Assembly (NCBI GenBank): GCA_022606425.2
Contig: JAHDVF020000415.1
Location: forward strand, 186,001 to 250,000
Length of the DNA: 64,000 bases
DNA from: Lepidostoma basale
Lineage: Eukaryota > Arthropoda > Insecta > Trichoptera > Lepidostomatidae
Direction: 5' to 3'
The notes below the pieces were generated by a model. It made no database searches. It saw only the letters and a program-made list of their open reading frames with translations, and was not told where the DNA came from. Shown here piece by piece: positions 1-64,000 of the stretch. Each line of letters begins with the position of its first letter. Positions within the stretch are counted from its first letter, which is position 1. A program made the position numbers and the translations under genes.

Positions 1-290
1 AGTTCTTCAAGGAATGGAAGGAGGAAGGCACCTGCTCAGGACCTTGTCCGAAAGGCGTGCAAGATGGATCGGCCATGTAATACGACAAGAAGGCCTCTTG
101 CATGCCATAATGGAGGGTATGACCGAGGGGACAAACTCTAGGGGACCTGTTGGTGGACGTGCGCTGCTCATCATATGCACATTTCAAAAGAGCCGCACAA
201 GACAGGGAAAAATGGAAGAGAATAATGGAGGAAATTGCTGCAAACCAATCCCAGGATTGAAACCAGAGAAGAGAAGATATATATATATTT
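1..290 (+). mobile_element. LINE fragment (reverse transcriptase C-terminal tail)
   Basis: A reading frame from position 14 contains RRARWIGHVIRQEGLLHAIMEG followed by a Gly-Arg-rich stretch. This is the typical tail of insect non-LTR retrotransposon ORF2 proteins, after the reverse transcriptase domain. It is cut off by the window edge and interrupted after about 60 codons, so it is a dead fragment. It lies in the SIK3 intron upstream of the first visible exon. Confidence 0.6.
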
Positions 291-324
291 TTTTATCATT
301 ATTATTATTATTATTATCTAGTTG

Positions 325-410
325 ATAAAACGGAGCATCTTCTACAGCGCCCTTGAGATGAGCAATTCATAAAAATGACGCTTTATAAATTATCCAATTT
401 ATTATTATTA
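325..410 (+). mobile_element. CR1-like LINE 3' end with (ATT)n tail
   Basis: The conserved 3' segment GCGCCCTTGAGATGAGC is followed by an (ATT)n tail. The same segment recurs near 19750, 46010 and, inverted, near 48965, always next to (ATT)n. Only the untranslated 3' end is present here. Confidence 0.55.
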
Positions 411-540
411 TTATCCATAATTTCTTTTCTATAAATTAGCAATGTTTCTTTCACAAGGTTTTCGGATAAATTCCAAAGCTAGACAAAGCTTTTTTTTTGT
501 TGAGACATTACTTCAGAATAAGTATACAAAAAGGAAAACG

Positions 541-780
541 TAAAAACTATGTAAACACGATCGCGAATGTCAAAAGCGTAATAAATCGAGTCGAAAACCG
601 AATGATAACGATAGGACAAAAACGGCTAAAATTGAAAGATGTCTGCTGACCAATCGCAACGTCGCTCGCTGACCAATCAGGACCGAAATAATGTGTCAAC
701 CGCGCGTATTTTGAATATTTTCGACGTAGGTACATTACGGAAAAAAAAGTACTAAAATATATCGGGTCAGAAATAATTAT
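541..780. repeat. pogo-like interspersed repeat, diverged copy
   Basis: It shares long stretches with 52262-52540 and, inverted, with 51640-51880: blocks reading GCTCGCTGACCAATCA, TCGAAAACC and TTTTGAATATTTT occur in the same order. The copies in the RpS3A intron begin with a TA-flanked CAGTGAAACC terminus, which suggests a Tc1/mariner (pogo/Tigger) MITE. No terminus is preserved here. Confidence 0.45.
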
Positions 781-807
781 GATAGTGTAAAAAAAATAGT
801 GTGTTGT

Positions 808-1241
808 CTTCTTCTTCTTCTTTTTGTCCTGTCACACCTCCGTGGTGCTTAGGGCCTCAAGGAATCTTCTCCACCCGACTCTATCGCATGCCTGATGCTT
901 AACATCGTCCCAAGTGAGGCCTGCTGCCTTAACCTCGTCCTGCAGGGCTCTTCTCCAGGTGGCTCTAGGTCTGCCTCGCTTTCTCTTTCCCCCCATAGGG
1001 GACCAGTCTAGTGCGCCCTGAGCGATGAAGGCTGGGTTCCGTCTCAGAGTGTGACCGATCCACTGCCATTTGCGCCTAGCGACTTGTTCTCTAATTGGCT
1101 TTTCGACTGCCGTGGTCCAGAGAACGGCATTTGACACTGTTTGGGGCCAATAGATTTTGAATATTGAGCGAAGGCACCTATTTATAAACACCTGGAGTTT
1201 ACCAATAACGTCTGCGGTAGACTTCCAAGTGTTAGTAATGG
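808..1241 (-). mobile_element. LINE B, 5'-truncated copy with target-site duplication
   Basis: The minus strand encodes a LINE ORF2 tail with KWQWIGHTLRR, GKRKRGRPRATWRRALQDE and a C-terminal WRRFLEALSTTEV. Its minus-strand 3' end carries a (GAA)n/A-rich tail next to 808. The 11-bp sequence TAGTGTGTTGT stands directly on both sides (797-807 and 1242-1252), a target-site duplication expected from target-primed reverse transcription. Related copies lie at 20955-21300 and 22905-23335. Confidence 0.8.
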
Positions 1242-1291
1242 TAGTGTGTTGTATGAACAAATTATGTCTTCTTTATTAGTGGTGCAATGAG
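1242..1291. mobile_element. piggyBac-like terminus, remnant
   Basis: TATGAACAAAT..CTTTATTAGTGGTGCAATGAG followed by TTAA (1292-1295) matches the right end of the complete TTAA-flanked element at 21994-22569. LINE B inserted into or next to this remnant. The end lies 23 bp before the first visible SIK3 exon, so the TTAA begins the final stretch leading to that splice acceptor. Confidence 0.6.
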
Positions 1292-1314
1292 TTAAACAAT
1301 TATTTTTTTTACAG

Positions 1315-4300
1315 TGAGTGCGTTTGGAAGGCGAGCTTCGGACGGGGGTGCCAACTTGCACATGTGCTACCAGCCCGGGGCTTCTAATCTATCCGGAGAA
1401 GAAGAGGAGTGTGCATCACTCATGTACCAACCTAACAACGTGAGTACTTCAAATCAAATCTAATTTGTTTCTTGAAAGGTGATGTAAAACTCCATATTAA
1501 ATAATTAATATTAATGAAAATGTCGTGTCTTCTAGGTGTTATATTATATTTTAGATGAAATCAATGTTTCGCCCTTTCAAGGCATTATCAAATGTACACA
1601 TTCACATTTGATTGATTGATTGTGTGCATTTGATAATGCCTTAGAAGGATGAAACGTTGTCAAATACTGTCATTCTATCTAAAATAAAATAAAACACCTA
1701 GAAGATCAAGTTTTTCATTCATATTAATCATCAAATCAAATGAATTTATTTTCTCAATGACATTAAAAACAAAATTAATGTTTAATACCAGGAACGCATG
1801 AGAGATGGTTTGACTTTAGGAAGACAAGATACTCTCTAAAGTCGAGAGTATTTGTCTTCTGAACGTACTTTCACTAATATGAAAGACGTCGATCTCCGAG
1901 GAAATCGTGTTCAGGATGTTCGGACGTGTTCGGATAAGGAGGGATGGGTGTACACTTACCCATTTCTTTAGACTTATCAGGGGATTCTTTGAGAATTCCG
2001 TCATCTTGGAGGCTATCCATCTTTATGTTCCGGATGGTTATCTTCGACAGCGTCAGCACACACTGTTTTATCTCCCAGCATGCAGAACCAACCTGCCTCT
2101 GGTGATGCCGGTGGGGAGAGCAATCAAACTGCTGAACACGATCGCTTCGGAGATTGACGTCTTTCATATTTGTGAAAGTATGTTCAGAAGACAAATACTC
2201 TTTAGGGGTTTTTAATATGTGTGCGTTTAAATTATTTTTAATTGCGTTTTATTTCAGGGTTCTTCAATCATCGGCGCCGGAGTATCGGAAAATCCAATCG
2301 GCTCCGGGATTCCAGATTCCCTCGCAAGTGCAGGCGATGACCCATCATCCGAGGCATACAACACCAATCTGTCGAGGTGAGACTTTTACACTCTACAAGT
2401 TTTAAGTTTTATCAATGGCAAGCAAGATTTATATATACATATATCGCGGAGGTGGCTTCCTCTTGCCACTGTGGTGGAAGGTTGCCATCTATCAGGGACA
2501 AAAAGACCAACACCCTCTAGCACGGCCGAGTTCTCGAAATATCCCCTGATTAATTGAAAGAAATGGGTTATGAGATGCCCATCTCTTCGAAGCTGTAAAG
2601 AATTGGTTCCGAGCATTCCTAAAAGAAATGCCGTGGGATAGAGCCACGGATAACTACCATACTCCCTCATGTAGAGATACCTCAGAAATTTTTTCGAAAA
2701 GTTGGGAGAGATGGGGCGAAATTGTTACGAGTGTCAGATTGGAGGGTCGAAACAGAGGACAGGAGGAGTTGGAGGCGAAGAATACTGGAAACTAAGGCTC
2801 GATATGGGCTGTAGGGCCATCGAAGAAGAAGAAGAAAAAGAAAAAGTAGTAATCAAAGTAATATTTATTTAACAGGTATACTTTTTTTTATCATAACAGT
2901 AGAAAATAATTATCCGATTATACAAATTGTATATGAAAATATGGTATGAATTTAATGTAACTGATTTGCAGGTACATGCTGACACGTGGGAACAAGCAGA
3001 GGCACACGGTAGCCACCACGGAGGACGTGCACAATGCCGTGGGCGCCGGCCTGTCCCACAGCCCTTCGCCCAACTCAATGGTGAGACCCTTTCTTCTTCT
3101 TTCTTCCTTTCCTCATTACTGAGGGTCGTGATCCATGGAGCTGCCACACCACCGCGTAGGAGATCTGCCTTTACTTCCTGTGACAATACCGTTACCAGCT
3201 CTCTCTTGGCAGTGTGATCAAAGAAACTCAACACTGATACTGTGAACCACGACATTCTGATAGCAAAGCTATCTCAAATTGGATTCTCTTCTCAGTTGAT
3301 TATGTTTTTTATTAGTTACCTCGAGGGGAGAAAACAATTCGTCTCATACGGAATTTTTCAATCGGAACCTTTTCTTGTAAATTCAGGGGTACCACAAGGT
3401 TCAAACCTAGGGCCACTCCTCTTCACCATCTTCATAAATGATTTCTTTTATTTGCCGATGATCTGAAATTATTCCTGGAAATTAACAATCCTGATGACTG
3501 CCTTCGCCTCTAGTCGGACATTAATAATATTGTTAACTGGAGCCACAGTAATAAAATGCAATTCAATGTCTCGAAGTGAGTTATGCTATATTTTACTAGA
3601 GCATTGAGAACTGTGTATCATAGATACACAATGAACAGCCAGCAACTAGCACATGTATCTACGATTAAGGATCTCGGGATCATCTATGAGAGTAGGCTGA
3701 CTTTTCGTGCACATATCGAGAGGATTTGTGACATTGCACTGAGGATGTCGGGCTTCATCATTCGGACCGGAAGAGTCTTCAGAGATCCCAATGTGCTCAG
3801 AGTCCTATACAACGCGTTGGTTCGGAGCAGACTCGAATGTGGTTCTGTGATATGGAGTCCTCACGAGGCGAGATATTCTGTTATTCTGGAGAGGGTTCAG
3901 AAAAAGTTTCTGAGGTATCTCTACATGAGGGAATATGGTAGCTATCCGTGGCTCTATCCCACGGCATTTCTTTTAGGAATGCTTGGGACCAACTCTCTGT
4001 AGCTTCAAAGAGATGGGCATCTCATAACCCATTTAGGGGATATTTCGAGAACTCGGCCGTGCTGGAGGGTGTTCAGCTTTTTGTCCCTGATAGATATCTC
4101 TGACAGCATAGATTGTTATTCGACAGCATATTGACACCAGTGGGAAGAGCAATTAATCTGCTGAACATCAACGTCTTTCATATTGGTGAAAGTACGTTCA
4201 GGGGACAAATACTCTCGACTTTAGAAAGCATCTTCTAACCTAACCTAACCTACCCCTGCGGGGAAACGGTGTGGAAATGGTTTGTTATTGTTGTTGCATG

Positions 4301-7300
4301 ACACGATATATGAATGTTGAGGAAGTGTGAGAAGTATGTCAGGTAATCAGGATATAACAATTTGGCAGTCCATTCTTTCTTGCTACTCCTTCAGTTACAA
4401 CAAAGAGCAAATTTTTTAATTTGTCGATATTTTCAGACGAGCAATAGTCCGTCATCTTCGTCCAACATCAGGACACGAAGGACCGGCCTCCTCACCGTTA
4501 CCGAACGACCTCCCGGTAAGATAATTATAAGAATATTTTTTTGCATACTTAATTTCATATACATATTTTTTTTAAATTTAAAATCCAATATTTGTTGTAA
4601 TAATTTTTTTAGTTAGTATTTTATTTTATGCATGATTGTTGAATGTTATTATTATTATTTTTGTCGTATTTTGAATTCCTTTAATTAAAAAATTAAATGC
4701 ACGATTTTTTTTTTATATCCCTTGCATTGAAAAAAAATTATCAGAATAATTCCCGAATTATTGAAATAATTTCTTGGATATATCGGTATATGTCAATGCT
4801 TTGAATTAACGGATGACGTCGCGTATTTCGCACTTGGCGGGAGATTGGATTGACAGTTTTCACGAAACGTGTTGTCGCGTCGACACTTCTCAACGTACTG
4901 ACCTCGAACCGGTCTCGTTGCGGAGGGGAAGGGTCAGGCTACACGGAAGTGCAGCCAGCATGTCGAAAATAAAATCCATCCGGTCGTGAGAGCCTCAGTA
5001 CACTTACTTTCTACATAAATAAATACTTACTTTATTTCAATAGCGATCGGTTTTACCAGGCCCGCTGGCATCAGCAGACTTAAAAAAACATGATTTTATT
5101 TAATACCAGTGTGGTATCTACGGGCTAACCTCAATACAATTTGACAGGTTTAATGCTTTTCATACTAATTTAATAAACGTTATAGCACCAGTTTTACATA
5201 TTCGATTTCATTCAAACTAATCTTAAAACCTTCCTAGGACTAATAAGAACAAACTGTGATATTTTCAGTGAAATCGGTTCAGTAATTTTCGAGAAAATCA
5301 AAGACAAACATACATTGTGGAATTTAGGTAAAATCGTATTTTTTGTTTTTTAAAATATTCACTTGTTTTGATAATTTTTTTTCAATGCGTTTTTTTTTGT
5401 TGTAGCTTTTGTTTGTGTTTTATTTAATTAGATTTTTTGTTTCAAATTTGTGCTTTAAAAAAAAAATTGAAATGGCCGCTGTGCAGTCATAAGCCCGGAG
5501 CTGGTGATGGAAGTCGAAGCGAGGATGAAGAGGAACTATCTCCCGCCCTCGATACAGACCCACCAGGCCCATATACACCCGGGCTCTGCGCTGAAGATGC
5601 CTTACACGAGCCAAACCGTCGGCCAACAGATAGTACAGGCGCCAAGCTTCGCAGTCCAGAACCAAATGCACTTTCCGATGCAGAATGCAAATTATATCGG
5701 GCAAAACGCGAATCAAAACGTGTTTGCGGTGCAGAATCAAGGTTTCAACGGACAAAACCAAAATTTTATCGCGCAAAATCAAGGTTTTATCGGGCAAAAC
5801 CAGGGTTTTACCGGGCAAAACCAGGGTTTTATCGGGCAAAACCAGGGATTTATCGGGCAAAACCAGGGTTTTGTCGGGCAAAACCAGGGTTTCGCCGGAC
5901 AGAGCCAGCAGGGCCCGCAGATGGTGGTCCAGGCGGTCGGTGCTCTAGCAGGCCTCGGCTCTATCCAGAGTGGTCAGCCCCCAAGGAAGTATTCGAACCA
6001 TGGGCCCCATCGGTGCAAGCTGCAGACTTTGGCCACCGTGCAAGAAATGGGTAATTTTTGATCAATTGTATTATATCAAGGGTGATGGGACAAAAATATA
6101 TCTGTTTTTCCAACATTAAATAATTCACCGCTATTCTCCAAGACTTTTGGTCTTATACAGATGAGCTTTCATGTTGAATTAGGTTGTCATTGCCTGTTGA
6201 ATATTACTTAACATACACAGTGTATATGAAAGGGTTGGATGCAGGTGCCAAAATGAGCGGAGTGTCAGTAAGCTGTCTCTTCTATGTGGATGACGCTGTC
6301 CTACTTGCAGACAACGAGCATGAACTACAAGTCCTGGTGAATTGTATGTATGAGGTATGCATGCAAAATGATCTGATGATAAATGTTAATAATTCCAAGG
6401 TAATGATTTTTGAAATAGAAGAAATCATGACAGTCTGCAATATTAGCGTGAATGGTGAAAATTTGGAGCAAGTAGTTGAGTTTGTGTATTTGGGTAGTAT
6501 GTTTACAGTGGAGAGGGATATTGAAAGAAGGGTTGGGGCAGGCAACAGAGTGAATGGTGCACTTAAAGTTTTCATCGCAAACAAAAACCTATTCAAAAAA
6601 GCTAAAATGGTAGGGCACAATGGTGTTCTTGTACCGACCCTTATGTATGGAAGTGAAGCATGGAACTGGCAAAAGAAGGATGAAAGTAGAATAAATGCAG
6701 TAGAAATTAGATCTCTTAGACGAATGTGTGGATACTCTGTGTATGCTAGAGTGTCGAATGAAAATGTATGGAGTGAATGTGGTGCAAATGATGGTGTTAT
6801 GATCTCTTAGACGAATGTGTGGATACTCTGTGTATGATAGAGTGTCGAATGAAAATTGATGGAGTGAATGTGGTGCAAATGATGGTGTTATGATCTCTTA
6901 GACGAATGTGTGGATACTCTGTGTATGATAGAGTGTCGAATGAAAATGTATGGAGTGAATGTGGTGCAAATGATGGTGTTATGATCTCTTAGACGAATGT
7001 GTGGATACTCTGTGTATGAAAGTGTCGAATGTGTATGGAGTGAATGTGGTGCAAATGATGGTGTTATGATCTCTTAGACGAATGTGTGGATACTCTGTGT
7101 ATGAAAATGTATGGAGTGAATGTGGTGCAAATGATGGTGTTATGATCTCTTAGACGAATGTGTGGATACTCTGTGTATGATAGAGTGTCGAATGAAAATG
7201 TATGGAGTGAATGTGGTGCAAATGATGGTGTTATGAACAAAATAATGAAAGGATCATTAAGATGGTTTTAGACATATGGAAAGAATGAATGAAGAAAGAA

Positions 7301-10300
7301 TGGTAAAAAATGTATATGTTAACGATGTAAATGGAACTAGAAATACAATCGGAAGACCGAGGAAAACGTGGCACGATCAAATAAATCAAATATTGAATGT
7401 CGGCCATGTGAGGAGTCAGAGAAATCGACGCGCGTGCATGACGCGATGTGTGAATATTGAGGAAGCGAATTGAGAAATATGTCAGGAAAGAAAAGTCTGC
7501 CAGTCCATTCTTTCTGCCTACCCCTTCGGCGAGACGGCGTGATGGTTAGTTAGTTTTTACCCAGGGCCTTTTTAAAATTAGATATTGATAGAATAACATA
7601 TACATTTGATACAAAAACTACTGTCCGAAGAGGGCTAAATTCGCGACTTCTTCCTTATTGTAGACGTATGTGGTCTGTTCTCCAGAGTGTTGCTCCTCCT
7701 GTGAGGTAGACTCCCAGCTGTCCTTCCATCTTTTAGGAGGTCTTCCACGAGGACGTGTCCCATGAGGCTGATTATGCGATGCAATATAGGGGAGTCTGGT
7801 GGTGTCCATTCTTTGAACGTGACCGTACCAGTCCCTTTTTCGCTGTCTGCTCCATCTTATAATATCCTCAACCTCACATATCTCTCTTATTCTGGTGTTC
7901 TTCTCTTGTCTTGCCCGCTATCGTCCTCAGTGTCTTCATTTCGGAAGTCCTCAAAACTTATTTGGTCCTTACTGGTCAGTACAGATTGTATAAATGAGGC
8001 ATGCAAAAAGAGTGACCTGGTGATGAATGTGTCTAAATCTAAAGTGATGGTTTTCGAGAAAGAAGAATGTATGACGATTTGTGATACAAGTGCGATGGGC
8101 GAGAAAATGGGAGAAAGCTACCGAATTTACGTATCTGGGAAGCATGTTTACAAGACACGGAAAAATGGAGAAAGACATCGAAAGAAGGGTTGGTGCTGGG
8201 AATAAAATAAATGGCGCACTCAAAGTCATTACTGCAAATAGAAATATATCCACAGAAGCAAAGATGGCAGTACACAATGGGGTTCTAGTGGTAACCCTCA
8301 TGTATGGAAGTGAAGCTTGGAGCTGGCAAAAGAAGGATGAAAGCAGGATAAATGCCATAGAAATTAGATCACTAAGAAGAATGTGCGGGAAAACGTTGTA
8401 TGATAGAATACCGAACGATGAAATAAGAAAGAAATGTAAGGCAGATGACTGCATCATGAATAAAATTAAAAAAGTATCCCTGATATGGTTTGGACATATG
8501 GAACGAATGGATGAGAGTAAATGGTTAAAAAGTTGTACACATGCAGTGTGAGTGGGAAAAGAAGCCGAGGACGACCGAGGTAAACATAGCATGACCAAAT
8601 AAATCAAATACTAAAAGGCGGCCACATTGGAAGTCGGAATAATCGACGTGCGTGCACGGTACGATGTATGAATGTAGAGGAACCCCGAGAAGTATGCCAG
8701 GACATAGCATTGTGGCGATCCATCCTCTCTGCCTACCCCCCGGAGAAATGGCGTTAGTAACTTAGGCTAGATAAGGAAGGAAAAGTGTATTGGTCAACCG
8801 TCTCTGTCTATCTTCCGGTAACATCCATAAATGGTAAGTTTGTTGCAAATTTATTTTTTATATTTATAATTCTTCCGTGTTGATTTTTTTTATTTTTGAT
8901 TGTTTTTTTATGCATGGTTTTCACACTTCTTCTGTTATTGTTGTCACCTTGTTGCTAGATTATAGTTTTTTGATGTATTTAAATAAATAAATAAATAGTT
9001 ATGTTAGGAATTGATTTGCAGGAAAGTTTATTAACATTTTGGGATGCCGTTTTTAATGTGGTAGTTTCCCGTTGCTTTCGGCAATTGTATACAGCAGATT
9101 ATTTACTAAGAATTAATTGTATCTCAATAGAGACGAAGATGTAAATTATTTGGGAACAGAATATGGTGGTCGAGGCGTTTACAGGACTTACGACCTGTCA
9201 TTGGCTGGGTTGAGCGATCGCTTTATGTAATACACCATCCCCATTCCGTCTTTCTTACAAACACCACGTCTGACAATTATTTTTTGAAAGTTGTATGTAT
9301 GCTACCGTGTTGAGAAACATTTCACATATTTTAGTTCAATCTACACTAGCGCCATCTATTGAGAATAGATTAAAGTATTTGTATACATTTAAAAAAAATG
9401 TCTCATACTATTGTTTAAGAAACAAATATATTATGGAATTTGAGTAAATAAATTGATAAATAAATAAATTGTTATGAACAAAATAATGAAATGGCTCTGG
9501 CTCTCTGCAGTACGTCTGCATTACTGACCCTATCGGTCCACGGTATACGGAGCATTCTGCGGTATATCCACATTTCAAACGCTTCCAACCGGTTCATTAC
9601 ATTCGCTTTCAGAGTCAAGGTTTCGCAGCCAAATAGAACAGACCATATATAACATTTAATCATTCTTTGTCGGAGTTTCAAGTTAAGAGTATCGTATATA
9701 TTTATAATAAATAATAAATAACTGAATTTAATTCAGCTAATAAGTTAACACAACATTTATTGATTCTGAGGCGGTACGAAGTTCACCGGGTCAGCTAGTT
9801 TTTAATAATATTACTTCTAAGTATCCTATAAAAAGAGTATTATGATTGTTTCCATCAGTCCGGGAGCACAGCGAGCGCTACTCCCCCGTGAGGCGGTGCA
9901 GTGACAGCCAGTGCCTGGCGGGGGCCGGCGGCGGAGGGGGCGCTGGAGGGAGCGGGGGCAGGGGCGAGGAGGGGGCGCCCCCCTCGCCGGGAGACCCGCT
10001 CGCCTCCGATGTCAGCATCAGGAGCGCTAGGCAGGAGTACCAGATGTTACAGGTGAGGTATTTTGCGTGTGTAGGAATAATGTGTTATGGGTAATGTTTT
10101 AGATGGAAAAATGTTTAATGGGTAATATTTTAATGAAAACATGTGTCATGGGTTATGTTTTTTTTATTGGAAAAGTGAGTTATGGGTAATATATTATTTA
10201 AAAAAATGTGTTATGGGTAATGTTTTCTATTGGAAAAGTGAGTTACGGGTAATAATTTATTTTAAAATGTGTTATGGTTAATATTTTTAGTGGAAGAGTG

Positions 10301-13300
10301 AGTTATGGGTAATATTTTAATGAAAACATGTGTTATGGGTAACGTATTTTTATTGGAAAAGTGAGATATGGGTAATATTTTAATGAAAACATGTGTTATG
10401 GGTAATGTTTTTTTATTGGAAAAGTGTGTTATGGGTAATATTTTATTGAAAAAGTGTGTTATGGGTAATATTTTATTGAAAAAGTGTGTTATGGGTAAAG
10501 TTTTTTTTATTGGAAAATTGAGTTATGGGTAACGTTTTTATTTTTAAAAGTGAGTTTGGTAATATTTTGTTGAAACAATGTGTTATGGGTAATGTTATTT
10601 TTATTAGAAAAGTGAGTTTTTTATGGGATAGATAATGTTTTTATTTGGATGTGGGTAATGTGTTTTTCATTAAATTTGTAATGTGAGGTATTTATAATTA
10701 ACATTTTCTATCGGATAAGTGATTTGAAAGTGTTTTTAATGAAAAAGTGTGTTGTGGGTAAATAAAAAAGTGGGAAATGTGTTATACGTGTTGTTATTTT
10801 TAATGCACAAAGTATGATATGTGATTTTATATTTATGATCACAAAACTTATCGTCGTCTCTTTCCAGCGCGGACTGGAGCGACAGAGACAGGCGCAGGTG
10901 ACCCCGTCGCCCCCTCTCCTGGAGGCCAACGCCAGCGCCAACCTCTCCTTCCTCGCCGGCAGCACTTCCAGCTCCATGCCAGGTGACTAATATACTCAAC
11001 TAACTAACTAAACAACCATGGAGAGAGCTCTGATGGAATAGCCGTGTCAGGTCCCCCCAACGTTGGCGATCACTGCAGCAAAGGCATCTCTATCCTGCGC
11101 CACTTGGAACAGGTTCTGAACTCTTGGTATTTCTGTCCACTCTTTGATGTCAAAGGAGGTGGTATTTTTCTCCCCTTAGCACATGACCCAAATAATTCCA
11201 CTGTTCTTTACTTGCATACTATTTCACTCGCTTCCTCTACATTCATACATAGCATGTTATGCACGTGCATGGGCTCTCCCATTCTTACGGGGCAATGACA
11301 TTTAATATTTGATTGATTCCATCGTGCCACATTTTCTTCGGTCTTTTTGTACTTCTTGTTCCATGTACGGCTAAATTTTCTTCGGTCTCCTTCTATTTCG
11401 TGTTCCATGAACGTCCACATTTACTTTGGTCTCCTTCTATTTCTTGTTCTAGCATTATCTTTATATGTATTGATTTTAATTTTAATTTTCAGGTTCTCCG
11501 ATTCACCAGGGCTACCAGCCTTACCAACAGCACAGCATACCTCCGTACCAGCGCATCAACTCCGCTCCCGAACCTCAGAGCCAAATATTAGCCGCAATAC
11601 AGACGTCTTCGGCGATAGACATAGCCGTCCTCCAGCCGGAATTCGTCCAGAACATTGTCAGATCGCTGGAGCAACTGCTGCAGGACAGCCAGATCACCCT
11701 GGAGGCGGCCAACCTCGTGGTGCAGACGGGCCACCTACCCCAGGAGCTGGCTCAGAAAATCGGGATCACCCCGCAGATCATAGCCGACAACCTCGCCTAT
11801 AATCCGCAATCTCCGTTCCACAGCCACAACGTATCTCCCGTCCACGTTAAGCAATACATGAACAGCAGCGGACACACATCACCCAACGTCGGCCTCAATC
11901 CGTTCAGCGGACACAATTCACCCATCAACCTTTCCGCGTCCAGTTCCACGAACTCGGCACTCAACATGTCGTCGGGATCGAGCAATTCCCCGCTCTACGG
12001 AAACCAGGGAAACCAAAGCGCAAACGTTTCCCCTCACCACACGGCCAACAGAGCAATGATGAACTCTCCGCTGCATCAGATCACGCAGGGCATCAGCTTC
12101 CTGAACACGACGGGAGCGATGAGCGGGTCGATCACGAAAGGCACGCCGCAGCCGCAGAACGCGATGCCCCTGGATCTGAGGAGTCTGGCCACGCTGAGCA
12201 GCCAGCAGTCGCAGCCCATCGAGAGCCTCATGTCGGACGTGAACATGGACACGACGCCGATGTTTGTGCCGCAAACGGATACCTGGAACACGCAACAATT
12301 CCCCGGGAATCAGCAGTTTGTCGGAAATCCTAGTCAGTTCCTGCCGATGGTCCATCCTCAGGTCCACATGGTTTCCATAGCCGGGACGCACAGATCCTTA
12401 AACAATTCCCCGATTTCCAATCCAGGATCGCCCGGTTTGGACATGATCCAAGAGGAGATCACAGGGAATAATAATTCCAACATTTTCCAGCAGAAATCCG
12501 CTCAGTTCGGACAGGACGGTTTCTCGCAAATCAACCAGCCGTTTCTAAATAGCTTTTCATCAACCGATGCGGCGAGGGTTCCTCAGATCGTCCTAACCCC
12601 AAATACCAACATGCTGTTGAATCAATTCGCCTTGAATCCCGGGTTCATGATTCCGATACCCAACCCACAAAACCACCCGCAGATCAGCTTAACAGACTGT
12701 CTCGGCTCGGAGATTACTCTGGTAGCTTCCTCGTCCGAAGACAGCATGGACTCGTTGGAGAATCATCCGAAATACTCGCAGTTCCGATCCGCGCAAGATC
12801 TGCTGCCGCAGTTCATCATATCCGAGCCGTCCGACTTCGAAGACCGACCGTCGATCATGAAGGGGATCGGAAGGAAGACGAGCCAGGAAAATGACGTCGC
12901 AAACAAGTGCAACCAGCCAAGCATACTGACGAATCAAACCCACGATGATAAAGTCGTAGCTCAAGATTCTCTAGATTCCGAAAAGCCCGTTCAGAATCCG
13001 TTTCCGAGCTTCGGTAGCGGCAACCAAGACCTGATCTCCCCGGATTGCGACCGCAGCAACCAGTTGTTTCTAGCGCAGAACCCGAACTCGGAAGACGCAA
13101 AGTTCGCCCGCCGAGGGAGTGACAAGTCCTTGGGGTTCAGCGACGACTCACTGAGCAATGACTCAAATCACTCGGCAAACGCGTCGCCGAACTGCGAGCA
13201 GAATGTGACCTCGCTGTATTCAAACATAGTCTCAATTAGCTCCGGATTCAGTGAGAATCGCGGCAGTTTCTCCGAGCACCGCGAGAGCTTCTCGGAACGC

Positions 13301-14062
13301 GCCGGGAGCGAATACCGCGGTTCGTTCTCCGATCGCGGGAGCTTTTCCGAACGCGGCGACTTCGGACGGTCTAGCTTTTCGGAACGCAGCGATCTCGGCA
13401 CGCGTAGCAGCTTCTCCGAGAAGGGGGAGACCCCCCGATCCAGTTTCTCCGCGCAGGGGACGGGGTATTCTTGCGCGATCGGAGAAGGCGACGAGTACCA
13501 GAACTTCATGAGCCGGGACAGCAGCAGAACCGGTCTCTCGGCTCTGGAGAAGTGCGAGGAAGAAGACTCTCTCTGCATGCAGGGAGACATCGATAAGTTA
13601 CAAAAGTCCACGCTGGATCTCAGGATAAGCGAAGGAGAACACAATTCCGCGATACTCGTCAAAGAGGACTCGAGTCCCGTGCGCGGTAACGAGTATTACG
13701 AGGTGACCCTCTCAGATTTTTGCTCGAAAATGGATTCGAATCACTTTCTAGAAGTCTTAAAGGACGTGATAAACACGCGCGTGCCGCCGCAAAATATCTT
13801 CGTCTTCAAGAACCCGAACGAGTTCTCGACGGGATTCGACGTTCTGCCAAAGCCAGACTCGCCGACGGCTTCCAACGGCTGCCCGCGCAAAACCGAGACA
13901 CTCAATCTAAACCTGGAATACTCGGGCGGGGTACAGATCGAGCTGGTGGTGTGCGAGGGTAAGACGAAGGACAACAAAGGACTGAAGATGAGGCGGATAT
14001 CGGGGGATCAGTTTGAATACGGGAAGCTATGCCAACAGCTCATCAGCAGCCTGAACGTGTGA
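1315..14062 (+). CDS. Sik3: Salt-inducible kinase (SIK3-type), C-terminal exons
   Basis: Eight exons join in one frame: 1315-1439, 2258-2376, 2972-3080, 4437-4515, 5487-6050, 9859-10052, 10868-10982 and 11493-14062. All have AG acceptors and GT donors; they encode 1290 residues plus a stop. Recognised SIK signatures are FGRRASDGGANL in the first exon, RGNKQRHTVA in the third, RTRRTGLLTVTERPP in the fourth continuing into VISPELVMEVEARM in the fifth, and REHSERYSPVRR in the sixth. The RRxS motifs fit PKA phosphorylation and 14-3-3 binding sites, which in known SIKs control class IIa HDAC and CRTC regulation downstream of LKB1. The kinase and UBA domains must lie upstream of the window because the first visible exon begins in phase with an upstream split codon. 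Introns are full of LINE and MITE debris. SIK3 rather than SIK2 is inferred from the length and the Gln-rich C-terminus. Confidence 0.9.
1488..1735. repeat. Fold-back MITE, complete copy
   Basis: A roughly 245-bp snap-back sequence. The left arm reads ATTAATATTAATGAAAA, then CTTCTAGGTGTT; the right arm is its inverse (AACACCTAGAAG ... TTTTCATTCATATTAAT), with GGCATTATCAAATG / CATTTGATAATGCC as inner arms. Parts of the same repeat occur near 18931-19020, 39128-39275, 40485-40580, 41145-41250, 44105-44210 and 48246-48345. Noncoding. Confidence 0.65.
1800..2215 (+). mobile_element. LINE C fragment (3' end of ORF2)
   Basis: The frame holds LTHFFRLIRGFFENSVILEAIHLYVPDGYL, the same tail seen at 33435-34170 and after 4010, and ends in the shared ACAAATACTC..TTTAGAGAG sequence. 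It lies in a SIK3 intron and ends about 45 bp before the exon at 2258. Confidence 0.6.
2455..2690 (-). mobile_element. LINE C fragment, inverted
   Basis: The minus strand reads MREYGSYPWLYPTAFLLGMLGTNSL, identical to the plus-strand LINE C copy near 3925-4002. It is a short fragment of the reverse transcriptase tail within a SIK3 intron. Confidence 0.6.
3240..4254 (+). mobile_element. LINE C (jockey/R1-like) reverse transcriptase fragment
   Basis: The plus strand contains the reverse-transcriptase motif SGVPQGSNLGPLLF..IND (3385-3445). Downstream comes a broken frame with STIKDLGIIYESRLTFRAHIERI and RSRLECGSVIWSPHEARY, typical of the jockey/R1/CR1 group. Stops and frame changes occur after the IND motif and near 3575, so it is dead. 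At 4236-4254 the element runs into about three TAACC units, the complement of the insect telomeric repeat TTAGG. Confidence 0.75.
4255..4395 (+). mobile_element. LINE A fragments
   Basis: CTACCCCTGCGGGGAAACGG and then ATGTTGAGGAAGTGTGAGAAGTATGTCAGG are pieces of the LINE A 3' end in scrambled order. They fill the gap before the SIK3 exon at 4437. Confidence 0.5.
4783..5011 (-). mobile_element. mariner 5' end, truncated
   Basis: The inverted-repeat core AGTACACTTACTTTCT at about 4996-5011 and the adjoining 5' untranslated sequence match the mariner at 25645-26674. Reading the minus strand, the frame continues into SIQSPAKCEIRDVIR and then a stop. That is a mariner transposase N-terminus, a part missing from the 25.6-kb copy. 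It lies in a SIK3 intron. Confidence 0.65.
5487..6050 (+). CDS. Sik3: SIK3 Gln/Asn-rich exon
   Basis: The exon begins in a split codon (G|TC) after CAG and ends with one extra base before GTAATT. It starts with ISPELVMEVEARMKRNYLPPS, a conserved SIK segment, and then becomes low-complexity: eight heptapeptide units of type QNQGFIG at 5732-5899. The tail LATVQEM joins REHSERYSPVRR in the next exon. The whole belongs to the disordered regulatory region after the kinase domain. Confidence 0.88.
5732..5899 (+). repeat. Coding minisatellite, 21 bp x 8
   Basis: Eight in-frame 21-bp units encode QNQGFxG heptapeptides (x = N, I, T, I, I, V, A, with one QNQNFIA). Adjacent units differ at few bases, which points to recent expansion or gene conversion. 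Unit length is a multiple of three, so copy-number change keeps the SIK3 frame. Confidence 0.9.
6215..7555 (+). mobile_element. LINE A copy with reverse transcriptase YVDD motif
   Basis: The frame 6184-6810 contains SCLFYVDDAVLLAD, the reverse-transcriptase catalytic YxDD box, followed by YLGSMFT, RRVGAGNRVNGALK and MYGSEAWNWQKKDESRINAVEIRSLRRMCGY. After an internal tandem array (6711-7235) the tail resumes with RPRKTWHDQINQILNVGHVRSQRNRRACMTRC and ends in GTGATGGTTAGTTAG. It lacks an endonuclease domain and carries frame changes, so it is a 5'-truncated pseudocopy in a SIK3 intron. Confidence 0.8.
6711..7235 (+). repeat. Tandem array of about 91 bp within LINE A
   Basis: The block starting ATCTCTTAGACGAATGTGTGG recurs at 6711, 6802, 6893, 6984, 7069 and 7144, so the spacings are 91, 91, 91, 85 and 75 bp. 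Each unit runs to ATGATGGTGTTATG. The unit is not a multiple of three, so the array destroys the reading frame. Confidence 0.92.
7610..7980 (-). mobile_element. LINE D fragment
   Basis: The minus strand contains RPRGRPPKRWKDSWE preceded by a HVQRM..TRLPYI-like stretch, the tail of another LINE ORF2 family. Relatives are at 19500-20215 (minus), 21550-21977 (plus) and 39277-39755 (plus). A LINE A copy follows immediately. Confidence 0.6.
7982..8765 (+). mobile_element. LINE A copy, 5'-truncated
   Basis: It encodes, in two frames, KSDLVMNVSKSKVMVFEKEECMTICDTS, then GSMFTRHGKMEKDIERRVGAGNKINGALK and SEAWSWQKKDESRINAIEIRSLRRMCGKTLYDRIPNDEIRKKCKADDC. The 3' end reads CTACCCCCCGGAGAAATGGCGTTAG. Frameshifts make it inactive. 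Confidence 0.75.
8770..9118. other. Intronic sequence, nothing recognised
   Basis: AT-rich SIK3 intron sequence with a short (AAAT)n run near 8980. No frame, repeat arm or RNA signature was recognised. Confidence 0.5.
9119..9375. repeat. Interspersed repeat, GACGAAGATG family
   Basis: It contains ATCTCAATAGAGACGAAGATG, then ACAGGACTTATGACCTGTCATTGG and a later CTAGCGCCATCTATTGAG. The same order occurs at 16908-17060, 17044-17346 (as a palindrome), 37005-37310, 37515-37700 and 37905-38060. It has no coding capacity and is probably a MITE or SINE of unknown class. Confidence 0.6.
9485..9690 (-). mobile_element. LINE E fragment
   Basis: The minus strand encodes MIKCYIWSVLFGCETLTLKANVMNRLEAFEMWIYRRMLRIPWTDRVSNADVL, the common insect LINE ORF2 tail motif FEMWxYRRMLRIPWTD. 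Relatives lie at 11035-11205 and 34655-35065. Confidence 0.7.
10075..10760 (+). repeat. Degenerate minisatellite, about 30-38 bp units
   Basis: The phrase GTGTTATGGGTAAT(G)TTTT followed by TTATTGGAAAA recurs about twenty times with variable unit length. It occupies most of the SIK3 intron between the exons ending at 10052 and starting at 10868. The GT-rich strand is the sense strand. Confidence 0.85.
11035..11450 (-). mobile_element. LINE E and LINE A fragments
   Basis: 11045-11200 matches 34664-34840 (GTCCCCCCAACGTTGGCGATCAC), a LINE E tail in inverse orientation. From about 11215 the LINE A tail appears on the minus strand (cattcataca..tgcacgtgcatg, then repeated TTTCTTCGGTC..TTCTTGTTCC). 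The mix shows repeated overprinting within the last SIK3 intron. Confidence 0.55.
11493..14062 (+). CDS. Sik3: SIK3 last coding exon
   Basis: 856 residues end at TGA 14060-14062. The early part, IDIAVLQPEFVQNIVRSLEQLL..ITLEAANLVVQTGHLPQELAQKIG, looks like a helical conserved block of SIK proteins. The middle is long, Asn/Ser/Gln-rich and probably disordered. Around 13225-13460 the motif SFSE(R/K) or SFSDR recurs about eight times. The last 50 residues (LNLNLEYSGGVQIELVVCEG..GLKMRRISGDQFEYGKLCQQLISSL) resemble a KA1-like domain as found in MARK/AMPK-related kinases; this is an inference from pattern, not a search. The exon's GC content is much higher than that of the flanking introns. Confidence 0.88.
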
Positions 14063-15217
14063 GCTCCGGGCGTAATTATGAAATTGTGATTTAAATGCAC
14101 CATTCCAAATTAGTTATTTCAATTAAATAGCTCTTAAGTTTAAACGTAACGTTTCTATGGTATATTATCTGGAACTTTATTCTAATACACATTAAGCCGT
14201 TGGTAATTATTTCACATTATTAAAAAAATGATAGATTTTTCAATGGATTATAAATTAATTACTTATATGACGATTATAATTCTTCTTCGCCAAACGTTTG
14301 ACTCTGCATCAAACTTTCGACGTGCGTCGTAAATTAATATTATTGAATTCGCCTGAGAAGTGTAAATAGATTCCTAAGTGGACGTGGTCGTGTTGACCTC
14401 TCAATATTGCTTATTTGTATAGTGTATATATATATATTATATGTTAGCTAGTGTGTTCTATATACGAAACTAATTTTCTACTCTTTGTTACGTTGGTATC
14501 CGCTATTTTTTGTTGAATTTGTCTCATCAACATTTATTATCAATGATCATCACTTGTGCAACTGTAATTATCAATGATAATCACTTGTACAACTGTAATT
14601 ATCAATGATAATCACTTGTGCAACTGTAATTATCAATGATAATCGCGTGTGCACCAAAATCATATGTTGATAATGAATTGTGACTTGTGCAACTGTAATT
14701 ATCAATGATAATCACTTGTGCAACTGTAATTATCAATGATAATCACTTGTGCAACCGTAATTATCAATGATACTCACTTGTGCAACTGTAATTATCAATG
14801 ATAATCACTTGTGCAACCGTAATTATCAATGATAATCACTTGTGCAACTGTAATTATCAATGAAAATCACTTGTGCAACTGTAATTATCAATGATAATCA
14901 ATAGTACAACAGAAATTATTCATTTTTATAACTTAAATCACGCGTGTAATAATATTATATATCTTGTCTTACACTTATGACCCGAAAAACAAAAAGATTT
15001 TTTTAATAGGAGCTATTTTGTTTTGACGATTTAAAAAAAATTCTCATACATTCCATAAATTAATTAATAGTATTTTTTTTTTGTTATAATGGAGTGACAT
15101 CTCTTGGTTAATTCAGTCAATTATATAATCATTAAGAATAAACATATAATATATAAAATTATTGTATCACATTTGTTTGTGTGAAGGAAATTTATTTTAT
15201 TTTCATTATTTATTAAT
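14063..15217 (+). other. SIK3 3' UTR and downstream sequence
   Basis: Sequence after the stop is AT-rich and noncoding and contains the 31-bp tandem array at 14538-14905. A possible polyadenylation hexamer AATAAA is at 15137-15142; other, earlier sites cannot be excluded. No other gene was seen. Confidence 0.5.
14538..14905. repeat. 31-bp tandem repeat with internal palindrome
   Basis: About eleven units of CAACTGTAATTATCAATGATAATCACTTGTG lie in the SIK3 3' region, interrupted once at about 14645-14690 by a diverged stretch. Each unit contains ATTATC-AAT-GATAAT, an inverted repeat with a 3-bp spacer and GATA cores on both strands. Confidence 0.92.
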
Positions 15218-15269
15218 TTGCCGCCATATTTGATTTTTCGCTTTTACCGTAACAATGAAAACAAACCAT

Positions 15270-15715
15270 CACGCCGTTTCACCGCAGGGGTAGGCAGAGA
15301 GAATGGACCGCCACACTACTCTATCCTGGCAAACCTCTCTAGCTTCCTCCACATTCATACAACGAGTCATACACGCACGTCGATTCCTTCGACTTCTAAC
15401 ATGACCAAATTTGATTAATTTGGTCATGCCATGTTTTCCTGGATCTGCTTCGACTCCGTACCCCATTTACATCATTAACGTATACTTTTTTAACCATTCT
15501 TTCTCCATCCATGCGTTCCATATGTCCGAACCAACGCAGCGATCCTTTCATAATTTTGTTCATTATACCTTCTTCCGCTCTACATTCCTTTCTTATAGCA
15601 GCATTGAGATTCTGTCATATATCGTTCTATCACACATACGTCTTAGGGACCTCATCTCTACCGCATTTATTTTGCTTTCATCCTTCTTCTGTCAGTTCCA
15701 TGCACAATGAAAATT
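15270..15715 (-). mobile_element. LINE A copy, inverted
   Basis: The minus strand gives the LINE A tail: HVRSRRNRRACMTRCMNVEEAREVCQDRVVWRSILSAYPCGETA. The plus strand starts with the complement of its 3' end (ACCATCACGCCGTTTC). It lies just beyond the SIK3 3' end. Confidence 0.75.
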
Positions 15716-15869
15716 GTTAATTAAATTCAGTTTTAGATCAAAATTCAGTCTAACTTCGCTATCAGGGAATAGGTATTTTTAAATGCTTCCAAACATACCC
15801 TCCACACGAAGACAGGAAGCGTCTGGAGCGGTCATATAACACAAAATGTCGTAATTCAAACAAAAATAC

Positions 15870-16322
15870 TAAACTAACTAACTAACCATCACGTCGTCTC
15901 TCCGAAGGGATAAATAAATGCTGTAGAAATGAGGTCACTATGAAGGATGTGCGGAAAAAACAATGTATGATAGAATATCTAATGATGAAGTAAGAAAGAA
16001 ATAAATAAAATCAAGAAAGGGTCACTAAGATGGTTTGGACATATGGAACGAATGGATGAGGGAAGAATAGTTTAAAAGATATACATAAGTAGTGCGAATG
16101 GAAAAAGAAGTCGAGGAAGGCCAAGGAAGACACGGCATGACCGAATTAATCAATTACTGAAAGGCGGCCATGTTCAAAGTAGGAACAAACGACGAGCATG
16201 CATGTCACGATGTGTGAATGTAGAAGATGCGTGAGAATTATGTCATGATAGAACAGTGCGGCGATCCATCCTCTCTGCCTACCCCTCCGGGGAAACGGCG
16301 TGATGGTTAGTTAGTTAGTTAG
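15870..16322 (+). mobile_element. LINE A copies, head-to-head
   Basis: 15870-15905 is the inverted LINE A 3' tail (CTAACTAACTAACCATCACG). It is followed at once by a plus-strand fragment with RWFGHMERMDEGRI and RGRPRKTRHDRINQLLKGGHVQSRNKRRACM in a broken frame. That fragment ends in TGATGGTTAGTTAGTTAGTTAG. Confidence 0.7.
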
Positions 16323-16329
16323 ATAAAAA

Positions 16330-16905
16330 TTGATTTTGAACTCGGGCAGAGTGCATTATGAAGAATCTGTCTGAGCTTCTAATGTAGTCAACTGCAGTTC
16401 CAGACCATTTGTTATTTTACAGTAAATAAAGCCAGACGCACAATGGAGGGGAATTTGCCTTCTTACAAACCATAGCACAAAATTACCGTTAAAATTCATT
16501 ATAAAAATATATTTTAATAATTGAAGATTGATTGTGGGAACGGTTTTACTGTGAAACCGGTCATGGTTGATTTTAATAATTTGTTAATCTTTCATACGAA
16601 ACGCCATAAATCAATTCATGTATTTAAATAATTTTATCTTATGACTTAAAAATTATATATATATAAAATATATTATCAGTATGGGTTATTGCCATACTTA
16701 AAATATGTTCCTGATAAATAATTCTAATTTGAAAATATTAATTTTATTTTTGTTTTTTCTTGACTGCTGTAATAATTAATTCGTATGTGATGCCATCTGT
16801 TGGAAAATGGCGTAACTACAGTCATTTTTGTAACATTTTGAATGTATACAAATACTTGTAGACGAATACTGGATTTTACCCATTGCGGGTTATCAATTCA
16901 AGGAT
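16330..16905. other. Intergenic sequence, nothing recognised
   Basis: AT-rich sequence between SIK3 and Ndc80 with no usable reading frame. A short piece near 16795 (GATGCCATCTGTTGG) may belong to the GACGAAGATG repeat family. Confidence 0.4.
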
Positions 16906-16907
16906 TA

Positions 16908-17351
16908 TTTGTATCTCAATAGAGACGAAGATGCAATTTGGAAACAGAATATGGTAGTCGAGGTGTTTACAGGACTTATGACCTGTCATTGGTTGGGTTA
17001 AGCGCATGCTTTATGTAATACAACATACCCCAATCCACCTTTCTTACGATATGGTGGCCGAGGCGCTTACAGGACTTATGACCTGTCATTGGTTGGGTTG
17101 AGCGATCGCTTTATTTTTAACAACTTTCCCCATTCCGCATTTTTTTTTCCCCTTATGACCACCACATCTGATGTTTCAGACGTCAGACGTGGTGGTCATA
17201 GGGGAAAAAAAATGCAGAATGGGGAATGTTGTTAAACATAAAGCGATCGCTCAACCCAACCAATGACATGTCATAAGTCCTGTAAGCGCCTCGGCCACCA
17301 TATTCTGTTCCCAGAAAACAATTTACATCTTCGTCTCTATTGAGATACAAT
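16908..17351. repeat. GACGAAGATG repeat arranged as a long palindrome
   Basis: After one direct copy (16908-17045), 17044-17303 folds back on itself. ATATGGTGGCCGAGGCGCTT is repeated in inverse order as AAGCGCCTCGGCCACCATAT, with GAGCGATCGCTTTAT / ATAAAGCGATCGCTC inside and a centre near 17174. Arms are about 125 bp and nearly identical, so the inversion is probably recent. Confidence 0.8.
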
Positions 17352-17575
17352 AAAGGCAGAAACATACTATTAACACGCGACGTGGCGTGTTTACTCCCAC
17401 CATCGGCAACACGTCGATCTAGCTCGTCTGGATCGGGTGGCGTGTGCGCGCATGGCGTCGCGTCGGGTGTTCGTAGTGTGATTCTGTCCATAGAAAACAA
17501 TACAATTTGATTCGACTCAACACGCATCACGTGGCATCGGGTGGCGTGGCGTGTTAATAGTATGTTTCTGCCTTT
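17352..17575. mobile_element. 224-bp MITE with perfect 27-bp terminal inverted repeats
   Basis: The termini are identical inverted repeats starting AAAGGCAGAAACATACTATT and continuing to the 27th base (AACACGC). The direct trinucleotide AAT flanks both ends (17349-17351 and 17576-17578). The interior is GC-rich and CG-rich (GTGGCGTG, CATGGCGTCGCGTC), in contrast with its surroundings. There is no coding capacity. The superfamily is not identified. Confidence 0.8.
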
Positions 17576-17579
17576 AATC

Positions 17580-18017
17580 CTTATGATATATATATATTTT
17601 TTTTAATTTGCTTTCAAATGATTAGGGATTTAACAGTTGTTTTTTCTACGTACAGAAATGAAGCATTTAAAATGTTTAATTGTTATTCAAATGAAATTCT
17701 TTAAATAATAATGCATTATATAACATAATATGTAACTAATAGAAGCATTTGGGTTATTCTGCGGAGTATATAAAAGTGAATTAGAATTTTCCTTTTATGT
17801 TGTGAACAATATATTACTTCCATTATTTATAATGGTCGTCCCACTTAAAAAAAACCATCAAATATCAACACCATCCAATGTTAAGGATGTAAAAAATGTC
17901 ATTTAAAATATAATCAAAACGCTGTTAATCAAAATGAAATTAAACTGTTTTTTTGTAAGTTAGTTTATATTTTATGAGAATGACACGTTTCGCATCGCTG
18001 AGATGTTATCATTATCA
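17580..18017. other. Intergenic sequence, left part of a fold-back repeat
   Basis: AT-rich and noncoding. From about 17980 (GACACGTTTCGC..AATAATGCC) it is the left half of the fold-back repeat that LINE A entered at 18030; the right half continues at 18931. Confidence 0.4.
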
Positions 18018-18029
18018 TTTAATAATGCC

Positions 18030-18930
18030 TGCTAATGGTGCTAAGATGAATTGTTTGTCAGTCAGCTGTTTGTTATATGCAGACAATGCTGTGTTAATCG
18101 CTGACAGTAAAGAAAATTTGCAAGTCTTAGTGTCAAGGATGTATGAGGCATGCAAAAAGAGTGACTTGGTGATGAATGTGTCTAAATCTAAAGTGATGGT
18201 TTTCGAGAAAGAAGAATGTATGACGATTTGTGATACAAGTGCGATGGGCGAGAAATTGGAGCAAGTTACTGAATTTACGTATCTGGGAAGCATGTTTACA
18301 AGGGACGGAAAAATGGAGAAAGACATCGAAAGGAGGGTTGGTGCTGGGAATAAAAAATAAATGGCGCACTCAAAGTCATTACTGCAAATAGAAATATATC
18401 CACAGAAGCAAAGATGGCAGTACACAATGGAGTTCTAGTGCCAACCCTCATGTATGGAAGTGAAGCTTGGAGCTGGCAAAAGAAGGATGAAAGCAGGATA
18501 AACGCCGTAGAAATGAGATCACTAAGAAGAATGTGCGGGAAAACGTTGTATGATAGAATACCGAAGGATGAAATAAGAAAGAAATGTAAGGCAGATGACT
18601 GCATCATGAATAAAATTAAAAAAGGATCCCTGAGATTGTTCGGACATATGGAACGAATGGATGAGAATAGAATGGTTAAAAAGTTGTACACAAGCAGTAG
18701 CGTGAGTGGGAAAAGAAGCCGAGGACGACCGAGGAAAACATGGCATGACCAAATTAATCAATTACTAAAAGGCGGCCACATTCGAAGTCGGAACAATCGA
18801 CGTGCGTGCATGGTACGATGTATGGATGTAGAGGAAGCTCGAGTGGTATGCCAGGACAGGCCAGTGTGGCGATCCATCCTCTCTGCCTACCCCTCCGGGG
18901 AAATGGCGTGATGGTTAGTTAGTTAGTTAG
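18030..18930 (+). mobile_element. LINE A copy with 12-bp target-site duplication
   Basis: TTTAATAATGCC stands directly before (18018-18029) and after (18931-18942) this 901-bp segment. It fixes both the 5' truncation point and the true 3' end, which is GATGG followed by (TTAG)n. It encodes SCLLYADNAVLIAD (reverse transcriptase, YADN instead of YxDD), then GAGNK with a one-base frame break, then MYGSEAWSWQKKDESRINAVEMRSLRRMCGKTLYDRIP through GHIRSRNNRRACMVRC to SILSAYPSGEMA. It is the best preserved LINE A tail here. Confidence 0.9.
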
Positions 18931-19260
18931 TTTAATAATGCCTTAGCAAAGCGAAACGTATTGTTCCCATAAAATATAATTAAACTTCTTAAAAAAAACT
19001 ATGTTTTGTCTGTATTAATTAATTAATATAGAGTTTTACATCATTGTTCAAGAAACAATATCATAAAACTACTAGAAAATATATTTTTTCTTAATGTTGA
19101 ATCAAAATATACCTTATTTTGCATTTTTATATTTATTTTTTTAACTTTTTTTTCATCAATGGGTATTTTCATCGTTGGTATAACGATGTAAAATTCCATA
19201 TTAATTATTTAATAATGTAGAAAACGTGTGTTTTCTAGAAGTTTTATGATATTTTAAGGG
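18931..19260. repeat. Fold-back repeat fragments
   Basis: TTTAATAATGCCTTAGCAAAGCGAAACGTATTG, followed by ATAAAATATAATTAAACTTCTTA, and a second piece at 19185-19250, belong to the fold-back family best seen at 1488-1735. Confidence 0.5.
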
Positions 19261-19499
19261 AGTGAATTGTTTAGTCTTGCTACTGGATATAAGCTTCCCT
19301 CAATTTTCTCCACTCGTTCCTATTTTGTCCCTTCCGTATCCCGGTCGTTCCAGCTATTCGGGCAATATCAACAGTCCATCTTCAGGTGGCCTCCCGACAC
19401 TCGTATTCCTTGTTCAAGGCCTCAACGTCTCAGCGAGATCGTCCAGAAGACAAATACTCTTGACTTTAGAGAGTATCTTGTCTTCCTAATGTCCAACCA

Positions 19500-20215
19500 T
19501 CTCTCATGCTTCTTCTTCCTTGTTGTAGACCTATGTGGTCTGTTCTCCAGAGTGTTGCTCCTCCTGTGAGGTAGACTCCCAGCTGTCCTTCCATCTTTTA
19601 GGAGGTCTGATTATTGCAATGCAATCTGACAGACTTTAAATCTCACCTAAGAACCCACCTTTTCAAAATATCCCATAAAATGTAAGCAACGGTTATATGA
19701 ATGCTGGTGTCACACGCAGCTCTCATGACTAAAAACATTGTCAAAGCGCCCTTGAGGTGAGCTATTCACGAAAATGGCGCAATGCAAATTAGCCTAATTA
19801 TTATTATTATAGGGGAGTCTGGTGGTGTCCATTATTTGAACACGACCGTACCAGTCCCTTTTCCGCTGTCTGCTCCATCTTATAATATCCTCAACCTCGT
19901 ATCTCTCTTATTCTGGTGTTCCTCACGTGATCTCTCAGTGTCTTCATCTCGGAAGTCCTTAAAACTTGTTTGATCCTTACTGTGTCTGCATTTGCTTCGA
20001 CGCCATATGTTATTATTGGTCTTACGCATGCTTTATAGATTCTCATCTTATTCATAATGGCCATGTTTTTGTTTTTCCATATTGTGGATTTTAGAGCGTC
20101 AGAGATTGCAGCTGCCTTGTTTACTTGGGCTTGTATTTCTTCCCGCAGATCAGCTCCTCCCACCAGGTCTATGCCTAGATACTTGAAGGTTGATTTTCTA
20201 TAACCAGGTTACATG
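19500..20215 (-). mobile_element. LINE D copy split by a CR1-like insertion
   Basis: The minus strand encodes AAAISDALKSTIWKNKNMAIMNKMRIYKACVRPIITYGVEANADT, a LINE D reverse-transcriptase tail, and further downstream its 3' end at 19508-19625. The two parts, contiguous at 7610-7800, are separated here by 19626-19810. Confidence 0.75.
19626..19810 (+). mobile_element. CR1-like LINE 3' end nested in LINE D
   Basis: It starts in the sequence for the ORF2 C-terminus (TTTAAATCTCACCTAAG..CACCTTTTCAAAATATC). It carries the conserved GCGCCCTTGAGGTGAGC and ends in (ATT)n exactly where LINE D resumes (AGGGGAGTCTGG). A younger insertion into an older LINE D. Confidence 0.75.
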
Positions 20216-20785
20216 TTTTGGGTGTTTTGGAAAAGGTCATACATTTTGTTTTTTCAATAGAGATCATCATGTTGTATTTCTTACAGGCGTGATGTAGTCT
20301 GTCTAGCATTTATTGTAAGCCATGATTATAGCATCATCTGCATAACAGACCTCATGCGTTCCTGGTATTATATATTATATTTGACCTGTACTCAATAGAT
20401 GCCTTAAACATTAATATTGTTTGTTTGTTTGTTGAGATACGTTAACATTTGTTAATGCCATAACAAGACTAAAGATGTCACTCCCTTAAGATATATATTA
20501 AGTACTGCATTGAAGGTTTATCATTCATTATCTCTGGTTTATGTGTGGTTGGACAAGTGAATACAAAGTTTATGACGCTGGCCATGAAATGATTATCTGT
20601 GGTTATAGAGTGGAATTTTTATCTTAATGCGAGCTGTGATATGGTGATGTGTGTAATGTAAAAAAAATTAAATAATTGTATTTTAATTGCTCTAAGTATA
20701 GGCTAATGTAATTACCGAACATTATTTATAATGATAACATCCAAAATATATCAAATATTGACCGTTCTTTGTGCATTTTTATTCC
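20216..20785. other. Intergenic sequence, mostly LINE D upstream part
   Basis: 20216-20370 continues LINE D-like sequence on the minus strand (reverse-transcriptase region, many stops). The rest is AT-rich sequence in which nothing was recognised. Confidence 0.35.
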
Positions 20786-20954
20786 TACCCAACTAACTAA
20801 CTAACTAATCATCACACCATCTCTCCGGAGGGGTAAGCAGAAACAGTGGCGGTACTCCCATAGAAGCCCAGAAGCCCGGCTTGCGTAAGAAAATTTGAAT
20901 CAAAATCCCTAAATCTAAGCGATTTTATCGCGAATTTGAGTCGTCCCTAAATAA

Positions 20955-21300
20955 AAGAAGAAGAAAAAATAGACCAGTCTAGTGCGCCCTGAGCGATGCA
21001 GGCTGGGTTCCGTCTCAGAGTGTGACCGATCCACTGCCATTTGCGTCTAGCGACTTGTTCTCTAATTAGCTTTTCGCCTGCCATGGTCCAGAGAACGGCA
21101 TTTGACACTGTTTGGGGCCAATAGATCTTGAATATTGAGCGAAGGCAGCTATCTATAATATAAACACCTGGAGTTTACCAATAACATCCGCGGTAGATTT
21201 CCAAGTCTCACATCCGTACAGCAGTACGCTTTTAACGCTACTGCGGAATATTTGGGGCCTGAGCTTTCTCGAAATGATACTGAAAAGCCCTACAGGACGA
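20955..21300 (-). mobile_element. LINE B copy
   Basis: GACCAGTCTAGTGCGCCCTGAGCGATG and the following 280 bp repeat the sequence of 1003-1230 with few changes. The (GAA)n-type tail is at 20955-20972. It extends further 5' than the 808-1241 copy. Confidence 0.7.
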
Positions 21301-21549
21301 AGCATAGTGAAAGCTCCATATTTTATTATAGGTTCTGATAAATATTTTTGTCATGATGCGTAATATTGGTGTTTATACCTGCGTCCCAAGGTCCACTCTG
21401 GTCCGTCTAATACAACACACAATCTACACCACTCTCACTTTTTCATCATCTTCTGAACTGGATGGTTGTAATCACATTGCTGTTGTGAATGTTTCAATTT
21501 AATATTTTTATTTTATTATGTTTTTACTATGTTTTTTTTAGGATATAAT

Positions 21550-21977
21550 ATGGAAAAACAAGTATATGAGAACTGACAGTAAGGTCAGAATGTATAAAAC
21601 CTGCGTAAGGCCTATACTGACATATACCATTGAGACCAGAGCGGATACCACAAGAACGAAGGCTAAAGTACGGGTGGCAGAGATGAGGATGCTGAGGATG
21701 ATAGCAGGAAAGACTATTCGCGATAGGGTGAGGAATACGGCCATCCGCGAGATCTGCAAGGTGGAGGATGTCGTGAGATGGGGCAGACAACGCAGAAGAT
21801 ACTGGAATGCAGAGGATGGATCCCACCAGAATCCCACACACTGTGGCGCATCAGATTCCTGCCGGCTGCCGTCCCCCCGGAAGACCGCCGAAGAGATGGA
21901 GAGATAGTTGGGAGTCAAGAGAGGCCAGCCTGATTTCAGGAATAGACCAAAGGTCTATAAGGAGAAGAAGAAGAAGA
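21550..21977 (+). mobile_element. LINE D copy with (GAA)n tail
   Basis: The frame 21566-21907 encodes VRMYKTCVRPILTYTIETRADT..AEMRMLRMIAGKTIRDRVRN.. and then, after a frame change, RPPGRPPKRWRDSWE. It ends in GAAGAAGAAGAAGA immediately before the TTAA of the next element. Confidence 0.75.
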
Positions 21978-21993
21978 TGTTTTTATTCTTTAA

Positions 21994-22569
21994 CCCATTG
22001 CAACACAAAGCTGGCGAATCGCCGGTTTGTCTTTGAAGTGATTTTTTTTACATTAAAACTGATGACAATAACTTTATTCATAAAAATGACGTAAATATGT
22101 ATATTTCGGTTACTGATTTCATAATAAAATGTAATAAAAAAAAATATTACGATATTTTAACATCTGTCAACACCTCCAAAATGGCCGAACGCACTCGTAA
22201 ACAAACTCGTCGCGCTTGTAATATTTCATCAAATGAGTATGAAATACAGCGAATCCTTTTGGAAAGTGGCAGTGAGAATGAAGTTGATTAATATTCTAGT
22301 GATTCTAGTATTCGCCTTCAAACAATGTTTTGGAGCGTTCTAATAGTGTCTCTTCACATGCCAGAATGCTTTAAAGCTTATCACACTCTTCCAAAACTAC
22401 CTGGGGATGAGCCATAATGATCTAGCTTACCAACAAAAAAAAATTATGCTTTTATGTTTTACCATTTTTATTTTGTGTGTAATTTAGTCTTAAGTAATAA
22501 AAAAATGAGACAAAATTAAATAATATGTTGTATGAACAAATATTTCATCTTTATTAGTGGTGCAATGGG
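21994..22569 (+). mobile_element. piggyBac-like nonautonomous element with TTAA ends
   Basis: TTAA flanks both ends (21990-21993 and 22570-22573). Terminal inverted repeats are CCCATTGCAACACAA and, from the right, CCCATTGCACCACTA (13 of 15 match). Inside, 22097-22291 encodes a Lys/Arg-rich stretch and then ISSNEYEIQRILLESGSENEVD, which resembles the acidic N-terminus of piggyBac transposases. The catalytic part is missing, so this is a 576-bp deletion derivative. A second copy is represented by its right end at 1242-1291. Confidence 0.8.
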
Positions 22570-22737
22570 TTAACTTAAATGTGTAATTATATAAAATGTG
22601 AAAAATAACAAATAACGTAAATTATAAACAATCTTTTATTATCATAATGGTTTTTATTTTACCTAAATAGGATGACTAATATTAGAGATATACATATTTT
22701 TATAACAGCTACGCGTAGGCCGCAAGTCAAGCGAATA

Positions 22738-22905
22738 TTTGCTCGGGCAGTGGGCTAACTTTGGACGAAAGGACGAGAGAAGAATTGTTAAAATGTTGTA
22801 TACAAGCAGTGTGAGTGGGAAGAGAAGTCTTGGAAGACCAAGGAGAGCATGGCCGCATTCCAAGTGGGAAAATCGACAGGTATGTCAGGACCATATTAGT
22901 GGCTT
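22738..22905 (+). mobile_element. LINE A fragment
   Basis: GGCAGTGGGCTAACTTTGG..RRIVKMLYTSSVSGKRSLGRPRRAW is LINE A ORF2 tail. It is truncated by the adjoining LINE B. Confidence 0.6.
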
Positions 22906-23335
22906 TAAAAGCGTACTGCTGTACGAATGTGAGACTTGGAAATCTACCGCGGACTTTATTGGAAAACTCCAGGTGTTTATAAAAAGGTGCCTTCACTCAA
23001 TATTCAAAATCTATTGACCCCAAACAGTATCAAATGCCAATCTCTGGACCATGGCAGGCGAAAAGCCAATTAGAGAACAAGTCGCTAGACGCAAATGGCA
23101 GTGGATCGGTCACACTCTGAGATGGAACCCAGCCTGCATTGCTCAGACTGGTCCCCTATGGGGGAAAGAGGAAGCGAGGCAGTCCTAGAGCCACCTGGAG
23201 CAGAGCCCTGCAGGACGAGGTTAAAGCAGCAGTCACTTGGGATGATGTTAGGCATCAGGCATGCGATAGAGTCGGGTGGAGAAGGTTCCTTGATGCACCA
23301 CGGAGGTGTGACAGGACAAAAAGAAGAAGATGTCA
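22905..23335 (+). mobile_element. LINE B copy
   Basis: The plus strand encodes CETWKSTADFIGKLQVFIKRCLHSIFKIY and, after a break, KWQWIGHTLRWNPACIAQTGPLWGKRKRGSPRATWSRALQDEVKA in shifted frames. The 3' end GTGTGACAGGACAAAAAGAAGAAGATG shows the (GAA)n tail. Confidence 0.75.
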
Positions 23336-23339
23336 GGAC

Positions 23340-23490
23340 AGAACGGTATGGCGGTCCATCTTCTCCGCCTACCCCTTAGTTAGATGTATGAATGTGGAAG
23401 AAGCTAGAGGTGTGTCAGGATAGAGTAGTGTGGCTGTCCATTCTCTCTGCCGATTCTTTCTATGAAACGGCACAATGGTTTGTATTGTAT
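23340..23490 (+). mobile_element. LINE A 3' end, duplicated fragment
   Basis: Two overlapping copies of the LINE A terminal sequence (CCATCTTCTCCGCCTACCCC and CCATTCTCTCTGCC..GAAACGGC) sit just downstream of the Ndc80 stop codon. They may form its 3' untranslated region. Confidence 0.5.
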
Positions 23491-23536
23491 TGTTGTAAGA
23501 AATGAGTGCGCGGGGCTGATAGAGGCTCGACTGTCT

Positions 23537-26500
23537 TCAATTCTTGTTGAGCACGCTTTTGGCTATCGCCACGTACTGCGCGACCAGAGCGCGGGCACGG
23601 GCCTCGCACGTCTGCATAACCATGTCCTCCTCGCCCCTCAACTGCTCGAGCTTCAGGCGCCATCTGTGAATCAAGCAGAATATTACATTTACATATGAAG
23701 CACTCACTTTGTGGTACAGTAGAACCTCGATTATCCGGACTAATTGAGGATAAATCCGGATATTAGAAAAAATATATAATTGACAGAAAAATACAGTATA
23801 TTCAGTGTGAATAATTTTTATTTATTTAGATTTAGAAATAGCTCTATTATAAATTATTTTTTATTAAAAAGTCAATTATCGATTTCTGCTAAAGATAGCT
23901 TTTCTTTTTGAAGCTGCCAAATCGCGAATAGTTTTAAGACATATAAGTTGTCCTGAATTACACTCTTCTTGACTCTCAAACCACCTCATGGCGACATCTA
24001 AACACTGAAAAGCTTCAGAATGTGTAGGACCAATATCTCCCTCCTCGCAAATCTCTTCTTCGTCTTCTCGATCGTGTTCGTGAGGCAGATATTGCTTTAA
24101 TTATTTCCTCTTCTTCTTCTTCGGTGCTACAACCCTTGGTGGGTCTTGGCCTACTCAACAACACCATTATTGCCATTCTAGCTTTTTTGGATAGGCTTTT
24201 GTTTGCGATGACAACTTAAGGTGCGCCATTCACTTGGTTGCCTGCCTCAACCCTTCTTTCAATATCCCTCTCCACTGTAAACATACTACCCAAATACACA
24301 AACTCATCTACTTGCTCAAAAGTTTCACCATTTACGGTAATGTTGCAGACTGTCATGGTTTCTTCTTTTTTAAAATCATTACCTTGGAAATGCTGATAAT
24401 GAAATTAATCAAATTTTAAAGGTTGGTCATGTTAGAAGTCGGAGGAATCGACGTGCGTGTATGACTCGTTGTATGAATGTGGAGGAAGCTAGAGAGGTGT
24501 GCCAGGATAGAGTAGTGTGGCGGTCCATCCTCTCTACCTACCCCTGCGGAGAAACGGCGTGATGGTTTGTTTGTTTGTTACCTTGGACTTATTCACATTC
24601 ATCATCAGATCATTTCGCATGTATACCTCATACATACAATTCACCAGGACTTGTAGTTCATGCTCGTTGTCTGCAAGTAGGACAGCGTCATCCGCATACA
24701 AGAGACAGCTTACTGACACTCCGCTCATTTTGGCACCTACATCCAACCTTTTCAGCTCTCTCATAAAATAAATTATATTACTGATAATTTTTTTAATTGA
24801 AAATACTTGTTTTTTCATAAATCTGACTGACCTCAACTCTTAAGAAGGAGTGGAATTTGCAACTTACTTCTCCTCTTGATCTTCCCAATAATGTCTTGTC
24901 TCCTGGGTCTCCCGCAGAAGCCCGGCCCCTTTGCGAGCCAGCTCCTCGGCCCGTTGCCCCGCGGCTCTCGCCTGCGCCCTCATGGCCGCCGTACGCCCGG
25001 CTTCCCGCGCGCCGCTGCCTGCCGACTGTTCCTCCAGTGCGGAGAGCGCCGAGCGCAGCCCCTGCACGCGCTGCCGTTCAGATTCCTAAAATGAATCGAG
25101 ACATCATTAATATTAAACCAAAAATGTTTGGCGTCTTCCTAGAACGATGTTTCGGAGATCGTTGCAGTCTCTATCTTCAGGATTGTTAAATTTATAACTA
25201 CCCTGAAGATAAGTTACATGGATATACCCAAGATCCTAGAAAACAAATTGCTATCAGCCTAATAATAATAATAATCTTGGAGGTGGCAAGAGAAGGATGA
25301 AAGTAAGATAAATGCCATATAAATTAGATCACTGAGAAGAATGTGCGATAGAAAACGATATTTTTTATTTTTTTTATTTTATTTTTTTTATGTATACAAC
25401 AGGTCGCTTGAACCCAATTACAGTATACAATATATATATTTTTTTTTAGCTATTATATTGATTCTCGTGACATGTGATAGGTAGCCAATCTATCGCCATT
25501 TTATTGTCACGTGAATTCTACACCAGACCAAAGACAGTGTGACAATCACACTGCCATCACCGGGAATCGAACCCGGGACCTTCGATATGGAAGCCAGAGC
25601 TCTTACCACTCTGCCACGAAGGTCGTCCGTCTGAAGTCGATATACGAGGCATGTCCAGAAAGTAAGTGTACCGAGGCTCTCACGACTGGATGGATTTTAT
25701 TTTTGACATGTTGGCTACACTTCCGTGTAGCCTGACCCTTCCCCTCCGCAAAGAGACCGGTTCAAGGTCAGTATGTTGAGAAGTGTCGACGCGACTACAC
25801 GTTTCGTGAAAAATTGACTGTGGATGAACTTTCTGCGATGTTTCCGCAAATCTCCAGATCTCTACTACACGAAACCATCACAGAAACCCTCGGATATCGG
25901 AATCTGCATGCAAGGTGGGTTCCAAAACAGCTGACAAACCGACACAAGTTGAATCGAGTGGAGGCCAGGCAAGAGTTTTTGAGGCGCTGCAAACTCCATG
26001 GAGATGAATTTCTCCGCTCCATCGTTACTGGAGATGAAACTTTGGTTGCACACTACACGCCTGAAACCAAAAGGCAGTCTCAACAGTGACGTCGCATCTC
26101 TTCACCTTCCGCCAAAAAGTTCAAATCCACAATTTCAGCTAAGAAAATCATGGCATCCGTGTTTTGGGACTGTCAAGCCATAATTTTAATTGAATATATG
26201 CCTCAAGGGGAGATCATCAACTCTGCAAGATACTGTGAGACCTTAAAAAATTGCGGAGGGCGATTCAGAACAAGAGGAGAGGCATGCTGACAAAGGGAGT
26301 CTGCCTGCTGCACGACAATGCCAGAAGGAACTGCTCGCCTCGTTTAAATGGGATGTCTTGAACCATCCCGCACATTCCCCTGACCTAGCACCTTCAGATT
26401 ACTATCTCTTTACCTCCCTGAAGCTGCACATGGGTGGAAAAAGGTTTTCAACCGATGAGGAGGTGGAGAAGTAGACGAAGGGGTTGGCAGGAAATTACTT

Positions 26501-29500
26501 GGAGGAAGGCATCAAAAGTTGATACTGCGCTTCACCCCCTGCATTGAGAGGAATGGCGACTATGTCAAAAAATAGCTTACATATGTACTACGGTAACCAC
26601 GTAATTTTTTGTTTAAATAAAAAAAAATTGTAACCTACAAAAATTCAGTACACTTACTTTCTGGATATGCCTCGTAGAATTATTTAATATGGAGTTTTGA
26701 ATCATTGCTCAAGAGACAATCAATGAATAATTCTTATTTTAAATTGAATTATTGATTACCAGTTGAATTTTGACTTGCTGCTTCCGACAGGCCCCCGCGT
26801 CCTTGTTCTGCTGGATGGCTTCCAGCTGCTCCTCCAGTTTGGTCTTGATGGAGGCGAGGGTCTCGTCCATCCTCTCCTTGTTGGCTTCCAGGGCGTTACC
26901 AGCAAGTAGATCCCTGCAAAAATAATTCATATTAAATATCCATGAAACGGATCGTTTTCTAATAAAGGAATAAAGGGTCTATAAGACAGTTTGATTTTGA
27001 TTTGAGATTCTGTAATATATCGTTCTACCACACATACATCTTAGGGACCTCATCTCTACCGCATTTATTCTGCTCTCATCCTTCCATGCTTCGCTTCCAT
27101 ACATTAGGGTTGGGACCAGAACTCCATTGTTAACGGCCGTTTTCGCTTTCATTGATAAATTCTTGTTTCCAATAACTATTTTTAAAGCTGCATTCATTTT
27201 GTTACCCGCACCAACTCTTCTTTCAACGTCACTATCCGTTCGGCCATCCGCTGTGAACATGCTACCTAAATACACAAATTCACTCACCTGCTCCAAGTTC
27301 TCTTCGTTCACACTTATGTTACAATCTGTCATTTGCTCTTCCCTTTCAAAAACTTTGACTTTCCGACATTCATCATTAAATCATTTGACTTGCGTACCTC
27401 ATACATTCTCTACACCAAGACTTGTAATTCGTCCGCACTATCCGCAACGAGAACGGCATCGTCCGCATAAAGCAGACAGTTTACAGACAGATCACTCATC
27501 TTAGCACCAGCATTTATACCTTTAAGTTCTTTCATACACTTGTCCATATACAGATTGAACAACCATGGAGACATCACGCAGCCCTGCTTAACACCCTCCG
27601 TGATATAAAACCAAGGCGTGATGTCTCAATTTACCCTAACACTGGCAGTGCTCCCTTCGTAGAGGGAAGCAACCGCCCGTATCAGTTTTGTGCTCACTCC
27701 GTATTCGGACAAGATTGACCACAGTTTATCTCTGTTCACTCGATTATAGGCTTTTTGCAAATCGACAAATGCACAGAAAAGCTTCAGTCATACACTTGTC
27801 CATATACAGATTGAACAACCACGGAGACATACCCTAATCAAGAAGTATAATTACCTCTCGTCTATGGTGAACTCGTTGAGATTGAATCCAACGGAGAGTC
27901 CGACTGCAACGAGGGATCTGTTCATCGCTATACTGGCAACGAGGGCTTGCTTCTGCAGATGTCCGAGTTCTAGATCTTTCTTATAACTCATCTGAAATAA
28001 AAATTACTCGGTTAGCCCCAGTGGAATAAGTTTGTCATTTACATTAGATTTTTTGTTAATACGGATAATTAATCTAAATCTGAGAACATTTTAATACAGG
28101 AACAGTAATTAAGCCTAAGACAAGTTAAGGAGAGTTTATTTTTATATTTTTAAAATTTATTTAGACATAACTAACTAACTAACTAACCATCACGCCGTCT
28201 CCCCGAAGGGGTAGGCAGAATTAATGGACTGCCACAATTTTCTTCCCTGACATATTTCTCTCGCTTCCTCAACATTCATACATCGTGTCATGCACGCGCG
28301 TCGATTTCTCTGACTCCTCACATGGCCGACATTCAATTTTTGATTTATTTGATTGTGTCACGTTTTCCTCGGTCCTCCGATTCTATTTCTGGTTCCATTT
28401 ACATCGTCAACATATAATTTTTTTTATCATTATTTCTTCATTCATTCTTTCCATATGTCCAAACCATCTTAATGATGCTTTCATTATTTTGTTCATGACA
28501 CCATCATTCGCGCCGCATTCACTTCTTATATTTTCATTCGACACTCTATCATACACAGAGTATCCACACATTTTTCTAAGAGATCTCATTTCTACTGCAT
28601 TTATTCTAAGTTCATCCTTCTTTTGCCAGTTCCATGCTTCGCTTCCATACATAAGGGTCGGTAGAAGAACACCATACAATTAACATCTTTTTTATTATTT
28701 AGACATACAATAGTAAAACTGTATTCCTATGAGTATAATACTCTTTATGGGACAAAATGACAAATAACATATTTAATAATTACACACAGATACACAACAA
28801 TTGTAATACTTTCAGGAAATATCAAAATACAGACTATTAATTAACACATCTTACAAAATTTACAGAAATACAGAAACATTTAGGAAATATCAGACACATA
28901 CTTATAAACCAACATAATACTAACTAACTAACTAACCATCACGCCATTTCCCCGGAGGGGTAGGCAGAGAGGATGGATCGCCACAATGGCCTGTCCTGGC
29001 ATACCTCTCGGGCTTCCTCTACATCCATACATCGTACCACGCACGCACGTCAATTATTCCGACTTCGAATGTGGACGCCTTTTAGTAATTGATTAATTTG
29101 GTCATGCCATGTTTTCCTCGGTCGTCCTCGGCTTCTTTTCCCACTCACGCTGCTTGTGTACAACTTTTTAACCATTCTACTCTCATCCATTCGTTCCATA
29201 TGTCCGAACCATCTCAGGGATCCTTTTTTAATTTTATCCATGATTCAGTCATCTGCCTTACATTTCTTTCTTATTTCATCGTTGGGTATTCTATCATACA
29301 ACATTTTCCCGCACATTCTTCTTAGTGATCTCATTTCTACGGCGTTTATCCTGCTTTCATCCTTCTTTTGCCAGCTCCAAGCTTCACTTCCATATATGAG
29401 GGTTGGCACTAGAACTCCATTGTGTAAACCAACATAATACAAAACTCAGACTTAGAAACTGAAACAGCACGTAATCCCAAGCGATCAGTACATCACATTG

Positions 29501-32500
29501 TCCCATCCGTTTCCTCTAATACATAAAGACCCGTATCAGAAAAGATACTATTTACTGAAAATACATACTGAATGTTATTATAAAATTCTATGTTTTTAAT
29601 AAAATACTGTGGAAATAAATGTATTTGTTCATGATATTAAATGTGTTTTACCATTTGTATTTCGTTGACCAGCTCCCGTTTTGATTCCACAGCCTTGAGG
29701 ATGGTATCCACTTCTGCGAGGACATCCTTCTTCTGCTTGGTCGTCATCTGCTGCTCCGATAGATTCCTCTGAAGCTCCCTGATCTCCGATCTGCGCAAGA
29801 ACCGACATAATAATTAATATAAATAAAAAATGTCCGGCTTCTAGGAGTTTTATTAAGTTTTTTATGGAATGACATATTTCATTATTGTTTATTGAGTCGG
29901 TTGTTGAGTCTTAACGAACAAATTCATTTCCTCCTTGGTTCACTCTATTTCGATTTCTGTTTTGAAAAAAAAAACTAACTAACCATCACATCGTCTCTCC
30001 GAAGGGGTAGGCAGAAAGAATAGACTGCCACACTTTTCTTTCCTGACATATTTCTCTAGCTTCCTCAACATTCATACACCGTGTCATGCACGCGCGTCGA
30101 TTTCTCTGACTCCTCACGTGGCCGACATTCAATATTTGAATTATTTGATCGTGCCACGTTTACCTCGGTCTTCCGATTCTATTTCTAGTTCCATTTACAT
30201 CGTTAACATATAATTTTTAAACCATTCTTTCCTTGTGTCTAAACCATCTTAATGATCCTTTCATTATTTTGTTCATAACACTGTCATGCACGCCGCATTC
30301 TTTTTTATTTATTTATTTATTTTTAAAAATACTAATACCAAGGATTTAAATCAATGATATTAGAATTTATTATTACAATCTTCAATGTGAGCAGAAAATA
30401 GTTCATTATTATGAAGAAGGAATCTGGTCGTGTCCAGGCTTGAACCCAAGTCCCCTGGATCAGGAGCCAAGCGTTCTATCCCCTAGACCACCACCCGATT
30501 CACTTCTTATATTTTCATTCGACACTCTATCATACACAGAGTATCTACACATTCGTTTAAGAGATCTCATTTCTACTGCATTTATTCTACTTTCATCCTT
30601 CTTTTGCCAGTTCCATGCTTCGCTTCCACTCGGTCACGAAGATCGTTTTATTTGCATTGCACTCACTTCTTATATTTGGATTTGATGCACAAAAAAGTAT
30701 TGAATGAGGCTCACTCGAGGCGTTTGGTCTCGTGGGCCCCCGCTTCCAATGTGGCCCTGGCGTTGGACCTCTGAGATTGCTCGGCCCTGAGTGCCCTCTC
30801 CAGCTCGGAGCGGCCCTGCCGCAGCCGCTGAGCCTGCTCTTCAAGGGCCCCCGGACGCGCCCGAAGAGCCGCCTCCAGGTTGCGGGCCTCCATGATCGCG
30901 GGGCTGCTCGTAAGCAGCGTCAGCTCTGAGGGTGGTAACAATATCAGTTTATCATTTACTCAAAAGATATTATAAACATAATTATAGTTTAAGGCATCTA
31001 TTTGAGAGAGGGTATTGCAAAGGATTCTTCATTAACCTTTCCCTTACGGTGTTAAAATAAAAACGCGCGTTCCTGTGTTGGGTAGTCAGTACCCAATCAA
31101 AATTTAGCAATTTTAAATCAGAAAAATAAAAACATTCATAGCTAATCCCCTTGATTAATTATAATTGAAGTAAAAAATTATTATAATTGAGATTTATTTG
31201 CTGAAAACATTAAAAAACCATCTGGCAACGCTCACGGAACGGGCATAGGCCCACTCTGGTTGCAAGCCCGAGAGCTACTGCCGGCGGCAGTGAGAACATT
31301 GAGCTCCTCGCGCTTCCACAGTGAAGTATGCAAGAGTGAGATGCCAATATAGTATCGCGCACTCACAATGCTGTTTATACGCCAATTTGTTTCCGATGTT
31401 CACAAAATACCTCCGATGTACCCGATAAATTCCGATTATTATTAATATTATTTTTTAAATCAATGCGTAAATATATTATGGAGAAATATCTAAAATCTTA
31501 ACCTTGTATTTATTATATTTATAGAGATATTGATGGTTATTAGAAGCAACGTGTAGAAGTTACCCATCATAGGGAAGGGAGGGTTAAAAGCGCTCAAAAT
31601 TTGAAATGGGCTCCGGGCTTTATCTCCCGTAGATGCCATATCATACGTCAATACGCACGCAGTCTAAGGGTCAAAAGAAGAAGAAGGATTTTGCATATAA
31701 ATACAGCAATATTTAAATTCAGTAAATTTTACATTATTATTTTTGTATAGAATCATGTTTACCACCCCTAATCTGTATGTATATAAAGGAGTCAGTTTAT
31801 AATAGTGTCACCAGTCTGTCGATGCCAGTGAGCCTGGCGAAACCATTCGCTGTGGAAATAATGACAAAAATGGAAGTAATAAACATAATTTTAACTAGCA
31901 GAAGAAAGATGAGAGCAGAATAAATGTGGTAGAGATGAGGTCCCTAAGACGTGTGTGTGGTAGAACGATGTAGGACAGAATCTCAAATGCTGATATTAGA
32001 AAGGAATGTAGAGCGAAAGAAGGTATTATGAAAGGATCCCTGCGTTGGTTCGGACATATGGAGCACATGGGTGAAGAAAGAATGGCTAAAAAAGTATACG
32101 TTAACTATGTAAATGGAGTACGGAGTCGAGGCAGACCGAGGAAAACATGGCACGACCAAATTAATCAAATTTTAAAGGTTGGTCATGTTAGAAGCCGGAG
32201 GAATCGACATGCTTGTATGACTCGCTGTATGAATGTAGAGGAATCTTTCGAATGTGGTCGCCTTTTAATAATTGATTAATTTGGTCATGCCATGTTCTCC
32301 TTGGTCATCAACGGCTTCTTGTTCCACTCACGCTGCTTGTGTACAACTTTTTAACCATTCTACTCTCATCCATTCGTTTCATATGTCCAAACCATCTCAG
32401 AGATCCTTTTTTAATTTTATCCATGATGCAAATATTAAAGGTTGGTCATGTCAGAAGTCGGAAGAATCGACGTGTGTGTATGACTCGCTGTATGAATGTA

Positions 32501-35500
32501 GAGGAAGCTAGAGAGGTGTGCCAGGATAGAGTAGTGTGGCAGTCCATTCTCTCTGCCTACCCCTGCGGAGAAACGGCCCGATTGTTGTTGTTGTTATTTA
32601 ATTATAATTTAAAATGAACTTCCACAAAGAGATTAGAGAAAAAGTTTGCTTGGGAACTCCTTACCTGTGATTTTTTCTCTCAGCTTCATGATCTCATTAT
32701 CGGAGATCCCGTGAAGGTCCTTCAGGGCAGCTACGTACGCCTCCAGGTTGGGCCGATAGTCCGGCTCCGCTGGATTCTGGAAACTGAATAACGAGACATT
32801 TTACCTCAGCCACGGGGCTTAAATCACTTCTCCTCAGGTTATGCAATAGAATGCTAAAGTTAACTCAAGTGAATGGTGCACTTAAAGTTATCATCAGAAA
32901 ACAATGGTGTTCTTGTATCGAACCTTACGTTTGGAAGCCAAGTATGGAACTGGCCAAAGAAGGATGAAAGCAGAATAAATGCAGTAGAAATGAGATCTCT
33001 TAGACGGATGTGTGGGAAAATCTGTGTATGATAGAGTATCGAATGAAAGTGTTATGAACAAAATAATGAAAGGATCATTAAGATGGTTTAGACACATGGA
33101 AAAAAGGAATGAAGAAAGAATGGTAAAAAAAGTATATGTTAAATATGTAAATGGAACTAGAAATAGAAGGAAGACCAGAGAAAACGTGGCACGGTCAAAT
33201 AAATCAAAATATTGAATGTCGGCCACGTGAGGAAAATCAACATGCGTGCATGTCACGATGTATGAATGCTAAGAAAGTGAGAGAAATATGTCAGGAAAGA
33301 AAAGTGTGGCAGTCCATTCTTTCTGCCTACCCCTTCAGAGGGACGGCGTGGCGGTTAGTTAGTCAGTTAAGATTGTAGTATAAGATATCTATTGAGAACA
33401 GGTAAAATATAAAAAATATATAATACCAGGAACGCATGAGAGGGTTCGACATTCGGAATACAAGATACTCTCCAAAGTCAAGAGTATTTGTCTTCTGAAC
33501 GTACTTTCACGAATATGAAAGACGTCGATCTCCGAAGCGATAATGTTCAGCAGTTTGATTGCTCTCCCCACCGGCATCACCAGAAACATGTTGGTTCTGC
33601 GTGTTAAGAGATTAAACTGTGCTGACGCTGTCGAAGATAACCTTCCGGAACATAAAGATGGATAGCCTCCAAGATGACGGAATTCTTAAAGAGTCCCCTG
33701 ACAAGTCTGAAGAAATGGGTAAGTCTGCACCCATCCCTTCTTATCTGTAAACTGTTGGTCCCCAGCATGCCCAAGAGGAATGCAGTGGGATAAAGCCACG
33801 GATAGCTACCAAACTCCCTCATGTAGAGATATCTCAGAAATCTTTTCTGAACCCTCTCTAACATGAGCGAGTATCTCGCCTCGTGGGGACTCCATATCAT
33901 CGAGCCACACTCGAGCCGGCTCCAAACCAATGAGTTATAAAGTATTCACATAACATAGGGATTCTTTATAACTCTACCAGTTGGGAGAACAAATCCTAAC
34001 ATTTTCAGTGCAACTCCACATATTCCTTCGATGTGAGTGTGGAAAGTCAGCCTACTTTCATAAACGATACCAAGATCATTTATCGTTGAAACACTCTTAA
34101 CTTGCTGGTTATCCACTGTGTATCTGAAGATAAAATCACTGAGACATTGAAATCAATTTGATTGGTTTTACTCCAGCAGAAGTCTGACTGACAAAATAAA
34201 GACTGTACTTACACCTCCCAGCAGTCTAGATAGTACTGCTGCTTCATGGTGGCTTCCTCGCCCAGCTTCTCCTCTCCGCTGAGCACGCTGAGAGTCATCC
34301 CTTCCGCGATTATGTCCTGCAAACATCCGCAGATTAAAAACGAACGTACAACGGTTTCGTTCTTCCAACTGTCAGGGTTCTCAGAGACACCCGGGTCCTA
34401 TATATGTCGAAATTAGGAAAAGAAAAGCCACTTTCGGGTCAGATTAAATACATAATATAGTATGAAATTTTATAATAACTAGTAATAATATCCTAGATAT
34501 AAACACCTGCAAGTTTAAATGTCGTAATTGAAGCCAATAAAGGAGAAAAAAAAGTATCATTACTAATATTAGTCTCACGCTTAGTCGCTTCCAAGGAAAA
34601 ATCAATAAACAAATTATAATTTTAATGAACTCATTTTTTTATCTTCTTCTTCTTCTTCAAGTGCCCTGTCGGGTCCCCCCAACGTTGGCGATCACCTCGG
34701 CGAACCTGTCCCTGTCCTGCGCCGCTTGGAACAGCTCCTCAACACTTCGGATGCTGGTCCACTCCCTCACGTTTCGCAGCCAGGACATTTGTCTCCTTCC
34801 GGGCCCTCGACGTCCCTCAATTTTTCCCTCCAATATCAGTTGGAGAAGGTGGTACTTTTCCCCACGCAGTATATGACCCAGATGTGAGATCTTTCGAACC
34901 TTGATAGTTGATAACAGTACCCTGTCAACTCTAGCTCGCCTCAGGACTTCGGTATTGGTAACCATGTCTGTCCAGGGAACTCTGAGCATTCGGCGATGGA
35001 GCCACATTTCAAATGCTTCCAGTCTGTTCATTGAGTTAACTTTCAGGGTCCAAGTTTTATTTTTTTATAATCATTACAATTAAGCCGATAGCATTTTTTA
35101 AATAAAAAAAATAATAAAAATAACATGTTCATTTTTGGTTTCCAATCATGAAAAAAAAAATGAAAATACCGTTGAGATTTTTTGTATACGCACTGTCACT
35201 CATAGTATTGCAAACGATCTCCCTGTAGTGAACGGACTATGACCACCAGGAACAAAAATACCAATTTGTTCCAGAACATAGGGCTTCTCAATAGAGCCCC
35301 GAATCAGCTAAATATTCCAAGCATGGCTCCTTCCAAGGCGCGCTGGAAGACCTGGAACTTGTACACTAGACCCTCTGTAAGCGTCCATGCTTTGACTCCA
35401 CGTGTCATGAATGGCAAGACGCAGTGGTTGAAAAATTTGATCTTGTGAAAAAAATAATTATCCCTCCCTTCCCTGTGATGGGTATCTTCTACACGTTGCT

Positions 35501-38500
35501 TCTAATAACCATCAATATCTCTATACATTTAATAAATACAAGGTTAAGATTTCAGGTATACCTCCATAATATATTTACGCATTGATTAAAAAAATAATAT
35601 TAATAATAATCAAAATTTATCGGGTACATACGAGATATTTTGTGAAATCGGAAACGAAATTCGTAGCGCCGAGTGCGCGACACTATATTCGCATCTCACT
35701 CTTGCATACTTCATTGTGGAAGCGCGAGGAGCTCAATGTTCTCACTGCCCGGCAGTAGCTCTCGGGCTTGCAACCAGAGTGGACCAATGCCCGTCCCGTG
35801 AGCGTTTCCAGATGTTTTTAGCAAATAAATCTCAATTATTATAATTTTTTACTTAAATTATAATTAAATAAGGGAATTGGCTATGAATGTTCTTATTTTT
35901 CCGATTTAATATCGCTAATTTTTAATTGGGTACCGACTACCCAACACAGGAACGCGCGTTCTTATTTTAGCACCGTAAGGGAAAGGTTAATAAAAAAAAC
36001 TATGGCATTGAATAACCTCACCTTGGCTCTGGAGTAGTCGACCAGATAAGCTAGGAAGGCGAGCATATTGGGGTACGTGTGCATGGCGTTCACTGACTTC
36101 AGCCAGGACTTGGTCATCACTCCAGGGTACAGGATCTTCCTTGCAGTCGCCGGAAGCTAAAACACATTAATATCCGGTTAGAATCAACTCAGAAGTTAGA
36201 ATCAAAAGCTAGAATGGCAGTGCACAGTGGTGTTCTTCTACCGACCCTTATGTATGGAAGCGAAGCATGGAACTGGCAAAAGAAGGATGAAAGTAGAATA
36301 AATGCAGTAGAAATGAGATCTCTTAGACGAATGTCGAATGAAAATATAAGAAGTGAATGCGGTGGGAATGATGGTGTCATGAACAAAATAATGAAAGGAT
36401 CATTAAGATGGTTTGGACATATGGAAAGAATGAATTAAGAAAGAATGGTAAAAAAATTATATGTTAATGATGTAAATGGAACTAGAAATAGAATCAGAAG
36501 ACCGAGGAAAACGTGGCACGATAAAATAAATCAAATATTGAATGTCGGCCATGTGAGGAGTCAGAGAAATCGACGCGCGTGCATGACACGATGTATGAAT
36601 GTTGAGGAAGCGAGAGAAATATCTCAGGAAAGAAAAGTGTGGCAGTCCATTCTTTCTGCCTACCCCTTCGGCGAGACGGCGTGATGGTTAGTTAGTTAGT
36701 TGTATATATGCTGTTTGTAATATCTTTTGAGTAAATAAACTGATATGATTTGATCAATATATGGCCTTTTGTTGGCACCTTGAGGACGTAGTTGGTGTTG
36801 TTGATGTGGTTGGGCAGGCCGAGGAGGCAGTTGACGAGGTCCACAAACAGCTTGATGGTGACGGGGCGCAGAGGGGCCCCCGAGGCGGGCAGCAGCGAGC
36901 AAGCCGTGGGGTGCTGCCTAAGGTACTCCACCACCCTTTCCGAAGTCCTGCGCTGCCACGCTTGCTCCGAGATCTTCCTGAAATATACAATTAAATTTAT
37001 TTAATTGTATCTCAATAGAGACGAAGAAGCAAACTGGAAACTGAATATGGATGATCAAGGTGCTTACAGGACTTATGACCTGTCATTGGTTGGGTTAAGC
37101 GCACGCTTTATGTAATTACAACATTCCCCATTCCACCTTTGTTATTATGATCATGCATGACAAATTTTTGGAAGATGTATATATACTTCAAATCCATATC
37201 TATCTTCACGTGTCAGTTTTAATTGTCCATCTATGTAGATTTGGTTGCACTTGTGAATCTTTTCAAGATTAACTTATACAACCGACCCACTAACGCCATC
37301 TATGGAGAATGATTTTCAGCATTTAGCAAACTACCTTATTAACACAATGCGAAGGCTGTAGCCTATAAACGTATTGTTAGAAGCCGCCAGGAGTATTATT
37401 CCATTCTATATGCCAAAGACTTGACCAGAATAATTACAAATATTTTGTGAATGTATACTTATACTTGTATACGAAATCCTGGATTTTCACCAAAGGGTGG
37501 TTAATTCAAATTTAATTGTATCTCAATAGAGACGAAGACGCAAACTGGAAACTGAATATGGATGATCAAGGTGTTTACAGGACTTATGACCTGTCATTGG
37601 TTGGGTTAAGCGCACGCTTTATGTAATTACAACATTCCCCTTTCCACCTTTGTTATTATGATCATGCATGACAAATTTTTGGAAGATGTATATATACTTC
37701 GTTTATATTCGCTTTCACTGTGTGCTGTGGATTCCTATTTTAATAAATAGAAACATATGGAGAAAAAAATAACTTACCTCGCATCCTTCGTTGGCATGGC
37801 GAGAAGAGCTCTCTCGAAATGAGCGAGACGATTGCGGTTCCCTTCGTTGGATGGTGTCCTTGGGCGGCTCTAAATGTAAAGGAAATTTTTAATGTATACA
37901 AATCTTGACGAAGATGCAAATTGGAAACAGAATATGGTGGTCGAAGCGTTTACAGGACTTATGACCTGTCATTGGTTGGGTTAAGCGCACGCTTTATGTA
38001 ATACAGCATTCCCCATTCTGCCCTTCCTACGACCACCACGTCTGACAAATTTTTGGAATGATGGTGTTATGAACAAAATAATGAAAGGATCATTAAGATG
38101 GTTTGGGCATATGGAAAGAAAGAATGGTAAAAAAATTATATGTGAACGATGTATTTGGAACCAGAAATAGAGGAAGACCGAGGAAAATGTGGCACGATCA
38201 ATTAAATCAAAAATTTAATGTCGGCCATGTGAGTCAGAGAAATCGACGCGCTTGCATGACACGATGTATGAATTTTGAGGAAGCGAGAGAAATATGCCAG
38301 GAAAGAAAAGTGTGGCAGTCCATTATTTCTGCCTACCCCTTCGGAGAGACGGCGTGATGGTTAGTTAGTTAGTTAGTTGTATATATGCTACAATGTAGGG
38401 ATACACTCCACATTTTATTTTTTTAATTCAATCTACACTAGCGCCATCTACTAAGATTGGTTGTAAGCATTAAGCAGAAGATCTTTATTAAGGCAATGTG

Positions 38501-41500
38501 AAAGGCTACCGCCATTAACATACATTGCTAGATAATGCCTGGAGATGTCGGAGCGACCGGTTTCGCCAGGCTCGCTGGCATCGACAAACGAGTGACACTA
38601 TTGCAAACTGAGTCCTTTATAGGGCTACAAGCTCTAATGGATGGGGAAAACCGCATTCAACACGATTCATTCAAAAAGATGTTTTAAATAATATTGCGCA
38701 AAATAAAATGTACTAAAATGTCACAGTTCATTGGTACTATTTTACACTTCAATTGGTTAAACTGTACTCACCGACATGGCGGACATCGGAGTGTGGAGGA
38801 GCTGTCTCGCCAGCGGAGTCTTCTGCGATGGGGTCTCCTTCATGGTCATGTACGTGGATCGCGGACGAGACTGAAACATGATCAATTTGAATCATTTTTT
38901 AATTTGAAAGGAAAAGTTGACTTTCCGAGTTCCTCAACATTCATACATCGTGTCATGCACGCACGTCGCTTTCTCTGACTCCTCACGTGGCCGATATTCA
39001 ATATTTGATTTATTTGATCGTGCCACGTTTTTTTCGGTCTTCCTCTATTTCTAGTTCTGTTTACATCGTAAACATATACATTTTTTTCTGGATAGGACAT
39101 ATGCTGTCTTGTAGATTCGTATTCTGCTCTTCATATCAAATAATTAATATAAATGAAAAAGCCTGTCTTTTAGGAGTTTTATTAAATTTTATATGGAAAG
39201 GCGAAACATATCATTCCATATAAAAGTTAATAAAACTCCTAGAAGACCGACGTTTTCATTTATATTGATTGGCTAAACCATGTGTGAACTAACAAACAGG
39301 GCCGCCATTGTGGCTGGCTGCTTGACGAATGCTGTTTGGAATAATAAAAATATGCTAAAGGAGAGCAAAATTCGAATCTACAAGACATGCGTACGTCCTA
39401 TAATGACATATGGAATAGAAACGAGAGCTGACACCATCAGAACAAAATGTCTCATAAGAACCACAGAAATGAAGACTCTCCGATCCGTTGCGGGAACGAC
39501 ACTCCGAGACAGAATAAGAAAGATCTGCAATGTAGAAGATGTCTTGCGATGGGGAAGACTGAGAAGACGCTACTGGAGAGATCGTGTGGAAAGAGCATGT
39601 TCTGAAAGAGTGATAAATATAGTCGCAAATAAAGTACCAACAAGAAATCGACCTGCAGGAAGACCACCTAAAAGATGGCGAGACAGTTGGACACCTGCAT
39701 CCCAGGAACAGGCTCCGAGAAATAACAGGACACAGTCTTAAATAAAGCAGAAGAAGACTAAACCAACTTAAAGATCCTTTCCTTATTTCGTTTACAACAC
39801 TTTCACTCGCACTGCATTCACTCCCTATATTTTCATTCGACACTATCATTTACAGATTTTCTACACATATTTGTCTTAAGAGATTTCATTTTCTTAACAC
39901 TATCATTTGATCCGAATTCATTTCTTATATTGAATAATTCTAAAGAACTTGAGAACTTACATGCGAAGTGGGCTCTCTGATCCGTCCCGCATCTGCGCTC
40001 CGATGGCGGGCTGTCCCGGGGTGCTGGTATCCCGTGCCCCCTTCCAAGGGCTGCACCCCCGACACACGCTCCAGCGAACGCCCACTCGGACGGGGGATAA
40101 AAGACATCTTGGGCCCGTCCAATCTAAACACAGAAATATTAACTCAACTCCTAGGTTCTCAAAGTGAGCGATAATGCCCGCTTGTGGGCATTTGAGACTA
40201 TCAGGGGGGTAGTAGAAGACCCAGAAAAAATAGAGAGGGTGGGCATATATAAAAATATAGTCTAAAAAGACAAAAAAAAAACACGCTAATCATTTCTTTC
40301 CTTTCTTCGTCCGCTATTCTACCATATGTCGTTTTCAGATACATAAAAGATTTAATAATATTTCAAAAATCAACCATGTGTTTCTAATAACAATTTGGAA
40401 GAATAAGATAATTCTCTAATGCTTTGCATATATTTAAATAAATAAATTATATGAAAAAACAAACAATTAAACAATTTCTAATTAATTAATACGAATGAAA
40501 GCGTCTGTTTTCTGGAATATTTTATGTGAATGATATGTTTCGCGTAAGGCATTATCAAATGTAGCGAAAATCAAATGTGTTGTTGTTTTATATGCGATTA
40601 AAAATATCGGAAGAAGAATTGGTGCTGGAAACAAAATAAACTCAAATTATAAATATATCTAGTGCCGAACCTTATGTATGGAAGTGAAGCTTGGAGTTGG
40701 CAGAAGAAGGATGGATGTAGGATAAATAAGATCACTAAGAAGAGTGTGCGGAAAAACAATGTATGGTAGAATATCTAATGATGAAAAAAGAAAGGAATAT
40801 AAGGTAGATGAATGCGTGATAAATAAAATTATGAAACCGTCACTAAGATGGTTTTGACATACGGAATGAATGAATGTGGGAAGAACGGTTAAAAAGATAT
40901 ATACAAGTAGCGTGAATGAAAAAAGATGTGGAGGAAGGCCAAGGAAGACACGGCATGACCAAATTAATCAATTACTAAGAGGCTGATGAAGATGTTTGAA
41001 AAATGAACAATCGACGGGCGTGCATGTCACGATGTGTGAATGTAGACGAGGCGCGAAAATTATGTCAGGCTAGAACAGTATGGCGATTCATCCTCTGTGC
41101 CTAACACTCCGGAAACGGCGTAATGGTTAGTTCAGAAGGCGAAACATGTCATTCTCATAAACTATAATAAAACTTATATATATCAGGCGTTTTCTTTCGT
41201 TATAATTATTTAATATGGAGTTTAATTCATTGCTCAAAAAACAATAAATAGGAGTATCCTATCTGTTTCAACTCCAATCCTTAGTACACAAAACGCAGGA
41301 TTTTTATAGTTATCCGTGACTAAAATACTATTAAAATGCGTCCTCAGACATCTGACGCAACTATGATCTCAAATTATTACAAGTAAGACACAATAAAATT
41401 ACAAAATATTGGCACAAAAATTGTTTACCTCGATTTCCTGACATTTTTAGGAGCAAGGTGGTCACAGATCTCCGAGAGCCTCTGGGCCGTGGCAGACGGC

Positions 41501-41511
41501 CTCCGCAACAT
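23537..41511 (-). CDS. Ndc80: Kinetochore protein Ndc80 (Hec1), complete
   Basis: Fourteen minus-strand exons have consistent GT-AG borders and phases: 41511-41429, 40123-39961, 38870-38772, 37869-37778, 36977-36779, 36156-36022, 34316-34215, 32776-32665, 30925-30715, 29790-29652, 27991-27855, 26913-26760, 25085-24868 and 23663-23537. They encode 656 residues (human NDC80 is about 640). The N-terminal tail is basic with Ser/Thr-Pro sites. Residues about 147-257 form the calponin-homology microtubule-binding domain: RPVTIKLFVDLVNCLLGLP, then KSVNAMHTYPNMLAFLAYLVDYSR, which matches Ndc80 (..[21 protein letters not shown]..). The remainder is a long Glu/Gln/Arg-rich coiled coil for pairing with Nuf2, ending KSVLNKN. 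The protein is the outer-kinetochore microtubule coupler in mitosis. Introns contain nearly all the transposons listed between 24 and 41 kb. It is divergently transcribed from RpS3A. The start is the first Met after an upstream AT-rich region; an upstream noncoding exon is possible. Confidence 0.93.
23717..24100 (-). mobile_element. Tigger/Jerky-type transposon, 3' remnant
   Basis: TA plus CAGTAGAACCTCGATTATCCGG (from 23717) is the typical Tigger terminal inverted repeat. The minus-strand frame 24100-23876 reads EDEEEICEEGDIGPTHSEAFQCLDVAMRWFE..GQLICLKTIRDLAASKR and stop, the C-terminus of Tigger/Jerky transposases. The rest of the gene is missing, replaced by LINE A at about 24150. Confidence 0.8.
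24160..24770. mobile_element. LINE A mosaic in alternating orientation
   Basis: Minus-strand pieces at 24160-24400 (NVTVNGETFEQVDEFVYLGSMFTVERDIERRVEAGNQVNGA) and 24580-24770 (VSCLLYADDAVLLADNEHELQVLVNCMYE, reverse-transcriptase YADD box) are separated by a plus-strand 3' end at 24410-24575 (VGHVRSRRNRRACMTRC..GGTTTG). The middle piece interrupts what is contiguous at 6215-6500, so it inserted later or marks an inversion. Confidence 0.75.
24868..25085 (-). CDS. Ndc80: Ndc80 penultimate coding exon
   Basis: It encodes ESERQRVQGLRSALSALEEQ..GREAGRTAAMRAQARAAGQRAEELARKGAGLLRETQ and HYWEDQEEK, an alanine/arginine-rich coiled-coil stretch. The exon is very GC-rich compared with its introns. Splices: acceptor TTTTAG before GAATCT, donor GTAAGT after GAGAA. 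Confidence 0.85.
25275..25349 (+). mobile_element. LINE A fragment
   Basis: GTGGCAAGAGAAGGATGAAAGTAAGATAAATGCC..GATCACTGAGAAGAATGTGCG matches the LINE A QKKDESRINAVEMRSLRRMC segment. The SINE at 25350 interrupts it. Confidence 0.6.
25350..25626 (-). mobile_element. tRNA-derived SINE with intact Pol III boxes
   Basis: Read on the minus strand it starts with a tRNA-like head. The A box is TGGCAGAGTGG (25616-25606) and the B box GGTTCGATTCC (25573-25563), both perfect matches to the consensus. A tRNA-unrelated body follows, then an A-rich tail (about 25350-25400). The acceptor stem does not pair, so it is not a functional tRNA gene. Confidence 0.75.
25645..26674 (+). mobile_element. mariner element with both ends, inactive
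   Basis: TA dinucleotides flank inverted repeats CGAGGCATGTCCAGAAAGTA (left) and CGAGGCATATCCAGAAAGTA (right, read inward). The transposase reads LSAMFPQISRSLLHETITETLGYR (helix-turn-helix part), then SIVTGDETLVAHYTPE (first catalytic Asp), VCLLHDNARR (second) and SPDLAPSDYYLF (third), giving a D,D34D arrangement. The N-terminal portion is deleted, TGG has become a stop at about 26087, and there are further frameshifts. At 1030 bp it is shorter than the usual 1.3 kb. It lies in an Ndc80 intron. Confidence 0.92.
26985..27830 (-). mobile_element. LINE A copy including reverse transcriptase region
   Basis: The minus strand encodes MTDCNISVNEENLEQVSEFVYLGSMFTADGRTDSDVERRVGAGNKMNAALK and further upstream KCMKELKVYKAGAKMSDLSVNCLLYADDAVLVADSADEL (reverse-transcriptase YADD box, shifted frame). 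Beyond that is QGCVMSPWLFNLYMDKC, the segment before the YADD box. The last 60 bp repeat this segment. It is the longest 5' extension of LINE A in the window and sits in an Ndc80 intron. Confidence 0.8.
28160..29430 (-). mobile_element. Two LINE A copies, inverted
   Basis: 28160-28680 and 28920-29430 each begin with CTAACTAACTAACCATCACGCC, the complement of the LINE A 3' end. They encode GHMERMNEE.. / GHMERMDESRMVKKLYTSSVSGKRSRGRPRKTWHDQINQ on the minus strand. The copies belong to two subfamilies (YSVYDRVSNENIRSECGANDG versus KMLYDRIPNDEIRKKCKADD). The 28680-28920 interval is AT-rich and unassigned. Confidence 0.8.
29970..30640 (-). mobile_element. LINE A copy interrupted by a SINE
   Basis: The minus-strand LINE A tail starts at 29970 (CTAACTAACCATCACATCG) and is broken at GCCGCATTC (30301). 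It resumes after 30499 with GATTCACTTCTTATATTTTC, where other copies read GCATTCACTTCTTATATTTTC without a break. Confidence 0.8.
30302..30499 (-). mobile_element. tRNA-derived SINE nested in LINE A
   Basis: The minus strand starts with a tRNA-like head: A box TGGTCTAGGGG (perfect consensus) and B box GGTTCAAGCCT (near consensus). A body follows, then an A/T-rich tail at 30302-30325. ATTC is repeated at both junctions, a short target-site duplication. A second, 5'-truncated copy is at 42712-42865. Confidence 0.8.
31036..31583 (+). mobile_element. TTAA-flanked MITE, copy 1
   Basis: TTAA lies at 31032-31035 and 31584-31587. The termini are CCTTTCCCTTACGG and, inverted, CCCTCCCTTCCCTATG. Two more copies of the same about 540-bp sequence are at 35462-35986 (inverted) and 46229-46768. 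There is no coding capacity. TTAA duplication suggests mobilisation by a piggyBac-type transposase. Confidence 0.85.
31895..32590. mobile_element. LINE A mosaic, plus-minus-plus
   Basis: Plus-strand tail pieces at 31895-32250 and 32430-32590 (GHVRSRRNRHACMTRC, KVGHVRSRKNRRVCMTRC..SILSAYPCGETA) flank an inverted piece at 32245-32430. The inverted piece belongs to the other LINE A subfamily. Confidence 0.7.
32870..33365 (+). mobile_element. LINE A copy
   Basis: Broken frames encode NGVLVSNLTFGSQVWNWPKKDESRINAVEMRSLRRMCGK, RWFRHMEKRNEERMVKKVYVKYVN and the terminal SILSAYPFRGTAW. It ends GGCGGTTAGTTAGTCAG. Confidence 0.75.
33435..34170 (-). mobile_element. LINE C copy
   Basis: Minus-strand pieces read VWSRLECGSMIWSPHEARYSLMLERVQKRFLRYLYMREFGSYPWLYPTAFLLGMLGTNSLQIRRDG, LTHFFRLVRGLFKNSVILEAIHLYVPEGYLRQRQ and the shared 3' end. 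It is the longest contiguous LINE C tail, with upstream INDLGIVYESRLTFHTHIEGI-like sequence to 34170. Confidence 0.75.
34655..35065 (-). mobile_element. LINE E copy, best preserved tail
   Basis: The minus strand encodes MNRLEAFEMWLHRRMLRVPWTDMVTNTEVLRRAR, HLGHILRGEKYHLLQLILEGKIEGRRGPGRRQMSWLRNVREWT and ends FAEVIANVGGTRQGT. This is the widespread insect LINE ORF2 C-terminus. It lies in an Ndc80 intron. Confidence 0.8.
35462..35986 (-). mobile_element. TTAA-flanked MITE, copy 2 (inverted)
   Basis: It is the inverse of 31036-31583 throughout. The right flank is TTAA (35987-35990); the left flank has mutated to TTAT. Confidence 0.85.
36200..36705 (+). mobile_element. LINE A copy
   Basis: HSGVLLPTLMYGSEAWNWQKKDESRINAVEMRSLRRM joins directly to SNENIRSECGGNDGVMNKIMKGSLRWFGHMERMN, with CGYSVYDRV deleted. 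The tail then runs through GHVRSQRNRRACMTRCMNVEEAREI to SILSAYPFGETA and (TTAG)n. Confidence 0.8.
37005..38060 (+). repeat. Three copies of the GACGAAGATG repeat
   Basis: Copies start near 37005, 37515 and 37905 with TCTCAATAGAGACGAAG (or CTTGACGAAGATG). They continue through ACAGGACTTATGACCTGTCATTGGTTGGGTTAAGCGCACGC. The first two are almost identical over 190 bp. The Ndc80 exon at 37778-37869 lies between the second and third. Confidence 0.75.
38062..38375 (+). mobile_element. LINE A copy inserted in a GACGAAGATG repeat
   Basis: The LINE A tail starts at ATGATGGTGTTATGAAC and ends in TGATGGTTAGTTAGTTAGTTAG. It lies between the repeat's GACAAATTTTTGGA and its continuation TTGTATATATGCTAC. 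Confidence 0.7.
38555..38630 (+). repeat. Short interspersed repeat (GGTTTCGCCAGGCTCGCTGGCATC)
   Basis: CGGTTTCGCCAGGCTCGCTGG and the following ACACTATTGCAAACTGAGTCC recur inverted at 31780-31850 and partly at 5045-5080. The class is unknown. Confidence 0.5.
38930..39930. mobile_element. LINE A, fold-back repeat, LINE D and LINE A cluster
   Basis: 38930-39085 is an inverted LINE A tail. 39128-39275 is a fold-back repeat whose arms (AATATAAATGAAAA / TTTTCATTTATATT and AGGAGTTTTATTAA / TTAATAAAACTCCT) pair. 39277-39755 is a plus-strand LINE D frame: NNKNMLKESKIRIYKTCVRPIMTYGIETRADTIRT through RPAGRPPKRWRDSWTP. 39770-39930 is another inverted LINE A piece. All lie in the Ndc80 intron between the exons ending at 39961 and starting at 38870. 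Confidence 0.75.
40165..40600. other. Ndc80 intron sequence, mostly unassigned
   Basis: AT-rich and noncoding. A fold-back repeat fragment is at 40485-40580 (GAATGATATGTTTCGC..AAGGCATTATCAAATG). Nothing else was recognised. Confidence 0.4.
40600..41140 (+). mobile_element. LINE A copy, strongly decayed
   Basis: GAAGTGAAGCTTGGAGTTGGCAGAAGAAGG, ACAATGTATGGTAGAATATC, GGCCAAGGAAGACACGGCATGACC and CGGCGTAATGGTTAG mark the LINE A tail in order, with many indels. Confidence 0.65.
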
Positions 41512-41801
41512 ATTTTCTGAATGTTACAAAAAACAATTTAATAAAAATATATAACAAAACTTTATTTCAACGATGAAAACATATATTCTGTCAGTTTACA
41601 GCGGTTGTTTGAATTTGAAATTCCATAGATGATTAAACAAAGTTTGATTATTGCCATATTAATAAATTTATACCATTGTGTTTTTAAATACATAAGTACG
41701 CACAATTGGATGATCGAATGAAAAGTCGTTCATAGATGGCGCCAGCATATGTTACAACGCGCTAACGAAGTGCAGCGCCGAATACATATAAGCTAAAATT
41801 A

Positions 41802-42305
41802 GTGTATTTTTGGAATCGAAGATCTTTAAATTACATTCTCCTCTGCCAAGTCGGCCACGTGGACGCTAACTGGCGTTCCCGCGAGATTTATTTCTCACTT
41901 CGCCTGCCATCAAAAAGGGCCCCTCGCCTGCCGTGCTGCGACACTCTACATCGTCCAGCTACATTAGGACTATCGCCTGCCACATCTCGTCATCGCTGCC
42001 TCTGCCTGCGTCGTCCTGCCGCCACGATCGCCACCGATCTACACCACGAACCGCACACACACGACCTCACCCCAACCCTTACCCCTAAACCATCGCTCTC
42101 CACCAAAACACTCCCGCCCCTCTCGGATCCGCAGGATCAACCGGCCCCCGTCCAAGGACATCCCCTGTCACCGTCACTCAGTCCACACTCCAGGCCCCTT
42201 CAATCCACCTACCCGTGTCACATTCAGTCGAGTCGGCTTGACCCACAACATCCTTCGAAATCCCATCCTAAACCTCAATATCACATCACAAGTGAACTTC
42301 GATAA
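41802..42305 (+). CDS. Pro/His/Ser-rich open reading frame, doubtful
   Basis: A 167-codon frame in the Ndc80-RpS3A intergenic region. The last 100 residues are rich in Pro, Ser, His and Thr (LTPTLTPKPSLSTKTLPPLSDPQDQPAPVQGHPLSPSLSPHS) with no domain. The sequence is markedly C-rich on the plus strand, unlike its surroundings. It could be the low-complexity 5' part or ORF1 of a retroelement, or a first exon region upstream of Ndc80 read on the other strand. No splice context or Kozak evidence supports a real protein. Confidence 0.25.
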   Translation: MYFWNRRSLNYILLCQVGHVDANWRSREIYFSLRLPSKRAPRLPCCDTLHRPATLGLSPATSRHRCLCLRRPAATIATDLHHEPHTHDLTPTLTPKPSLSTKTLPPLSDPQDQPAPVQGHPLSPSLSPHSRPLQSTYPCHIQSSRLDPQHPSKSHPKPQYHITSELR

Positions 42306-42489
42306 CATATATCAATGTCAAGTTTTGGAGTTAAGTTAGGTTTACGAGCAGAGGCGGATTTGCCCTAAGTTCCAGTAGGCCCGGGCCTAGGGCAGCCAAA
42401 CGTGGCAAAAAATAATAATAAGAAAATATGGACGTCCGATCTCCCTGATGTGAACGGACTCTACGATGTTATCTGTGAAGGAATTCTTC

Positions 42490-42680
42490 TTCTTCCTCAG
42501 CCTATTCCCTCCACTCCTGGACAAAGACCTCCTCCATTTGCTTCCATGTCATTCTGTCCTGTGTAGACTGCATCCAGACTATTCCGACGTGTCTGTTTAG
42601 ATCATCCTTCCACCGTAGTTGCGGTCGCCCTGCACTTCTCTTCGCCGTCCACGGTCTCCAAGTCAGTAGTCGTTTTACGT
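42490..42680 (-). mobile_element. LINE fragment (RPQLRWKDDL type)
   Basis: Translated from the minus strand it reads RPQLRWKDDLNRHVGIVWMQSTQDRMTWKQMEEVFVQEWRE, a common insect LINE ORF2 tail of a family not otherwise seen in the window. There is a (GAA)n-like tail at 42482-42495. Confidence 0.65.
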
Positions 42681-42711
42681 TACTTACTTACGAAAAACCA
42701 TTCAGTCTTCT

Positions 42712-42865
42712 GATCTAGTGGACATGGGTTCAAGCCTGGACACGGCCAGATTCCTTCTTCATAATAATGAGCTATTTTCTTCTCACGTTGAAGATTGTAA
42801 AATGAATTCTAATATCATTGGTATAAATCCTTGATGTAGTCTTTTTAAAAAAAAAAAGATTATCG
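42712..42865 (+). mobile_element. tRNA-derived SINE, 5'-truncated
   Basis: It contains the B box GGTTCAAGCCTGG and the same body as 30302-30499 (CCTTCTTCATAATAATGA, TTGAAGATTGTAA), ending in a poly-A run at 42847-42858. The A-box half is missing. Confidence 0.7.
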
Positions 42866-43069
42866 AAGAGGTACTCGATTTGAATGACGCTCTGCTACTC
42901 TCCCTACAAAAGACCGACTTATAAATAAATTGCACATCCTACGTTCTGGAATTAAGAAGGACTGCGCAGTATGCTCCAATAGAAAAATTCCAGATTGAAG
43001 AAAAGAAACACAATTTTGAAAGTAAACCTAGACTTCACGTTGGGGAACGTTCAAAAAGGCTCTCTTTAT

Positions 43070-43390
43070 TTTAACTAACTATCCATCACGCCGTTTTCCG
43101 AAGGGGTATTCCTCTCTAGCTTCCACCACATTCATACATTGTAACATGCATGCTCCTCGATTTTTACAACTTCGAATATGGCCTCCTTTCGGAATATGAT
43201 TATTATTTTAATTTTACTTGTGATGCAATCATCTGACTTACATTTCTTTCTTATTTCGTCGTTCTTTGTTCTAGCATATAGCGTTTTCCCGCATATTCTC
43301 CTTAGTGATCTCATTTCTACGGCATTTATCCTACTTTCATATTTTTTTTTGGCCAGCCCTAAATTTAACTTCCATACATAAGGGTCTTAG
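43070..43390 (-). mobile_element. LINE A copy, inverted
   Basis: ACTAACTATCCATCACGCCG is the complement of the LINE A 3' end. The minus strand encodes RSLRRICGKTLYARTKNDEIRKKCKSDDC. Confidence 0.7.
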
Positions 43391-44514
43391 GGATTTTATC
43401 AAGTATTTACAGAACTTAGGGATTTTTTAAGCAAGGAAATTAAATGGATTCAAACGATAGAAGGTTAAATACATTAAATTTAATTCAAAAGATGGGCAAA
43501 GTAAAACTAATTATTAATGATGAAGCATTTTTCAAATGAATGCGAAAATATGCGAATATTTAAAAATAAATAATGATTCTAAGTTAATTGCTCTTCTGGT
43601 CCGTTATAGGGTTCGCGCCACAGGGCGTGATCACAAGCAAACTGTGTTTTCACGCCTACCCAGGCACTTCGGTGTGGCCGTACCCTTAATATGGTTCCGA
43701 TATCTAATTAGACTCTCCGAACTCTTGATTTTGCATTAGATTTTTTCAAATTACAGATGCAGACGAAATTAAAACACTGATTGAGTCTACGCATAGCAGA
43801 AGAGTTAAATACTTTAAATCACTATTAAATTTTAAATATGTAAAATCATTCTTATAATCATTATATTAATAAATAAGTGTTATAGGAAGTGTTTTTGGAA
43901 ATACTTTAATTTGAACATTGCAATTCTTTTCTGATTTATATAACTTCATTTAGTTGTCATCACCCATGTGAACATTGTATCCATAAATTTAACTAATTTC
44001 AGGTTATTATTTCCTATATTCTAGGGTTTGTCTGTTGATTTGTTTTTTTAATTGCCGTATTCTGCTTATTCAACTCGTGTATATAAAATCTGCACTTTGG
44101 TTTTTCGCTACATTTGATAATGCTTTAGATAGACGAAACATGTCATTCACATCAAATATAATAAAACTACTAGAAAACAGACGTTTTCATTCGTATTAAT
44201 TAGTTTTGTTATCATGTTATGCAAGAGAGGATGATGCCATTGTTTGTAAAGGAGGCAGTAGTCCAGGTAAAGGTTGGAATTCTATCAGTGCCACCTTGAA
44301 AATAACAATTTAACGTCAAGACGGCATTGGTTCAATGCATTATATTTAGTTTCACTTGAAAAAAGGAATTTTATCAATGTAAACGGTATTTTTTACTACT
44401 ATATAATTGGGTAGATATGATTAAAGTAATTTTTCTATATGGCAGCAATACAAAAGTCAAAAAGGTTGCTTCCGCAAACTTTTTCTATGATTCTTTCTTG
44501 TCTCCGCATTTAAC
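43391..44514. other. Upstream region of RpS3A
   Basis: Mostly AT-rich and noncoding. 43595-43740 reads as a decayed LINE C-terminus (CR1-like, FSRLPRHFGVAVPLIWFRYLIRL). A fold-back repeat piece is at 44105-44210. The last 30 bp before the ATG (TTCTTTCTTGTCTCCGC) are pyrimidine-rich, as expected of a 5' TOP start of a ribosomal protein mRNA; the exact start is not determined. Confidence 0.45.
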
Positions 44515-53165
<8,651 letters not shown>

Positions 53166-53167
<2 letters not shown>

Positions 53168-53171
53168 TAAA
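53166..53171 (+). terminator. Polyadenylation signal of RpS3A
   Basis: AATAAA overlaps the last two bases of the TAA stop codon, leaving a very short 3' UTR, as is common for ribosomal protein genes. Confidence 0.7.
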
Positions 53172-53254
53172 TACTATTTTTAACTACTGAATACCTCTTT
53201 TATTACCTCACACCACTCCCGTTGGATAAAACAATATTCCTCCTACATTACATT

Positions 53255-54450
53255 TGAAGAGAAGAATGTGCGGGAAAACGTTGTATGATAGAATACCGAA
53301 CGATGAAATAAGAAAGAAATGTAAGGCAGATGACTGCATCATTAATAAAATTAAAAAAGGATCCCTGAGATGGTTTGGACATATGGAAAGAATGGATGAG
53401 AGTAGAATGGTTAAAAAGTTGTACACAAACAGCGTGAGTGGAAAAAGAAGACGATGACGACCGAGGAAAACATGGCATGACCAAATTAATCAATTACTAA
53501 AAGGCGGCCACATTCGAAGTCGGAATAATCGACGTGCGTGCATGGTACGATGAGGAATCCCGAGGGGTATGTCAGGACGGGCCATTGTGACGATCCATCC
53601 TCTGCCTACCCCTTCGGAGAAATGATGTAATGGTCAGTTAGTTAGTTTGTGGTAGTTACATTTGAGTTTATTGATATGTAGACGTTTCTTCTTCTCATAG
53701 CTATTTCCCATTTATTTGGGAAAATGCTTTTCAATGATTAGGCATTATTAACTAACCATCACGCCGTCTCTCAGAGGGGTAGGTGGTTCGAAAAATGGAC
53801 TGCCACACATTTCTTTCATGACACTCTTTTTCGCTTCCTCAATATTCATACATTGTCATGCACGCACATTGATTTCTCCAAATCACGTGGCCGACATTTA
53901 GTATTTGATCGTGCCACGTTTTCCTCGTTCGTTCTCTATTTCTAACATAAGTTAACATAAGCTTTTTTTTTACTATTCTTTCTTCATTCATTCATTCTTT
54001 CCATGTGTCCAAACCATCTTTATGTTCCCCTTTTGTTGTTGTTTTGTTCATAAAACATTTTGCACCGCATTCACTACTTATATTTTTATTCAACACTATT
54101 ATACACAGATTTTCCACACATTGGTCTTAAAGATCTTGTTTCTACTTTTATCCTTATTTTGCCAGTTCTACGCTTCCATTGGCAGACATTCCAAACAATA
54201 ATGAGGTGTTAGGCATCTATTGAGAAAAGGTAATATGTAATTAATCAAATTTTAAAGGTTGGTCATGTTAGAAGTTGGAAGAATCGACATGCCTGTATGA
54301 CTCAAATGAAAAAAGAAGCTAGAGAGGTGTGTCATGTGTAAAAAAAATGTAAGCTTGTTTACAAGAGATGGGAAAATGGAGATATCTAAATAAGGGTTGA
54401 TGTCTGACAAAAAAAAATTGGTGGGCTTGTAATTATCACTGCAAATAGAA
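53255..54450. mobile_element. LINE A mosaic downstream of RpS3A
   Basis: Plus copy 53255-53650 (RRMCGKTLYDRIPNDEIRKKCKADDCIINKIKKGSLRWFGHMERMDESRMVKKLYTNSVSGK, ending GGTCAGTTAGTTAG). Inverted decayed copy 53745-54175. Short plus pieces 54235-54450. No intact frame. Confidence 0.7.
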
Positions 54451-54470
54451 ATATGTATGATACATATATA

Positions 54471-55178
54471 CGAAGCATCTCCAGAAAGTAAGTACTGAAA
54501 GGTTACATTTTTTTTATATTTAAACAAAAATTACGTGGTTACCGTAGTACATATGTAAGCTATTTTTTTACATAGTCGCCATTCCTCTCAATGCAGGTGG
54601 TGAAGCGGGGTATCAACTTTTTGATGCCTTCCTCCAAGTAGTTTCCCGCCAACCCCTTCGTCCACTTCTCCACCTCCTCCTTTACCTCCTCGTCGGTTGA
54701 AAACCTTTTTCCACCTATGTGCGGCTTCAGGGAGGTAAAGAGATAGTAATCTGAAGGTGCTAGGTCAGGGGAATGCGCGGGATGGTTCAGAAAATCCCAT
54801 TTAAACGAGGCGAGCAGTTCCTTCTGGCATTGTCGTGCAGCAGGCAGACTCCCTTTGTCAGCATGCCTCTCCTCTTGTTCTGAATCGCCCTCCGCAATTT
54901 TTTTAGGGTCTCACAGTATCTTGCAGAGTTGATGGTCTCCTCATGAGGCATATATTCAATTAAAATTATGCCTCGACAGTCCCAAAACACGGGTGCCATG
55001 ATTTTGGCTGAAATTGTGGTTTTAAACTTTTTGGCGAAGGGTGAAGAGGTGTGACGCCACTGTTGAGACTGCCTTTTGGTTTCAGGCGTGTAGTGTGCAA
55101 CCCATGTTTCATCTCCAGTAAGGATGGAGCGGAGAAATTCATCTCCATGGAGTTTGCAGGGCCTCAAAAACTCTTGCC
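54471..55178 (-). mobile_element. mariner 3' part, inverted
   Basis: The terminal repeat CGAAGCATCTCCAGAAAGTA follows TA at 54469-54470. The minus-strand frame covers GQEFLRPCKLHGDEFLRSILTGDETWVAHYTPETKRQSQQWRHTSSP to VCLLHDNARRNC without a stop, better preserved than the 25.6-kb copy, and includes the first two catalytic Asp residues. The third (SPDLAPSDYYLF) is in a shifted frame. The 5' half is missing: the sequence ends exactly at the CGGCG flank of transposon T1. Confidence 0.88.
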
Positions 55179-55183
55179 CGGCG

Positions 55184-57390
55184 CACAATGGGGCAGGATT
55201 CAGATTTCTTATACAATAACCCAAAAAATAAAAATTATGATTCATTAAACGCTTTGTTATTATATGATTACTCAGATATATTAAGCATATGATCACGAGC
55301 AAATAGACAAGCTAGACTGTGACACGTTCGCTCTAGCACCCCTCAATCGGAGCCGATTACTCGTAGAGGTTACACGTCCGTTATTTCAAGTCAGCGCAAC
55401 ACCTAGTTTCTAACATTTCTTTCGTTGTATTATTGATAAAAAGTTTAAAGTTTTAATATGGAACCTTACACGTCAGGTATGTATCCTCTTTTTTTAGTTA
55501 AATTAATTGTAATTACGGTTTGTTTTAAATGTAAAAAAAATTAAACCGATTTCGCATTAAAATGATACAGAGGTTTTTGTTATGTTAAAAAAACATTTAG
55601 AGATTTAGTATAGAATCCCGATGAATTCCGGAAGTATTTTAATTGATTTACAATAAGTAATTGTTGTACTTTATTGATATGATGTTATTTTTTGCCACTT
55701 TTTGCACCTTTTTATAATAACAGCACATTTCGAATAACCAAAAATGAAAAAAAAATACACCAATTTTGTATCTTATTCTGTTTTCTTTTTCTCGCATACC
55801 TAGGCACCAGCTCCAGCACTTTGTTCATGACAAAGCATCAATTAATTACGCTTATGAAGAGTTCCGGAAAAGAAAAATTGGAGGATCAGATTGATTTCCT
55901 GCAAAAAGAAATCATAAAACGGACAGGGTGTGTTGATGAGTTAGGAAAAAGTACGAAAAAAATTATTCGGTTTAAATTTGATTATAAATCATGATGGGAA
56001 TTAGCTCACTGGATGAAAGAAAGATTTTTCGATGTTATTAAAACGTGGCTTGATACATCCGTTTCTTTCATTCGCGCTACAAAAACATGTGGCGGTCGCC
56101 CGATGATTCCTTTTGAGGAGAGTACAGAAAGGGTGAAGCGGCAAAAGACGGTTAATCTGAGGAATTCTGCATCTCTGCCAGACTTACTCTACGCAACACA
56201 AATGGAACTTAGAGCTGCATGACAGGCAGATGCCTCAAAGTTGGTTCGAGGTATTTTATCTGTTCCAACAGGTTCAGGTAAATCTCATCAAACTTCCAGG
56301 GAGTCTTTTGGAAACGTTTCCATGTCAACATAAGATGCTTTAGCACTTTTGATAGTCTTCTCCATTTGGCGTACAAACTGCCTATAAAAAAATGGCAGGC
56401 TCCAGGGACAGACAAGGAAATCGTTGAAGAAACTAAGGAAAAAATTCAAGCTCATTTCAAAGAAAAACTAGGTTTGATCGTGGACAAACCAAAACCGGGC
56501 TTTGGTAACACAAACGATGGAAATACCGCCAGGCGTTTTTTTTTTAAATGCAGAGGTGTCTGCAGAAATAATCAATTTAGATATAGAATTAATAAGAAAA
56601 ATGTACACCATTTTAATAGTTATATCATGTGGTCATGAAATTAGTGTGGAAAAATACCGGGAGTATGCGTTACATACAGCCAGATATTTTGAAGAAAAAT
56701 ATCTGTGGTATAATATGCCACCCACACTTCACGAATATTTAATACACGGACCTGAAATAGTAAAAACATCAATATTGCCGATTGGTCAATTAACCGAAGA
56801 AGATTACAAAGAACCGTAACAAAGATTTTAAAAAGTTTAGGGAGCACCACTCGAGGAAATCCAGCAGAACGAATTCAAACACGGATATTTTTAATTTTCT
56901 TTTACTCTCATCAGATCCTTTAATAACTAGTAAGAGGAAATTACCGAAAAAGAAGCTAATTAGACTCCCCAAAGACGTTTTGGATCTGATAATACCTCCA
57001 TCTACAGGGTCCTCCAGCCAAAGCGAAAATGATGAATCCGATGACAATGATGGTGTTTCAGAAATATCTTATAACGAGTAAAAAAAAATATTGGTGTGTA
57101 TTCATGAAGGGTAAAATGGACGTTCTTTCAAGAAACGTATATATTATGTAAAACTAAGCTGCATTTTACGTTATTAAAAATAATAAAAAATGACTTTAAC
57201 GAGCTTATAAAAATAAGTAGACAGTATTTGACACATATTTCATTGTTATTGGAAAAATAAAGTGTTAGTATTCATGACATTGTCTCTTATTTTCATTAAC
57301 CTACCTAATTACATTAAATCCTTTGATTTATAACTATATATATAGCCTCTATGAGTTAATGACACCTTTTCATATTTTGGCCCCACTGTG
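55184..57390 (+). mobile_element. T1: Transib/RAG1-type transposon with both ends and CGGCG duplication
   Basis: The left end CACAATGGGGC and the right end, read inward, CACAGTGGGGC match at 10 of 11 positions. CGGCG stands directly outside each (55179-55183 and 57391-57395). The CACWATG-type terminus and a GC-rich 5-bp target duplication are hallmarks of Transib elements, the family related to RAG1. The interior carries a broken transposase (see 55458-57081). At 2207 bp it is a deletion derivative. Confidence 0.88.
55458..57081 (+). pseudogene. T1 transposase, RAG1-like, core deleted
   Basis: A possible first exon is ATGGAACCTTACACGTCAG|GT (55458-55476) with the acceptor TAG at 55801-55803. 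The frame then runs GTSSSTLFMTKHQL..LEDQIDFLQKEIIKR. TGA at 55992-55994 replaces a codon that is Arg in T2 (KS*W versus KSRW). GGRPMIPFEESTERVKRQK..LLYATQMELRAA ends at a second TGA (56220-56222). After about 56270 the catalytic core is missing. From about 56325 the C-terminal domain resumes: FDSLLHLAYKLPIKKWQ, VDKPKPGFGNTNDGNTARRFF, then after a frameshift in a T10 run MPPTLHEYLIHGPEIV, LPIGQLTEEDYKE and, after another, NKDFKKFREHHSRKSS, ending in an acidic tail at 57079-57081. The GNTARRFF and E..NK.F..FR motifs align with RAG1 around its catalytic Glu. Confidence 0.85.
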
Positions 57391-57443
57391 CGGCGGCTGT
57401 GGGCGGCGTGCGCGCGCAAGCGTGCCGCCGTTCCGCTCCGTCG
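57391..57443. other. 53-bp GC-rich spacer between T1 and T2
   Basis: It begins with the T1 duplication CGGCG and ends with the T2 duplication CGTCG. It is about three quarters G+C with several further CGNCG-type words, in an otherwise AT-rich neighbourhood. Confidence 0.8.
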
Positions 57444-58160
57444 CCACAGTGGTCCGGATTTGGGAAACAGTGGACTTAGGAACAAAAGTCATTATTTCGA
57501 TTTGAAAAAAATTGCTTGCTGTAGAAAATCTAATTTGTAACAATATTTGTCATGTTCAACTTTTCGTTATTTGGAGCTTAACATGGTTTAAAAAAATACA
57601 AACGAAAAAAATGTATGGAGTAAAATTGAATTATATTTTTTTCTCAATATATTTTAAATTGCAAGCAACGAAACTTTTTGTATATTAACGTATGTAATTA
57701 GTACTTTATGTCCATATTTTTTTCTTTCCAATATACTTGCATTCTTGGCGTTAAATTGCAGTTGAACTTTAAAAAAAATATTTTTATTTCACAACACAAC
57801 AAATGTTTCTGCCAGAAGATTTGGTTGGGTGGTTATGATGCACAATTATTTCTTTATTACAAATAAGAAAACCAAAATTGCCTATCACCTCCAGTTTTTT
57901 AAATATTCTCCAAAAACTGCATTTTAAAGTATGAAAACCCATGCTTACAAATATAATGTTATTATAATGGAGTACTACATAATAATTTATTTTATGAATG
58001 AGTCGTTACTGCAGTTTTTAAGAATTATGCGAAACAAATAAATAATTATTAGCACCTTCTTTATGGTAATAATTCACCGTTATGACTTACTTGATGAATC
58101 ATTAAAGGAATTTCCTGCACTTTCTGAGAATTATATGGAACAAATAATATACAAAAATAC
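57444..58160 (+). repeat. T2 left terminal inverted arm
   Basis: It pairs with 59740-60452. Within it and continuing to about 58330 there are degenerate repeats of about 105 bp, recognisable from GATGAATCATTA(T/A)..TTTCCTGCA at about 58095 and 58203 and a related GAATGAGTCGTTACTGCAG near 57997. Confidence 0.9.
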
Positions 58161-58347
58161 TATTTTTACCTGTTTCGTGGTAATGGTAGCGCGGCTTATT
58201 TGATGAATCATTATGGCAATTTCCTGCAGTTGCTAAGGATTATATGCAACAAATATAAAAATAGACTCATGAATACCCGTTTAATTGTAATGGTACCTTA
58301 ATGACTCATTTTATGTATCACCATATCAATTCACCTACTTCTTTTCG

Positions 58348-58356
58348 TATATAAAA
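58348..58356 (+). promoter_or_regulatory. TATA box of the T2 transposase gene
   Basis: TATATAAAA lies 96 bp upstream of the first ATG (58452), at a place where a Pol II start would fall near 58380. It is just inside the subterminal repeats. Function is inferred from position only. Confidence 0.5.
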
Positions 58357-58451
58357 CACGCAGGAGCGCATTTTTGGGTTACTAGCTACTGAAGTTTTGA
58401 AGAAGCAACATACCTTGAACTTGACCGCGACCAGAAAAGGGCCTGAAAATC

Positions 58452-59793
58452 ATGACTCGATTTGGCACTCATATGGACATTTACACATTTCTACGAGAAG
58501 GAGACCTCAAGGACTACAAGCGACTCCACCGAGCAATTTTGAACTCCATTTCGCTTGAAATATCACCAGAAGATTCTGAAGTGATATTGAAATTTGCAAG
58601 ATATCTCACTGTCAACTTGAAGAGCAGATGGACCGCGGCCCACAGAATTCAAAACAAATTTATAAATAAGCATTTGAACTGGTTGAAAGCAAGAATCCAG
58701 TGGCCTTCCTGCAATTCCGTAAATCTCGCCGAGATTTTTAAAGAAACCGAAAATATTGCAGAAACCGAATATTTAGAGCAAGAGGATCAATATTTAGCGG
58801 AATCTAATGAAATCATCATAGCATCTACATCTATGGCCACTAAAGATATGGGCACTTCTACAGAAGTTCAAACGAGAAAACCATTTGCAGACCTGGGGAA
58901 CAAGCAGAAGAAAAGGGCGGTCGGGTACATTGAGTGACTATTCGGAAGAGAAGTTAGCTTTTGCTTTAGTCACTAGGCTAAAATCGAATGGAAAAGAGAT
59001 CCTTGCTCGCATTATTGATCACCTCTTGAAGAATCCTGACAAAGTCCCAGATGTCAAATCGCATTTATTCGATAAGGAAAAGAAGAAAACAAATCAGGAA
59101 AACCAAGCTTTGGCTCTTACTACTTCATTAGATCTGTCAAAGTGGAAATATCTGACGTTAAGGGCTGCAATGTCAGATTGGAAGAATTCTCTGCAGCTTC
59201 CTTCCTACCACAAATTATTAGAAGCTAAGAAGAGGTGCTATCCGGATGCCAAAGACGTTGAAATATCTGAACACGGAGCAAAAGTGAACTTGCAAGCACT
59301 TTTGGATTTGACTATTCAGAAGATCCTGCAAATTGTGGGAGACAAACTAGGTATTTCGAGTGGGAATCTGAAGCTAACAAGCAAATGGGGATTTGACGGA
59401 TCTTCAACACAAAGCAATTATAGGCAGAAGAGTGAACTGACAGAATTTGATGAGTCTTCGGTGTTCATGACGAGCCTTGTTCTTTTGAAGTTGGAGTCGA
59501 ACAATGTGGTCATTTGGGAAAATCCGAAGCCATCTTCGACGTTTTACTGTAGGCCTGTCAAATTCCAGTTCGCAAAAGAAACCATTGACTTTGTCAACCA
59601 AGAAAATGCGGCAATGAAGGAAGAAATACGTAATTTGGTTGCATCAAAATGCGGTAATTACGAAATTACTCATGAGCTGCACATGACAATGATAGATGGC
59701 AAAGTAGCTACTATTATTACAGATACTCCATCCGCAGCAATTTTATATTATTTATTCCATATAATTCTTAGAAAGTGCAGGAAATTCCTTTAA
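58452..59793 (+). pseudogene. T2 transposase, RAG1-like N-terminal half
   Basis: The first frame, 58452-58937, holds MTRFGTHMDIYTFLREGDLKDYKRLH..NLKSRWTAAHRIQ and ends TRKPFADLGNKQKKR. One frameshift near 58912 joins it to RSGTLSDYSEEKLAFALVTRLKSNGKE and so on to 59793. The core SKWGFDGSS (Asp at 59395-59397), SSVFMTSLVLLKLE, VIWENPKPSSTFYCRPVKFQF and MIDGKVATIITDTPSAA matches RAG1 around its first catalytic Asp (D600 in mouse), including the PKP..S..C.P element. Right after DTPSAA, where the family normally has a Cys-x2-Cys zinc motif, the frame runs into the inverted right arm and ends after 18 foreign residues. The second Asp and the Glu are therefore absent. Confidence 0.87.
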
Positions 59794-60452
59794 TGATTCA
59801 TCAAATAAGTCATAACGGTGAATTATTACCATAAAGAAGGTGCTAATAATTATTTATTTGTTTCGCATAATTCTTAAAAACTGCAGTAACGACTCATTCA
59901 TAAAATAAATTATTATGTAGTACTCCATTATAATAACATTATATTTGTAAGCATGGGTTTTCATACTTTAAAATGCAGTTTTTGGAGAATATTTAAAAAA
60001 CTGGAGGTGATAGGCAATTTTGGTTTTCTTATTTGTAATAAAGAAATAATTGTGCATCATAACCACCCAACCAAATCTTCTGGCAGAAACATTTGTTGTG
60101 TTGTGAAATAAAAATATTTTTTTTTAAAGTTCAACTGCAATTTAACGCCAAGAATGCAAGTATATTGGAAAGAAAAAAATATGGACATAAAGTGCTAATT
60201 ACATACGTTAATATACAAAAAGTTTCGTTGCTTGCAATTTAAAATATATTGAGAAAAAAATATAATTCAATTTTACTCCATACATTTTTTTCGTTTGTAT
60301 TTTTTTAAACCATGTTAAGCTCCAAATAACGAAAAGTTGAACATGACAAATATTGTTACAAATTAGATTTTCTACAGCAAGCAATTTTTTTCAAATCGAA
60401 ATAATGACTTTGGTTCCTAAGTCCACTGTTTCCCAAATCCGGACCACTGTGG
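59740..60452 (-). repeat. T2 right terminal inverted arm
   Basis: Inverse of 57444-58160 with only scattered differences (for example GACTTTGGTTCC versus GGAACAAAAGTC). Its inner end lies inside the transposase frame. Confidence 0.9.
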
Positions 60453-60689
60453 CGTCGCGTCGCCGCATTTCCCCGCGTGATCCGTTCTGAGGACACTGCC
60501 AGGCGGGGAGTTTGACTGGGGCGGTACATCTGTCAAAGAATAACGCAGGTGTCCAATTTTCGAGAGTGGCCACACTTGAGAGGGGATCTAACCCTCCGCC
60601 CTGCAGAGTTCCGAGCAGCTCTCGGCCCCAGTCCGCCTCCACCCTCGGTAGGAGAAGTGTCTCCGCCCCGGCCACGCGCCGAGGGGCAA

Positions 60690-61990
60690 TAGTCTCAAAA
60701 GATCGCGAAGTGTTATACCGAACGCCGGGAAGTGAATCCGAAAAAGATCGCGATATCGCCGCATGGCGTCAGCTCATCATCATTGGGACCTGATGCTGAC
60801 CACGGCTGTCTCAGCGATGGAGACCACTCGCTCCTCGCTCTCCTTCGCTCTTCCGCCTCGGACGTCCCTCGTGATGTGGACGCCACGTGTCGGCTGGATC
60901 GTCGACTTCTCAGATCAGATCAAGTAGTGTTAATTCAGTGACGGGGTAGCTTTAAGTCGTTGGCCAACGAATAGAAGTAAGTCATCTTTAGTTTATAAGT
61001 GATCTTGTTTATTTGTTTTTGTATGTTTGTGTTTAAATATAAGTGTAAATAGCAAATATTGGTTTCAATCTCATATCACTATACCTCCCGGAGCATCTTA
61101 GAGATGGAATAAACACTGGGCAATACGTTGTGAGAGAGAGATATGGAGTGAGATACGACTAATCGTCATGTTTCACCCCGTGTCGAGAGCTTCTTACTTA
61201 CAACCAAAACAAAAATTTGCCCCTAGCGACAGTACTGTCATACTTAAATTCCTTTAATTAATATCGATATTATTCACGTAAAAAACCCGCGTAAAATGTA
61301 TTGTTGTTTCGACACGGGGTGAAACATGACGACTAGTCGTGCTCCACTCCGTTTCTCGAACCAATCTTCACAACGTGTTCATGCCCAAATTACTCGCTAA
61401 TGTGATTATTATTCGATCTCTAAGATGCTCCGGGATGTATAGTGATAGGAGATTGAAACCAATATTTACTATTTACAATTATATTTAAACATACAATATA
61501 CAAAAGAAAAAAACAAGATCCCTTATAAACTAAAGATGACTTACTTGCTAATCGTTGGAACGACTTAAAACTAATCCGTAACGTTATCCTCGGGACAGCA
61601 GTGCCGAGTTGGGTCTGCCTTCATCCCGCCGCGGAGCTCGGGCGAGGCAGACGACGATGAAGGGTGACGTGGAGGCTGGCCGGATCTGAGGCAGCCGGCA
61701 CCTGGCGCCTAATGGTGATGATGTGGACGGCGACGGACCGTGTCAGGCGGCTTGGCATCCTCCTCCATCCGCACCACGAGGGATGTGCGAGGCGGGCGCG
61801 AGGACGGGCGAGGAGCGAGAGGCGGCGCCTGGTTTCATTCGCTGAGACAGCCGTGGTCAGCATCAAGTCCCAATGATGATGAGCTGACGCCATGGTTACT
61901 GACGCCATGCGGCGATATCGCGATCTTTTCCAGAATCACTTCCCGGCGTTCGGTATAACACTTCGCGATCTTTTAAGACTATCTCCCCCC
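60690..61990. repeat. Long fold-back repeat, unclassified
   Basis: 60690-61186 is repeated inverted at 61308-61990, with a spacer of about 120 bp. Shared landmarks are AAAGATCGCGAAGTGTTATACC, CATGGCGTCAGCTCATCATC, AAGTAAGTCATCTTTAG, ATTGGTTTCAATCTC and CATGTTTCACCCCGTGTCGA. The right arm is longer by an extra CG-rich segment at about 61650-61830. Outer parts (60554-60690, 61990-62105) are related but diverged. No transposase was recognised. Confidence 0.8.
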
Positions 61991-61999
61991 GGCGCGCGT

Positions 62000-62560
62000 C
62001 CGCCGAGGGAGAGATGTTCCTTTACCCCAGGCCGGTGGTAGACTCCCTACTGGCGACTCGAGCTCCAATCGCAGGGTGAGGGGGTTAGGTCATCCCCTAG
62101 TGGTCTATCTGAAAAATCTAGTGGATTGCGCAATTTCGAAATCTTAATGCAATAAGTTTTCTTTTAAAGCTGTTTTTTCCCAATGTTCTTTTCTTAGTTT
62201 AGTGCAATCTCATTTTGAGTAGTGGGGATTGATATAGCCATGTTTCATGGCATAATAGGTGAGATTGCACTGGACAAATTTTACATGACCGAAAATACGT
62301 TTTCTCTCTGGAGGCTTCTTTGATCTTAGTTAAGTTTAATTTTAATTAGTGATAAGAATATGAAAGACAATTTAAAAACAATAATAGTGCTTAAATAAGT
62401 GAATTGACAATTTTCGTGAGTGGCCACACTTTGGCGGGGGATGACCTAACCCCCTCACCCTGCGATTGGAGCTCGAGTCGCCAGTAGCGAGTCTACCACC
62501 GGCCTGGGGTAAAGGAACGTCTCTCCCTCGGCGGACGCGCGCCACCTTGGTAATGTCCAG
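62000..62560. repeat. Inverted repeat pair related to the fold-back's outer ends
   Basis: 62000-62105 (CTTTACCCCAGGCCGGTGGTAGACTC, CTCGAGCTCCAATCGCAGGGTGAG) is the inverse of 62430-62548. The outward ends differ (CCACTAGGGG versus CCACACTTTGGCGGGG). The 320-bp interior is AT-rich and noncoding. Confidence 0.75.
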
Positions 62561-62956
62561 CCTTCAATTGTTCAATTCACATTAGTATTATTCAAGTTCA
62601 CAGCAAGTTTGCTTGGATTAAAAAAATGTTTTAAAGATATGAACTGAATTAGGATACACACATTCTTGCACCTATACACATGTCATTTTATCCAATAAAA
62701 TGATTGATATTGAACTTGAATTGTATTTCTTTAATATATATTGGGTGTATTTATATACTCCAATATAGCAATAGCGAAGCGTTGCCGGGTCAGCTAGTCG
62801 TAAATAATTCTGGCCATAGTCGATGACACACATGATTTTTGAATATGAAAATTTTACTGTGGATAGATACGTACAAATGCCGCTAGATGGCATTGTTACA
62901 TTTATTTTGATGTTTAACTGACATTCCTTGTTTTTCCCTTGTAGTCTTCATATAAA
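62561..62956. other. Noncoding sequence, nothing recognised
   Basis: AT-rich. GCGAAGCGTTGCCGGGTCAGCTAGT near 62775 resembles a phrase near 9783 (CACCGGGTCAGCTAGT) and may mark the end of a shared repeat. Confidence 0.35.
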
Positions 62957-63180
62957 CTATATAATATCACAAAAGCCTGAATCTCGGAAACCTTCGGAAC
63001 ATTGTCATTTTCAACATTAAAAATTAAAAAAACGATTTTTAAAATTTTATTCCTTATTCTTAAGTTTTCTTAAAAAAATGCTTTCTGTATCATAAAATGC
63101 ATCATTTAAACTATATATGATCACAAAAGCCTGAATCTCGGAAACCTTCGGAACATTGACATTTTCAACTTTAAAAATAA
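62957..63180 (+). repeat. Tandem duplication, about 150-bp unit
   Basis: CACAAAAGCCTGAATCTCGGAAACCTTCGGAACATTG occurs at 62968 and again at about 63121, followed in both by TCATTTTCAAC or ACATTTTCAAC. Noncoding. Confidence 0.8.
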
Positions 63181-63329
63181 AACATATATATTTTATGCAC
63201 GCACGTTATTAAAATACTTCTAACGGCAATTTTATGTCTTTCCCTAACGAGGTGAAGTCCCCAGGAGGCCTAATCCACTTGGAAGATTACAAAAAATATA
63301 GATATTTTATGAAACTAATGAATGTTAAG

Positions 63330-63716
63330 TGTGCCGGTTAGTCAGAGTGACTTTCTGAACCGTGGAATAGATTCATATCTACAAAAGTGAAGTTCTCTTT
63401 CTCGGTATCGGCCTCGTCATCAAAATGATCATAAATTATTAATAACCTTTGCGCTGCCTATAAAGTTTAGGTCTATTTGCCAATTTACGAGGATCAGATG
63501 TTGTATAAGTTGAATAAATTTTTTATCTACACCAGTTATTCTATCTTTTTGTGCAGGATTCGCGAAAAATCGTCTGGCCGTGTTGCCACCATTAGTTGTA
63601 CCTTGTCCCTGTTTCACTATATCAATCAATAGCCCTGTTTTTGTTTTAAAGTCTTTCTGAACCTGCCGTTTTTTAGCTTCTGTTTTATCTTTGTTTTCTT
63701 TCTGTAATTTCCAAGT
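63330..63716 (-). pseudogene. T3a: Transib-type transposase fragment, minus strand
   Basis: Reading leftwards: LQKENKDKTEAKKRQVQKDFKTKTGLLIDIVKQGQGTTNGGNTARRFFANPAQKDRITGVD. This is the same C-terminal domain as in T1 (VDKPKPGFGNTNDGNTARRFF). It diverges after IQHLILV. An acidic DDEADTEKENFTF..SESHSD stop at about 63420-63340 may be the protein's C-terminal tail after a deletion. Confidence 0.75.
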
Positions 63717-63721
63717 TCAGG

Positions 63722-64000
63722 TTTTCAGTCATTTTGGAAACACTTTCCTCAGGGTATGCCATTGATACGCAGAAATTCAAAGAATTCGCAGATCAAACTA
63801 TACATCTGCAGGTACTTGGAGTTATACAGTTGGTATTACATGCCTGCTAGCATCTCAAAATTCTGGTACACGGAAAAGAAACAATTGAAAGTTTCGGTTT
63901 ATTTCCAATTGGAAAGTTGTTAGAGGAAGCCTCTGAATCCAGAAATAAAGATTTTAGGACATACCGACAACATCACGCCCGCAAATTTTGCAAAAAGGCA
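63722..64000 (+). pseudogene. T3b: Transib-type transposase C-terminal part, plus strand
   Basis: FSVILETLSSGYAIDTQKFKEFADQT (from about 63724) then, after frame changes, WYYMPASISK and ILVHGKETIESFGLFPIGKLLEEASESRNKDFRTYRQHHARKF to the window edge. SESRNKDFRTYR aligns with the RAG1 segment around its catalytic Glu; that codon is GAA at 63935-63937. It starts head-to-head with T3a: the two fragments are adjacent parts of one protein in opposite orientation. It continues beyond the window. Confidence 0.82.

Follow-up and report, generated by a model that had tools for sequence, protein, structure and literature searches.

A defective Transib transposon bounded by RAG-type heptamers and 5-bp CGGCG repeats in Lepidostoma basale

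A transposon of 2207 bp, here termed T1, lies at positions 55184 to 57390 on the plus strand of the 64-kb stretch of DNA that was analysed (the window). Its ends, its flanks, a chance test and protein matches very probably mark it as a dead, non-autonomous Transib, the parent of which entered GC-rich DNA, producing a 5-bp CGGCG repeat, before undergoing deletion and decay. Transibs have long been recognised as transposons related to RAG1. The bounds of T1 given by the initial annotation, together with its heptamer-like ends and the CGGCG on both sides, are confirmed to the base. The left terminal repeat, CACAATGGGGC (55184 to 55194, plus strand), begins with the heptamer CACAATG; the right, CACAGTGGGGC (57380 to 57390, minus strand; the plus strand reads GCCCCACTGTG), begins with CACAGTG, the V(D)J consensus heptamer. 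Hence the CAC heptamer of CACWRTG type, a feature of Transibs, is present at both ends. The two 11-bp ends are identical at ten of eleven positions, and no inverted repeat between them extending beyond 11 bp was found. Directly outside lie CGGCG at 55179 to 55183, a putative target-site duplication, and CGGCG at 57391 to 57395, both read directly. A second Transib feature, the 5-bp flank repeat, is thus also present, although the sequences in which its two copies lie are unlike.

The likelihood of such an arrangement arising by chance was assessed against 200 dinucleotide shuffles of the window, counting pairs with CACWRTG at both ends, an end identity of at least 10/11, a separation of 200-6000 bp and a 5/5 flank match. 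No pair with all of these features occurred in the 200 shuffles. When the flank match was dropped, 46 pairs were found in the 200 shuffles and three in the real window; it is this contrast between 46 and none that makes the flank match matter. A relaxed scan of the real window, allowing an identity of at least 9/11 and a flank offset of zero or one, recovered two elements, T1 and a neighbour, T2, the latter passing only with a one-base flank offset. A further pair, CACAGTGAAGT/CACAATGAAGT at 31317-35718, has unmatched flanks and was rejected as chance-like. A search of the window for another copy of T1 yielded none.

The interior of T1 was compared with P0029, a protein of 690 aa from Macrosiphum euphorbiae, which is the best-scoring T1 relative among the matches listed. 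All of the following pieces lie on the plus strand. The N-terminal part of the transposase (55827 to 56354) corresponds to P0029 aa 1-178 with 48% identity, while identity in the C-terminal parts is 64-85%: the middle part (56348 to 56542) matches aa 428-492 at 85%, the C-terminal part (56538 to 56801), in another frame, aa 491-578 at 75%, and the C-terminal end (RNKDFKKFREHHSRK...; 56815 to 57078), in a third frame, is 64% identical over 56815-57063. Residues 428-665 of P0029 are therefore kept at 56348-57063, spread over three frames, and residues 179-427 (approximately 249 residues, about a third of the gene) are missing just before 56348. Stop codons are present at 55992, 56220 and 56331, and there are at least three frame changes. 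The motifs GNTARRFF and E..NK.F..FR, reported initially as belonging to one C-terminal domain, are both present, the second as E..RNKDF..FR, though in different frames (56282-56638, 56478-56819 and 56794-57081).

In an alignment of 22 relatives, using P0029 numbering, D268 and D372 are both invariant, with E581 nearly so; we take these three to be the catalytic residues. In P0029 all three lie in a single reading frame. In T1 both aspartates fall inside the deleted stretch, and a catalytic-type glutamate codon that matches E581 is retained (K-E-P, just before RNKDF; 56811 to 56813). The complete D-D-E triad, expected of autonomous members only, is absent, and T1 is therefore a non-autonomous derivative. 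With three stops, frame changes and the loss of approximately 249 residues, it is a dead element without a working enzyme of its own. Intact ends enclosing an internal deletion are normal for relics of DNA transposons. The suggestion that this copy would allow the consensus of its family to be rebuilt does not hold, as about a third of the gene and two of the three catalytic residues are missing.

The two flanks of T1 are of quite different character. To the left, a mariner copy on the minus strand (copy A, 54469 to 55182; Pfam Transposase_1, E 2e-20) ends at the edge of the element. It is 91% identical to copy B at 25964-26676, with homology extending to 55182, one base short of T1, and a mismatch at 55179; where the left flank of T1 has CGGCG, copy B reads TGGCC, so that the fifth base differs. 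The last ~320 bp of copy A were not found to the right of T1 within the window, and a simple insertion of T1 splitting one mariner is rejected on this basis. Copy B is itself near-complete (25643-26676) with matching terminal repeats, and is adjoined by a predicted tRNA-Gly (tcc) at 25552-25623.

To the right, positions 57391-57443 are 81% GC, compared with 39% in the window. The portion of this spacer beyond the CGGCG (57396 to 57443, plus strand) is probably 28S rDNA, going by its GC content and its likely continuity with a 28S rRNA gene scrap at 60453 to 60554 (plus strand). The scrap is clear from about 60474, its first 20 bases aligning only as an insertion; in a 601-base Rfam scan it matched LSU_rRNA_eukarya at E 5.6e-10, with 46.9 bits against a gathering threshold of 50. 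At gathering level no Rfam match was obtained across the whole window, 28S was missing from the matches of a permissive scan over 50000-64000, and the 54 bp at 57391-57444 alone gave two chance-level matches only (E 1.1 and 5.2). Neither viral nor genome contigs yielded a match to the 28S sequence. The stretch 57391-57443 probably belongs to the same scrap as the sequence from 60453 onward. Six CGNCG sites fall within the joined island of 150 bp, compared with 140 across the 64 kb of the window. T1 thus sits at the junction of a mariner and a GC island. A GC-rich repeat beginning AATTTTCGAGAGTGGCCAC directly follows the 28S scrap, and its start recurs near 62410.

T2 (57444 to 60452, plus strand; ends (C)CACAGTGGTCCGG), separated from T1 by 53 bp (57391-57443), is a second defective Transib belonging to another clade, as indicated by the end scan, homology and a tree of 34 rows in which a 100/100 branch separates the two elements. 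It carries a 712-bp inverted repeat, the left arm of which (57444 to 58155, plus strand) differs at 7 of 713 columns from the right (59741 to 60452, minus strand); self-comparison identifies the latter as an inverted copy of the element's own 5' end. Between them, homology reveals the N-terminal half of a transposase with both catalytic aspartates (WGFDGSS and MIDGKV; 58452 to 59742, plus strand), which matches aa 11-226 of HzTransib, from Helicoverpa zea, at E 1.1e-58 and has one frame change near 58900-58935. After both aspartates the gene runs into the inverted arm, such that the half bearing the glutamate is absent, replaced by the 5'-end copy. T2 is flanked by CGTCG (57439-57443 and 60453-60457) only if an extra C:G pair is counted at each end; if the element is counted from the heptamer itself, the flanks become GTCGC and GCGTC and no longer agree. 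Eight of the 25 T2 relatives among the matches listed have an organism name, these being one firefly and seven species that we assign to the moths.

Several other features were observed in the window. A third Transib piece at 63438-64000 runs off its end; a block matching residues 312-379 of P0006 is found on the minus strand (63713-63510) immediately adjoining residues 380-468 on the plus strand (63719-63988), which amounts to a local inversion. Nested inverted repeats with arms of 82-90% occupy 60675-62000, giving a large fold-back centred near 61250. An 858-aa open frame at 11486-14062 is presumably a host kinase-family exon (SIK-like).

Cleavage by nicking and hairpin formation is carried out by Transib itself. 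The same chemistry is described for RAG in PMC7204232, which also gives 5-bp repeats as usual for both Transib and RAG transposition. By analogy with this chemistry, a full-length parent of T1, encoding approximately 690 aa, would have been excised by such cleavage at its CAC heptamers, and a 5-bp staggered insertion at a GC-rich site would have produced the CGGCG repeats. An internal deletion would then have taken out residues 179-427, and with them both catalytic aspartates, stops and frame changes following; any later movement would have been possible only with transposase from another copy. In the simplest history, the joint between the mariner and the GC island would be older, with T1 landing on a CGGCG located there, and the empty site would read mariner TTGCC, a single CGGCG and GCTGTGGGCGG. 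T2 would have inserted at CGTCG, 53 bp away, probably in the same 28S-derived GC island, rich in CGNCG.

The account most seriously in competition with this accepts T1 as a Transib while denying that insertion made the two CGGCG copies: the site would be one of rearrangement, whether through recombination between two T1 copies, a join in the assembly or an adjacent deletion, with flanks that agree through target preference and chance. Taken together these variants are improbable, though not negligibly so. They draw on the contrast between a mariner on the left and 81% GC DNA on the right, on the missing end of mariner copy A and on the difference from copy B in the fifth base of the repeat; furthermore, the CGTCG of T2 suggests a CGNCG preference, by which two independent sites could easily agree. 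Such a preference, shared by both sites, would make the 5/5 flank match much likelier than the probability of approximately 0.001 expected from local base composition, a value that itself argues against rearrangement. However, the preference is suggested by two elements, T1 and T2, and does not accommodate, as a strict rule, either GCTCG, the 5-bp GC-rich repeat reported for HzTransib in PMC1852546, or CCAGG, the target repeat given for a TransibSU in PMC4411706. Moreover, an older joint between mariner and GC island, followed by one ordinary insertion, explains everything. Hence the duplication called perfect by the initial annotation stands in its 5/5 match, absent from all 200 shuffles, and is qualified by the different origins of its flanks. 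Because its copies adjoin mariner on one side and GC-rich DNA on the other, the duplication is likely yet less clean, and the origin of both CGGCG copies from one target is accordingly put no higher than likely. A bolder proposal, which we consider quite improbable, is that two distant Transib clades chose CGNCG in one 28S island and that the left edge of T1 is a RAG-like translocation joint; if true, this edge would be a joint made by Transib rather than a plain insertion, and GC islands would be landing pads for Transibs here.

Under the preferred reading, of a Transib inserted with a 5-bp repeat, the protein evidence should be considered next. In a search of solved structures, three T1 pieces matched HzTransib (PDB 6pqn), at aa 262-329 (E 3.9e-16), aa 328-417 (E 1.5e-15) and aa 418-469 (E 3.6e-13). 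The pieces at 55683-55991, 55995-56219 and 56161-56340 had no Transib match in PDB. The solved HzTransib chain begins near profile position 168, the full-length relatives of T1 having approximately 165 more N-terminal residues, and most of the N-terminal part of T1 consequently has no counterpart there. The alignment with Transib transposases that had been proposed as a check therefore bears out the assignment, with three pieces matching HzTransib and four matching P0029. The read-through protein of T1 retrieved 620 proteins at E <= 0.001 from 7992 candidates scored, of which the best 120 of 620 were listed. In the tree (34 rows, 32 relatives), T1 is sister to P0029 with a support of 100/98. 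As Macrosiphum euphorbiae is, we assume, an aphid, horizontal transfer of T1 involving aphids was considered; no claim is made, since the comparison covers proteins only, with 13 of the 120 listed relatives carrying an organism name and 32 relatives in the tree. Among viral contigs, two stretches pattern-matched the T1 protein and five the T2 protein, none of which was confirmed, and the end sequences of T1 and T2 had no match.

A profile built from 22 relatives matched HzTransib at E 7.7e-198, the ProtoRAG RAG1L at 1.4e-11 and 15 RAG1 sequences at E 2.3e-9 to 1.5e-5, the distant C-terminal homology covering profile positions of about 554-615 for RAG1 and 443-614 for RAG1L. The six pieces of T1 compared with Pfam gave no RAG1 match, their only matches being two weak and unrelated ones (E 0.08); of six relatives, P0082 lay above the Pfam RAG1 cut-off, four lay below it and one had no match. 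The description of the gene as RAG1-family thus survives as a kinship with RAG1 detected through the profile of relatives, whereas the gene itself is assigned, on this sequence comparison, to the Transib superfamily, with RAG1 a distant relative reached only through those intermediates. RAGL elements are closer to RAG1 than Transibs are. That T1 might itself be such a RAG-like (RAGL/ProtoRAG) transposon is highly improbable: the canonical CACAGTG at one end, the nonamer-like sequence at the other and the RAG1L match of the profile would suit it, but the HzTransib match is far better, no Pfam RAG1 match exists for the six pieces, and the 2.2 kb holds the pieces of one gene. ProtoRAG and RAGL have, in addition, a RAG2-like gene; none was seen in T1, and none of its six pieces gave a RAG2-like Pfam match.

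HzTransib resembles T1 in its homologous transposase over aa 262-469, and its ends are, we presume, of the same heptamer type. Unlike HzTransib, T1 lacks both catalytic aspartates and contains stops. There is also a difference in structure, as PMC1852546 gives HzTransib a length of 3518 bp and long terminal repeats, against 2207 bp and 11-bp ends in T1. The Drosophila transib1-4 elements belong to the same superfamily and a similar size class, 2167-2883 bp in a table of PMC10299278; the column read as TIR length in that table gives them terminal repeats of 40-45 bp, and the far shorter 11 bp of T1 counts against the preferred reading.

The resemblance of T1 to RAG1 and ProtoRAG sites lies in the heptamer, and may extend further at the left end. 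There, a nonamer-like ACAATAACC (55213 to 55221, plus strand) begins 22 bp after the heptamer and agrees at eight of nine positions with ACAAAAACC, which we take to be the V(D)J nonamer consensus. PMC8355894 reports other Transibs with spacers of 20-22 bp. Across both strands, 208 of 127,880 window positions reach 8/9 of the nonamer at one or other of eight spacings, and among the 43 CACWRTG heptamers in the window only the left one of T1 has an 8/9 nonamer at those spacings. With three ends tested, this is suggestive; the feature was sought after the fact. At the right end of T1 no nonamer was found, the best agreement being 4/9 for spacers of 11-13 bp and 5/9 for those of 20-24 bp; nor was one found at the end of T2 at 11-13 or 20-24 bp, its best being 7/9 at 30 bp. 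T1 does not have a 12/23 recombination signal pair, its nonamer occurring at the left end only and with a 22-bp spacer. Finally, although heptamer pairs of at least 10/11 identity do arise in shuffled sequence if flanks are ignored, it is scarcely credible that the ends of T1 are chance heptamers with a pseudogene merely between them, given the lack of flank-matched pairs in shuffles, the halt of mariner homology one base short of the element and the abrupt rise in GC content just outside its right end.

T1 is hence an ordinary relic, an added bounded member of a clade in which a presumed aphid protein is the best listed relative. Transib copies with clear boundaries are useful in establishing target preference and end structure, and to these T1 adds a bounded relic with a V(D)J-consensus heptamer and a left end of heptamer-22-nonamer form. 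T2 illustrates a possible route to Transib derivatives whose inverted arms are very long. Knowledge of the superfamily is unchanged by either; the CGNCG targets and the position adjacent to 28S sequence would matter only if seen genome-wide.
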